Shown in pieces: positions 1 to 64,000 of a stretch of 64,000 nucleotides of DNA. The notes beneath the pieces were generated by a model. That model worked only from the letters and a program-made list of their open reading frames with translations. It made no database searches and was not told the DNA's origin. This DNA is from Paramacrobiotus metropolitanus (Eukaryota; Tardigrada; Eutardigrada; Parachela; Macrobiotidae). The number at the start of each line of letters is the position of its first letter. The stretch's first letter is position 1. The position numbers and the translations under genes were made by a program. Location: assembly GCF_019649055.1 (NCBI RefSeq), contig NW_026570227.1, forward strand, positions 558,001 through 622,000. The letters run 5' to 3'.

Positions 1-3000
1 TTTTCAGCACTGTTCCTAAGGGAATCGTATCTGAAGTACTCTATTTGATCTCTTCTGCTTTCATGTCCACGACGTGTAGTTCGACCGTATCTGATAGAAG
101 TAGACGTTATCCTGAAACAAGTACATGACACTTTTCGCATTCCGGACAGTTTCGTAACACAGATTTCCGCACCGGGCACTGAACATTTCTACGTGATAGT
201 TTTTTATTATCTTGTGTATATGCTCGTTTGCGAATAATAACCTTGTATTCTACTGCAGTTTGCAAAGAGGTTTTTGTCATATGAAATAGCGAGGAGAACA
301 CTCTGAAACAGCGCGGAATGTCTCTGTGTCTGGTAGGGGAATCCAAGAAACTTCCGTAAGGCAAAGATACACTTCTTTCTAAGCTGTAACGCTTATGGCG
401 GAAACCGGCGCTGCTAATTTTAGACACAATGTCACGTATTTACTGAGCGGCAATACTTCCCCTTTGTTAGCAGCTCAGGCGATGCGGTTTGGCAGACTAA
501 GCAACAACAATGCAACTACATACGCACATGTATTACGCTAGGAATACGAGGTACAACACTAAATACATACTGTAGCCGCCCGCACAAGTTAGACCACAGA
601 GTCGGTATTCGGGAAAAGAGCGCTGCCAATATACCTACTTCAACCGGGCAAAATGCACGGTTTTGTGACTACGTTCTCAGACGTTCTAATAATTTTTAAA
701 TTCACAATTTGACTGAAGAGACTGTGTTTTCTAGCACAGTTTTAAGTTTTCTAGCACAGTTTTTCTAGCACAAACACAGAGACTGTGTTTTCTAGCACAG
801 TTCTAAGTTTTAAGCTTTGAGCTTAAAACTTAAAGGAAGCAAAAACATTTAGAGCCTTGATCATTTGGTTGATAAACCTGATTTGCTGTGGTTTTTGGGA
901 TGCCCCTGGCAGGGCAGGGGTGAGTTAGCGTTGCACCAAGGAGCGTTACTCTGGACGGGGATGATTCTTGCGAGATGCAGAGCGGAATAATTCAATAAAG
1001 AATAACGAAGAAGTCGTGATTTTAAATTCAGTCACTCAGTTTTCCAAGATAAAATAATCGCTGACAATCAAATGGTTGCTTGGTACGGCAGCTGTGCATT
1101 TTGCCCGGCTAGAGTAGTTATATTTGCTGCGCTTTTTTCCCGTATACCGAATCTGTGGTCTAACTACAAGCAATTGTGTTATCAACGTTTCTAGTTGGTC
1201 CGAAATCGGCTGCTGATCGCACACACAGTATCTCGCAAGTTTTAACGATGATTAACGAACTCAACAAGAAAAACAGTGATGTCGCCGATTATCGGATTCT
1301 GAAGCTCTCCGACTATCGGCGGTAACACCATTTTTATTGTGTCTTCACGATAGTAAATATATCAGTCTTGCAGAAATACGATAGGACAAGTAAATAGGGA
1401 TGTATATCAGAAAATAAATCGTAATCCGGCTGAAATTACCTTCGACTAAAGCGACAATTTGCGAATCGTATGTTACGGGTCGGTCAGGCTCGCTGGGCAC
1501 TTGAAACATACCATGATTTGGCCGCGCCAGTATTTAACTGTTCGTCATAGATACTTGTAGCATAAACATTAAGTACCACGGGTGACTGCAGGCACGGTGT
1601 ACTCACCAGGGCACATTTTACACCTCCAAATTCTAAAACTTCAAGGTTTTGTAAAATGGTAGTGACGCACTGCACTAAGGCGGACTTTATTCTTAATTTT
1701 TCAATATCGGGTTGTGCGACCTTGTGTCAGTAAACGAATTTCTGTCGACCAAACAGCGGGCCATCAAAATTGTTTAGAAACGAAGTATTGCGGCTGGACC
1801 GGTGATCAATTATACCGGCCATATTCCTGTAGTTACAAAGAACGAATCGCAAAATATTTATTATTATTATCTTTGTTACGATAGCTGATGGGTGTTTCGT
1901 AGGCTGTTTTGCTGTTGGGAAAAAGAAAATCAACGACAATTTCTACTCTCGTTTGCCTTGATTCAAACTTACTTTATTTTGTAATGCACCACATTAATTA
2001 TGAAAATCGTTGAAACCAAAATTAGTTGAAACTCAACTTTTCTGAAAATGACTGCATTTTTTTGAGTTTTTGTAGTTACAGAAATCGGACCAACAGCAAA
2101 TAATTACCACAGTGTTATTATTTGCTGATAATTACTACAGAGTAATTATTTGCATTTCATCGTGTGAAACTTTGGAACGTCGCTTCGGTTGTGCTGTTAG
2201 CTAAAGGCAAACAACAAAAGCAACGAGATGATACACGACGATTCGATCCCCTCAAATGAAGGCTTTCGTAGGCTGCTAGGAAAAGCGGATGTGACGTCGG
2301 CGTTTCTGTAGTCTCCCTTCTCTGTGCACGTATTATTTACCTAAACGCGGTGGTTACCATACAGTGCTGAAAGCTAAACAAGAATTGAAGTTTACCGTAT
2401 TACTTAACTATCAAGCTTTATAAGAAACACATGAAAAAACGCTCAGAAAGTTCAGAAAGCTGGAATCCACGGTGCAATAAGCCAAACAGAAAGACTGTAG
2501 AAAAGCAAATTGTTGGTTGATACATAGTCTGCCGCAAAAGAATGTTGTTTGTGCAGCGAATTGTCGGGCGGCAAACAAGGTCATGGCATAGGCATGCTAC
2601 CGTTCTTGACGCAATGTGGGAAATCTGCGGACGTAGTACGTACCATGGGGAGATGGAGCTAAAAACTCATGGAGAACGTAGAGCTTTCTCCTTAGGCCCG
2701 AAACGCGAGTAAGAAATTTGGTCACACACCAACTATCTATCCAAATGGGGTAACAAGGAAAGGCTACGAGTATAGCTTTGAGCAGCTTTTTCATCATGAA
2801 AAATATTGCGGTGCGAATTTTGTTCTGCTAGTCAAATTTATGGTCATATGTGATATTTATCAATGATCCACGCACAATGTACGGTAAGAGAATCAAAGTT
2901 TATACTGTATTTCAAAAATCGTAGCGCTTTTATGAAAGTAATGCTTCAAAATTAAGTGCCGGGTTAAATCGCATCCAGGTTTAAAAAGGTGGTCAATTAT

Positions 3001-3192
3001 TGCTTAACATTACGACACAACAGCCAGTGGCCGCTGAATAAATTTTTCATTATTCCTTCAGCGAATTTTTTTTCGTCAGATACACACCGCCAAAGGTATT
3101 CACCAAAGTCTCAGTCAACCCTCGGAATAGAACGTAAGCGTCTGTCGGCAGTCCTCCTACCCATTGCTCTAGACGGTTCTTGACCAACGTCA
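1..3192. other. Non-coding or unrecognised stretch
   Basis: I see no recognisable gene here. Open frames are short and none resembles a known domain. A short internal repeat lies at 710-826, and a piece at 550-650 resembles one at 22260-22330, so part of the stretch is dispersed repeat. Confidence 0.5.
710..826. repeat. Short interspersed tandem repeat
   Basis: The words GACTGTGTTTTCTAGCACAG and TTTTCTAGCACA recur several times within about 115 bases, with CTAAGTTTTAAG spacers. It is a local duplication with no coding content. Confidence 0.7.
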
Positions 3193-3868
3193 TCAAAGCA
3201 GTGCTTGATTAATGTCGTTCAAACAGAGAGCGGCATCTGGAAGCTGTAATAGAATCTCTTTAGCGAACCGCGGATGGTAGTTCTTCCACACAATCCGACC
3301 ACAGCAGAGCTTCAGAGTGGAATGCTGAGGCTCCAAGTCGTTGAGTAGTGGGACCGCGTAGTTCTCCCGAAATCCCAAGGCCTGCGACAGCGAGTACCGG
3401 CATAACACCAAACGGTCAACGCGGACGCCGGCATGCCGTAGGACTTGTTCGATAAAGTGGATCGTGTCACCAGCCGGTGTGCAGTGAGTGGTTTTCTCGC
3501 TCAATTCTTGCCGGCTACGAAAGTCCCGCAAACAGATTGTTCTGGTGGCGGAAGTGACATGCTTTAAAATACAGCTGTGGGCGAGGTACCTGGCGATGCG
3601 GTAGTCTGTCTGCTGACGTAATGATGAGCCCACGCAGTCTGGCAGTGTCACACAAAGCTGTTGCACCACTTTCGGGGAAGCCAGGATGTCGTCCCACAGC
3701 CAACAAGTGCGTCGGCAGCGCAGCCGATCGAGGACTTCCAGTGACTGGAACACTTCCACTAAAAGTATTACTGGCAGTATCAGGCCGCGCTCTCGGGTGG
3801 TTAGGATGCTGGTGTCAAAGTCGTCCAGACCGTTTGTGTCCGGAATCTCGGGTCGAAAGTTGGTCGTT
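3193..3868 (-). CDS. F-box-like protein, 3' exon
   Basis: The frame is open from about 3868 down to the stop at 3193, so this is probably the last exon of a spliced gene rather than an ORF starting at the internal ATG near 3759. Near its start it has a hydrophobic stretch with VFQSLEVLDRLRCRRTC and then LWDDI, the spacing of an F-box-like motif (leucine-rich helix, RRTC, W). The rest is a leucine-rich tail without countable repeats. F-box proteins usually present substrates to SCF ubiquitin ligases; that role is inferred from the family. Two more coding-like blocks (4678-4905 and 5171-6073) lie upstream on the same strand and may be earlier exons. I associate this domain pairing with tardigrade families, from memory only. 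Confidence 0.5.
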
Positions 3869-4677
3869 TTCTATTGAGAAAAAGGCATGAATATATGAAC
3901 ATCAATAAATTGTCATGAAATGAAAGCAGCCCGTTTTCTTCATCTGAACGTGATACGCCGAGTCACTGGAGTGATTCTGCTTATCCTATAACTGTGCAGT
4001 ACGGCGTACTGCAGTTGCAAATGGTTACCACATGTACAAGCGGTAGAGCTGGTCGTAATGCGACTGATAGCGCTTATAGTAATGTCTTAACTTAGTTTTT
4101 CGTTTTTGTCTGCATCTCCATGGAGTGGTGCCTTTACTTTGTGTCACATGAAACTGATGTACGTAAAATCTAATACAAAACACCACAAGATTTTTTATGG
4201 GTATTTGCAGCTGACAAGAAAGGTGGAGAATGTTCATTGAGATCGCATCCACCTTCCTTCTAAAATCCGGCAGACTGGTGGATCAGTCGTCCAACAGAAT
4301 GGGTATCGATGGTTCGCCCCCTGATTATCCGAAAAAAGATAAAAACCGAAAACCACCACAATAAAAAATATGAGTGCAGCGAGAACAAGCTTGTCCCGTA
4401 ACTTCCATCGCAAATGAACGGATCCAGCGCAAAATTGCGCTATGATTGTACGATTGCCACTTACATGTATACCACGTCTACCAAACTGACAAAATTAATT
4501 TCCCTCCTCTCAAGATGTCAGATAATTATAAGTAGAAAAATCAATAATTATGATGTCCATTGTTCATAATTTATCTCAATATTTGGCACGCATCAGCCAT
4601 CCCTGAACTCAGGGAGCATGTGCAGCTTAAATAATGTGCCGTGGCGCGCCGTAGTCAGTTCTGTCATCAAGGATGTG

Positions 4678-4905
4678 TCATGTGTTAGGAATGCACCAAT
4701 GCACCAATGAAATGCTTTCACAAGGCCCTCGCATTATCGCGCTTCGATCGTGAGCGGCACGGATTCTGAGTGCAATCGGTGGCAGTTGCATTTGCTGAAC
4801 AGCATCGAAAAACCTCTTTCCAGCCTTCTTTACAATGGAAGGCGCGGGTACAACATTCAGGCTGGTGTCCCAGAGATAAATTCTACAGAACCGATCTAAA
4901 CACAA
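4678..4905 (-). CDS. Possible internal exon of the F-box-like gene
   Basis: A 75-codon open frame lies between two better supported coding blocks on the same strand. Its residues (KKAGKRFFDAVQQMQLPPIAL and beyond) look protein-like and a TCTGTAG acceptor precedes it. I do not recognise a domain and did not establish splice phase with its neighbours. It may be chance. Confidence 0.25.
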   Translation of the reverse strand: MCLDRFCRIYLWDTSLNVVPAPSIVKKAGKRFFDAVQQMQLPPIALRIRAAHDRSAIMRGPCESISLVHWCIPNT

Positions 4906-5039
4906 AAATTTCCTCTAACCCTCCGGGAAAAATCAAGTCCGTAGCGTGTTGCGTTGATATCACTCGTCATTTTAGCGGAGCATGTTAGTAAGTCCGCTCT
5001 CGCATTGGCCTGTCGTGTCTCAAGCTGATTTTGAATTTT

Positions 5040-5140
5040 TAACTGTTGCCACGTTGTTTTCGCTTGTCAGAACGCGTAGTGGCAACCTCCACTGCCGGTG
5101 GCAGTTGCCAGGGGCCGGTGCCGCTGCTATTTTATTCTCT
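5040..5140. repeat. Dispersed TGCCACTGCCGGTGGCA repeat, copy 1
   Basis: Shares CAGAACGC, TAGTGGCAAC and CCACTGCCGGTGGCA with 12390-12500. The core is near-palindromic. No coding content. Confidence 0.5.
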
Positions 5141-5170
5141 GCCTTTTTAAGCACTACAGCCGTGACTTAC

Positions 5171-6073
5171 CATATTCTGGTATAAAGCCGGCAAGACACG
5201 GCGCCGTTGACTGTAAGGACTGGGAAGGTCGATCAATCGGCACTGCAAGTGCTGACGTTCTGTACCTCGGCACTGGAACAGGTTCGATTTCGGTGCTGAC
5301 CATTTCCAGTAAAATTCATCACCCCAGTTTCGAGGGAAAATGAAATGACCCGGTTGCAATGCTTGGCATCGAAGCTCTTCCGCCGAAGGTGGTTGCCGAA
5401 TCTGTACGTAAGGCAGCAGTTCCCGGACTGCACGGCCGCCCAGCATGACCTCCACAAGAGCGTATTGCGCCAGACCGGCCACCTGGAAGATGACGACATT
5501 CGCTGGGTACCATTTCCAGGGCTGATCGTAATGCGCGCGGAGCAACACCTCGGCAGTAGGTATCTCCGCCTCTGACGAGCGGAGTTCGTACGCAAAACAG
5601 CTGTTATGATCCCCCTCTGTTCCCCATCTGCGGAGTCCGTATTCAAAACAGCTGCTACGATCCCCCTCTTTTTCCCATGCTGTTACCCAGTCGTGAGCGG
5701 TCCGGAAGCCATTGAAAACCTTCCCGTAATCCACCAGCACCGACTCCTGTCCCGGGCATCCGAAATCTACGAGCAGACGCCGCGCATGGCCATCGCTTTC
5801 CTGTAGGTCAATCACGTGACCGCGCTGCAGCAGTCCATCATCCCCCACCACATCCACCGCATTCCATGCGTTCACCCATCGACTGCCGTCTTCGTACCAA
5901 TGCAGCATGCCAGTGTCGGATTTTCTGGTAATTGTAAAACAATATAGTTTACATGTTCTGTTATGCCTTGAATCTTCCGTTAAAACGTCGGCACAGCTAT
6001 TGAGCTGCGACTCTTTAGTAGTGAAAATATTCCTGCTGCGATAGATGAGTAGATAGGTGAATTTTGCCACCAA
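5171..6073 (-). CDS. Unknown metazoan protein domain, probable 5' exon of the F-box-like gene
   Basis: The open frame runs from 6073. The convincing part starts near the ATG at 5908 (MLHWYEDGSRWVNAWNAVDV) and runs to a strong splice donor (ATG|GTAAGT) after 5171. Features are AVDV, GHVIDL, LLVDFGCPGQ, then WKWYPANVV and VRELLPYVQIRQPP, the pattern of a compact beta-rich domain that I associate with multigene families next to F-boxes. A short direct duplication is visible in the middle: EGDRSSCFEYGL is followed about 17 residues later by EGDHNSCFAYEL. The next exon is probably at 4678-4905 or 3193-3868. Function is unknown. Codons upstream of 5908 may be intron. Confidence 0.5.
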
Positions 6074-6639
6074 CAGCCTAGTGTGGCTTATCTTCTGCTG
6101 TTGGTTTACTTAAGTTGACTGATATCGTTTGGTAAACTGTGAAAGAGCGATTTCAGATGGCCTGTAACTCGGTTAATAGTCCGGTTTCCGCACCTTATCT
6201 GCTTGTCAACTAGATTAATACACTTTGCCAGCTATGTAAGCGTGGAAGTCTGAAAGATTCTCATGGTCACAGTTTGCCTTTGTAGCAACCGGCTTTTTAC
6301 AGCAAACGTTCACGATCGGATAACAGGCTAACACAAAAGACATCCCAAAATTAATATCCCTAATGTACAGGTGTCTCCCTTCGGCAAGGCACTCAGCTTT
6401 TATCAACCTTTTTTCACCCATATAACATATTGCTAGAAACGTCCTTCATTAAGGAACCGAAACAAAACATAACTCCAGTTAACTCCAATGAAACAGAAAA
6501 AAACTGTTGAGAAAACCATGGACGGTCATTCGCTCTTTTTTCCGTGATCTCCACTCGTTTTTCTCGTGATCTCGAATTTTATCACTTTTTTTTATTTGGC
6601 TTGCCAACTTTTTGACAAAAAATAGTTCCGGACAACTTA
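6074..6639. other. No gene recognised
   Basis: Only short open frames without domain resemblance. It separates the putative 5' end of the F-box-like gene from a GAGC-rich repeat. Confidence 0.5.
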
Positions 6640-6890
6640 TTTCGCGCGAAGCCAACGCGCATTTTTGCAAGAAAATCGCTAGAAATTCTATAATAATTAG
6701 TACGCGTCAGAAAGCATTGCTCGGCTCGCTCGTGACCTATGATTGCCGCTCGCTCGCCCATCGATAAACGACCGCTCGGCTCGACTCTGCTTGCGCCAGT
6801 AGCGGTAAAAGCTCGTTCATTTGGCTATAGCGAGCCGCGAGCGCTCACAAGCCGAGCCGAGGCTCGGCGCTCGCGCACGGCTCTAAATTC
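6640..6890 (-). repeat. GAGC-rich dispersed repeat, inverted partial copy of the 63-kb element
   Basis: Runs of GAGCGAGC/GCTCGCTC, the words GCGCGAAGCCAACGCGCATT and CATCGATAAACGACCGCTCG, and a terminal GCGCACGGCTCTA match the element at 63252-63861 in reverse orientation. This copy lacks a matching second terminus. Confidence 0.7.
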
Positions 6891-8369
6891 CGATTAATCC
6901 GATGCGTCAGTACGGCACAGGTGTGGAATGTAGCGAGTATCAGAAAAATGATCTTGTTACACTATTCGGCTGGCACAAAAGTTTATTTTTGTAAAACTTT
7001 TTAAAAAAAAACAAAAATTTTAAGGTGAATTTTATTGAGTACTGTTCATCCAAAAAAATTTGGAAACGCTATTCGGTGCGGAAACATTGTGAAAGCTTAT
7101 CCCACATTGCAAATTTCAATATCATTGCTTTTAAAAATTTAAAGTGTAAAAATCGATCCAGGGGTGGTGGGGCGGTGTCGCCCGTGAACGTTTCCTGCTA
7201 TAACTATTAAAGCCTACATGATATCAGAAAACGGTATACCTATTATCAAGCTGGATCACTCATTAAATTAATGAGATTCTTCCGGTGTCAGGAATCTGTA
7301 TTCTGTAGTATTCTTTAATACATTTCTTAGCTTTTCTTGAATTTGTTACACGCACCATAAAAGACTTATCAGTGTCAGTGTGTGAGTGTTGCTATTTCGT
7401 AAATTAGCAGTGCAGTTTCCACTCGGAACAGATACATATCAGATTCTCTCTTTTTATGCGTTTATTCCAATTTTATATTCCAAATTAGGATTAAAAAGGA
7501 ATATGGAAAGCCGGATCGGTGCACCGACAACGTTACTGCGCATAAATTGCAATTAAAAGCAGTTGTTCTTTACTTTCTTCTTGTGGTGAACGAGCGCTGA
7601 GAAAGTGACAAGTAATGCCATATGGGTGTATACTTCTATCAGCAGAATCGGAGCTCTCTTCTCACTGGTTCTGAGGATTCGCTATAATTCTTGATTACTG
7701 TGGCGAATGATGACACCAGGGTAATCGATCAATGTACCAAAGCGGCGGGTGGGTCATATGTTTGCAGCGATTTAACTGGAATTGGTGGTTGCAGTTGTTA
7801 GCCGGTATCCGCAACCTGCAACGCTTCGGAGTACACAATTTTGGCAGCCGTATCAAGATTCAGATCTATATTGCCACGAATGGGATACACCAGAGCCGGC
7901 AAACCAGAAAAGACTGACCAAAACCAATATTATATTCTGAAAGCCCGTAGTCGAAAACCCGGCCAGATGGTATTCATTTCTTTTAAAACCTCTCCCGCTT
8001 CGAGCGCCACAGCGGAAGAGTTTTGACTACCTTCACCAAATGTAACTAAATTATTATAATAATAATTATCATCGTGGTATTTTTAACCAGCAATGTTGCC
8101 ACGTAAACCAAATAAAATATAGTTAAAAAATGAAAGTATTTTCCACTAATTAAAATATCAGAATCAATTTAATTAGCAGACCGTTGGGCGTTGGCGTTAT
8201 TGCGACAAGAACGACTACATATCCAACGTTGTAATCGAGGACAATTTCTAAACAAGTGCCGGCCAAGCAGCGATAGGCAAAACTACCGCCACTGTTCAGT
8301 GCACAAGCCCGTTAGTTGACCGAAATACCACTACATTCTAGTTAAAATAGCCCGCTAAGCCAGTGAGTG
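6891..8369. other. No gene recognised
   Basis: AT-rich sequence with short open frames (for example 7025-7210 and 7732-8026) that show no domain or compositional sign of coding. Confidence 0.5.
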
Positions 8370-9450
8370 GCCGAACTGCCACTATATATAGCTATGTGAG
8401 CGGTTGACCGAGCTGTCATTACTGTCCGATGCCGAGTGACCGAGTGAGCGAGTGACCGAGCTGCCACTACTTTTCAGTGTAAAAAGCCCGTTAGGGAACG
8501 AGTGACCGAGTTACCACTACTGTCCGGTGCACAGAGCCCGGTAGGAGAGCGGGTGACCGCGCTGTCACTAATGTCCGGCGCAGAAAGTCCGTTAGCGCAG
8601 CGGGTTACCGGGCTACCAATGCTGTCCGGCGCAAAAAGCCCGTTCGGTGAAGGGGTGCTGAGTTACCACTACTGTCCGTGCACAGATCCCGTTAGGTGAG
8701 CGGGTGACGAGAGCTGTCACTGCTGTCCGGCGCAGAAAGCCCGGGAGGTGAGCAGGTGACCGAGCTGTCACTACTGCCCAGTGTACAAAGCCCGTTAGAT
8801 GAGCGATGACCGAGCTACCACTGCTGTCCGGCGCAGAAAGCCCGGGAGGTGAGCAGGTGACCGAGCTGTCGCTACTTTTCAGTGTAAAAAGCCCGTTAGG
8901 GAACGAGTGACCGAGCTACCACTGCTGTCCGGCGCAGAAAGCCCGGGAGGTGAGCTAGTGACCGCGCTGTCACTAATGTCCGGCGCAGAAAGTCCGTTAG
9001 CGCAGCGGGTTACCGGGCTACCAATGCTGTCCGGCGCAAAAAGCCCGTTCGGTGAAGAAGTGCTGAGCTGCCACTACTGTCCGTGCACAGATCCCGGAAG
9101 TTGAGCGGGTTACGAGAGCTGTCACTGCTGTCTGGCGCAGAAAGCCCGGGAGGTGAGCAGGTGACCGAGCTGTCACTACTGTCCAGTGTACAAAGCCCGT
9201 TAGGTGAGCGGGTGACCGAGCTGTCACTACTGTCCAGTGTACAAAGCCCGTTAGGTGAGCGGGTGACCGAGCTTCCACTGCTGTCCGGCGCAGAAAGCCC
9301 AGGAGGTGAGCGGGTGACCGAGCTGTCATTATTGTACAGTGTGCATGAGTGACCGAGCTACCACAACTGTCCGGCGAACGGAACCGGTTAGCTAAGCAAG
9401 TAATCGAGCCACCACTACTGACCGGACGTACACCACTGGTCACACACCAA
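8370..9450. repeat. 51-bp minisatellite array, open in frame
   Basis: About twenty degenerate copies of a 51-bp unit containing GTGACCGAGCTGTCACTACT, then GTCC, then AAAGCCCGTTAGGTGAGCGG. Because 51 is divisible by three, long stretches stay open on both strands, giving plus-strand repeats such as VTELPLLSGAESPGGE at 8502-8699, 8907-9104 and 9083-9352. Units also form higher-order blocks: a pair near 8560-8660 recurs near 8970-9070. The openness follows from the period and I find no start, splice or terminal context that would make it a gene. Confidence 0.8.
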
Positions 9451-10691
9451 CTTCCAGTGAAAAGAGCCAGTGAAGTGATGAGTTACCGAACTAGTGATCC
9501 AGTGCACTATCACTGTTTCGAATTTCACACCTTATAGACTGATATTTCGGCTTTCTTTTCGGGTAGGGGATATCGTAAAATTATCTGTATGTACAGCAAA
9601 ATGCTTTCAAGGTTGAGAGAATCATGAACTGATTTTCATAGAAAATTCGTGTTTGCCCTATTGCATGTACCGATCATGTTTCGACGAATAGACTGATGTT
9701 AATCTAATAAATATTCATTCAAATTAAAATAAAATGGCCATGGACCTCAAGAAACGCGGAGGCGAAGCCGAGGCTGTTTCTTGTAATATATAAGGCAATG
9801 ATATTTGTGGTAAGCCCAGCATGCTGGAATGTTTCAAGCAATATTATCACGCGTTGTTCTCCAAGAGTACCCTTAAGTACAGTTCGACAGACCGGCAATA
9901 AGCAGGAACTCATTTTTTTTCTTGCGCAAGAGAAATATTGACTGGCCGCTTCCGGCCGAGCCTAGGGCTTGTGTGAGTTTCATCTGCTGGTTGGTGTTTA
10001 TGGTTTTTGGTATTTCGGTTGCTTACTGTAATTAGTGGGTTTATTCCTCGAATCAATGATAATTTGTTGGTTTTATGAACCTGCAGTTAATAGTGAGGTA
10101 TCGTCCATCGCTGTTTTTACTGCCCATAAATAGAGATATTGTACACGATTGTATTCCTTAACGAAATGTACAAGTAGCAGGTATATGTGTAACAGTACGT
10201 TATGGATCAGTTTAAGCAACTTTTACGATCAATAATATTGTTATTGGTACGACCAATAAGAGTACCTAGTTTGCTTCATCATTTCATCGCGTTATGGCTA
10301 GTTTTCTTTGCTTCGAATTCCTTATTTCTCTGTTTGATTGTGGCAAGTTTGTATCCCACAGTCGAAATATACGGTACGAGTATTCAAAGTAAAGTTTGTG
10401 GTATCTGTTGGTGGCAGTACGGATACAGATTCCAGTACAAGCGAGTGCATTTTTTATTTCGTATACTATTCGAGTACATACGAGAGGCAACCGATCGGTT
10501 TATAACAGATATAATTACTTCTTAAGTACTGGGGGTATAAGGTATTGGTAATTTGGTGGCACTACCAGGTGCCGTTACTGCAACTCAGGTAACGAATGCA
10601 GGGTATCTTTTATGTACCTTATTCGTTGCAATTGGCACTATTCTATATATGGGGAATTCAACTGCTGAGGCCAGCACTCCTTGTACTTGTT
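9451..10691. other. No gene recognised
   Basis: A 107-codon open frame at 10202-10525 is hydrophobic but unlike any family I know. The rest is AT-rich filler. Confidence 0.45.
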
Positions 10692-10800
10692 GCGGTCACC
10701 CGGCTGGAGTTTTGCGTTGTGGCTAAACATGGTGCTCATGTACCGCGCCCGATTTAACCGTATGTGATGCCGTATCGTTACACCCCAGGCGGGTGACGGC
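10692..10800. mobile_element. 109-bp MITE, copy 1
   Basis: Ends are inverted repeats (GCGGTCACCCGGCTGGAG and CCCAGGCGGGTGACGGC) around a short AT-containing core (GTGGCTAAACATGGTGCTC). A copy of exactly the same length lies at 26930-27038. No coding capacity. The transposase superfamily that moved it is not evident. Confidence 0.75.
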
Positions 10801-10996
10801 ATCAAGTACAGGAAGTGTTTGCCTCAGCAGGTAAATTCCCCTTATATCTTAGAACAGTGTCACATTAAAAAAAAATCAATAACTGGCAAAATCGTAAAGA
10901 CAGTAGTAATCGCAAAATTTTAATAAATAGTAAGATGTGCGTATACACGATATTCTGCAAGCAAGAGTTATGTACCAACGTTCTTCGAATTCCAAA

Positions 10997-11477
10997 TTAA
11001 CAAACCCGTGAATAAACGGGCTTTGTGTTCCAACTACCCTTGATTAAAACTTCCTCTTTCAAAGTATCCCGAATTCTGCTATAAGACTTCATCCCTCGGC
11101 ATTGCGGATATCGGTCTCGGAGCCGCTGCACAAGCTTGCGGTTGGCTTTGCGTATCTCGATGTACCTAACCAGGTACACGATTGTCACTATCAGAAGGAT
11201 TATCACAACCCCAACGGCCACCCAAAGCACCATATCCATTATCAGAGTGTCCTGTTGCTTTTCTCCGGACATGAAGGAAAACGTGGGTGCTGGCACTAAA
11301 GAACTGATAGCCGCTGGCGTGCTGCGGACATAAACTTCAGTTTGTTCTCTGGGCTCTTGCCTTTGAGTGCGTGCAGTTAAAATTCCACCTTGGCCGTGTT
11401 CAGTGTCGTCGCTGTTGATCCGTGCATTATTTGTAACTATGTTATTCCCAATTGTGCAGAATCGTCGGGACGAACAT
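10997..11477 (-). CDS. Single-pass membrane protein, last exon block
   Basis: The frame is open from an AG acceptor at 11478-11480 to a stop at 10997, about 160 codons. It reads a short cysteine-containing segment (CSSRRFCTIGNN), a polar stalk with QREPREQTEV-like composition, then one strong membrane helix (VLWVAVGVVIILLIVTIVYLV), a basic stop-transfer stretch (RYIEIRKANRKLVQRLRDR) and a short tail. This is the layout of a type I surface protein with most of its ectodomain on exons not found here. The acceptor and the hydrophobic/basic order are seen; orientation and role are inferred. Internal GTG or ATG starts are unlikely to be used. Confidence 0.45.
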
Positions 11478-13096
11478 CTGTAAAATCTTCATTATTAGTT
11501 TTGGGCAGCTTACGTGAATACTTACTATTCCGTTCTAAGTGAAATTTGAATTTCCATTCCTAATTCCAAAAATTACATTCCGGATATTAGTATTCCGCTA
11601 AGAGTATTCATTCCGTATTCCGTATTCTATTTCGCTAGACGGTTTAGGCCGCTAAAAATGCCACACGGACGCCAGCGCAGCCATTGGCTCCCGGTACAAA
11701 ACGCTGTAAAAACGTTTACAGAAACATTGCGACAGACAACCTGTGGGAGGAAGTGAAACTACTCATATTACGCTGCACGTTCTACTACGTTCGCGAAGAT
11801 AGAGTTGCATGAGTTAATAAAGCAACAGCATAACAATGCGCATGTTTCGAAAGCGAATATTTCCTTGCTTTATAGCAAAATGCGCTTGTTTCGGAAGAGA
11901 ATATTTTCTTGCTTCATAGTAAAATGCTCCCCTACGTTGCTAATGTTGGTGCAACATTGTTAATCTTGAAAATGACGTGTCGGTATTTCTCAGCAAAAGC
12001 AGGCGGCACAGTACTGAAAGGTAGTAACGTAGCACACTAGGACTGCCTGGGGCAGGCACGTTTCATGTGATCGGCATGCACGCCGATTGCCAGCACCGTT
12101 GCCACTGCCAGAACCATTTCCGTAACTAGAAGTTAAAACTACCTTTTTCAGTTTTCGGTAGCTTTTGAGTTTGTTTTGCCTTTTAGCTTTTTGAGTTTAT
12201 TATTTTTCTTTGATTTCTTAAATGTGTGAGGCCTTACTCTGGGCATCTTTGACTTTACCAGAATATTAAAATCGATTGTTCTTATGAGCAAGGTTTTTAT
12301 ATTTATTTCTTTAACAGATATAACCGGGGCGCATTAGCTGCTCCAAATTTAGAGAAATCTGACGTTTTTGTAGAAAAAAACTTAGTTTTACCGTTTCTGG
12401 CAACTGCCAGCTTTTACCGCTTGCCAGAACGCATAGTGGCAACTGCCACTGCCGGTGGCAATTGCCAGTGGCAGATGCCACTGCCACCTTTTATCCCCTG
12501 CCACGGTTCGGTCCAAGACGAAAAAGGTTGGGGCAAACACTTACATGATTTGTTTTAAACGCAAGCGCGGTGCAGGCAAAGATGATGCGGCGTGACCGCC
12601 GGTTGCTCCAGACCGTAATCTTGGCTGCACTACCACACATAACTCAAAGGGAAATTGATGTTTATTCAAAAATGTTGCTCAATTTCTGTTAAATCAAACT
12701 ACAGATAAAGATCGAACGGCGCCCACAGCGTGCTACTTAAGCAAAAATCTCTATATAAAAATCGCGTAAGCCTTAATTTTTGTTGAGTTCGTCAGCTCGA
12801 CTTACTGATTCCAACTGCCCTAGCTAAGCAACATTCGATAGCCCTTAACGCATGGATTTGCCATCATAAATCATATTTTAGGGAAAAAATTATTTTTGGA
12901 AGAAAAAATTAGAAAACTTAAACATACAAAAACCGCTTTCTAACCGGCTTGGTCCAACAAATTCTGCGACCAGCGCAGCTGTGCTGCAGATCCGCACAAA
13001 AAGCATAAAGCGCGGGGATGGAGAGTTTCGACAAACAGCGATTAGTCACTATGTTGAGTCATCAATTATCGCGAGGCCGCCCTCCCTGTTTTAAGG
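11478..13096. other. No gene recognised; includes dispersed repeat at 12390-12500
   Basis: Contains a second copy of the TGCCACTGCCGGTGGCA repeat (12390-12500, compare 5040-5140) and a run of ATTCC-rich words near 11530-11630. No coding frame of interest. Confidence 0.5.
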
Positions 13097-13490
13097 TTGT
13101 ACTGTACCACAGTATTAATGCCGCTATCCTGGTATCATGGAAGCGATCTGCTGAAGAAACATGAGAAATGCTACACGGAACTGTCCTTCCTGAAAATAAT
13201 TCCAGCGCATGCTATTCGTCGACAATGCCGTTCTTTTGCCGTGTGTCCACTACTGCATTATTCCTGCTTTTCGTGTACACGACATACGCAGTGGTTTATT
13301 TCGTGTGATACCACAGAACTTGCGTTCAGTAGGACGGTTTTATGCGGCAATGTGCTCATGCCATCGGCCATCCCTTGCTGTAACCATTGCAGTCTATCTT
13401 ACGTATACGCTATTTTACGCCGCCTCTCCGTTGCACGCTTAAATTAAGCGTTCACCAGTTCTGAGACGAGCTTGTAGGGTAAGCCAAGAT
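13097..13490 (+). repeat. Dispersed repeat family A, copy 1
   Basis: Shares blocks such as ATTTTACGCCGCCTCTCCGT, GCACGCTTAAA and TCTGAGACGAGCTT with 17380-17680, in the same order. The 116-codon open frame here (13097-13447) lies entirely inside the repeat and is not convincing as a gene. Confidence 0.6.
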
Positions 13491-13887
13491 TACGTGTGCC
13501 TCCCCTTTGCCTTTTCAACTTCACCTTTACCTTCGCCTTTTTGCCGTCAAAACCTTGCCGTCTCATTTAAACTTCCTAAAATGCCTTAGAACTATGACTG
13601 TAGCATGACGCAACACCGTCAGACACTTTAGCATTTTCGAACTTAGCGTCGGCATCCACGTTTGGGAAATTATTGCTCCAGTTATTACGGTATCATAGAA
13701 TTAGAATATGAATTCTCATTTTTTCAATTTTATCAGTTTGTCATAGCAAAGGACAAAAAATGGCGATAGTGACGAACGACGATAGACCAAATGGCGATCA
13801 CTATGCCCATGGTGTTAAGGGAAGTGTTCCGACACATATATACAGATATTTAGATATATTTATAGTATTTAAACAATGCGTGTTCTT

Positions 13888-14730
13888 TTAGTAAACATTT
13901 TGCATTCCCTCAGTCTCAAACGCTCTCAACCATTTATCGCGTGATACAATAAATCTGCTTACTTTGAATTCAATATTGGTACCTGCCCCTGGGGGCAACT
14001 TGGGGTGCCGCCAGGGGCAGCAACGTTGACCCCATGGGCAACTAGCGGGGGTCGCCCCTTCTTTCAGGATAGTCTTTTCAAAGATTAGTCTCATACTGCA
14101 AAGTGCTGCGGAAGCTCTCACATTCACTGCGGCCCTTGGCCAGGTACAGTTTATGTTTTATGTTGGATTATCGTGTGCTGTGGCTCAGTTTGATTGAATG
14201 ATTTGTACAACTGTTTCGCTGGGTAACAACAACGTCATTAGATCGTGCGTTTTGTGGATATCTCCCCTATTCTGGATGAGCAGTTGGATAACGTCTATCC
14301 TTTTGGCTTTTTTCGCGGATTCCGAAATCTTTCGTATTCAGACTATAATTAAATTTTACGGTCTTTCGGGCTAACACCAGCCGCGATCTTTCTGTGGAGG
14401 GTTCTCGTGACTGCTAAGCTTAATCTCTACATTCACTGCATTCTTATAACGGCAATTTTATTCCGTAGCAGGAACTGGTATACCTCGACTTAATATGATG
14501 TGCTTTTTTTGTATAATGTTGCAAGACGCAGTTTGCGCTTACTTGTCCAACCGAGATTAGGCTGTAGCGCGTACTCATGACGCATGTTCTCTAACAAAAC
14601 AATTTTCGGGACTGTCCAGCACTAGCACGCTTTACTTGCGCAAAATTACACAACCGAAGTTGTAGTGAGACGATTTTATTTTCAAACTGCCTATGGCAAG
14701 CACGATAAAAAAATTCGAACTTCATAATTA
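13888..14730 (+). repeat. Dispersed repeat family B, copy 1
   Basis: Ordered similarity to 21560-22330: GTGGCTCAGTTTG, TAGCAGGAACTGGTAT, GACTGTCCAGCACTAGCA, GCTTTACTTGCGCAAAA and GAAGTTGTAGTGAG all have diverged counterparts there. No transposase or RT frame seen; probably an old non-autonomous element. Confidence 0.55.
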
Positions 14731-17379
14731 TACAGATACAAGTATTAAAATCCTATTAATTTCTTTTGATGCCGTATCTGATGTTACTATTAGTATGAAT
14801 AGCTTGATGTCCGCTAAAAGATGCCGGTTCGATCTTAGTGATGATTGTTCACGATACTAATAGTACAACGTGCACAAAAACATTGCCCTTTGCCATGATG
14901 CCCTGTTTAAAGCGTTTCGACCATCCGGCGTATCCTTGTAGCGCTCCGGGTCGTCGTGACAGAATAGTCTTGCGCTGAACGTCACGAATTTTGAGAAGAG
15001 GAATAAACTGCAAGGAGGAGTAAAAGCTTTAAAGCGGTTGAAATTACAATCCAAAAATGTGCTTCTGAAAAGACACCGAAAATCTGCAATGCGTGTTTTG
15101 TTACGGCGCATTTATACTTATACGGTTGGATGTCACAAACCGAAGCAGTCTGCTCGTAGCGGATGCGCATTGTGCCCTGTTTGGTAGAATTCCAACAAGT
15201 AAGGTAAATGGTTTTTTCGAAATCTCCAGCGTAGCCTAGAGTAAAGTGTGCTGCGCATCCACTGAAGCGGTTACAAAATTTTGGTGCAAAAAAAATCTCT
15301 TAATTAATCGCAATGTAGTTATATGGAATATCACGGAGTCCGGACACTGCAGAAGGGTTTTCAGGCAGCGAATGATTTTATCGGTTTGCTTTTCATTACA
15401 TTCAGTACGGAAGCAAGTACAGAGTAGTTGGTACTAACGCAAAAGGGAGTGAGCTGGAAATCCCTTATCTACAGTATAAAGGTCACGAAATATGACCCAG
15501 TTGCACAGCTCTACAGATACCTGCAAAATGATTGTATGCCTTCGCAATCCTCCATCGTCTTGAGCCCAGACAGCTCTGGAAGCCATACACCGTTCTTATT
15601 TATCTTCGAAATGGTTAAATTTTTCAACCAGGCTGTATCCGCTGTATCTAATGGAAGACGGTTTAATGCCGTTAGTTTCAATTTCAGCTGCAACTGTTGA
15701 TTTCTTCCGAGCACGGAGAAAATTCGTGATAGGCAAAATAAGAATTTCAAACGAGAAAATGCGCCTTGCCAGGTGATCAGTTATACCCCTAGTCAAGGAT
15801 CAGCCGAATGGCCAACAAGGTTTGCAGAATTACAACTGCAGCTTATGGTGGCCTGCATATTCGCGATGCGTAATCTATAATGTAGACGTGCATTTACCGG
15901 CACTGCTGATACCCGTGATCCTCCGGGGTATGGAGAAACGGGATTGGTGTCTTCTTAATCTGGTTGACTTTTCCTGAGATGTTTCCGTGGTGCATCTTGT
16001 AGTGTTTGTTGTTGCAAACGCTCTGAGTTGCGCTGATTGCTAGTAGTGTTTCATTAGGCATGCAAACAAAACATGGTTGCACATTGAATTAACCGCGACT
16101 GGTTTTGAACTGTAGCATCTCCACATCAGCGCCTTCGCTCGGGATCGGTAAAACAGTCGAATACCTTCCCTTACCGCTTTTTGTGAAAAAGGCCTTCGGA
16201 ATGTATTCTGTGAATAAATAGCCTATTCCAGATTGCCCAGTCCATGTTCGTACGGTTCTTCTTCCGCACGGAAGCTGAAGTTACGGGTTGTTTCTACTTC
16301 CGTGCGCGACGTTAAGTCGCTGTAACCTAGCGTCTGAGGGGTGACCTGTAAAAACTTAATGGACGCCGTACTTTTGCATGTGCACTACGGCGCCTCTAAC
16401 TTATGCAATCTGAAAAACCCTTTTGTGTAGTACGACAAACCTGCGTACACTATGATGGTTTTAAGTGGCACGTTGTACAAGGCCATTTCGTGTGTCACAG
16501 GTCGACTGTTTGAAATAGAAGTTTTACGTATGGACAGCACGCTATGATGTGATTTGCTTCTCCATAGAATACTCCATAGCTCTCGAGAGGGTTTGCAACT
16601 GAAGGCAGTGGCCAGATAATATTTGTCAGTTAGTGATGTGATAATTTACTTCCATCTCTCACAAACAATCCAAAATGATGACCAATTCTTTGTCTCTGAG
16701 TGGTGTTGAGCTTATGGCGTATTCTCTTACCTTCCGCATCTCTGGATCAGAAATTATTGCTGAGTACTTGAGAGAGAACGGCTTTTGAATGAATGCCTGT
16801 CAACTTGGATGAAAAGCAGCTCTGGAATATCTGGTCTTTGGTAGTTTTCGTTTGAATGCGGAAGTTTATATAAAGGTCGAGGTAAGCAGACCGATTTCTT
16901 TAGCGGGATGATTGTCTACCTCACCTCAGCCACTTCTATGTTTTTCTAATATTACGTCTGCTTTTTATGCCGTCTGAAAAAGCTTTAAATTTATAACAAA
17001 TCTCTTGGCTAAGGATGTAACTTTCAAATTTCAGGACTGCAAGTGCAAACAGTTGTAGCATAGAGTCGTCAATGACGCTTTAACGAAGACGTTCTGTTCT
17101 ATCTGCTCCTTTTCAACCGAGATTCCTTCCAAAATCAAAATCATACCTGGCCTACGGGTCCCGGCTTGCATTTTTACTTTATGCAACACATAAAACCCTT
17201 TGAGTAGGGCGGTGGTCCATGTTTTCTGTCTTTCCCGCAAGTACAGAGCTTTTTGAATTGTGACGAGACTTTCAAACTATAATTTTTGCAAATTTTTTTA
17301 GTGAGTTTTCGGCTTTATTCATGGACACCAGTACAATCGTCTCCCTCTCTTCCTCCACTTTACAAATCAAATCATAGCA
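14731..17379. other. No gene recognised
   Basis: Open frames up to 90 codons (15428-15700 plus, 14857-15111 minus) have no recognisable domain and lack splice or start context. Confidence 0.45.
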
Positions 17380-17680
17380 CTGACATTACTGCACTCAGTC
17401 TTGCACCAATGTTTTGTAACTTTTGTTGTGCACAGCTGTTTTCATTTGTTTTTACATCCCATCACGCTGTTTTCGTTGCATATTTGCTGCACTGTCCACT
17501 GCTGTAAGGGGACACTACCCTTGCACGAAAACATTAAATTTTCCATTATTATGTTTACTCGCGGCCGTAGTCATGAAACTGCAGTTCAGCTTATACACTG
17601 TTTTACGCCCCCTATCTGCTGCACGCTTAAAGAGTTTACCGGCTCTGAGACGAGCTTCTACATTTTCTGCTATAATTATG
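17380..17680 (+). repeat. Dispersed repeat family A, copy 2
   Basis: Counterpart of 13097-13490: CACTGTTTTACGCCCCCTAT, CTGCACGCTTAAAGAG and CTCTGAGACGAGCTTCT. Nested open frames here are repeat-derived. Confidence 0.6.
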
Positions 17681-18483
17681 GTGTGTGAAAAAGCAGCTCG
17701 CCCGCAGCCATTCATGGCGAGCAAGTTTAACAACTACATGTGACGACAAAACACGAGCACGCACATGATGCGGACCACCAACAAATTTCATCATGCAGTC
17801 ATGCTCAACTGAATTCTATTCCGTGAAATAGCAAAGTGCATGGCTGTTCAGCACTTTAACTTCATCGGGCTTTTCCCAGGATATCTCGATTTAAGTGGAA
17901 GTTTTAACCTTTAGCTCTATTGCTGCCATGCAGTCGAAAGCCAACGCGGCTACCCTGCCAGTCACTCCGCGCATGGCCCCTTCCAGATCGCTGTTAACGA
18001 CGACAGCGAAGCGCATATTGTTGGTCCAGCATCGCTGTTATGTAAGCTGGCCACCCATTACGGATGTGGCTTCTTGGACGTCGTGCAAGGGAAAACCAGA
18101 GATTTAATGAAGAAACCCGAGGTCAACCAAGCGCAGCACCACGCTGAAAGCGATGTCATTTCGCCAGCGGAAGTCAGCTGTCGACGACGTCCTGCGTTAC
18201 GTCGCCCATGTTGTATGCGTGTTGGCTGCAGACCATTGTCAGGCTGTGAAAGATGTTTGATTATCTCTGGTGCAATATACATCTCGCTGGTGATCCTGCA
18301 AGGCGCGCTGGCTACCTTTACCATCCTATGTTTTTCCACTTAAGTTTAAGTTTAATCGTTTCACGTCCGCACACAATCTGGGTAAGACCCAATCCGAGGC
18401 AGCAGACTCGTCATAAAAAAAAAATAAAAATAAAACTTAAAACATCGAACAACGATAAGCAAACATAATTAGCAAACAAGCAA

Positions 18484-19466
18484 ACAAACGTTCGGAGGAA
18501 TTAGCACTTCCAGTCTTTCTGGCTTCGATTCACTCCGTATCTGACTTGCTATCCCTTCTGTTACCCTCACGGCCGGCTGTAAATGCTACGGAGGCTCTTA
18601 ATCTGTGGAAGTTAAACGCTCACCAAGCAGAATTGCCCGAACCTAACTTCCGGAAATTGCAGAAAACCTGGGATCTGCCGCTGTGCAACGTATCTCTGTC
18701 CACCCTGCTGGATGTGTATCGCGACGATCAGACTAACAAAGCGCGCTTACTAGCCCAGTCCCGGCCAGAAGCTGGCATTTGGTTGAACGCACTGCCCTCC
18801 GCTCATCTAGGCAATTTACTGGACGACGACACGCTAAAAATTTCGGTTGGTCTCCGGCTTGGCGCAGTTATCTGTGAGCCACATGACTGTATGAAGTGTC
18901 ATAAGCCAGTAGATCGTTATGCACACCACGGCTTATCTTGTGCATTCTCCGCCGGCAGGCACCCACGGCACGGCGGGCTTAATAACATTGTTTGCCGCGC
19001 CCTCGTTTCAGCCGGCTTACCTGCAAAACTGGAACCGCGCGGCACCTCACACACGAGCGAACGACGCCCAGACGGCTGCACAACGTTTGCCTGGCAGAGG
19101 GGAATGTGCTTGGCGTGGGATGTCACCTGTGTCGATACGGTCGCTGCTTCCCATATTAGGTCCACATCGACGACCGCCGGATCGGCCGCGGTGCAAGCGG
19201 AAGAAAGAAAATCCAGTTTATACTTCTACCTGAGCGGGCGTTACATTTTCGCACCCATTGCCTTCGAAACAATGGGACCATGGGGACCGTCAGCTACCGC
19301 TATTATCAAAGAAATCGGGAAACGACTGCGTGATCAAACCGGAGAGGCTCGCTCCCATGAATTTCTCCGGCAGCGGCTATCTTTGGAGATTCAGCGGGGA
19401 AACGCGGCTTCTGTTTTAGGAACAATGGATGGAGTGGAAAAGTTAATTGAGCTCTTTCTTTTGTGA
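18484..19466 (+). pseudogene. Retroelement C-terminal domain with PD-(D/E)XK-like core, 5'-truncated
   Basis: The frame is open from about 18484 (EELALPVFLASIHSVSDLL), upstream of the first ATG at 18546, to a TGA at 19466. It has a zinc-ribbon-like CMKCHKPVDRYAHHGLSC, then RHGGLNNIVCRALVSAGLPA, then RRPDGCTTFAWQRG and WDVTCVDT. The RPD...WDVTCVD spacing suggests a PD-(D/E)XK-type nuclease fold. I know this tail from animal reverse-transcriptase-like proteins, where it follows the polymerase. No polymerase frame remains upstream; 17895-18480 has only broken open frames. A tail such as AATAAAGAG follows. Read as a 5'-truncated but otherwise open relic. Confidence 0.6.
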
Positions 19467-19589
19467 TTAGTAAACGTTTTCATTGTTTTGTTAACTCATA
19501 AATGTTTATTGATTTGTATTCTGCAGTCGTTTTGAAATAAAGAGGTTATCAGAGCAAACATAATAAATAAGCGTTCATATTTCCAACAA

Positions 19590-20580
19590 GTTCACATGAT
19601 CAGTATGGTAAAACTTCTTAAGTGATTTCACTGTCCTCCAGTCAACATTATCTAAAGCCGCTTTAAATTTAGTCAGACTTCCATAATCTTCTGCCGGTAT
19701 GCGCAAATCGTTCCATATCCTTGCCATTCGATAGGCGAAAGATTTATCCGAAGGTGGAAGTGCTTAACCGCAAAACGTTGATCCGGTGGGGACTATCGGG
19801 CATGGATGTTCAGCCATCCTCTGTCCATGACGCGTCGCACCTGCAACACCACAATGCGCAGTAACATCCTTCCGGAATAATTTATCTCCGTACGCCGTAC
19901 GGAATAAGGTTAAACGAAAGTTTGTAAGTCAGTTGCAGACTGTGTTTGAGATTTCGCCGTACGATCGGTTCCCATTCAAGTTCTTTTAGCCTGCTTTGAT
20001 AATTACTCGGTTGACCTTTAAAAGGAAGCGATCTAACGAATCTTTTCTGAACATTTTCGATAATATCAATTAATCCTTTCTGAGCTGGAAATGTTACGGA
20101 TGAACAATAGTCCGAGACGGGAAGAACTCCGCTTTTATATAATATGCAACGTGCCGACAAGTCTCGGCGTCGGAACAATACGTTGAGGTATCTTAGTCGT
20201 TTAAACATCCTGCTGGAGACATTCTCACACTGCAGTTTCCACTTGTGATTACGTTCAAGATAAATTCCCAGATATTTCGCTGAATCAGCTATAGGAATGC
20301 CTTCACCATTTAGCTGGTAGCAATGCAACGACTTCGCACGAGACGAAAATTTTATACATGCGGATTTTTTACCGTTAAATACGAGGCTATGGTTTCGCGC
20401 CCATTCAGCAACCGCATCAAGATCTTTTTGAAAATTTAATTCATCCATGTTCGTTTCAATAATCCTGCATATCATTACGTCGTCTGCAAACATTACCAAC
20501 TCGCTTCCATGCACACAAACTTCAGGAAGGTCATTGACTCAACAGTTATATAGAGTGGGACCAACGCGCGAACCTGCTGC
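19590..20580 (-). pseudogene. Non-LTR reverse transcriptase fragment
   Basis: The best block (19882-20514) carries the catalytic FADDVMIC motif, then WARNHSLVFNGKKS, KYLGIYLERNHKW and a long helical thumb-like tail, the order seen in LINE-type RTs. Upstream the frame continues to about 20580 with the GSRVGP motif but is interrupted by an in-frame TGA. Downstream, pieces in shifted frames (AYRMARIWNDLRIP) show that the 3' part has frameshifts. It lacks endonuclease and finger regions: a dead 5'-truncated copy, different in sequence from the RT at 27.1 kb. Confidence 0.75.
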
Positions 20581-21559
20581 ATGTAAGTCTTCGGGGGTGT
20601 CGTGACGTTTAGCAGGTGCGCCTTGGTGAAATCCGTGATGTGCAGCCGCGTGCCAAGCCAGACGTTAATTGTGCTGCGTGTTGAGATGGTAGAGCACGTT
20701 ATTCCATGTTAGAATACTTAGTCTTAGCATTGATTACACGTATTTGTAGCGTATCTGGGAAAGTCTTTATTAAAGATTTATGCGGGTCAGCTAATGAGGA
20801 AATAACAGCTTAAGAAAAAATTAGGAAAATCAGGAAAAGGCTGTTTTACTGTTAGGATACGAGTACTTACCGTCCTCCCTCAGTCTTGCGGCTTCCCATC
20901 TCCACGTTTGCCGCTCCAGTGCAAGTCACGACTGAATTAGAATATGGCACTGTTACTAAATGCACGCCTACTAAATGCACGTGGGGGCTGCTGATAGTGA
21001 AGTGTTTTTGTTGTAACTCTGGATGCGATTTGGATGTTATTTTTCGTTTGGTTTTTCCAAGTATAAATTGCAGTTTCATTAAAAAAAATACGTTTATTGC
21101 ATAATGTAATACGTTACCCTTGACGTTATCAACACTAAAGTCGCTGTAGGCTTTACTATCGACCTTATAATCATTACCATTTGTGGTTTTCGTTGGATTT
21201 CTACTCATTTGGACTGATTTTGTGCTGTATCAGGTCACGAAGATGGAAGCGGGTTTTTGACCTTTAAGAATGCAACCGTTGAAATTCCAAAGCAAAATTT
21301 TTCCGTGGAGCAGTGGATCGGGGCTGTTACCAACGATTCGGTAAAATATGACTGGAATACGGTATCTGCCAACGACACCAAGGACACTCTCTTGCGGAAG
21401 CTCTGTTTTTTCATTGACTGTGGCCCTGAACCAAGTACAGTAAACTGATTTCGTTTTCTGTGGTGTGCTAGTCTTTCTGTTGAACATAGATCCATGGTGT
21501 TTTACAGATGACATCTGCCCTCGGTGGCAAGTTAGAGGATGGAAGCCTTATTATGCAGG

Positions 21560-22330
21560 TTCGAAACATTTCAACGCCGTAATGAACTTGTGGTTGGCGG
21601 TGGCTCAGTTTGTTGGGATAATGGGTTATCTATTAGGGATTATTGATCCGTGTTCATCACGCCTACTAAATACACGTTGGGACTGCACGTATTTTTATAT
21701 CTGCGTTTGGATTATAAATTTGGTGATATGGTACACGAGTTTCCTCATGTCTCTCTCTTGGTTTTTTTTTGTATTCTTATTTGATTTTGCTCGTTTTGCG
21801 CCTATCTATCTCGGCTTGTTGAGCTAATTCCGGTCGGGATAACTCTGTAGACTTCTAAGCCTAATCTCTCCAAGTCCATTCCCTTTAAAACTGGCGATTT
21901 TACTTTGTAGCAGAAACTAGTATGATTCGCAGGTGCAATGTAGTTGTTCTAACTGCACCAGCACTACGAACTTGGCAACTTGATCCTTGTCCATCTTAGA
22001 CAAATTACGATTATAATTTATAAACCGTTGCACTTGAAACCGGTTGTCTATTCTTATGACCTGAACTGTAAAGAAATATTAACTATGACGGTATTGCTTG
22101 CTCTTGCATCCCTGACGACTGTTGTCTTATAAATTTATTTTCGGACTTTCCAGCAGTAGCATGCTTTACTATCGCAAAACCATGCGAACCGAAATTGTAG
22201 TGAGTACGGCTATATTTTCGAACTGTCCAAGGCAAAGTCTAATAAAATTGCTGACTACATAATACGTACTGTAGCCGCGCGATAAGTTTGCACCACAGAG
22301 TCTGGTATACGGAAATCGTCATAAACGCTG
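21560..22330 (+). repeat. Dispersed repeat family B, copy 2
   Basis: Diverged counterpart of 13888-14730; its end (22260-22330) also resembles 550-650. The 120-codon open frame overlapping its start (21465-21827) is hydrophobic and probably fortuitous. Confidence 0.5.
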
Positions 22331-25133
22331 CAGCATGTTCTAAGTAACGTGTGCGCTGTCCGATCGGGGGCAGGCTGCGCCCGGAACTAAAAGTGATGCA
22401 AAGTCATCGCGCTGCTACGAATCTGTCTAAAACCTCTTCGAAATCAATCCCTCCAATGTCGCCCTCCCAGGAGTCGCTGCTGTATCGTGATTGGTCGTTA
22501 CTCTCTGCCATTGCATCGGCATCGACATACTGTCTCCAGTCTGCAAATATAATAAAATTATTTAGAAAACTGTATAGTGCTTAAACGTCCTTGAAAAATA
22601 TCAGTGATGATAGGGGCGAAAGTTATTTTTAAATTACTATCTGGTAGCGTTCGGGCAGTGGCCGAAGAACCACAGAGGAGGACGACCAATGCGATTCCGC
22701 ATCTCAATCCGAATTGTAACATTATAGCTGCTTTCCAGTGGTTACCCAGATAAAATGGGTTCGCACGCTATCTGAACTGCGCAAACAATATTGCTGAGTT
22801 GCTGGTTTAGATTACTACGAGAACAACTGCCGTCATATAATACTCGTATATTGCCGCTGTGATTTCTTACGGCGTTTGGTTTGAAATTCATGTATGATTA
22901 TGTAACGCAAACTGCTCCGAGCAACATGTAATTACAATTTATTGCCAATTTCCTGCAGAACTGGTGTCGAAGAATTAAGAAGAATCCTTCGAATTTTTCA
23001 TAAAAACAAGCTAAGTAATATGAATACAGCAATAAATTATAATCCATTTTAACCGACTGTATTACTGAAAAAATTTTGTTCGAACAATAAAACAGAAAAT
23101 CTAAGATTTTTTGAACTGTGCTAATAATTACTGGCTTCCCCCTCATACGACCCTCTAATTACTTCGCCATTATTATGAACACATATTTTTGTATTTATGA
23201 TTTGATTTCTTTACTGATGCAATCCTTGTTACACTCTGGTGCTTTCTAGTAAAAGCAGAAAGGTCAGTGGGCGCGGAAGTTGTTTAATCTCGCTAATTTC
23301 TAATTAATTCTCAACATTTTCAAGGACCAAAGCCCTTAAGTCAGCATCGCGTGAAAGTCAGTGCCAGACGGAATGGATTATTTACCGTTTAACAGATTTA
23401 ACAAACAAACAAACCTTGCTAGTCGATATGAGGATGCACTTTTGGCGAATGCACGACCATGATAACCGTATGTAACTCCTGCATCGCAATTCCCAAGCAT
23501 TGTACCAGCATACTAATTGCAACAAGGATGTGTTAAAACAAATCAATTAGCTAAAAACGAGAGTCTATAATAAACTAGGTGCTGAAAGGGGGTGGCAATA
23601 AAAAACGGGGGTGTTCGGGGTGGCAAATAGTGTCACCCGGCGTGTGGAGGGACTTTATCAGTACCAATATCTTTATTGCACGCATCTTGGTCTCTGTCAT
23701 TAAGGAGACCGTCTAGGAACCGGGCTAATGAGGCTAATGACACAATACAGTAAGAATAAGACCGTGCGCGCCATCAGTAAGAACTGCTTCAACTGCACGG
23801 ATGGCCAGGGTCAACGTTTGACATACCCTTTCAAAAAAGGACACTGCGATAAGGTCACATGTGCCGCAAAACTTTTATGGAGAAAAACAAATGTCGCTTT
23901 GTTTCCGGCGCTCAGTAGGTTCGGCGACGCAGCAAATATGTGCATCCGTTCCGCGGCGCGCACCGACGTTGGCCTGCACGGGAGCGGGAGATTCGCTGGC
24001 GGAGGGAACCAGCAAGCGGAATAGCTGGAGCTGCGAACTTAGCAGCAGAATCTTTGGCAGGTTTAACGGTCAGGTCACGGACGTCCGCTCAACCCCGAGG
24101 AATAGCTGGCGCAGACTGCCACAACTCCAGGTCGTAAGGTCACGGGCAGGGATATGCCACACGGCTGATTACAGCTCAAGTCACCGGTGGCCATCCACGC
24201 GGCCGCTGTCAGGATCATGGTCGCAGTGAAGGACGATCCCGGTCACGGGCGGGAGCCTACAGAACGCTGGAGGTCGAAGATTTTGGCGGTGGTGAGGTGT
24301 TTGCTTCTGGGTTGGGTTACCGGGCGTTGGTTGTGCAGTCACACGATGTCCGGAAGTCGCAGCGGCGTGCTTTAGGCGACGTCGTGCACGGCGCAGTCGA
24401 ACAGTTAGTTACATACATGACATTTAAATCCATCCTATATATTCGTAATTTCGTATATCCTATAATTATTACAGTGCAAGTAATGCACCACGCATTTGTA
24501 GTAGCCAGAGCTATTAATATTAGCATATTGAATGGCTTAATCAGCGAAATTCAGTTTAAGAACACTGCGTACTCTGTAATCTGAAGGACGAATTAGAGAT
24601 GGCGAAGCAGTATTCTTTGTGCACCATCCAGTCTAGAAATACACCGTTTCCATAACGCCAATTTAGTTTCGCTGTTTTCCGGAGCGGACTGACACCAGTT
24701 GGCAGTCGGTTAAACTAGAATAATTACAAAGACTAGTCTTTGTACACTATTTAGTTTACGGCTTGTTTTCGTCAGGTCTATGGAAAGTCTGTAACCAAAA
24801 TGTTACACGATTCTGATTCGCACATTTTAGGGGGGTGATTTAGCACAGCACACGCATCAAGTTACACAAAGGAAGATACTGTAAGGGACTATCTGTGAAC
24901 TACGTTCCCGAAAATTCGTTCTGTACGTAGCTTGTGTATGGTCCCTAACTATACCGTTAATTACAAATTTATAGTACACGAATAACAATACGTAATTTGC
25001 ACAGCGAGTCCGCGACGGAATTTTTTCGCTGACTGCGAAGCAGACAAGAAAACGCCACTTCGTGTTTTGCACTTAGGGCATACCTCTGCAATAACTTTCC
25101 GTTTTAACTGCCCTGTAGTACTCGTACTGCTGA
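22331..25133. other. No gene recognised; GC-rich block at 23730-24400
   Basis: 23730-24400 is more GC-rich than its surroundings and has overlapping open frames in all three plus-strand phases, including FNCTDGQGQRLTYPFKKGHC, but no family is recognised. The rest is AT-rich. Confidence 0.4.
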
Positions 25134-25560
25134 TCACTCATCTGCGGTTAGCCGGTTAGCCGTCAAAGTTGAGTCGAAGTTGAGGCCCCTTCGTACGTCC
25201 ACGTACGGCATCGAAGTGGTGAGTTGATCCACGTAGAATCCGTATTGACCACAGGCGTCGAGGAAACGTACACGCCACTCCGTACGGTCAGCGCTGATGC
25301 CGACTAACAACTTCGCACACAGCCTTGTGGGCCATGCACTCGCAGCCTGAACTCAGAGTGGTCACCCATCCAAATCCAAACCGCGCTCGATGTAGGCTAT
25401 CTTTCAAAATCCGAAGATCCATCCATTTAGCTACACGGAGTGTGGCTAAATCACTGTTTGGGAGGCGCATAAGGTCGCTTAGCAAGCGTATCTCGAAATG
25501 CGCATGAGTAATTTCCTTCAAGCTGCCCTGTATTCTTGGAAAAATCTCTTCCCCTTTTTT
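25134..25560 (-). pseudogene. Unknown protein-coding relic with one frameshift
   Basis: Two abutting minus-strand frames look like one protein. The first includes LLSDLMRLPNSDLATLRVA and FGFGWVTTLSSGCECMAHK (to about 25290). The second, displaced by one base, includes EWRVRFLDACGQYGFYVDQL and ends at a TGA at 25134. The open frame extends upstream to an AAAAAG acceptor-like site near 25550. I do not recognise the family. Composition is clearly protein-like. The frameshift suggests decay or a base error. Confidence 0.4.
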
Positions 25561-26929
25561 AATTACCTTAACATTTCATACGAAGTATGGCCATCCAATT
25601 TATAAACATTAAATTGCGTTTTCTCGCTATACAGATACATGTGAGATCGAATCGGCATTTATGCTCTTCGTTACTCATGAGCATGTTATAACGCTCCAGA
25701 GTATGCAATATGCACGTTTGTGGATCGGAGAAATACCAGAACTTACACGTGTGTACGAGTAACTTGTTTGTAATTTTTTTACCTGTTACCACGTTTAAAG
25801 TATTTTTATTTCTTTTGCCTGTTCAGTAATAAATTTGTAGGTGTATTTCAGTACAATTGTATTTTTCAGTGCATTTATTACTCTACTCATTGTGCGTTAT
25901 TGGTTGTTCTGACTGCTTGACTGGACAGATGTAAACCGGTACATTGAAGGTGCGGAGTCAATGCTTTCCAGTCCTGCGGCCTGCAAGTTGAGGCTCGTCG
26001 CATGAAGTCCAGGACGATTCAAGCATTGGCCGCCACTCCGCAACAGCAGCGATGCCGCTCTACTTTGTTCACCATCTGGAATTATTCCCTGGCGTTTACT
26101 ACGCTGCATCACGACTACGCAGTACACCCGTGGCGCGTCCTTCCACACTAATCGACCGGTTTCGCCACAGTGGGTTTTTGCCTTTGGCCCTGCCTATTTA
26201 AACGGCCACTATAGAAGTTTACTGATCTTGTTTCCACCGGAATAACAATTGACTACAGTCTTTACAATACCAGTACTTATTTTAGTTTCACCTTTACCGG
26301 TTTGCCTTCACATTTTAATTAGGTACGTCCAAAGAACAGTCAGTGCAACTGTTCCACGGCTACTTCTTTTTCCCTTTTGCTAACCACGGTGGCGGTCAGC
26401 AGCAGCATCTGGGAAAGGGGAAGGGCAAGAAGTGGTCGCCCGTACATAGTTCATACCTGTTTGTAATAATGCCTTTTTTCCTGTACTTAATTTGTGGTAG
26501 TGGTTGTTTAATTTCCCTAGTAGGCTGTCATTCGATAAGATGTACGTTTTTTTATGTATGAAATTTGAAAACTATGAATGATGTTTTGCACTTTCTTTGA
26601 AATGACGTATTTTTGTCTTGTGATGGCCCTATTCTAGTATATCCAAAATTCTGCTAAAAAATTAGAGGGTGTTCTCTGTAAGTGCAACATCAGGTAATTA
26701 ACTGCAAAATGGATTTGAAGTACGAATATACTTCTGTGTCGGTCAAGGCTGGAATGACATTTGCGGGGCATGACACACTTGCAAGCAGAGATTCTGTAGC
26801 GGAAATTTTATTGGACATTCTACAATAATACAGGCGCCATAAACGCTATCAAGCTGAATACTGACACTATCAAGTTCTGTGGATATAAGGGGAGAAACCG
26901 CTATACTGAAACCATTTCCCTGTTTTGCT
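25561..26929. other. No gene recognised
   Basis: An 83-codon minus frame at 25897-26148 has protein-like composition but no recognised motif. Otherwise AT-rich filler. Confidence 0.4.
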
Positions 26930-27038
26930 GCCGTCACCCGGCTGGAGTTTTACGTTGTGGATAAACATGGTGCTTATGTGCCGCGCCAGATTTAACCGTA
27001 TGTACTGCCGTAACGTCACACTCCAGCCGGGTGACGGC
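26930..27038. mobile_element. 109-bp MITE, copy 2
   Basis: Perfect inverted ends GCCGTCACCCGGCTGGAGT and ACTCCAGCCGGGTGACGGC around a core close to the copy at 10692-10800. It sits about 50 bp upstream of the truncated RT at 27092. Confidence 0.8.
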
Positions 27039-27091
27039 ATCACTCCGTGAAATGGTTTTCCCCCGATATATAGCCTGTTACTACAGCTGTC

Positions 27092-28108
27092 TTGTACCGA
27101 AACACGCATCACGTAGTACAGCAGCGGTTACGGGCCGGCAAACACCTTTCCCGCTGGGTGGAAGTGCGAACTGGGGTCCCGCAAGGGTCCATTTTTGGTC
27201 CGAACTTGTTTTCCATTTACATTAATGATTTTCTACAAACCGATTTCAAAGGCGTGCAACTAGAAAGTTTTGCCGACGACACCATCTGCTATGTCATAGC
27301 GGATACGAAAGCGATGGCTGCTAGCAAACTACAAAGTGCACTGCCGGCTATTACAGAGTGGTTCAACACCCACCATCTCGCAATTAACGAAAAAAAGTCA
27401 AAGTTATTGTTTGTTAATTCTGCTCGCAGTCATGAAACCGAAGTACCAACAATTGTTTTGAACGGTCATCAGCTTAAAGCAGAAACAGCTGTCAAGCATT
27501 TGGGAGTGATAATTGACCAACACTTAAAATGGGCTGACCATTATAATAAGGTCCATAAAAGCGTTAGTCATGGAATTGCCCTCATTAATCGTGCAAAAGA
27601 CGGTCTGTGTGATTCTCAACGCATTGGGCTTTTTTACGCATTTGTCCAGTCTCACCTGGACTACTGTTCTACTGTGCGGAACGGAGCGTCTGCGTCCTTG
27701 CGGGAGAAGTTGGCTGTTGCACAACGAAACGCTGTTCGGGCGATCGCGAATTACCCGAGAACGCCAGTGATGGAACTAATGGACCGATTCGGGATACTGC
27801 CGTTGTCCACCAGATGGAAGCACCAGGAAGCCTGTTGGTTGTACAAGATCCGGCATCCTGTGACCTTCAACGTCCCCACGTACATCGCGGAAATGCTTGT
27901 ATTCGATGAGCCGAAGAAGCCGTACAACTTGCGACAGGACAGTCGCCCGACCATCAAAACGGAGGCGAGGACGAAAACTGGAGAAGCAACTCTAGCGTGG
28001 AGGCTGAATAAACTGTTGGATAAAATATACCGTTCTGATAGTGATGTTCTTAATTTACGTTCTCTGTCGTGTTTTAAAGCCGCTGTGTTATCTGCCTGCT
28101 TTTTCTAA
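27092..28108 (+). CDS. Non-LTR reverse transcriptase, C-terminal half, 5'-truncated
   Basis: An uninterrupted 338-codon frame. It begins inside the RT palm: RTGVPQGSIFGPNLFSIYIN (motif B region) is followed by the catalytic SFADDTICY, then HHLAINEKKSKLL, KHLGVIIDQHLKW and a thumb-like helical region, ending with a short tail typical of CR1/Jockey-like LINEs. Fingers and endonuclease are missing, so the 5' end was lost. The ATG at 27092 is incidental. The unbroken frame suggests a younger copy than the one at 19.6-20.6 kb. It reverse-transcribes its own RNA in intact relatives; this fragment should be inactive. Confidence 0.8.
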   Translation: MYRNTHHVVQQRLRAGKHLSRWVEVRTGVPQGSIFGPNLFSIYINDFLQTDFKGVQLESFADDTICYVIADTKAMAASKLQSALPAITEWFNTHHLAINEKKSKLLFVNSARSHETEVPTIVLNGHQLKAETAVKHLGVIIDQHLKWADHYNKVHKSVSHGIALINRAKDGLCDSQRIGLFYAFVQSHLDYCSTVRNGASASLREKLAVAQRNAVRAIANYPRTPVMELMDRFGILPLSTRWKHQEACWLYKIRHPVTFNVPTYIAEMLVFDEPKKPYNLRQDSRPTIKTEARTKTGEATLAWRLNKLLDKIYRSDSDVLNLRSLSCFKAAVLSACFF

Positions 28109-31100
28109 TTTCTTGGTTATTGGATGCTAGTTATTCGACAATAACTCTTGATGTTCAGCCAGGTTTAAAATCGCATGCTAGACTGTCAACCTAGCCGGAA
28201 ATGGGCTACCTGCTCTGATTGCAATTAAATTAAAAAATTATTGACAATGCGACTACTTTAGTACTACAAGGGTAGCTATTGATAATTAACGGAAATATCC
28301 CGGCGAGTGGTACTATACATTCGTATACATGAGCGGGAAGTTTCGTTTTCACGCTCTCCAGGACACAACTTTTACGAAACATTATTTCATGATATTACAT
28401 ACATAAGTAATTAGGAATTTATTGAATAAATGCAATTTTACAAGGTCCTTACACAATCTAGTTTACAAGGTCTCGTTGTGGTGTGATATGCATTCATTGT
28501 ACGGATTGAAAACGGGTGTTGCCAAGTGGGCGTTTTTTGCCCAATGTATCAGGATCTTTGTCTCCGTAAGTATACGAAGATTGTTATGACACGAAGCAAA
28601 GCACGCTGACAGCAGTATCATCACACCAGTACGATAAGACATACTAACCAGTTTCCAACATAATGATTATTAACTAGTTTAGCAACAAGTTTAGCAACAG
28701 AAGCTTAGCAGCACCGTGTGGATGCATGGGTCAGACGTGAACGTTGTCTTTGGCAGTGTTGATATGTCCTAAACTGGGATATTTTGATTTATTTTTGTGC
28801 TCTTTGATCTCGATATTTTGTGCTCGCTCTGAATAAATTCCCATTTGTTCATCGTGTTGTGCTTCTCATATTACTCGTCACTCGGGATCCGTGGATAAAT
28901 TACGTATTCCTCACACCGTTATAGTTGTTTAATTCCTGTAAGTCTTGTTCGCTTACACCTTCACAGACGGTAAGTCGTGCAAAAGAGTAACGGCAAATGC
29001 AGTGATGGTGCTGTGACTCCGGTGGCGGTTGCAGAAACGGGAGAACGGCGAAACCAGCACTACAATATGCGCTGTGTAACTCTGATGGGAACCGACGGTA
29101 CAAAGTGTTGATTATTCCCTTAATAGCAGTACTATGCGGTTCGTACTGGAGCTTTAAACTATGGCATACGGAAGATAAAGATCACGGCGATGCATTCAAC
29201 TGCAGACTAGTAGCTGCAAACCCGAACCCGGTTCAATAGCCTTTTCCAGAATTATCGTTTGTGGGCCGATTGACTCCACAATTTGGGGAGAATTGTGTAA
29301 AAGAAGCTAAGCCGCTGCTCGTCCGCTCCGGAACAAATCGCAGGCTACTAGGGCAGAAATTTTCAAGCTTGCCGGTCGCCCGTGATTTCGCTGGAGCTGT
29401 TCCGTGAAGCTTCCTGTGCGGTTGACACCGGCAAGCACGAACTCGCAAATTCAGAACGCGAAAGCCCGTATTTTCAGTATTGAATTTTCAGTCTTGCATG
29501 CAGGTGTTTTGGGTTAGCTATATACCTCATAAACATAAACATAAGGCTTTTCACATAAAGATAAACATAAACGTAAAGATTAGCCACATAAACATAAAGC
29601 TCAAATTCATAATAATTATGTTTAATACACAAACATAAATGTGGAAGGACATACTATTATGCGTAGACTTTATTACTAACTGGAACGGTTACCATGGAGG
29701 ACATTTTATTCGCAAAAACGTCCGTGCAAGTGTTCCAGTTTCCCGAACGCGGTCGTAAATTGGTTGTATGAATTTTTTTTATTGATTTATCATTGCAAAT
29801 ATGAGTACGAGGACATTTGGGTGCGATGAACACCCGGGAACTAACTTCACAGAAAATTTTATATTGACAAAAATGTCATATCCAATTATTTTCACCGTCT
29901 GTTTTGACAAATTACGGTCCCCAAAAAATTATCGTATCTTCAAACTACATTTTAAAAGATCATAGTGCTTCACAGTTTTAAGTCATAGAAAAAAAATTTC
30001 AGAAATTAAATTCCCTCTCGACTGCTGCGCCCATAGCAGCATTGTGACAAGCTCTGGCGACTAGATCCATAGCTGAATATTTGGGGACAGCTGGATTTAG
30101 TACACGTAGCAAATCAGAATAATTAGTAAAAAAAGAAAAACAAACATCACTACTTCTACAACAAATCTAGAACAACAAGATACTGGAAATAAACAAATAT
30201 GTGCGAGTACTCGTACTCGTACTGGATGCTGTGCGTTTTAAACTTAAATTTAATTTTAAAATTCCGACCGTGATGACCGTAGCGTTGCGAGCTGCAGAGC
30301 AGTCGGGTGTTCACAGCACCCAAATGTCATCGTAAACAAACTACTGGCGCTGTATTTCGCCTTTTCTCAACAACAGATCCATTTCGCTGTACGTGTAGTT
30401 TGAACAATTCATACTCGTATTTGTCGTATATATGGAACCAGTTGTGTGGATGCTTATGCTTTATTCTTGGAAAACATCGAATTTTCTTCGTGGACGTTTT
30501 TTTATATTTTATTGTTATTATTTTGATGGTGTATGTGTGGCAGACCCAGATTTCATAACCAACTAACAGTGTTCTTTCTGAACAGGGTTCTTACTGGCCG
30601 TAACGGGGAGTATGTACAGCCTCCAACGGGGGCGATGTCGCCGATGTGTAACGTAGACGGACGGGCTAGTGCTCTTGTGACTCACAGTGCAGAACACGCA
30701 GCACACCGCGCACACATCGCGCTGGCCCCTCACGCGTCCGGTCCCTTTTCACTGGTCAGGGTGACTCATCGTTCGCCGTGCACGTGCTGATTTCTGCATC
30801 TCTTCAGGCTGAAGTTCTCTTGCCATTTCATGGATTTCGGTGCGTTAAGCTGTTCACCGGAATTCTATAGTACTGTATTTCACCGCTTTCCTGCATCATT
30901 TGTCGATAAAGCATACCAATAATTGGCGAAGATCGATCCGAACTTTCACAGTATTATTGGTCTTTTTGCTCTGTCGCCTTGTAAGACACGCTTTTACAGG
31001 TTTAGACGACGGAAATATTTGAAAAGTTCCATCGAACCTGAAGACCGTTGCCCGTTATTTCGCTGTTCGGATACTTGCAAGGTAAGACTGGAGCGTTTTA

Positions 31101-31677
31101 TTCGGCAACAATCAGTTCAGATAACACTGAGCTACTTAAATTTAATGATTCAGGAATTTAGTGTAAAGGCAGTATTAGGATAATGCACCGAATATTCGGA
31201 TGCATTGGTAGACCGGAGCGCAGCGTTCGCGTTAAGGTTGAGGACTGCAGATCGATGTTAGGTCCTGTTTTCCATAGACGAAAAAACAGCTGCGGAAACA
31301 CACAGTTGCGGCTGGAATAAGAAAGCCTTTATACCGGGTGGCTTAACAAAATGGCCGTGTTCGCTTTTGGTTTTTCTCGCGGACGATTTGTTGCATTATA
31401 ACGTTTTACAGTAATTCCACAGAAACTTTTCTTGACTACTACAAACAATAAAGTTTTTGCACCAAAATTGATGCCTGCTCGTTAGCAATCGCGCGAAATG
31501 AAACTGAGCAAAAATTTATCGTGTCCTAGCTCGCAAAATTCATTTGCGTCATTTCTTTCCCGTAAGAGCTCTTTGAACTGTTTTGATTGCTTTATCCAGA
31601 GAATGGCTTCTTCTTTCAGTTATAGAAAACTGTTGGCTACAAGAAAATCGGTTAAAAGATACCTTTTTCCTTAATAC
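28109..31677. other. No gene recognised; contains a CATAAA microsatellite
   Basis: No convincing coding frame. The longest plus-strand frames (30307-30558, 30533-30790, 30923-31183) show no domain. 29527-29640 is a degenerate simple repeat. Confidence 0.45.
29527..29640. repeat. Degenerate (CATAAA)n microsatellite
   Basis: Many copies of CATAAACATAAA and CATAAAGATAAA with interruptions. Confidence 0.8.
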
Positions 31678-31933
31678 TGTAACGAGTAGGGGTGTGGCCC
31701 TCTAGATTGTCATGTGATTGGCTCTGTTAGTTGTTCATGTTCGTTCATGCGTTTTGCTCGACGCTGCACAGCAGCGGTCCGATGCATGCATGCGGCTTCG
31801 CCGCTGTAAGTTCTCTAGATTTCTCTGCTTGGGCCTTGTTCAGATCTTGGAATAAAGGATCTTTGTTCCCGGGATCGAGGCTCTGGGCAGTTTCCCCATT
31901 ATTTTAGGGTCACATTCAGGATTGTTTGTGACA
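31678..31933 (+). repeat. 5' LTR of the small LTR element
   Basis: 256 bp, TG...CA ends. Contains GGAATAAAGGATC, a plausible polyadenylation signal. Differs from the 3' LTR at about three positions near 31730-31765. Confidence 0.85.
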
Positions 31934-32143
31934 AGTGGCGCTCCTGTATCTTATCACCCGCAACAGCGACAGAATTGCGCTTTTCAGTGGGTTATTTTCT
32001 CCAAATACCCGCTACGGACCGACAAAGTTTCCCTTATTCGACGTTACACGCACGTTTCGATTTGGGGATCGAATCGGTGAGGATTTCAGCTTTTGCTGCT
32101 TTAGAATTTTTTTTATTATTATTTGTCATCGCTGAGATGAATA

Positions 32144-33217
32144 ATGGACGACGATTTTGTCGATAACTATCTGAATTATCTTGGTAAATTACGGTATAAA
32201 CCTGATTTACAATTAATCAGAAATCAGTATTTTTACTGCTGTGACATTATTTCTAATGCTTTCTTATATTTACGTAATTTATATTGCAATAAATGTTTAG
32301 AATTTGCTCAAATTATCGACGAAGTCGTGCATTTAACAGCTAATGCTGAAGAATTAATTGAAACATTTTATTTTCAAATATCCAAGAAACTGAATTATTC
32401 TCATATTGACGAGATCACAACATTAGCTGAAGCTGAATACTTTTTGTACGAAAATGTTCGTGATACAACATCTAATTTTTTTGTAGATATTATTGAGAAG
32501 CAGCAGCTGAATAATTTTGCGCTGTCATCGATTACGGATTTTTCATCGCTCTCACGCAAAAGCGTGCCTGCACGCGTTTATGCGATAACAACAGAAAATG
32601 TGTCAAACAGCTCTGCTGCCAAGGAAATTATAGCGAAGCAGTGTGAAACGGCCAAAGCCGATACTGCTAAATTTAGTTTTGATATAGACATCGACAAGAT
32701 AATTTCTCGAATTTTTTCGGGAAAGGAGAGCGGCAGCATCAATGGGCGCAGGGCGGAGAAATCCGAAATAAGTGTAGCGGCACAGCAGAATGCTGTTACC
32801 AGTTGTCCTCCATTCGCTGCTGTGCCCCCTTCAAATGGTGTCACGAGCGGAGGAAGCAGGGCGGACATATCCGAGCACATTTGTAGTGTGCGTCAGCATA
32901 ATGCTGTTTCCTGCAGCAGCATACAGGTTCCTTCCATAATTTGTCAGCCGGTGGCTGTAATGAAGAAACGGGTTCGCTCCTCGACACGCATTGCCCCCGG
33001 TAAAGGCAGTAAGAGCAGCAGCATGGACTATTGCTACCTTCGACGATGGGGTGCAGAACCGCGCTCGTTGTTGTACAACGGTGGCTGGATCGTTGCAGCA
33101 CTTGCTGATGGTTACTGCATTCTGCAGTGCACCCTGCGCATTTACGCGACAAATGTTCCAGATCCACCGCAACCGCTGGTACACCATGGAAAACAGCTTG
33201 TACGCTGCGAAGGGTAG
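32144..33217 (+). CDS. Unknown 357-aa protein of the small LTR element
   Basis: This is the only long frame between the LTRs, starting MDDDFVDNYLNYLGKL. The first ~150 residues are helical and hydrophobic/acidic. The middle is rich in Ala and Ser, and a basic KKRVRSSTRIAPGKGSK stretch lies around residues 280-300. Position after the 5' LTR suggests a Gag-like role, but I see no zinc knuckle and no family resemblance. Its long open state in a pol-less element suggests the protein may be retained by selection or be young. Composition becomes less protein-like after about residue 305. Confidence 0.45.
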   Translation: MDDDFVDNYLNYLGKLRYKPDLQLIRNQYFYCCDIISNAFLYLRNLYCNKCLEFAQIIDEVVHLTANAEELIETFYFQISKKLNYSHIDEITTLAEAEYFLYENVRDTTSNFFVDIIEKQQLNNFALSSITDFSSLSRKSVPARVYAITTENVSNSSAAKEIIAKQCETAKADTAKFSFDIDIDKIISRIFSGKESGSINGRRAEKSEISVAAQQNAVTSCPPFAAVPPSNGVTSGGSRADISEHICSVRQHNAVSCSSIQVPSIICQPVAVMKKRVRSSTRIAPGKGSKSSSMDYCYLRRWGAEPRSLLYNGGWIVAALADGYCILQCTLRIYATNVPDPPQPLVHHGKQLVRCEG

Positions 33218-33906
33218 ACCGGTGTAACCGGGCGGCTCATAACGCCACGCCACTTCCGGTCGGATACGCTACGCCTCGTACCTTGTACGACATGACGTTC
33301 TTGTGCATGCTAGGCGTACACATGAATTTGCTCGCACTTAATGCGGCGGTTTGCGTAATTTTACGTCAAATGCGTTTCTTTGTTATTTCATTACTGGCAT
33401 CTTTCATAAATGCGGCGGCTTGCATTTACACACGGAAGGTGCTTTATTTTAAAAATTGTGAACGCGTTCTGCGGCATTTTTAGTATCAAGCATCGCGTAA
33501 AATTACGGTTGAGCGTGTTTTATACGGAAGATGCTTTTTGCATTTGGGACAGTGCTGCGCACACAGTGCGATGCGGTCGCAGTAATGCGTTCGGCACGTT
33601 TGTGGCATTTTTTTAGGGCAGCCTGCCGTATGAAGTCCAAAACCGAACGTTTGCCAGCAAAGACGGGAGCGGGATGAAGCAGCAAGGGTGCGGCGGTCCC
33701 TAAGGGTTGATTGCGGCTCTTCGCCTGCTGTCGCGACCGGCTGCCCTGGGAATGGCGCATTTACGGGAGGATTCGGCAGCCGACGCCAACGGCGTGGTGA
33801 TCAGTGGCTGATGCGGACGCGTCGCTGGATAGCGTTGTTTTTCCCGCTTGTTTTCTGCCCTTGTTTTTGTCGGCTGTGGGGCCAGCCTTCTCCCAGCGGG
33901 GGGACG

Positions 33907-34162
33907 TGTAACGAGTAGGGGTGTGGCCCTCTAGATTGTCATGTGATTGGCTCTGTTAGTGGTTCATGTTCGTTCATGCGTTCAGCTCGACGCTGCACAG
34001 CAGCGGTCCGATGCATGCATGCGGCTTCGCCGCTGTAAGTTCTCTAGATTTCTCTGCTTGGGCCTTGTTCAGATCTTGGAATAAAGGATCTTTGTTCCCG
34101 GGATCGAGGCTCTGGGCAGTTTCCCCATTATTTTAGGGTCACATTCAGGATTGTTTGTGACA
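33907..34162 (+). repeat. 3' LTR of the small LTR element
   Basis: 256 bp copy of 31678-31933, flanked on the right by the target duplication ATAC. Confidence 0.85.
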
Positions 34163-34570
34163 ATACCTTTATCATTAATACTAGTAAAACCATCCTGTTG
34201 ACGGAATATTATTTGGATGTTTCGTAGAATACGGCGACTTGACTAGTAGACCTATGGAGGCGCAGCCACGGATGCAGCCAACAGCGAAACAGAGCCTGAC
34301 GTCGAATGGCATCGGACGTCGCTTCCTAGCAGACTTAAAGTGATTAAACTGCTGACAAAATTAGTGTTCGCCAGATTTAGTGAGGAAGCTAATGTACTAC
34401 AGTGAGTTTAGAACTGCATAAGCTGTGTAATAATGCACAATATTTTTAACCTACGCGGGTAACTTTAGTGATAAAGTTACACTGAAGTTATGATCCTTCC
34501 TACAAGCAAAAGATTTTCTGTGATTTTTGTATGTCCGATAGTCGTCATCAGATACTGTGTTTACAGCGGA

Positions 34571-37500
34571 ATGGAAGAAGTGAAGGCGACAGCGCACGCG
34601 TCAGTGTTGGTGTACAATCCCGTTAAGAAGCGCTGGCTGCCGGCGGCATCCTCGAGCCAGAACGCCACCGCCAAGGTGCACGTCTTCCAGCACCGACTCC
34701 ACAGCACATTCCGCGTTGTCGGCCGCCATCTGATGGATTACGAGGTACGCAGGTCCCTTGCACGTGGTTATGGTCTGCTGGCGCGGTAAATGGACGAGGC
34801 ACTGATGATTTGTTGCAGCTGGTGATCAACTGCGCTATCGTTAATACCGGCTGCAAGTACATCCGAGCCACGCCGACATTCCACCAGCTGCACGACGGTG
34901 GCTTAGTATACGGCCTCAGTTTCCTGACCAAGGAGGAAGCCAACATTTTTGCGACAGCCATGGGCGAAGCCATCCAGGCACTCAACGTCGCTCTTCACAA
35001 ACGCAGTATCCCGGGTACGAAAGTATGACTGAGCCTTCTGCCTTCTACGTTCTCTGTCAGGGTTGAACGGATTTCGCAGTTATATTTTCAACGGTTTCAG
35101 AATCGAGCTTGTTTTTTCTTCGTGTGGAGAGTGGGTTCTAACCCGTGTTTGCCAACCAACGCGCGCAAGAACGGTTGAAGCCCGGTTGGGTATCACGTCA
35201 ATTCGCTGACCTACAATTTGCTGACCGACAATCTGCTGACCGACAAACTGTTGACCGACAATTCGCCTTCCTGCTAAATTTTTGATCGGTGTTTTGCTGA
35301 AACCTTTTTGCTGACCGACAACTTGCGTTCCGGTTCGATAGGTTGGTTTTTGAGTTTCCTAACTTCTAATTGCTTTTTCTGAGGTTTCTTAGGTTTGTTG
35401 CATGGGCTGCTCAAGTCAGCAAAATGTCAGCAAGTTGTCGGTGTTCACAAAAAGTCGTTCAGCGATTTGTAGTTTCAACAACTATCGGGTCAGCATTTTG
35501 TCGGTCAGCAAAACGTCACCAGCAAGTTGTCGGTCAGCAGGATAGTTATCAGCGAGTTGTCGGTGTGCCGAGCAGTTGTATGATAACTGTGTTGCGATGG
35601 GTGATGCTATTACAATTTACAGGCATCCAGCCCCGTATCCGCTTTTTGTCTGGTCCGTCTCCGGCCCGCACTTACACTGTGGACGCTCGGACCCGCAAGC
35701 GACCGGTTCTTCCGGAAGAAGACGGTCAACTGGCGGTCACTGAAGACCCGACGACGAAGTCCCCGACGGTCGCAGCCAGTATCGATCTGCCCCCGTTTGA
35801 CAGGTGTGAACGGCGTGGTAGTGTCAATTGTTCCATATGTTTTTTGCTGCTTTAGTAGACCATTAGGGAATCTAATCATGTATGAAAATTCATCCTTGTT
35901 TAGAAACGTAAAACACGCGGTGCTCCTGGAGAGAGAATCCGCCATGCAGCTGGATTTTAATCGGGCAGAAGAAGACACAGCAGACAGGTAATGGCATTTT
36001 ACGGTTTGATCGAGATTGTTTGAAATTCTGTTAACCAAAGTACTGTAAAGTAATTCGTTTTGTTGTATGATGCTTTGTATGTACGCGAGGTTGTACGCGA
36101 GGTGTATCGTACGTTTTCATCGCAGTGGCAATGATTGGTTCGACGATTCGTCCGTAACTAGACCTAATGATTCGGCAGTGAGTCCGACCTGTGAAACGGG
36201 AAATCCGGAGAACACCCATACATCGTTTGACAGCCAGTCCCGGAACAGATCGTCCGAATCGGTACGATTGGTTGACAAAACTAAGTAACAACAATGCACC
36301 GTTATGGCCCCGATGACCGCATCGACAACGCCCGGCTCGAAGAAAAAAAGCGGCAATGTGTGGATAATCAGATTACCGCTCTTTGAAATGCATCAAATTC
36401 TCGGCAGCATGACCTGCACAATGCTGAGAATTTCTAAACATTCCGCTTGTGAGAAATTCTCAACGCTGAAATTGATAACCAAAGCACGTAACAGCTCTAA
36501 CAAAGATAATAACGCTTAATAAAGTTGACTAATTTTGAAATTATGTAAGTATTCTTCATTCGGTATTTCGGTTGCGTTTTTTCAGATCGGGATTGCGCGT
36601 CCGAAATACATTACTCTTCGCAACGAAATATCTAACACTGTAAGTTACCGACTCCCAGTCACGGTAAACGGTTGATATTACGGTAAAATAACTTACCTCA
36701 GTCGATATTACTGCGACTGAGGTCAGGGAGTGATAATTTGTTTGAGATGTACTGCTTAATGCTGGCAAATGGTAATAATTTATGTAACGCCTAAAATTTG
36801 TAGCTTGCAAAGTCGACAAACGTTAACTTTTCTCTGGTTTGATACCGTACGTTTTTTCTAGTCCGAACCTGGACATGCTCCGATGGAGAACGAATTTCTA
36901 GAGCCGGCACAAGCACAAGTCTCACTTCCACCAATTGGTCAGTTACAACTTACAGCCTGCTGTTTTACTCACTTGTTTCTTAAAAATGCCGTAATTCTGT
37001 TATTTGTTGAAAACGTTACGAGAGGTACCTGTACATCAGATCGATGCAATAAATGCAATTGTAATTGCATTTAAATACATTTGTAAATTAATGCAATTAG
37101 TACGTAATAAATGCATTTGTAAATTAATGCAATTAGTATTTCTTTGAATTTTTTTTGGCATATAATATGAAATATAATTTTTTTTTGGCATATAAAAAAA
37201 TATAATAAAAAATAATTTTTTGGCATATAATACTTATAATATGAAAAATAATTATAAGCATAGTTGTGCTGTACTCGGTAACTTTAACTGTAATTCCGAA
37301 ATATGATTTATCCACGAATTATAATTGTGTGAATTGTAATTGAATTATTCGCCAGTATTTATTCAGCATCCGGTGGTTTTTGCAAAACGTTTGATTTGGA
37401 ATTTTCGTCATGTTTTTGTTATTAAAGTAATGATAACAATCATTGCGTTTTAGCAGAGGCGAGTCGGGCCAAAATTTCCCGCACTTTTATAGTTTGATTC

Positions 37501-37983
37501 GATTTTGATTGTATGATTCTGTTTTTATCAGTCGAAGCCTAGAGTTACCGAACTGTTGCTTTGGCAGCCACGATTGAGTACGCTGTGCAGTCCACGAAGA
37601 TCGGGCATCAGCTGGAGCCGGGAGCTGGATCACTCCTAGAGGGCCGACACAACGTCGAGCTGGAGAAGGGACCGGTAAAAAGGGGCCGGCCGCCAATACA
37701 CCCAGACGGAGGTGGGTATAGCTGTGGTGGTCCACTATCAAAATTAATTCTGTTTTTTTTAAATCCCTCCCGTTTTTATTGTGAAAATTTGGACAAAAAA
37801 ACCTCAGTTTTTGTAACTTTTAACCTGCATTGTTTTGCGTATGACCTCTGTAATTTGCTCCTTTGGCTTACTGTAGATACATGCCCGAGATGCGGAAAAC
37901 ATTTTCCTAATCGCTCTAATCGCAACAGACACTGGTTAAAAGTAGATTGTACGAAGAAGAAACAGACTACAAGAAACTGCTGA
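34571..37983 (+). CDS. EVH1 (Ena/VASP-type) protein with AT-hook-like motif and zinc finger, eight exons
   Basis: Exons, all with GT-AG junctions and matching phases: 34571-34744, 34819-35014, 35623-35803, 35904-35987, 36126-36261, 36862-36937, 37568-37711, 37877-37983 (365 codons). Exons 1-2 encode an EVH1/WH1 domain of Ena/VASP type (HASVLVYNPVKKRWLPA, STFRVVGRHLMDYE, NCAIVNTGCKYIRATPTFHQ, then VYGLSFLTKEEANIFATAM), which in that family binds proline-rich FPPPP-type ligands at actin sites. Downstream there is no proline-rich core or EVH2 tetramer segment. Instead exon 7 has VKRGRPPIHP (AT-hook-like) and exon 8 has CPRCGKHFPN...RHWLKVDC (zinc-finger-like) before a TGA. The ATG at 34571 places the EVH1 start where family members begin. 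Exons 3-8 are my prediction; two adjacent genes remain possible. Confidence 0.65.
35195..35575. repeat. Intronic GCTGACCGACAA repeats, in both orientations
   Basis: 35200-35340 has several head-to-tail copies of TTGCTGACCGACAA. 35460-35575 has the reverse complement (TTGTCGGTCAGCA) repeated. The two arms lie inside intron 2 of the EVH1 gene and could pair in RNA or extrude as a cruciform. Confidence 0.75.
37040..37260. repeat. AT-rich intronic tandem repeats
   Basis: AAATGCATTTGTAAATTAAT with following TGCAATTAGTA occurs in tandem, then TTTTTTGGCATATAA occurs three times. Lies in the last long intron of the EVH1 gene. Confidence 0.7.
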
Positions 37984-38740
37984 AGAAAAGGTTTCGGGAG
38001 GAAGGAAAGGATACGTGCGGACTGCGGATGTTATCATTGTATTTTTATTCTTATAATTGTTATTATGACCTTGCCCATAGTTCAGTTACGAAGGCACTGA
38101 CGTGAAATGTGGCCCCTGCGAGTTATAGTTTTTTTCTTTTGTAATGATATTGCTGTTGTCTAGAATATTTTGTATAAAAAGATGTCCTAGATGTTGTTGT
38201 TGTTGCCATGAGTTCTAATGACAAGACATTGTGATAACGGAGTGATAGTTTTATTCTTTTTACAGTGACGTTTTCAGTCCAACTTTTGTGTACAGTACTC
38301 CAATGTGCTGTAAATTTCTTTGTATTATTTGTATTCTCGAGAATCTGTATTTGTACTGAGAAATTATGAAGTTTGTAGTTGTGCACGAATCTGCTAATCA
38401 TCTGCTAATACGTGTCAAGTGTCAAAAGGGACCTAAATGCGTATTTCCAAAACTAAAATCTGCAAATAGTCCCACTCGTCTTATCTTTTACATTTTTTAG
38501 ATAGTAGAAATCTAAGAGAAAGCAAGAGCAGAATCGGTAAAAAGCGAAAAACAGAGGAACTGCAATGTATTAAAAACATTGGTTAGGAAATAATTATGAG
38601 CGTATGGACAGCGTTCAGGTTTGTGTTTTGTTGGAAGTGTTTGATTGATTTACGAATGATACAGTACTTACAGTCTGTATTGTCCACTTAATTAGTATGT
38701 GTCAAATTGTTAAATACTTTTTTTCGGCGTAAAATGCCTT

Positions 38741-40150
38741 TTCCCAACTACGATACGCTAATCACCTGTTAATATGCGTCTTGTTCAAAAAAGGACCAAA
38801 AGGACCTAAAAAGCGTTTTCACAACAAGAATCTGCCAATCACACGGTAATAGGCATCTACAGGGTGGTCCAGCCAAGTGTGGGCAGTGACAAAAATTCCT
38901 CCACCGCTACCATTGAGTTTTAAAATTTTTATGTTATTTTTTCATGGTAGCTCTTGGTATAGAGCAACTTCCTTAACAGAGTTTTATTGCAAAAAGCTGA
39001 AGAGCAGCCAACGGGAATCAAAGTATTACTTTTGATTTTCCCGAAAAAAACGCGCTGCTTACCACGAAATAATCGTGTTCATTCAATAATATTTAGAAAA
39101 TTTCAATCGTCTGATAACAGACAAGCGATAACGTAGTTTTTTTATAGTGCCTTCCTAGCTTCCTTTGAAATATGGATATCTTGACCGAAGCGATCAGCGC
39201 TCTAGGCAACCACTTTCTTCGGATGGTTCTCTTTAACATACAAGTCTATGGGCGATAGATCTTTTTCGAATTTATCACGAGCATGGATAGGACAAGATTT
39301 TTCTGCATACCCACAGAGAACACATTTTGGGTCACTCAATAATTTTCAAAAAAGTACATACAAAAATATCACTTCTTGAATTTTTTAGAAGGGCGGTTAT
39401 TAGCCTTCTAAAAATGCCGGCTACCCTCCCCCATTAAGCTCCACCCCTTCCCTTACTGACACGTTAAATGATCCCGGTTTTATTTTCGCTGAATCCGCAG
39501 TAAAAAAAGTTACACAAATAAAGTTCAAAGAGAATATCAAAACTAGTTGCAGAAATAAATTTAAATTTATTTTATGCAACTGCCCACACTTGGCTGGACC
39601 ACCCTGTAGTTCAAAAAAGGACCAAAAGGACCTAAAAAGCGTTTCCCAACAAGAATCTGCTAATCAGACGGCAATAGGCGTCTAGTTCAAGAAAGGACCT
39701 AAAAAGCGTTTCCCAACAAGAATCTGCTAATTAGACGGTAATAGGAGTCTAGTTTAAAAAAGGATCAAATGGACCTAAAAAGCGTTTTCACAACAAGAAT
39801 CTACTAATCACACGAGTTCAAAAAAGGACCAAAAGGACCTAAAAAGCGTTCACGACAAGAATCTACTAATCACACGAGTTCAAAAAAGGACCCAAAAAAA
39901 GCGTTCACAACAAGAATCCGCTAATCACTTAGTAATGGGAGTATAGTTCAAAAAAGGACCTAAAAAGCTTTTCACAACAAGAATCTGCTGATCACACGGT
40001 AATAGGCGTCTAGTTCGAAAAATGATCAAAAGGACCTAAAAAGGGTTTTCACAACAAGAATCTACTAATCACACGAGTTCAAAAAAGGAACTAAAAATCG
40101 TTTCACAACAAGAATCCGCTAATCACTTAGTAATAGGAGTAACAGCAGCA
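38741..40150. repeat. Satellite-like array, about 80-bp units
   Basis: Repeated words AAAAAAGGACC, AAAAGGACCTAAAAAGCG, TTTTCACAACAAGAATCT and GCTAATCACACGGTAATAGG at 38741-38857 and 39607-40150. The array is split by the MITE at 38860-39606. Unit length varies because several units are truncated. Confidence 0.85.
38860..39606. mobile_element. Tc1/mariner-like MITE, 747 bp
   Basis: 28-bp perfect inverted ends (CAGGGTGGTCCAGCCAAGTG then TGGGCAGT) flanked by TA on both sides (38858-38859, 39607-39608), the target of Tc1/mariner transposases. The interior has no transposase frame. Inserted within the satellite-like array. Confidence 0.85.
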
Positions 40151-40530
40151 AAACGCTAGCACCTAAATTATCAATATTTGTGATATGGTGCCACCTCGCT
40201 GCCAATTAGTATAGAACGAGTGTTTCAGTTTATGGTCAGCTTGTACCATTTTATGGTCAGCTAGCACATTGCTTATAGTCAGCGCAGTATAACTGTACTA
40301 GCAATTTTATCGACTCATTTTCAGCTTTTTTGAACCCATTCTTGGAACATTAATTAGATAGCATCAAAACGACAGCACCAAAATCAACAATGTTTGTGAT
40401 GTGGTGCCACCGCGCTAACAATAATTAATATAGAACGAGTATTTCGGTTTATGGTCAGATTGTTTTTTGCTTATGGTCAGCCCCATATAACTGTACCAGC
40501 GAATTTCATCGGCTCATTTGATTTGTTTTT
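40151..40530. repeat. Direct duplication of about 215 bp
   Basis: TGATATGGTGCCACC, ATAGAACGAGTGTTTC, TTTATGGTCAG, ATAACTGTACTAGC and TTCATCGGCTCATTT-like words occur once at 40180-40325 and again at 40395-40525. No gene. Confidence 0.7.
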
Positions 40531-40813
40531 TTTCTTCCGTTCTCAAGGGACGACGCTCTAATAAATTAGGCCGGCAATCTGGCCGCACAGACGCACAGTG
40601 AACTGCTGTTTCTCTCTCTTCTGGTGATCGTCATCATAGCTGATTCGTGACCTTGCATCCTTTTCCAGATTGGAACAGTTGGCAGCTGCTTGGAAGCGCT
40701 GAATAAGCACTTCGCGTTGAGATGTTTCAGCAGCATTGTTTTTACCCGATTACGGGCATTGGTGTCTGGAAACGACAAGGTGTTTTGAATTTTTTCCCCA
40801 GCGATCGGTTATA

Positions 40814-40819
40814 GTTATC
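40814..40819. other. Left target-site duplication GTTATC
   Basis: Identical to 62837-62842 on the far side of the element; six bases, as expected for Polinton integrase. Confidence 0.9.
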
Positions 40820-40940
40820 AGAAGAAAACGGACCTTATATAAACACAAAATGGCGACGGCTTACGTCATAAACTGGAGTTGGGAGCTGGACTTTCTAGTT
40901 ACAATTCCCGGTTGCACTTTATAACTACAGCTCCCAACTC
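40820..40940 (+). repeat. Left terminal inverted repeat of the Maverick
   Basis: Pairs with 62716-62836 in reverse complement with few mismatches. Within it, GGAGTTGGGAGCTG (40875-40888) and its exact complement (40928-40941) form an internal inverted repeat with a ~39-nt loop. It also carries TATATAAA (40836-40843). Confidence 0.92.
40836..40843 (+). promoter_or_regulatory. TATA-box-like octamer in left TIR
   Basis: TATATAAA pointing into the element, about 340 bp upstream of the plus-strand membrane-protein ORF. A consensus TATA box by sequence; use as a promoter is inferred from its duplication in the other TIR. Confidence 0.4.
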
Positions 40941-41177
40941 CCACACATGAGTCATCACAACTGTACACTGTATATATTTCATACGTGTATGAAACACGCT
41001 ACATATGCAATACTAACATCCGCACACAATTCGATGATATTATCATTAGACAAAATTTTAATTTTTGATTGTATTATATAATCGGTTGTCTGGATTGTGT
41101 TTTCACTTTAAAGTAAGTATTAAAGGCACGAAATCATAATAAATCACCATACATAAGCAAGAAAATATACTATCAAA

Positions 41178-41402
41178 ATGGCACGCCTAGTGTGTAAAAA
41201 GAACTTTTGCGAAGCAGTTATGGGAACATGCATTGTTCTAATGTTAATTTTAATAATATTGCTCGAGGCCTTTTTCGGAGTAAGTCATAATATGAAAACC
41301 AGTATCAACAACTGTTCAGCACTGACAGTTGAAGATTTAATCAACGGAAACGTCACCCCATGGTCGAGTGTTAAATTCCGTGTCGACAATTCGACGCTTT
41401 GA
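41178..41402 (+). CDS. Small single-pass membrane protein, left end of Maverick
   Basis: 74 codons starting MARLVCKKNFCEAV, followed by one hydrophobic helix at residues ~15-35 (TCIVLMLILIILLEAFFG) and a polar tail with several Asn/Ser. It is the only plausible gene between the left TIR and the 3' end of polB. The last 66 bases overlap the polB C-terminus in antisense (41337-41402). I recognise no family. The signal-anchor-like layout suggests a membrane role. It could be chance, but the helix is strong and the start is preceded by A-rich leader-like sequence. Confidence 0.4.
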   Translation: MARLVCKKNFCEAVMGTCIVLMLILIILLEAFFGVSHNMKTSINNCSALTVEDLINGNVTPWSSVKFRVDNSTL

Positions 41403-44400
41403 ATATGTAAGTCGAAACCGTTTATTTATTTCTTTTGCGGAAACCTCCAATTTACGCTTATTCCGCGTAATGTTAAACGGATAGTTCACGGTTACATCAT
41501 TTGGCTGGTCTTGCGGTGCCAGGCTTTCTAATAGCATTTCCTTCAGGCTTTCGAGGTTCAACTGTTTCCTGGCTTTCCTTGTTAAGGTAAAGCCCTTGAC
41601 CTTTATCGTTTCACTGCCAGTGTTGGTGCGGTACGCGTAGCTTTTAGGCCCTGAAAAGAATGAAGTATAAATACTTATAAGCTGCACCGTAAAACAGCTT
41701 AACGTAGATCCGAATGTACCGAGTGCAACAAATTCGTTGATGTGCTCATTAGGCTCCAAGGACGATGACAAATCTCCTAAACATGTCCCCACTGGCGGAT
41801 CAGGCAAGTCATCAGTGTGAATATAAAAGATACTGTCTGCAAAGTGCACAGATAGAATTACAATACGAAAGACAGTTTCTTGAAATTCAGTACTTGCCAG
41901 TATCATGATATAACAAGCGGTCTCCAACCATTTCCATAAACTTCAGCAAGTGCAACCGCGCATATGCTGTTGTGAATGCCGCAATGACAACATTTGTCTT
42001 TTTGCTTGTTGGGATGTAATCTTTTTTAGAACGGTATTGAACAGCCATAACTTCATCAGTCACCAAGTCGAATCCGGCAACTTCGTATTTATTGGAAAAC
42101 AAATAATCATGGAAAATCTCTTTCTTTTCAACAAATGCGGTGTTGGATCTGTCCTCCTGCTGGCCGAACTTACCCCTGTAAAAAGACTCAGAATTAAAAC
42201 TGCTTGTTGCCAATCGAAGTAATACTCTTTACCAAAAACTATTCAGCATAAGTTTGGACAACGCTCTTAGCCCATCGTTCTTCGCAATGTTGTTTTTATC
42301 CAATAAAATATTTTCTTTAATAAGAAACTCTTCAATAATATATCTGTCTTTGTCTTCCTCTGTTCGACAGTTCGGTGGATAGCCTGATGCCTCTGTTTTA
42401 AGCTTCAAAAACAGATCTATGTATTCTCTGAATAAATATTGCATCTGCTCTGGATAATGCCAAACAGAGTAAATCTTTTCAATGCGGTAGCCAGCTTCTA
42501 TCGCGCGGTGAATTTCTGGTGTACACCACGTTCCTTCCAAAGCCCTGTCATCATCTTCATGGCAGCACGGTGTGTTCACGCGCTCCTGTACGCATTTGGC
42601 ACATAACGGAAATGTAAGCTTGTCGGTTCTGTACGGCAGTACAGGGAGAAATAATGACGGTGGTGGAATGATACGGCATTTCATCACTCCGAATATGCTT
42701 TCCACAGGCGGGAAGTCCTTTGTGATGATGACAGGAGCTCCCACTGGATAAGGCAGATTTTTATTGATGTAGGGGTACTCACTAATAACGTCGAGGGAAT
42801 AGATTTTTCGCCTGGCGCACATTTGTGGTACAGTTTGATAGCGTTTGTTCGGCCACCGGTGAATGCATCTCGTGGGTGCATAGGCTCTTCAATGTTTGCT
42901 AACTCGATGACTTGTTTGAATTCCATGTCTGCTGCTAGGCGCGCATCGTATTCGTGCTCCCAGATTGAAACAAGAGCGTAACCCATAGCTTTTATTGCGT
43001 CAAGGCGTGAGTCAGTTGCTTTGTTGATTTCTTCCATGGGGCGATTAAGAAATGGATGCAGTGTACTTTTTGTCGTGCAGTCGCTGCAACCGTGCCACAT
43101 ACACCCTTAAAAGAACAAACACAATTATATCAAAACTTTCTGTATTTGCTAAAATTCGTTGTTTATCTAATTTACCTAGAAACTCATAAACGGTTTTATT
43201 CCTTGGGTCAAAACCATCTACTGTCCAAGGGCCGATTCGAACCTCGCGCTGGAGTTGTATATCGTTGTCCATTTCAATCCATCGGAGCCAACGATCTCCT
43301 TTGGCAGAAGATTTTTTACCTTGTCCAGGGGGACCAATCAGCGCAATTTGGTTTTCTTTAACATCCGCGCTCTCCAAAAATAATTACACATTCCAGGGGT
43401 GGTAAGGCCTGAAGCAAATGGACACAATCCATTCGTCACTTGTTGGAAGAGCGTTCGAAACTTCTCACATGCTTGTTGGAGAACAAGAACATCTTGCGAG
43501 CAATATCTATAACAGAGCTAAATAAATACGGCGGCCAGAGTAAATGACATATTTTACCTACCCAATAAAGTGAGCATTAAAGTCAAATTGATTGTTGTGA
43601 CGGCGTCGCTCTTTACGGAACCACTTTATAAAACGTTTACGCTCTTTCTTTTTCATGAGCTGGTAACCGTAATCGTGTCGATCTGGCCATGGAAGAATTT
43701 TGTTCCAATTTTCTGGCTGATTAAGTTTGTGAGGAAAGTCTCCTTTGGTTTCTTGCAAACCGAATGCTTTGGCAAAATTTTTGAGCGATGACGGCACATA
43801 ATTCATAGAGTCACGGAATTTTATTTTAAGTTTTGAAATATCCATCTGCACAACCTTGCTCCCGTTAAAGATCAATGGGTGTGGAATGATTCCGTTCTTA
43901 ATTAGATAGTTTAGCAGAAAATACCCGTCAAATCCCTAAAAAGTAAGTTTTTGTCAACAAAAGCTTATGATTGCTTATGAAGTTTTGACATTGTTTACCT
44001 TCAAGTTGTGTGCAATAAAGGTGTACCCACGAAAGCGTTCGCTAAAGATGAATTCCCCCAAAGCACTTGAAATATCACCGCTAATATTTCCATCTTCCGG
44101 AAGGACAAATTTCTCGTCTTTTGTTGCTATGACCGCTAAATTCACTTTGAAATCACCTGCCTCATCTTGAAACGTTTCAAGATCAAAGTACGCTAGCTTA
44201 TCGTTTAGGTGTTTAGCCTTTTCTTTGTCTGTGAGCTCAATGGGTTGCATGTAGCAGACATGATTATCTTCGGGCATGAAGAACAATGAGCACGTTGGGC
44301 AAAAGACTTCACCACACCGATGTTGTTGGTCATCTATATCCAGTTCAATATCATCGTTTTCATTGTCGCTATCCTTGTCGCCGTCATCGTAAAGCGGATA

Positions 44401-45671
44401 ATTTTGTGGCAAGTCGTAATTGGTCTTCATTCGACGATTCACCATGGAAACAAACGACTTACATAATTCACAAATAAAGAACTTTGCGCAGATTGGACTG
44501 CTTCCGGACTTATGCGTGTAAAGCACTCTTGCCCATGGAAATCGCGATTACAGTCAGCACAGTGGATGTTCTGAAGCTTGTCCATAGGGCAGGTTACAGA
44601 TAAACACTGATGACACTTGAACTCACATCTGTGGTTCTGCCTTTTGTTGTAGCCCTTCATACAGCGGTAGCAATAATACTGTTGTTCAAAATACGCGGGC
44701 AGGGATGTTAGCACGTCAAAATGATGATCATGATGCAGCAGCATGATCCGTTTTTCACAGTACGCGCCGCAGTACGCAATTGAGTTTCCATGGTCCACCG
44801 AGACTACAATAAATTGATAATTTGGTAAAACGATTTCAAATCGAGGAATATCCTCCACACTGAATTCTCTATCTGGCAATTCCGCAGCCTGCAGCAACTC
44901 CTTGGTCTTTTCGGTCTGCAACTTCTTCGTTCGGTAAAGCTTTGTATACATTGTTTTATCGCCATCTGCATGCGCCTTAGCGACCACAATAGCTCGCGCC
45001 ATACACAAGCAGTCCGTGTTGCGGATTTGTGTAATGCATCGTTTCTTGTCCAGTATTTGCCGTAACAGCTTTGAAACGTTTTTCTGCACGACCCAGTTGG
45101 AATATCCGTATGCTGCACAGACAATTCAAAAGATTCATCCAATAAAAACGCCTGATTTGAATTCAAGATTCTCCGGATCGTTGTCATCCATCTTTCAACA
45201 CTCAGCTGATCACGTTGGATAGGTGGCATCCAAATTGGGTATTGCAGTGCGTTTTGATACAAGCGAATTCTAACCAAATTGTGGGCTGGAATTGCCGAAA
45301 GCACGGTGTCCAGAATGTCTTTCAATAAAAGAGTTATGGTTTTAATCGCGTATTTAAATGACAAATTATCCAGACCGTGTATCACACATTTATAGGTTTC
45401 AAACGACACTGAAAATTTTTGTGAATATTTAGCCCCGTTTTTCCAACTCATAATAATCTTTAATATCATACAAATCCGGATCAAGTTCTTCTAGGTTCTG
45501 TACTGGCACATCGATCGGAGCCGGAGGTATAAAATAATTGTGATCGAGAAGCGCATAATTATGATTGAAAAGAGCACTATCAGCAAAGTTAGTTTCAGCA
45601 CTGGTGCCGGGGTCAAACAATTCTGCGGATAAGTCAGGGTTTGCGCCATGATGAAAGCAAAATATGGCCAA
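41337..45671 (-). pseudogene. Protein-primed DNA polymerase B, intron-containing, frameshifted
   Basis: N-terminal zinc-rich region (CYRCMKGYNKRQNHRC), exonuclease motifs YFDLET, AHN and YCSQD, polymerase motif A as LDVISEYP, motif B at LNSFW, motif C split by an intron, and C-terminal YAYRT and KVKGF blocks follow in the order of pPolB, which replicates protein-capped linear DNA. Short introns, reading minus: 43998-43936, 43561-43507, 43175-43106, 42232-42176, 41897-41837 (a GC-AG intron beginning GCAAGT), 41719-41651. Phases match at each. Single-base frameshifts lie near 45088, 44535, 43360 and 42800, three of them at or next to A runs; the join near 45425 is unresolved. The start is uncertain, with no good in-frame ATG. 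Splicing implies nuclear transcription. As read, it cannot make a full protein. Confidence 0.88.
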
Positions 45672-45699
45672 AGAAAGTTGCTAGCGACAAAGATGCCAC

Positions 45700-45707
45700 T
45701 TTATATA
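45700..45707 (-). promoter_or_regulatory. TATA-box-like octamer upstream of polB
   Basis: TATATAAA on the minus strand, about 30-45 bp before the polB open region. Identical to the octamers in both TIRs. Confidence 0.45.
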
Positions 45708-45782
45708 ACTGATTTGGACGAGAACAAAATTCCAGTACAGCATTTTGTAACGGGTACGGTTAGTTAGGCAGGTTACACTGAC

Positions 45783-46516
45783 TCATGCACTAGAAATTCT
45801 TGGCATGCTAATATCCGCGTGAGTACTTTCTTCACTGCAATCGGTATCGGTGGGAAATACAGCACCACAGCGGATGCAACGTCTGTTACCTCGGTCATCT
45901 GCAATAACATAGAGCTTGTTAAAATTTTTTTTTTTAAAAGCGCGGAAACATTTCATTGCATACCCCAGTAAGCATTCTGATCTGATCTTGAGTTGCGGCA
46001 GCGTCGTTGCCGTCGAACGTGAACTTTTACTTCTGGAATCGGCATACGGCAAAGCAGGCATTTCGTACGACTTTTTAAATGGTGGTCCAGCATCCAGTTA
46101 GAGTAAGCTTGAGCTTTATTAGGACTGTAACACTTGTCCTTGCTTAGATCGGCAAAACGCGGACAGCCCAGTGTATCAAGATTAATGACATCAGATTTAA
46201 TCAGCTTTTGAAGAATAAGACACTTTTGCCCCCCTTTTGCATAGAAAACGACATCGGCAGGATCGTCAACGTAGCGAAGATAATTTTTAAACGCTCGTTC
46301 GATTTGGTGTTCTAACTCTGAGAAAGCTTTATCGAACACAGCATCAATATCCGAAGAACAAACGCCATATTTATTCACAATGTAATTGCTTGGCGCTAAC
46401 GCAAATGTGGTATAATAAAGGCAATAAAATTCGACCGAGCTTATTGCAAGTGACGTAATAATTGGCTTCCCGTTAAGCGCATACCACTTAATGTCTACAA
46501 CAATATGGTAAACCAT
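45783..46516 (-). CDS. Exonuclease-like Maverick protein with C-terminal zinc finger
   Basis: Two exons: 46516-45964 and 45898-45783, joined by a 65-bp GT-AG intron with matching phase. I start at ATG 46516 (MVYHIVVDIKWYALNGK) because this aligns with the start of its plus-strand paralogue at 52804; the frame is open further upstream to 46624. Blocks shared with the paralogue are DIKWY, VVFYAKGGQKCLIL, VINLDTLGCPRFADL and AQAYSNWM. The N-terminal D-x-(D/K)-W block followed by a distal D resembles RNase H/DEDD-type exonuclease families, but I cannot confirm catalytic residues. The C-terminus adds CLLCRMPIPEVKVHV and RCIRCGAVFPTDTDC, likely zinc-binding. It lies directly upstream of polB on the same strand, suggesting a replication role. 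Confidence 0.6.
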
Positions 46517-46735
46517 TTTTGGACCTAATGCTTTAGAAATCGTTAATTTCCGCTGGCGTAATGAGATGAAAAAGCTGTTGCATCTGAAAATTGTCCACTG
46601 ACTGGGGTATTTTATGTGCATCAAAACGGATGCAGCGCAACGTCACGCTGGACCGCAAAATATTTTGGTGCACAACAAATTATTTTTAATCACATACAAA
46701 CAGAACGTGAAAAATCTGGCGTTGATGACGTGACT

Positions 46736-47275
46736 TTATTGTGTTATCTGGCGGAAAACAGACTGAATAAGCAAAGAGTTATCACGGACAACAGTCTTTA
46801 AATTAAAATAATAATTAACATAAGCACAAACCATTCGATCATTCGAAGCTTTGCTATTGGTAAATAAATGAATAAGAGAAGTAAATGACTCGCCGGAGCA
46901 TCGTTTTAGAATAAAAAAGCAGCAATACTGTCCGCATACGGTACTCCACTCCATTTGTAAACGATGCGCTTGTGAAATAACCATGCCCGCGTTCTTGCAA
47001 AAAGTTTCAATGTAGTGGCCGTAATAATGCGGTTCATGACCGTAAGAGTCAAAATATTCCAGCTGTCCTGGTATAGCCTGGTAGAACGCCAGCCAATGCG
47101 AGCCAGGTTTCGCAGCTTCGTCAGTATTGACAACGCATGCCCATGGTAGCTTGGCTGGCAGCGACGATGGTAGCATATCGGCAGCGAATACACCAATAAA
47201 AGCGTCTCTCGTCACGGTATTTGAACGTAGCACGTGATCAATCTCAGCAGTGTCCATTGTAGTGCCGATCTGCAT
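46736..47275 (-). CDS. Adenain-like cysteine protease
   Basis: 179 codons, uninterrupted, close to the usual length. Family marks are GSHWLAFY (His60), QLEYFDSYG (Asp76) and VCGQYCCFFI (Cys118), which correspond to the His-Asp/Glu-Cys triad of adenovirus-type maturation proteases; Gln107 is a candidate oxyanion residue. In related viruses this enzyme cleaves capsid and core precursors during virion maturation. It lies between the major capsid gene and the exonuclease-like gene on the same strand. The ATG at 47275 is the first in frame. It is one of the intact genes of this copy, which is notable beside the broken capsid gene. Confidence 0.88.
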   Translation of the reverse strand: MQIGTTMDTAEIDHVLRSNTVTRDAFIGVFAADMLPSSLPAKLPWACVVNTDEAAKPGSHWLAFYQAIPGQLEYFDSYGHEPHYYGHYIETFCKNAGMVISQAHRLQMEWSTVCGQYCCFFILKRCSGESFTSLIHLFTNSKASNDRMVCAYVNYYFNLKTVVRDNSLLIQSVFRQITQ

Positions 47276-47314
47276 TCAAAATAAAATTTGAATTTTCTTT
47301 TTAAACTTTGTCCT

Positions 47315-47366
47315 GTAAACAACGGGCGACCGAGAGCGCGAAGCGCTCCGGTCGCCCATTGTTTAC
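47315..47366. repeat. GC-rich hairpin between capsid and protease genes
   Basis: Arms GTAAACAACGGGCGACCG and CGGTCGCCCATTGTTTAC pair with one mismatch, with further GAGCGC/GCGCTC pairing toward the tip. It lies in the 223-bp gap between the capsid stop and protease start. Far more GC-rich than its surroundings. Possible mRNA-end, insulator or packaging structure; function unknown. Confidence 0.6.
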
Positions 47367-47498
47367 CACATCCGTCACGATTCTCTTCAGCGTCAAAAGG
47401 GGCCGACGGCGCGCCAACCCCCCACTTGCGACCCTGAAGCTTACCGCTCAGGCAACAACACGACAATGTTTTAGGCTGTCAAACGCTTACGTTACGTT

Positions 47499-48825
47499 TT
47501 AAGCCGTAAAATCCGCAATGAGCTGGCGATGTGAGTTGACTTCAATTATATTATCCCACACCATCATCGTAATGGCCATAATTGGTTCAGTTAATTGGGC
47601 GGCGAACTGCAGGCGGATTGATAGATTTCCTTGGCGTACGGTGCTCATCGGTCCCCGGCCTGTCCGTGAAGGTGTCAGATCGAATCCCCAAATAGCAAAT
47701 CCTTCCGCAAATGCTTTACGGTCGAAAGGCAGCGCCCCGTCCGGTGCGTGCAAGCGGCCAAGCGTCTCCAAAAGACCGTCATATGATTGCAAATAATCAC
47801 CCGTTGCGAAATTTGGTCGGTAGGCTTGTGCGGGATACGACTGTCCGTCGACTTCGACACTTATATAGTTGAGATTGAAATGTTCAAAGTTAAACGGATT
47901 ACCTCGGCGCAGCCCGTGAAAACTCGAGCTTTTTACGAATCCCACAAAAACACATTTGGGTACTGCTCCAATATGTAAATTAGCCAGCACTGTGCTCTGA
48001 ATCATACCAATATCATTAACACGCATACACACTCGCTCAATAGGGTATTTCACAGTCTTTGTCGATAATTGGGCAGTAAGCGCAGACAAATATGCCGGAT
48101 TAGGAACAAAGCGTTTGACGTACAGCCGCGGATTGCGAATGTATGCTTTAAAAGTATCCACTGGAAGATTGGCGTATGAACGCAGGTAGAATTCCGGCTT
48201 ATTCAAAATGAGGCGCACATGTAGCGGTACACCGGTGATCAAATTTTATCCCTGCTGGAAAATGTCCGTACATAATTTGGCGCTGAATGGGACGTACTCG
48301 TTGGTCACAAACATGGCTTTCCGCGTTACTTCTCCAGCGTTATTGGCATGATCTTACCCGGGAGTGTCTATATAAAATCCAGCACTTGTTGCCTGGCTTT
48401 TTAGGGCAGCCGGTGTGTACCCCAACAAATTTTCCAAATACGCTCGGTAGGCATATAATGGGGTGGAATTAGTTATCAGGCGGTTGGCCATTGTTACCTC
48501 TACCGAGCTGAATATAGAATGCGCTATTAGGTTCACTGGTGCAACCAGATCCGTGTTTTCAATATGCGTAGCCGCACCAAGTCCTGCAATTTGCTTTTGA
48601 TTGCAATATCCATTTCTAGCGTAATTTCCGTTAGCACTAGCAGCGCCGACGTTGAAGGGGAATGTAAAAAGAAATTTCTCCAGAACTAATTTCTTCTGTT
48701 TGCCCTGATGTTGGTAGAATGCGTTCTTCTTCTGTCCGCACAAAATCCGCTAGAGTGGCCGGAACGGAGAATAAATCCGACTCGACCTGCATAGCTGGCA
48801 CGCTTCCTTCCAAAATAAAAGCCAT
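47499..48825 (-). pseudogene. Major capsid protein (double jelly-roll type)
   Basis: Starts MAFILEGSVPAMQVESDLFS at 48825, two bases past the end of the upstream gene. The middle block has LVAPVNLIAHSIFSSVEVTM and YAYRAYLENLLGY. The C-terminal block has NPFNFEHFNLNYISVEVDGQ, then EGFAIWGFDLTPS, and ends at 47499. This is the Polinton hexon-like capsid order. Breaks: a frameshift near 48650, and two in-frame TAA codons (48356-48354 and 48248-48246) inside an otherwise continuous conserved frame. The flanking sequence keeps family resemblance across both stops, so they are nonsense changes rather than intron ends, although GTAAGAT at the first resembles a donor. In intact elements the protein builds the icosahedral shell. 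Confidence 0.85.
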
Positions 48826-48826
48826 T

Positions 48827-49195
48827 TTAAAATGCGTCCTCAAATTCTCTTGGGGGAATCCGTTTAAGCCGTTTAAGTCGGAAGGAAGGTTTCTTTATCT
48901 TTTTTGTTATTTTTTGCTGCTGCTTGAGCCGTTTGATGCCTCCTTGCTGTTGAGGTTGCGCAGTTAACGCTTCCGAAATTTTCTCTCCTACCTTCTTGGA
49001 TGTTTCACTAAGAACTGTTGTCGCTGCGTCGCGTAAGTGGGGCTTTGCTGCTTCCATTGCTGCTCTGGCATGTGGTGCCGCTGCTTTAATAACCGGGGCA
49101 GCAAAATGCGCTAATTTACTAAACATTGCGCGCAGAAAATTAGGTAGCATAAATCCGCTGCCATTTTGCATTAAACTCCCGCGATAGCGTGTCAT
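48827..49195 (-). CDS. Small basic virion-type protein
   Basis: 122 codons: MTRYRGSLMQNGSGFMLPNF, an Ala-rich amphipathic helical middle (HAAPVIKAAAPHARAAMEAA-like composition), then a strongly basic tail (KKIKKPSFRLKRLKRIPP). Position immediately before the capsid gene, small size, amphipathic helix and basic tail match the minor core/membrane-active proteins that Polintons and adenoviruses place here. Intact. Its stop and the capsid start are separated by a single base, so translation coupling or a shared message is likely. Exact homology to pVI or pX is not established. Confidence 0.6.
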   Translation of the reverse strand: MTRYRGSLMQNGSGFMLPNFLRAMFSKLAHFAAPVIKAAAPHARAAMEAAKPHLRDAATTVLSETSKKVGEKISEALTAQPQQQGGIKRLKQQQKITKKIKKPSFRLKRLKRIPPREFEDAF

Positions 49196-49296
49196 GACGG
49201 CTCCATAGCCGTGCTGGCTACTAGCGCCCGTGGCGGCCCCGCAAATAAATCCAGATAGAACGATGGTGACGGCTCAAAGAGGATTACGGGCATTTT

Positions 49297-50235
49297 TTAG
49301 CGATAGTAATACTGAATGGGGCGGAAATGCAGCTTTACCATTGACTTTCCAGTCTGAAAAATTGCCGCTTCTCCGAGATCAGTTGTAATGTTGATATCAA
49401 TAGTGTCCAGTCGATCGTATAAAACAGGTAAATAATGTGGATCCTCAAACCTTTCCGAAACAATTTCGAAGCGAGGAACACTTGCTTTAATGGGGAAAGC
49501 GCGCAAAAGCTGCATAGTTTCATCGCCCACAATATTGTAGTCGCACTTGTTGCAGTAGACAAAAATTGATTGGTTCCCAATGTGCATATTCACGGGCTTA
49601 TCTGCTGTCATTGTTATAGACGTCTCCAACAACTGCAACTCTGCCAAGGCTTTCAGCTGGTCGGACAGTGTTGTAGCTGCGGAAGCAAAATTCGTTTTTT
49701 CCATCAAAAAATTTTCATATTGTTCAGACTGTGCAGCAGAAAATCGTCGTTCTTTAAATCCAAGCATACGGGATAGATGCAAAGATGAGGGAGGAAAATC
49801 CAGAAAAACACGTACGCTGGGAAATTTCACTTTGAGCTTGGGCTCGGTTGCTACTAATTCTAATTGAAAAGCCTGTTCTTCCGCTGTAGAATCGCGAAAT
49901 GGCTTTAACCGTGGTACGTTATTGTTGATAAAATTAATGATGTCACTTTTCTCATAGATCCCTGCAGGTACCGTAATTGTGTCCCGGTCCATAGCGAAAA
50001 CACCGTTGCTATCCATAGAAGTAATTTGGTCAACGTGCAACGTTTGGGAACTGGGTAAATTGTACATTGAATTAGGATACTGTATTTCCACCAATGCCAT
50101 TTCCCATTGTCCCGGTAGGGATATCACGCTCTTTAACTTTGTGCTCCATTCAGCTGCATTATTCTTTGGGAACTGTTGCATACAGGCATCAGATGGAAGC
50201 GTGACATAAAAGCTATTAAGAGCCATTTCTGACAC
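49297..50235 (-). CDS. Minor capsid (penton-like) protein
   Basis: 312 codons, uninterrupted. MALNSFYVTLPSDACMQQFP at the start and WEMALVEIQYPNSMYNLPS soon after are characteristic of the Polinton minor capsid protein, the predicted single jelly-roll pentamer at the vertices. The C-terminus has IFQTGKSMVKLHFRP. The first 19 bases overlap the end of the integrase gene upstream (integrase stop at 50217). Two ATGs are available (50235 and three codons later); the second matches the usual MALNS start. Intact reading frame in contrast to the major capsid gene. Confidence 0.85.
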   Translation of the reverse strand: MSEMALNSFYVTLPSDACMQQFPKNNAAEWSTKLKSVISLPGQWEMALVEIQYPNSMYNLPSSQTLHVDQITSMDSNGVFAMDRDTITVPAGIYEKSDIINFINNNVPRLKPFRDSTAEEQAFQLELVATEPKLKVKFPSVRVFLDFPPSSLHLSRMLGFKERRFSAAQSEQYENFLMEKTNFASAATTLSDQLKALAELQLLETSITMTADKPVNMHIGNQSIFVYCNKCDYNIVGDETMQLLRAFPIKASVPRFEIVSERFEDPHYLPVLYDRLDTIDINITTDLGEAAIFQTGKSMVKLHFRPIQYYYR

Positions 50236-51184
50236 GACTGAGTTCGGCTTCGTAATATTTCCCGCGAATTAAATCCCCGTCTTCATCCAGTAAAACGTAG
50301 AGGGGTTCGGGCTGTTGTGGTAATACTTGTTGTATCTTGTAAATTTCCTCCTTAAATGTTGACTCATATCCTTTTTCAAAAAGTGTTTTGTCGATGGCTA
50401 CTCGTACTGTGTCACCTACGCTGTACTTTGGCTTTTCTGCTTTCCCAATAATAATTCTGCATATAGTCGATTGAATATTTGCAGAGAATTGGACTAGCTA
50501 ACCTCATTAGGCGTGACTTTATGCGAAGAATGAATTGCGTTGTTGTAACTGTTTACCAAATCTCCCAGAACGTCCCAGTACACTTTAGACTGTCGGTGTC
50601 GAAATAATTTCCATATTCGTTTCTTGAGATTGCGTATGCCATTTTCAGCTAAGGATGCTTTGATTGCTTTATTTTCAGAAGAGAACAAAAAACCTTTTGG
50701 GCTGTCAAAAACTCTTAACATCCTTATTGTAAAATTCAAGACCTTTGTCCGTTTGCAATTTAATGGGAGCTCCGAGTTCTGCAAACACCTTTTCCAACCC
50801 AAGTTTTACTTCTAGACCGCTTTTATTCTTTAGTAGTTGACAGCTCACTTTCTTGCTGAAGACGTCGATCACAAACAATATCCAACGGTATCCTTTGTTC
50901 TGCTTCGCATATTTTGACATGTCTGCCAGATCGGCTTGATATTGCTCCGCTAGGTTTGAGACAACTACGGGGTTTCTTTTGAACCTTTTGCGTCGAGATT
51001 TGTGGACTGTATATGGATCCAGATGCTCCAGCTGTTCCCGCGTTTGTTGATAGTTTGGTGCTTGTGGAAAGTGGCTGCGAAACTTTTGAATCCCTGTTAA
51101 GCTGCCCGGGTGCTGCGGGTTCAGATACGCTTGTCGTAGCAGTAGATTGGCCATCGTATTCGTCGTCGCTACTGCTTGATCCAT
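50217..51184 (-). pseudogene. Retroviral-type integrase
   Basis: N-terminal helical region (LLRQAYLNPQHPGSLTGIQK), then the DDE core: QADLADM, IVLFVIDVFSKK-like strand at 50870-50900, LQTDKGLEFYN, and the glutamate in SLAENGI about 35 residues later. A C-terminal SH3/chromo-like tail (KYSVGDTVRVAIDK, LDEDGDLIRGKYYE) ends at 50217. It normally inserts the linear element and makes the 6-bp duplication seen at the ends. Breaks: a one-base frameshift at a T run near 50712, a TAG at 50496-50494, and another shift near 50450. All three catalytic acids are still recognisable. Confidence 0.85.
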
Positions 51185-51256
51185 CGCAACAGCTAGATGT
51201 GCAGTTCCATGTCATACCTTCACCCAAAGACAAAGAAAAGGGAACGCATCCACCAC

Positions 51257-51752
51257 TCATTTGTTATTAATAGTCATCCAGTTGAACTGGGATTTGGTTC
51301 TTGAACCGATGGGACCTTCGATTTGTAAAGTGTTTTCATCAAATACTTCTCGCTTTGCACGCTTGCGTTTTGCCGGGGTGCAGGTGGAATAGGAGGAAAG
51401 CATCTAACATACGATCAGGCATATTAGGGGGTACCCACGGCTTCTTTAATAGTTGTGCTGGAATGGGGGGCACAGATGCTGTAGGCGGAATAACCATTTG
51501 GTCAGGGCCAAACGCCGACTCTTTCAGCGCCAAAAAGCGAGCCAAGTTTCTTGATAACAGTTCCGCTTTCTCCCATTCGCTTAGCGTATTCCGTGAAATT
51601 ATATCTCTCATCAAATCGTCCAGTTTTACAATATCCACAACTTCAGTAGGCTGCTGTTGTAATTGGACATCCGTTACAATACGACCTACCGTGTCACTTG
51701 CAAGTCTTTTCATTTCGCTCGCGGGAACAATATAATGCACTTCCGGTTTCAT
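51257..51752 (-). CDS. Polinton small structural-type gene B
   Basis: Starts MKPEVHYIVPASEMKRLA at 51752; its ATG overlaps the TGA of the preceding gene by four bases (ATGA). A helical middle (WEKAELLSRNLARFLALKE) is followed by a Pro-rich linker (IPPTASVPPIPAQ). The frame listed stops at 51339, but a shifted frame continues with the NLS-like KRKRAKREVFDENTL to a TGA at 51257, so a one-base shift near 51370 is likely. I recognise it as a common Polinton ORF that follows gene A, function unassigned; a DNA-binding or minor virion role is plausible from the basic tail. Confidence 0.55.
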
Positions 51753-52077
51753 TTCAGTAAGGCAGTTCCTAAAACAGCTGCCAATACAGGTAGAACCGCA
51801 GGTAAGAATCCTCCGCGCTGTAATAAAATTTCCCTCTTGCTTCGTAAAGGATATTTTTTGAGGGCAATCAGCTTTAATGGTCGACGCCAACGCTGACACA
51901 CCTTTAGCTGATCGGTGGTAAGAGGCACTGAATTCTTTACCAAATTCAAACAAATTTCTTCAAAACAGCGAAGTTGTCGTTTCGAAATATTTTCCAAAGA
52001 AAACGACGCTGCTTAGGTTTCAGCGATCGCAGGGTAAGGAGAAACGGTGCAAAGTCTTTTAAAATCTGATCACACAT
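51749..52077 (-). pseudogene. Polinton small structural-type gene A
   Basis: Starts ATG 52077, overlapping the ATPase stop by eight bases. The first frame (MCDQILKDFAPFLLTLRSLK) shifts by one near 51995, at a four-A run, into KRQLRCFEEICLNLVKNSVP, KKYPLRSKREILLQRGGFLP and a hydrophobic Ala/Leu tail (AVLPVLAAVLGTALL). The pattern of a helical N-terminus, basic KKR block, GGF and a membrane-like tail is common in Polintons next to the ATPase. Probably a minor virion protein with a membrane-active end. Confidence 0.6.
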
Positions 52078-52769
52078 TCTTGGGCAAGTTTGTCGTTTGT
52101 GGATTGATGTAAATTTTTGTCAACTCTCCCGGTAATACTGCTGAACGAATCCTTAAATAGGCAGGTGTGTCCGGTTTCATATCCAAAATGAGAGGTTGAA
52201 ATGGTTCCTGGCCGATTTCCTCGTAAGCTCCGCTGAGATGTTTTAAACCAGTCTGCCTTTCTAGAATCTTGATTTGGTTCACATCACGATTATTTTTGAA
52301 CAGAATAAGATATTGTGCATTAAGATGCACGTCTCGCATAGCAGACCCTTGTTTATATAGGTTATTGAATAATAAAAATACACAAAGCCGTTTATGGTGT
52401 ACTTTTGAGTGAAGAGTTTAGATAAATGCTCATTTTTCACCAAACCACTTGCCACGTCATCCAGTATCAACAAAATATTTTGTTTACCATCAAAATAATT
52501 TTCATCCTCCACAATTTGTTGAATATTTTTGTCAGTTCAATCCCAGGGACTTTGCGCTGAAGCATTTCGTAGGCTGGCTGCATTTCTCCGTACACCAAAA
52601 TAATTCTTCCAAATGGTTGGTCAAATAATTTATCGCGCTCCATAATTAATTTTGACACATACGTCGTTTTCCCCGAAGTCGTTGGCCCCACAACAAGGAC
52701 TGAAGCGGGTAGTCGGAATCTCAAATCAGCTGTCGTGCGCGGATACCTATTTAAGGAATCCATTTCCAA
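52070..52769 (-). pseudogene. FtsK/A32-type genome-packaging ATPase
   Basis: MDSLNRYPRTTADLRF at the start (ATG 52763 or 52769), then Walker A GPTTSGKT (residues 28-35), Walker B LLILDDV near 52450, and the C-terminal NAQYLILFKNNRD and VLPGELTKIYI blocks. This is the motor that loads DNA into capsids in Polintons and related viruses. Two one-base frameshifts separate the blocks: near 52530 (after ACAAAAATA) and near 52400. Divergent from the plus-strand gene at 52804, with only 34 bp between starts, so the two share a very short promoter region. Confidence 0.87.
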
Positions 52770-52803
52770 AGGGCGGAGCTATTGCTAGCGTACCGATAAC
52801 AGA

Positions 52804-53262
52804 ATGGAGATTTCAAAGCGGAGGGTTGTCTTGGATATTGATTGGTTTATCGCTGGCTCCCAACGGCTTATAAAACAGCTGGCATTTTGTGATTGCCCAA
52901 CTGGTGTTAGCAGGTGCTACACATTCACCATTCCATCCGACTTTAATCATTACCGCGTTGAATTTAGGAGCCAATCGCGTCACTCACACGGACTTGTCTG
53001 GCATAATCGTGGAGATTATTTATACTTAGACATTGCTAGTGCCATTCAGGATATGCTGGAGCTTATTGGTGAACGACCTGCGCGTTTGACGTTTTTTGCC
53101 AAAGGATTGGAAAAGCAAAAGATTTTGGAAAATTATTTGCCTGAAGTGTTTAATCTTGAAGACATTGGGTGCCCGAAGTTTAAGGAGCTTACTTCATTAC
53201 CACAAACAACGCTTTCAAAAGCGGAGACATTCGCAAATTGGCTGAATGGCGAAAATAACTAA
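52804..53262 (+). CDS. Exonuclease-like Maverick protein, plus-strand paralogue
   Basis: 152 codons: RRVVLDIDWFIAGSQRLIKQ, CYTFTIPSDF, RLTFFAKGLEKQKIL, VFNLEDIGCPKFKEL and AETFANWLNG. Each block has a counterpart in the gene at 45783-46516, so the element holds two diverged members of one family on opposite strands. This one lacks the zinc-finger tail. The D-I-D block followed by a conserved Lys-Gly and a distal Asp suggests an RNase H/DEDD-like fold; catalytic competence is unproven. It ends inside the TBP gene (17-bp overlap in another frame), which suggests a shared transcript. Intact. Confidence 0.6.
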   Translation: MEISKRRVVLDIDWFIAGSQRLIKQLAFCDCPTGVSRCYTFTIPSDFNHYRVEFRSQSRHSHGLVWHNRGDYLYLDIASAIQDMLELIGERPARLTFFAKGLEKQKILENYLPEVFNLEDIGCPKFKELTSLPQTTLSKAETFANWLNGENN

Positions 53263-53773
53263 CGTTGTTGCAACTGCTGACCTTGGCTGCGCAATTGACT
53301 TACCCAGCTTATCCGAACGCGCTCCGCTTTCACATTATGCACCACATAAATTTTCCGGGCTTCTTCTCCGTTCCATTCGTCCTTACAAATCGCACTGCCA
53401 AGTGTACCGCAACGGCAAGATCACAGTTAATGGTGCAAAGTCTATCAGTGATGCTCTCGCGTTATTGGATCACTATTACCGGAAACTGCAAAAATATGGC
53501 TATCAAAAAGCCTCGTTAAAGAATCCACGAATCGTTAACATTGTCGCCACTTTTAATTTTGGGAAATTTCTTAGTTTAGAGAAACTGTACAACTCAATAA
53601 GAGCAAAAGCTGATGCCATGTTTGAACCTGAAATATTTCCGGCCATGCGAGTCCGGCTTCAAGGTTGTACGGCGATGATTTTCCATTCTGGAAAAATTAA
53701 TTTATTAGGTGCAAAAGATGCTATCACTCTTCAAACTGCTGAAAACGAATTGCGCTTGTTATTAGGAAACTAA
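53246..53773 (+). CDS. TATA-binding protein (TBP) homologue in the Maverick
   Basis: 175 codons, nearly exactly a TBP core with no N-terminal extension. Two direct repeats are visible: residues ~4-87 (ITNVVATADLGCAIDL ... VYRNGKITVNGAKS) and ~96-174 (IVNIVATFNFG ... EPEIFPAMRVRL ... AMIFHSGKINLLGAK). These are the TBP saddle repeats. Minor-groove asparagines align at N6 and N98. Of the four DNA-kinking phenylalanines, F36, F131 and F146 are kept and the fourth is Tyr54. TBP nucleates transcription complexes on TATA boxes. Starts ATG 53246 within the end of the upstream gene. The frame is clean and ends TAA. Strong divergence from animal TBP suggests long residence in the element rather than a recent host copy. 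Confidence 0.88.
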   Translation: MAKITNVVATADLGCAIDLPSLSERAPLSHYAPHKFSGLLLRSIRPYKSHCQVYRNGKITVNGAKSISDALALLDHYYRKLQKYGYQKASLKNPRIVNIVATFNFGKFLSLEKLYNSIRAKADAMFEPEIFPAMRVRLQGCTAMIFHSGKINLLGAKDAITLQTAENELRLLLGN

Positions 53774-54394
53774 ATGCAGCAATAAATAAAATTACAAAAA
53801 ACCTATCGCTGCATATTTCTATTACCTGGCATTAAAAAGCAGTAGTGCTTAAGTTAGTAAGAAATGTAAAGAACGTTTATCCTTAAAAGTACATGGTACA
53901 TACTACATAAACGGTGCAATACTGTACAGTATTGCACTGTACAGTATATACAGTGCAATACTGTACAGTGCATTAATCATTAATTATGATAAATAGGGTT
54001 CATTACGAAATGTATTTTTTTGTTATAAAAGCATTGAGCTAATATACAAGCATATAATAATAATTTCTGTAATGTAAAAACTGCGAAATCAGCAAATTAC
54101 GCCATACCGTTGACAAGGTGGAAAAATTCTTTGAGAGGTTCAGGCCAACTTTTTCCACTCGAGCCCTCGTTGCTTGTAGCACCCCTGAAACTATGTACAC
54201 ATAAAACATATACCATGTGTTACAACACAATATGAACTAAAAACATTGGCTTCACTTACTTCGGGTACAAGAAATTCATAAATTCTGCAATTAGCGGAGT
54301 AATCGTTAACAGAATTGTGGCTTTGGCTCCAGTGGAAAAAAATTTGCAGCGACCCTGGCGGACTTTTTCCAGTTGATCTGCACGCACGCATAAG
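53774..54394. other. Right subterminal region of Maverick, left of the LTR insertion
   Basis: No gene. Contains palindromes built on ACTGTACAGT, including a perfect 24-bp palindrome at 53914-53937, and further copies to 53970. The LTR element inserted at its right edge; the region continues at 62075. Confidence 0.6.
53914..53975. repeat. ACTGTACAGT palindrome cluster
   Basis: GTGCAATACTGT and its complement ACAGTATTGCAC abut at 53914-53937; TGTACAGTATATACAGTGCA and ACTGTACAGT follow. Related TGTACAGTA words occur at 62140-62150 and 62390-62400, and CTGTACACTGTATATA near the left TIR. Confidence 0.7.
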
Positions 54395-54770
54395 TGTTAC
54401 ATGTAGACTTTGTTCTGATGCTCGGCTCGCTACTTCTCCCTTGCCCAATGCCTGAATCACTTAGTATGTGCCGATTCTCCTGTAATGCGCTTTCTGATTG
54501 TCAAGGGCGATATGCCCGTTCATGCTGTTATCTGATATACCGTTCCACTTGTTGCTCTGATATACCGCTGTTTTTGTGCTTTTCTGACACAGTCGCCTCG
54601 GATTACAGTCCGATTTCCTTCAATAACAATCCCTGACTCGCATTTGCCGTCTCGTTCGTTGCCGTTAATGCATATTTCCGTAAACACTGCATATTAGACT
54701 ACGAAACCGGCCGGTCTTACACCGCCGTGACCTTTCCTTTTATTTCGCTCTGCCAATTATTCATGTAACA
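54395..54770 (+). repeat. 5' LTR of nested element
   Basis: 376 bp; inverted tips TGTTACATG/CATGTAACA. Confidence 0.92.
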
Positions 54771-56103
54771 AATGGTCCGACGACTGAGAAGTACCTGTCG
54801 GTTACTTCAGCCGTCACTTATTATTTGTATTATTGTTTTCTTTTCTTAATGTGCGATGCTTTAATTCGGCGATACCATCATCCATTCACAGCGGGTGCCG
54901 CTGCCGCTGCCGTTACTACTATCAACTGCGCCACTTCCGAGCAGTGCGGGTTCCAAACACCTGCCAGCCGTAACCAGAAGCTGCGCTCATACGCGCTTTC
55001 CGCTTTAATCATTTGTGATGCCAGTTAACCATGTTCCGTCGCGAGTATCCTTGACAACTGCCATTTTAAAAAAAGGTGGTAACGATAATCCTAAGGGAAC
55101 ATCACCGATGAATTTGTTCTTGCGTCCGTTTTAAATAAATGTCTCTTAAAAAAAAGTGTGCATAAGTTCTGTATTTTTGCAACAGTTGCTACTTTTATTC
55201 TTGGAGATTTATCTTTATAAAAAAAATAAATGTGCATTGCTTCCGATAAATGATGGTTTTGATAATTTGATAAAGGTTCCCGGCTTACTTTGCTGTCGGG
55301 AAAGAGTGGAATCAAAAATGCTTCTGTCGCTTTTGAATCACCGTACGTTTTCTGAATATCTAAACAGTACTGTTTTCGATTTCAAGATCACTGTTTACTG
55401 ATTTTGTTCTGAAACCTGAACTGATTTTGTTCTGGAACCTGAAAGATCATGTGTACCCGTTTCTACTGTCGCTTTGCTGATTTGTTGTTGAAACGTTTCC
55501 ATATTTCGAATTTTCTGATGAACGCTGAATGGGTTAAATTTACGTCGATCTCGCATCAGTGCTTTCGAAAAGCAATCGCTCGATACTGTAATGATCTTTA
55601 CTCAGCAGCATGTGTCAATTACGATATTTCTGTGGGACAATCAAATTATCAGTTCTCTGCTCATGAAAACGATTAATTCGTTAAGAAAACGACTAGCTTC
55701 TTTTTGATGCTTTTGGTGACCTTTGTTTTCGAAAAATAATATGGTTTGCTGTTATCGTTCACCGAATTTCACCTTGATCATATCCAATTTTTCTCGCTGA
55801 GTCAGTCAAAGTTTGCATGCCCTACCCAAAACCTGGGATTGCCAAACCCAAGTGTTGTTTTTAATTGTAGAAATATTTCAGAGGGCAGTACAGATTACAG
55901 GGCTTGTTTAACTGATTGTCGATTCGATAATGATATTCCTTTTCTGACTCTTTTTCTTTCTTGGGACCAACCCTTTATCCAACCTGGTTCAACGTTTCTG
56001 GCCGTTCCCCTTTATTATCAGATTGAATCAGAGTAAACAATTTTGACCAAGCCTTTATTTTGTCATTGCACATATTGAATAATTTGAGGTGAGGTCTTTC
56101 AAA

Positions 56104-56664
56104 ATGAGTAATCAGAACCATACCGAAAATCGCTCCGCTGTGTTGTCACAAAAAGCAGGTCGCAGTGTGACTGAGTCACTTCGGTTACCGATGTCTGAAA
56201 CAAACAGTTTTCGTTGTCGCCGGCACTCAGTTGCCATTATGGAGCATGAGCAGTTTTGTAACGTCAGCTTTGGTGCCACTATCACAGACCTGTCAAAGCC
56301 AGTTACAGTGATTGAAACTTCAGTTCTGCTTTCAACCGTTGATAAAATTAATAAGGTTTTGGACATTTGTGTACTTTGGTTTAACAGAAGTAAAGCACGG
56401 AAACGTAAGCGTCGTCGCGAAACTCGGGCGTGCTTTTACTGTTATAAGGTTGGCCATCTGCAGGCCGTATGTTTTATGAATCCCAATAGCCGTTACTACC
56501 ACCACTTGATAACGCAGGATTCAGGCAAGCACAAGCCAATAGCTCGGAGAATGAGCATACTAGAAACAGTCAGGCATGCGCGAAAGCGTCGCAACCGATC
56601 CGCAGTAGGGATCGGGATTCTGTTACTTGAGCTTCTGGCAAAGGAGCGCAACCTTAGCATGTAA
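56104..56664 (+). CDS. Gag-like protein with CCHC zinc knuckle
   Basis: The frame is open from 56089 (191 codons); I prefer the ATG at 56104 (MSNQNHTENRSAVLSQ). A basic patch RKRKRRR is followed at once by CFYCYKVGHLQAVC, a C-x2-C-x4-H-x4-C zinc knuckle as in retroelement nucleocapsids (C115, C118, H123, C128 counted from 56089). The tail is basic (HARKRRNRS). Lengthwise it is a short Gag; no capsid domain is recognisable. It probably binds the element's RNA. This is the only convincing protein inside the nested LTR element. Confidence 0.55.
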   Translation: MSNQNHTENRSAVLSQKAGRSVTESLRLPMSETNSFRCRRHSVAIMEHEQFCNVSFGATITDLSKPVTVIETSVLLSTVDKINKVLDICVLWFNRSKARKRKRRRETRACFYCYKVGHLQAVCFMNPNSRYYHHLITQDSGKHKPIARRMSILETVRHARKRRNRSAVGIGILLLELLAKERNLSM

Positions 56665-59328
56665 ATAGCTGCTTTAACTTCTGAATACTCAAAATTCAAA
56701 AAAAAACATAATATTATTTTGTAACTGTTAAGTGCGCTTGTTGAATAATAAACATAAACTCCCAAAAAAAATATTTTATCCGTTTGATTTTCTTTTGGTA
56801 CGGATAATGTATGCTGATAAATGTCTCATGCTGAATTCCGCTTCTAAAATAATTTGCCCACTTTCAGATGTTCCGAAAACGGGATTAAGTAAACGATAAA
56901 CATGTTCGTAATTACGGAAACATGACTTACAGTGACATGCAATTCCACTTCTGTTTTCATGTTTATTGGGATTAGCTACCCCATTAGACATTATGGACGT
57001 GGGAAGCAGGGAGGCCGCCAGTCGTTAACAGACTTTATAACCCTGCTTACCCGCAGCACGATGCTGTGGACTGGAATGCGATTTCAGTCAATGCGGTTTG
57101 TCCACAGTATCGAAGACAGGCGGACCGCCGCCGTAGAACATAGTGGAGAAACCGTCTAGGATTCGATTTATTTCGATGCCCTAGAAAGAAGGCGAGCACT
57201 GGTATGGCCGCAGAGTTTTTGAATTTATTCAACACAAAATAGTTGCTGACGCGATTCCGCAGGCGGAAAATGTTTCAGCAACCCAGAAGTGGAGCTTGAT
57301 GCAGCACTTGTAAGCACTGCGAGCCTAAGATGGTTTTGAACATTATTTGAGTGATTAAAACATTTAGAAATGATGCAACATTTTTATAAATCTGCGGGTT
57401 TGAAATGATTTTGTAATCCAAGAAGTCACAAACTTGATGCTGAATTAATAAGATATTGCAAATTGACCGCAGTGAATTTGATTTAATGACAAGGGCAGTA
57501 GCCGGTCAGTGAGAAAGTTGACTGAGTTTTGAGAAAGGCCGCAGTGAATTTTAATTGATGACCAGGGCAGTAGCCGGTCCCAAGATTTGATGAAAAGGGC
57601 ATTAGCCGAACAGGAAAATTGTATGACAAAAGGGCAATAGCCGGTCGAAAAGGACACGAAGTCAATAAATATATTTCCATATTGGTTCTTCAGTTTTTGA
57701 ATTGTGGGCCCATGGTTAAAGTTTAAAATGGAAGCAGCAGTTTCCCGTATTTACCATCTAAAAATTTGTTAACCGATAACGAAAAGAAACGTGTGCATCG
57801 GTTTTAAAAAAGACAATTGATATTGAATTCTGGACTAACTTGTTTTTTGCTCTTCTGTACATATCACATTAGTGGTAATTTGCCGATTTCATATTTAATT
57901 CTACGAACTCTACACATCCGGTTGTCAGCCGTTCGGTAGAGCACTTAAATTACCTCAATACACCACTCTGTTGCGGTTAATAAGTTGTGCTGCTATTGCG
58001 TGCATGCCGGAGTCCGAATAAATCCTTGCTACAGGTGCGTTTGTGCAACAATATTACGGTATAATTATTTACGTATTCAATTGTTTTTAAGTTCCATTTC
58101 TTATTCTTGAAGTGCCGAAATTGTTTATTAAATACGATTCTGTTATCGATGTTTCAAAAAACGAGTTTATTGTTGTACCCATTTATCTAATATTTATCAA
58201 CCATTCACTGTTAGCGCCATCAGTCCACTGGAAGAATGCTTTTATTTAATCCGAAAGCTTAACTACTGCTTAATATCAATTATTCAAAAATGAAGCGTCT
58301 TACAGTAAAAACCCCAAAAAACGATTAAACTGGCGATTGTACGAAAGTTTCATTTTTATGAAAGAAAAGAACGTTAATGTTCAAATTTTCAGCAGAAATT
58401 CTGAAAAAAAATTATACGTTATTGTCTGCCAGAGAAGTATATGTTCGCAAATAAAGTTTTCCAGAATTTAAAACTTGTTGGAAATCAAAACAATTTTTGC
58501 ATGATGACAATGGCAATTTGTACTATACGTATTTATTTTTCAATTAAGTGACGAACTAAGTTTAATTGTTTTCAAAATGGCTCATTGTAAATTTTAGGAC
58601 CCCGCAGACTAAGATTTACATTGATTCAAAAAAAAATTTTTTATTTCGCAAGGATTTCATACTTGACGCTCATAACTGAATGTATTCTGTCTTGGAAAAT
58701 AATATTGCGAATCATAAGAGCTGTGAAAATATCCCCGAAAAGTGAAGCTCAACCTGTTTTCGTTGAAATTATGCAAAATGCCGTAAAATGACAATGGCAT
58801 TCCGTTTACGAAATCACCTTTGTAGTTTGTGTTTGTAAGTGTCATTCCAGGCAAACGCGTTCTTGTAATCCACAAGCTAGCGAAGGCCGACCGGCTCAGT
58901 AAGGCTTGGATCAACGCAATTATGCCAGTACGCTTGATTTCCCTTTCCCGACTGTCCTTTGACCCTAACAAGCTGACACCTTGTTTGACCGATTACCAGC
59001 AACTGTAAATATCCGCACGATGGACGGATACCGTTTGGATTCCACACTTGTTTTCCGACCTCGTCTGTTTACGTTGTTTTGGTACAGCCATGCAAAACTG
59101 GCCCCCTTGGACTACGGAGTATCGTCAATCGAACAGCTCAGTAAAATCGCTTAGCATTAGCTTTATTTTACCGCTCATGTAAAATCAGCCAGCAAATAAA
59201 TTAAAACTTTCTAAAAAAAGGATATATTGCACAATTTTTTTAATATTGTATTTTATTTTGTTTATTCTTCTATTCTGTTTAAATAATTAAAATCAAGTCA
59301 GGTTCTCGCTTGTATTTAGTCAAATTTA
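56665..59328. other. Non-coding interior of nested LTR element
   Basis: No coding frame of note. At 57450-57660 short repeats of GGGCAGTAGCCGGTC and GGGCAATAGCCGGTC recur. A 104-codon minus frame at 58657-58971 has no recognisable domain. Confidence 0.5.
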
Positions 59329-61545
59329 AAATGGTCAATATTAAGTACTAAAATTTTCCAATAAAAAGGATCACTATAATTTTGTCGAAAATTTATCAAA
59401 AATATTGGTCAGGAAATTTCCTCCGTTAGTTGCCAGATTTTAATTCGAATTTTTTAAAAGAAAAGAAACGTTCCCGAAGATAGACCCGGTTCTATCCCCG
59501 GGAACCCAGTTATATTAGGTTCGCTACCTAAAGCTTTAGGTCGCCGATTTTTATCAGTCATTACCGCCTCACAACGAACAGTGCGTGGTCAGATTAAACG
59601 ACCTGCATTACAATCATGGGTATCGCATGGTGTTTGTGTGAATAGACCGAGATCGAAATTTTCTGGGGCAAAATTAGATATTGAAATTTAAAAAAAAAAT
59701 AGTTAACGGATAAGCTGGTGCAGCAGTTTGTTTGCACAGTGTCTACGCGAATGAAGAATCGCTCACATGCTTCGAAATTACCTCAACTAACGCAGTCTAG
59801 AATCGATGTACAAAAACCTGTCTGAAACAGCAATACCATCTGCTGTGAAGTCTCTGCAGAAAACTTGTCCGCAACAGCGAAAAAAAATTTTTGCTGTAAT
59901 GCCTCTGACCAAAACCCGTCAGCAACAGCATTGAAAATTGCTGAGAAAAAAAAACAGAACAGAATTTCGTACGAGATCGCACACGCGCGACTCGATTGCA
60001 GAAGACGAGAAAAAAAATTTTACCAGCCAGACACGAGTTTAGCATCGTAGACTGAATGCACTAAAGCTGCATTAAAAAAAAAGGGGGAAAAGAGGCGTGT
60101 GTTTAGACAAGCGAATGAATAATGTTTGAAACCAGCGACTTAATGTTTATAAATTGTGCTGTGTCGATTTTGCCTCAGGAAATGAAATGTCTGTTTATTT
60201 GCGTGAATACGGTGTGGTGTTATGGTTTTGGTGTACGGTTAACCGCTGATCAAAGTTCAAGTTCAAGAGCGACCGAAAGATATCATCGACTGAACCGCAT
60301 TTATTATAAAATGAGTCAGAGAATTTAAAATCCAAAACATTTATAAAATGAAAATTCGGTTCAATCCGGTTTTCCCTAAAAGCGTTCCAAAAATAAAAAT
60401 TCAGATTATTCCGCTATATTACCTGTATTTCTTCTAACCGTATAAAGTACTTCAATTATAGTACGCGTTTGCGTATAAAGTACTGTATTTAGTTCAATTT
60501 CAAAATGGTCAGGATTAATTACTTCAATTTTCAATAAACAGGATCATTTTATTTTGTAGAAAATTTACCAAAAAACATTGGTCAGGAAATTTCCTTGGTT
60601 ACTTGTCAGATTTTACTTCCAATTTTTAAAACAAAAGGAAAGGTTCGTGAAGATAGACCCGGTTCTATCCCCGGGAACCCAGTTATATTAAATTCACTAC
60701 CTAAAGCCTTATGTCATCGATTTTTATCAGCCATTACAGCCTTGCAATAATCAATGAGTGCTCGTAATAGGTAGCCTGCATTATGGTCATGGTTAACGCA
60801 TTGTATTTTCTGGGGCAAAATTTGAAATTAATTAATTAAAATTTCCTACGAAGATGCTGGTGCAGCAGTTTGTTTGCTAAATGTCGAGGTGAGTATAATT
60901 GCTAAAAATCATCTTAAAAAAACAACGAAGTCCTTAATAAAATAAAAGTGTCTGATCAGCCATCCCGTTGCTGTAGCAATACTTTGGTCATGGGCGCGTA
61001 ACAACTCTAGCTTTCGGCGCATCACTGGTTTACGAGGTGTTGAGCCGTAAGTACGCGACTTGACCGCGAGACATGCTACTAATCTACTCAGACCGATTAA
61101 TAACGCACTCGTCTGTACAAGTACCAGTGTACGAAAAATTCCAACATGGGGAAACGAAGTGGACGCTATGCGCGTGTTATAGACAGGCGAACAAACAGTG
61201 TTTGAAACCAGCGAAATCAGATCATGGAAATGAGCGAATGAATTTTTCGTACAGATTTTGCCTCAGAGAATAGGATTTTCTGTTTAATTTCGTGAATACG
61301 GTGTAGTGTTGTGGTTTTGGTGTATGGTTGACCGCGGATCAAAGTTCAAGTTCAAGTGCGACCGAATGACATCATCGTTAGCACCGCATTTATTATAAAA
61401 ATGAGTCAGGGAATCTAAATCCAAAAACATTTATAAAATGAAAATTCAGTTTAACCCGGGTTTTCCCTAAAAGCGTTACGAAAATAAAATACAAAATATC
61501 TCGCTGTACTACCTATATTTCTTATAATCATATCAAGTATAAATA
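59329..61545 (+). repeat. Tandem duplication of about 1.1 kb inside the nested LTR element
   Basis: Units at about 59329-60455 and 60502-61545 share ATTGGTCAGGAAATTTCCT, GAAGATAGACCCGGTTCTAT, CGTGAATACGGTGT, GATCAAAGTTCAAGTTCAAG and GGTTTTCCCTAAAAGCGTT in the same order, with roughly one change per ten bases and indels. Confidence 0.8.
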
Positions 61546-61698
61546 TTATTCGCATAATAATACCTGTTGTTTCTTGAATGTGTTTTGAAAATTTCTAAAC
61601 GCAAAAATAGCTGCTTTATTGTATTGCTGGTTGACTGGCTTTTCTGCTTCTTTTATATTAGTTATGGACTGCGGACAGTCCTTTTTCATGGAGAGAAG

Positions 61699-62074
61699 TG
61701 TTACATGTAGACTTTGTTCTGATGCTCGGCTCGCTACTTCTCCCTTGCCCAATGCCTGAATCACTTAGTATGTGCCGATTCTCCTGTAATGCGCTTTCTG
61801 ATTGTCAAGGGCGATATGCCCGTTCATGCTGTTATCTGATATACCGTTCCACTTGTTGCTCTGATATACCGCTGTTTTTGTGCTTTTCTGACACAGTCGC
61901 CTCGGATTACAGTCCGATTTCCTTCAATAACAATCCCTGACTCGCATTTGCCGTCTCGTTCGTTGCCGTTAATGCATATTTCCGTAAACACTGCATATTA
62001 GACTACGAAACCGGCCGGTCTTACACCGCCGTGACCTTTCCTTTTATTTCGCTCTGCCAATTATTCATGTAACA
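61699..62074 (+). repeat. 3' LTR of nested element
   Basis: 376 bp, read as identical to 54395-54770; preceded by the purine tract GGAGAGAAG. Confidence 0.92.
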
Positions 62075-62715
62075 TAAGCATGCACGCAGTAGACCATCAG
62101 ACTGCAAATAACTGTCAAAATTGATTACACAGTACAGTCATAGTGTACAGTAATAAAGAAAATAATATGTCATCGTACCTGTTAGTTTTCATGATTATAT
62201 ATGTATAAATAAATTGAGAATAGAGCAGCTAGTAATATCCGCTGAAAAGCAATTATATTTCACTTACTGTGCGTTGAAAGGCTTTAACGAGCCAGATGCG
62301 TTGAAGTGCTCCTCCATAGTGTAAAAGAATGTAAACAACTTGTTGAATCAAGCAGCGAAAGTGAACCAGTATAAATGTGCAGTGTACAGTAGTATCTATA
62401 CAGTACATTGGGCTCATGTCGTGCACAATCCAGACAAGCAATTAAACTACACGGTAAGTTGACAAATAATTATGTTTATTATAAATACACATCATTACTA
62501 CAAGTGTTTTAAATAATAAGAGACGCGCAAAGTGTGTATCACCATCGCTGACGAGCCAGCTGCGCTAATGTGCTAGTGCCGCTCCATGCGGTAAAAGAAT
62601 GTAAACAACTTGTGTGTGTGTGTGAATATCAGTAAGTGAGTAAATTAGGTAGTGTACTTCTATACAGTATACATATGCAGTAATCATATGCTGCAGTTGT
62701 GCTGAATCATATGCT
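62075..62715. other. Right subterminal region of Maverick, right of the LTR insertion
   Basis: No gene. The word GTAAAAGAATGTAAACAACTTG occurs twice (around 62320 and 62590), and TACAGT/TGTACAGTA words are frequent. Continuous with 53774-54394 before the LTR element inserted. Confidence 0.6.
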
Positions 62716-62836
62716 GCAGTTGGGAGCTGCAAGTACAAAGTACAACCGGGAATTGTAACTAGAAAGTCCAGCTCCCAACTCCAGTTTTTGACGTAACCGA
62801 CGCCATCTTGTGTTTATATAAGGTCCGTTTTCTTCT
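62716..62836 (-). repeat. Right terminal inverted repeat of the Maverick
   Basis: Inverted copy of 40820-40940. It keeps the internal stem (around 62717-62729 and 62769-62782) and TATATAAA read inward on the minus strand (62820-62813). Confidence 0.92.
62813..62820 (-). promoter_or_regulatory. TATA-box-like octamer in right TIR
   Basis: The same TATATAAA pointing inward from the right end. No convincing gene lies directly downstream on this strand before the LTR insertion. Confidence 0.35.
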
Positions 62837-62842
62837 GTTATC
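62837..62842. other. Right target-site duplication GTTATC
   Basis: Identical to 40814-40819. Confidence 0.9.
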
Positions 62843-63251
62843 CGCTATCCCTTGATGTAATAAGCAACAAGGGACTTTAAAGCAGCGTGAAAAACATAAT
62901 TTGAACTCGTGTCTCATGTCAGCTAAGAACAACAGGTGCGGAAAAATCGCTAATTTCAAACTTTGTATACTATCGCAGGTCGTGCTAATTAACTACTTAG
63001 AGGATGAACAAATAAACCGGATACAAGTCAACAAAGTACAATTGATCGCGTTTTATTCAAGTAGAACCGTAGACGACCAAAGTCCGTCAAAAACTTGTAT
63101 CGTCTGCCAACGCCAATGCCCATGAAGAGGTTGCGAATACATGGGCGGGTGAGATTTCGACAGCTGTTCTGTATTATGTATGTACAGTAGATCAAGTTGC
63201 CACCGGTTTGGATGCAAAACCTGCGCCACGCGGTTCCCGTTGTCGCAACTG
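62843..63251. other. Host flank, no gene recognised
   Basis: Short open frames only, between the Maverick target duplication and the GAGC-rich element. Confidence 0.5.
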
Positions 63252-63861
63252 TAGAGCCCTGCGCGAGCGCCAAGCCTCGGCTCGGCTCGTGAGCGCTCGC
63301 GGCTCGCGAGCCGAATGAGCGAGCTTTTACCGCTAATGGCGCGAGCCGAGTCGTGCCGAGCGGTCGTTTATCGATGGGCGAGCGAGCCGAGCGAGCGGCA
63401 GTCAGAGGTCACGAGCGAGCTGAGCACTGCTTTCTGTCTCCTACTATTTTTTATAGAATTTCTAGCGATTTTCTTGCAAAAATGCGCGTTGGCTTCGCGC
63501 TTCGCGCGAAATAAGCTGTCCCAAACTATTTTTTAGAGAATTTCTAGCGATTTTTCCTGTCAAAATGCGCGTTGGCCTCGCGCTTCGCGCGAAATAAACT
63601 TGTTTAAATTCATGCAGCGGTGCTGCCATAAAAAAAAACTACGTTTTATAATTAATCCGCATAAAATTTTGCTCGCGAGCGGTCCGAGCAGAAAAACATG
63701 AAATTGTCTACGAGCCGAGCGATCCGAGCAATAAGAAATCTGGATACGAGCCGAGCGAGCGAGCAGACGATTCAGCACGAGCGAGCTGAGAAAAATTTTG
63801 CAATAGTTAAAATGACGCGAGCGAGCGTGAGCCAAACATTTGACGCTCGCGCAGGGCTCTA
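63252..63861. mobile_element. GAGC-rich non-autonomous element, possibly hAT-like
   Basis: Ends TAGAGCCCTGCGCGAGCG and CGCTCGCGCAGGGCTCTA are exact inverted repeats of 18 bp. GTCGCAA occurs just outside both ends (63243-63249 and 63862-63868), a possible target duplication of 7-8 bp, though three bases separate it from the left end. The interior is a dense run of GAGCGAGCCGAGC motifs plus a duplicated AATTTCTAGCGATTTT-ATGCGCGTTGGC block. No transposase. A partial inverted copy is at 6640-6890. Confidence 0.6.
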
Positions 63862-64000
63862 GTCGCAAGCTGGCATAAAACGTTTTTTTTTTGACAAACA
63901 CTCTGGGCGGTTGGCAACAAAGCAAACTTTGCTTTGCAAGTTAGCATTTCCGAATAACAAAATGTTCAAGGACACATTGTTAAGTGGCTGCACAACACTA

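Follow-up and report, generated by a model that had tools for sequence, protein, structure and literature searches.

Does a transposable element carry its own general transcription factor into an animal genome? This question is raised by a gene within a 64,000-nucleotide stretch of DNA from the tardigrade Paramacrobiotus metropolitanus (the whole stretch that was analysed, hereafter the window). An earlier note had proposed that a Maverick/Polinton at this place encodes a TATA-binding protein (TBP), by which it may set up its own transcription initiation or capture host RNA polymerase, in competition with host TBP. Specifically, the note described an intact 175-codon frame with both TBP saddle repeats, two conserved asparagines and three of the four DNA-kinking phenylalanines, all lying within terminal inverted repeats (TIRs) that are flanked by a 6-bp duplication.

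The window gene encodes a TBP

Each of these features is borne out. Direct reading of the forward strand at 53246-53773 gives 175 codons followed by a stop, and the Pfam TBP profile PF00352 aligns to the product in two stretches that correspond to both saddle repeats (E = 3e-36; 123.6 bits against a cut-off of 22.9). The protein also matches 35 TBP sequences of solved structure, the best with E = 9.8e-19. When it is aligned to human TBP, N6 and N98 fall at Asn167 and Asn257, F36, F131 and F146 fall at Phe197, Phe288 and Phe305, and Tyr54 takes the place of Phe214, the single substitution that had been noted before. The saddle was also modelled, as had been recommended. The predicted structure has a mean pLDDT of 97.5 and compares with most of the solved eukaryotic TBPs listed at a TM of 0.90-0.92 and with archaeal TBPs at 0.79-0.83. 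Together, the profile and model confirm that the frame encodes a TBP with a predicted saddle fold. No match for this protein was found in PHROGs, and no relative was found in viral contigs scanned with the TBP alignment and with the L029 ATPase.

The TBP gene resides in a degenerate Maverick

The gene lies inside a degenerate Maverick that spans 40820-62836, has the ends AGAAG...CTTCT and carries GTTATC on both flanks, which agrees with the TIRs and duplication already described (Table 1). A retroviral-type integrase is present as well, although its rve match in the window (30.7 bits) is slightly below the cut-off of 32.6; the corresponding match in the relative L021 is above it (E = 3e-11). 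The degenerate PolB stretches correspond to a type B polymerase of the viral/organellar, presumably protein-primed, family, which in L027 matches PF03175 with E = 7e-35, and the protease is of the adenovirus type (PF00770; 22.6 bits versus a cut-off of 21.3). For the ATPase, the PF04665 match in L029 (E = 4.5e-4; 20.2 bits) is below the cut-off of 22.8. We tentatively take the capsid region to encode MCP on the basis of its size and gene order, and we presume that the adjacent open gene is penton-like. The latter has no Pfam match, and no capsid family that would point to a double jelly-roll capsid protein is found among the Pfam matches of the L022 and L028 proteins or among the PHROG matches of L022.

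Table 1. Parts of the Maverick that holds the TBP gene, in window coordinates.
Feature	Position	Strand	Basis
Target-site duplication GTTATC, left copy	40814..40819		read directly
Left TIR; TTATATAA starts at element base 16	40820..40989	+	inverted-repeat search and reading
PolB-like stretches, many stops, degenerate; match L027 PolB	42280..43866	-	comparison with L027
Second DnaQ-like paralogue, 222 aa, near PolB end	45953..46621	-	hhalign, blastp
Adenain-like protease, open	46736..47275	-	PF00770, E = 9.4e-5
Capsid-region frames, in-frame stops and frame changes	47499..49293	-	comparison with relatives
Penton-like protein (presumed), open	49297..50226	-	93% to L015
Integrase, stop and frame changes	50219..51184	-	rve, E = 4e-7
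Conserved gene of a 183-aa family, function not named, in two pieces	51260..51752	-	comparison with relatives
A32-like packaging ATPase (putative), frameshifted, three pieces	52073..52763	-	comparison with relatives; weak PF04665 match in a relative
DnaQ/RNase H-like fold protein (predicted), 152 aa; 17-nt overlap with TBP start	52804..53262	+	predicted model of relative L024; comparison
TBP, intact, 175 aa	53246..53773	+	frame, Pfam, structure model, tree
Nested LTR retrotransposon, later insertion, outside the Maverick gene set	54392..61995		identical 300-bp direct repeats
Right TIR with TATATAA	62668..62836	-	inverted-repeat search and reading
Target-site duplication GTTATC, right copy	62837..62842		read directly

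Frameshifts or stops have disrupted four parts of this copy (ATPase, integrase, capsid region and PolB), and the TBP gene, the DnaQ-like gene that overlaps it, the penton-like gene and the protease are still open. Between the TBP gene and the right TIR lies an LTR retrotransposon bounded by its direct repeats at 54392-54691 and 61696-61995. Once this 7.6-kb insertion is discounted, the distance from TBP to the TIR is about 1.5 kb, as it is in L014, a relative that lacks the retrotransposon.

Several other features of these loci were observed. The window element has two paralogous DnaQ-like genes. The gene close to PolB matches the family of the gene that overlaps TBP with an hhalign probability of 99.3 and a blastp E of 3e-13. 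In L021 (4850-9517), the protease, capsid-region, penton-like and integrase genes run head to tail in an operon-like manner, each separated from the next, or overlapping it, by 1-8 nt. To the left of the Maverick, 38384-40140 holds an array of 50-65-bp direct repeats and a pair of inverted arms, each of 39 nt, at 38857 and 39571, and an inverted pair of approximately 240 bp (6644-6885 and 63252-63500; 92-95% complementary) is separated by 56 kb.

TBP genes accompany Maverick ATPase genes at many loci of the genome

Is this TBP gene peculiar to a single decayed element? The genome examined (169.8 Mb, 533 contigs) has a host TBP gene on contig C4 that reads as a spliced gene and whose aligned part is 88% identical to human TBP and 83% identical to yeast TBP. 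Besides this gene, the merged union of three genome searches yields at least 201 TBP loci with the window's included, a count that covers some broken or partial loci and also L044. The locus L044 (G000 C66:348500-350300) holds a very divergent two-repeat TBP-like frame with a branch length of 5.92, and is perhaps a host TBP-like factor.

Among the matches listed, a TBP lies no more than 10 kb away at 123 of 149 Maverick ATPase loci (counted after merging), compared to 17 of 772 shifted control places created by moving the ATPase positions by 60-150 kb. One of the remaining 26 listed loci has a TBP at 10-20 kb. Of the ATPase loci without a neighbour in the first two TBP lists, three were inspected, and all three hold a TBP, two in split frames. 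The value of 123/149 is an underestimate because one of the three, C48, remains scored with the 25 loci that lack a TBP. The proposal of a Maverick that encodes its own TBP is supported, and it holds generally in this genome.

The positions of the two genes relative to each other were surveyed in the first two TBP lists, where 112 of at least 166 TBP loci have an ATPase within 10 kb. The ATPase gene is close, upstream and on the other strand for 32 of the 112; it is 2-10 kb upstream on the same strand for 49, and just downstream on the same strand for 25, with 6 loci arranged otherwise. Several Maverick lineages of this genome have TBP as a stable component. In L023, moreover, the DnaQ-like fold protein and TBP are fused.

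Sampled element TBPs form a separate clade and diverge with their elements

A tree was made from 64 proteins, of which 23 are sampled element TBPs, 33 come from public genome or metagenome assemblies, and the rest include host, human, yeast and archaeal TBPs and the TBP of the haloarchaeal virus HRTV-9. The element TBPs and the 33 database proteins form one clade (99/91) that is apart from the host, human, yeast and archaeal TBPs. A phylogeny had been proposed; this one, in which long branches are present, covers cellular TBPs and that of HRTV-9, and in it the sampled element TBPs are separate from host TBP. Within the clade are two deep parts, one with types A, B and C and the other with types D and E. 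These letters are labels of the analysis: types A, D and E each form one branch of the tree, L019 lies outside the rest of B, and C is split into two pairs. The type-E TBPs of L036 and L038 (374- and 342-codon frames) extend at the C terminus into a tail in which motifs like EPxxTLTQCxKLVAQ recur.

These findings bear on a simple explanation for TBP frames in Mavericks, namely that they are recent retrocopies of the host gene that lie there by chance. The frames are indeed open and without introns, as retrocopies would be, but the separate clade of sampled element TBPs, the three recurring arrangements in which the neighbours are kept and the linkage to ATPase genes refute this explanation, which we give a negligible chance. 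Likewise, a host retrocopy that related elements lack, which the note had named as a refutation, is excluded, because TBP recurs near ATPase loci (123 of the 149 listed) and the sampled element TBPs do not group with host TBP.

TBP distances between elements follow those of other element genes. The Spearman correlation with integrase distances is 0.76 (12 loci; 0 of 2000 permutations as high) and that with penton-like distances is 0.58 (12 loci; 2 of 2000), with a weaker value of 0.47 for a third gene (7 loci; 35 of 2000). A dN/dS value could be computed for 17 of 19 pairs and is 0-0.31 in these, and the element TBPs are under purifying selection.

For whose benefit is the gene retained? If the TBPs had been exapted, they would be used by the host and not by the element, and the open TBP frame of the window amid its broken ATPase, integrase, capsid and PolB genes can be cited for this possibility. 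However, TBP is not clearly better preserved than its neighbour, since stops occur in 22 of 150 TBP matches and 29 of 150 ATPase matches (among those listed, counted by row), and TBP diverges together with the integrase and penton-like genes. We therefore consider host exaptation to be very improbable.

DNA contacts are retained and TFIIA contacts are nearly absent

Residues were counted in 23 hand-picked element TBPs aligned to human TBP. Contacts to DNA are kept almost throughout, with N257, F288 and F305 present in all 23, F197 in 22 and N167 in 21. Human A184, N189, E191 and R205, which we take to be the TFIIA contact positions, are nearly absent, being found in 4, 0, 3 and 0 of the 23 proteins, respectively.

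At the place of F214, all 17 proteins of lineages A-C have Tyr and all six of D and E have Phe. PMC7221094 states that TATA binding is altered when Tyr replaces the corresponding Phe. The same paper names two glutamates, E284 (C.L3.2) and E286, as contacts to TFIIB, and these are unevenly kept: E286 is present in 20 of 23 element TBPs and E284 in 12 (52%). The loss of E284 is concentrated in type B, where it is replaced in all ten proteins, compared to retention in 12 of 13 elsewhere. Basic positions of the N-lobe, picked from general knowledge and from the description in PMC7221094, are occupied by R or K in 1 (R188), 7 (R235), 5 (K236), 9 (R239) and 8 (K243) of the 23 proteins. By this alignment the basic patch appears thinned, not gone, and some of its residues may never have been present because archaeal TBP also lacks several of them.

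A PC4-like gene is a frequent neighbour of TBP

The genome contains 65 non-host matches to the PC4 profile PF02229, of which 16 are above the Pfam cut-off (one only when a neighbouring stretch is included) and 49 are below. The match of an individual protein is weak (Pfam E = 0.04 in L025), and a profile made from the PC4-like alignment matches three distinct PC4 structure sequences with E values from 6e-4 to 9e-4. These genes lie near TBP: 54 of the 65 are within 10 kb, and all 43 that are within 3 kb are on the opposite strand. A tblastn search with L025 found no PC4-like gene in the window's element.

TFIIB and TFIIS are not amplified. Across the whole genome, PF00382 yields six matches for TFIIB on three contigs, although a very divergent TFIIB could escape this profile, and the genome profile search for TFIIS yields five.

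TATA motifs in element promoters and termini

If element TBPs act at element promoters, are TATA boxes found there? We scanned the 100 nt before the start of the first gene in each TBP unit for TATAWA, whose density in the loci (0.0008 per nt) predicts approximately 0.08 occurrences per 100 nt. The motif precedes nine of nine D/E genes (one of which, L040, is outside the tree), although these represent four or five independent cases because several are near copies. In type B it precedes 2 of 10 genes, and in types A and C it precedes none (four genes each), so promoters in these types may not be TATA-driven. These motifs make a good case for a putative use of TATA boxes in D/E and a weak one in A-C, to which the window element belongs.

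The type-D TBP promoters have an additional feature. In all four (L031 6880-6960, L042, L032 and L043), a TATATAAA or CATATAAA box is enclosed between the arms of an inverted repeat, up to 17 bp long. The repeats score 15, 13, 11 and 11, and the best of 100 plain shuffles for each (arm lengths of 12, 14 and 15 were tried) scores 9 or 10. Their arms differ between two sublineages and remain largely complementary. Such a structure around a TATA box could be an operator.

TATA-like sequences also occur at the termini of elements. Both TIRs of the window element carry TATATAA approximately 16 nt from the end, and among nine other type-A copies the TIRs have TATATAA in one (L002) and TGTATAAAC in six and are unrecognisable in two. 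This location raises the possibility that the TBP is no transcription factor, but serves replication or integration at the termini by bending DNA or recognising the ends. The overlap of TBP with the DnaQ-like fold protein and the fusion of the two in L023 are in keeping with such a role, as is the fact that PC4-like proteins also bind single-stranded DNA. However, TATATAA is missing in 8 of the 11 TIR sequences compared (six of the eight still have TATAAA), the TBP gene itself is preceded by TATA boxes in D/E, and E286, a TFIIB contact that would have no evident use at a terminus, is kept in most of the proteins. On this evidence, a role in end recognition is unlikely.

Alternatively, the TBP might be a competitor that disturbs the transcription of the host or of a co-infecting virus by occupying TATA boxes or by titrating TFIIB. 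A dominant-negative protein might well show the pattern observed, in which contacts to DNA and part of those to TFIIB are kept while those to TFIIA are nearly absent. Use by the element is nevertheless favoured by the place of the gene beside packaging and capsid genes, by its PC4-like neighbour and by the TATA boxes before the TBP gene, and we judge a role as such a competitor to be decidedly unlikely.

A possible route to the host polymerase

On balance, we lean towards a reading in which an element-dedicated TBP recruits host TFIIB and polymerase to the promoters of the element, free of the control exerted on host TBP. The protein would be made from the element itself, and would bind and bend TATA-like sites in element promoters, such as the consensus boxes that precede the TBP gene in two lineages or lie near the ends of the window element. 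It would then place host TFIIB, and hence host RNA polymerase, on these promoters; host TFIIB is proposed because the elements are without any TFIIB that a profile finds. Given that TFIIA contacts are nearly absent and that the basic N-lobe patch (for TFIIA, TAF1, Mot1 and Brf) is thinned, the protein may be largely free from the regulators of host TBP. The result would be a short initiation path of the archaeal TBP-TFIIB style, assisted in many elements by a PC4-like coactivator whose gene lies next to TBP on the opposite strand.

The original idea of self-directed initiation or polymerase capture fits the residue pattern, the unamplified TFIIB and the PC4-like neighbour. The protein might act in competition with host TBP, as that idea had it. 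Taken as a whole, the sequences suggest that the elements steer the host transcription machinery to their own genes. A counterpoint is provided by E284, whose retention in element TBPs is not far above the approximately 40% reported for viral TBPs in PMC7221094, from which that paper judges the use of host TFIIB to be unlikely. Type B, by the same residue, appears to be the poorest fit to a reading based on host TFIIB.

A fuller version of this route, which we offer tentatively and regard as rather doubtful, is that of a reduced promoter path within the animal nucleus. Here the element TBP would ignore TFIIA, TFIID and Mot1 and would mark element TATA sites, including that of its own gene in a feedback loop. 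It would then pass these sites to host TFIIB and polymerase with the PC4-like helper, such that the element would be transcribed in settings that host TBP regulation or silencing would otherwise close to it.

If the favoured reading is true, then elements that are both transposon and virus carry their own general transcription factor at some two hundred loci (at least 201) in one genome. The element TBP would represent a natural TBP whose adapter face is partly kept and whose TFIIA face is nearly gone. Two questions thereby become testable: how integrated Mavericks are transcribed, and how small the TBP interface can be while still supporting initiation by polymerase II in the nucleus of an animal.

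Comparison with known systems

In the open-access literature, a coverage outside which key Polinton papers fall and which thus offers no proof of novelty, we found no earlier description of a TBP in any Polinton, Maverick or virophage. The strings TATA, TFII, transcription and PC4 are absent from the main text of PMC11071308 and PMC10120064, two broad treatments of these viruses, as are TBP and TFII from the main text of two papers on polinton-like viruses.

Cellular TBPs of eukaryotes and archaea (PF00352) share with the element proteins the two-repeat saddle and the Asn and Phe contacts to DNA, whereas the element TBPs differ in their separate clade, in the Tyr at the Phe214 place of types A-C and in their near lack of TFIIA contacts. 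TBPs of large dsDNA viruses (NCLDV such as mimivirids, asfar-like viruses and iridoviruses) have in common with those described here a TBP fold encoded by the element and, according to PMC7221094, contacts to regulators that are not conserved. By the same account, viral TBPs are almost always accompanied by a viral TFIIB, which forms with them an orthogonal TBP-TFIIB system, whereas the PF00382 search detects no element-encoded TFIIB amplified with the Mavericks here. The glutamate contacts may also be compared, with E284 at roughly 40% in the viral proteins of that paper versus 12 of 23 in element TBPs, where E286 reaches 20 of 23. In Foldseek, the window TBP model has a best TM of 0.81 to viral TBPs versus 0.90 to cellular TBPs.

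Mirusviruses (PMC10132985) and mirus-like integrated elements of the alga Cymbomonas (PMC10675990) are each reported to have a TBP, and they likewise exemplify TBP in DNA viruses that are able to sit in host genomes. Mirusviruses are set apart by their HK97-fold capsid, their own RNA polymerase genes and a size much larger than that of the Mavericks here. The haloarchaeal virus HRTV-9 also bears a TBP, which is 30% identical to the window TBP and, on a long branch of the tree, joins Sulfolobus TBP and a database protein of archaeal type.

In Drosophila, the TBP relative TRF2 is reported to act with Moonshiner in the unusual transcription of transposon-rich loci. These are host factors, in contrast to the element genes of this study. 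Finally, the elements have in common with Mavericks/Polintons their TIRs, the duplication of 6 bp, an rve integrase, PolB, a C5 protease and, by a match below the cut-off, a putative A32-like ATPase. To our knowledge, TBP and the PC4-like gene that many of the elements carry are outside the core gene set of this group.
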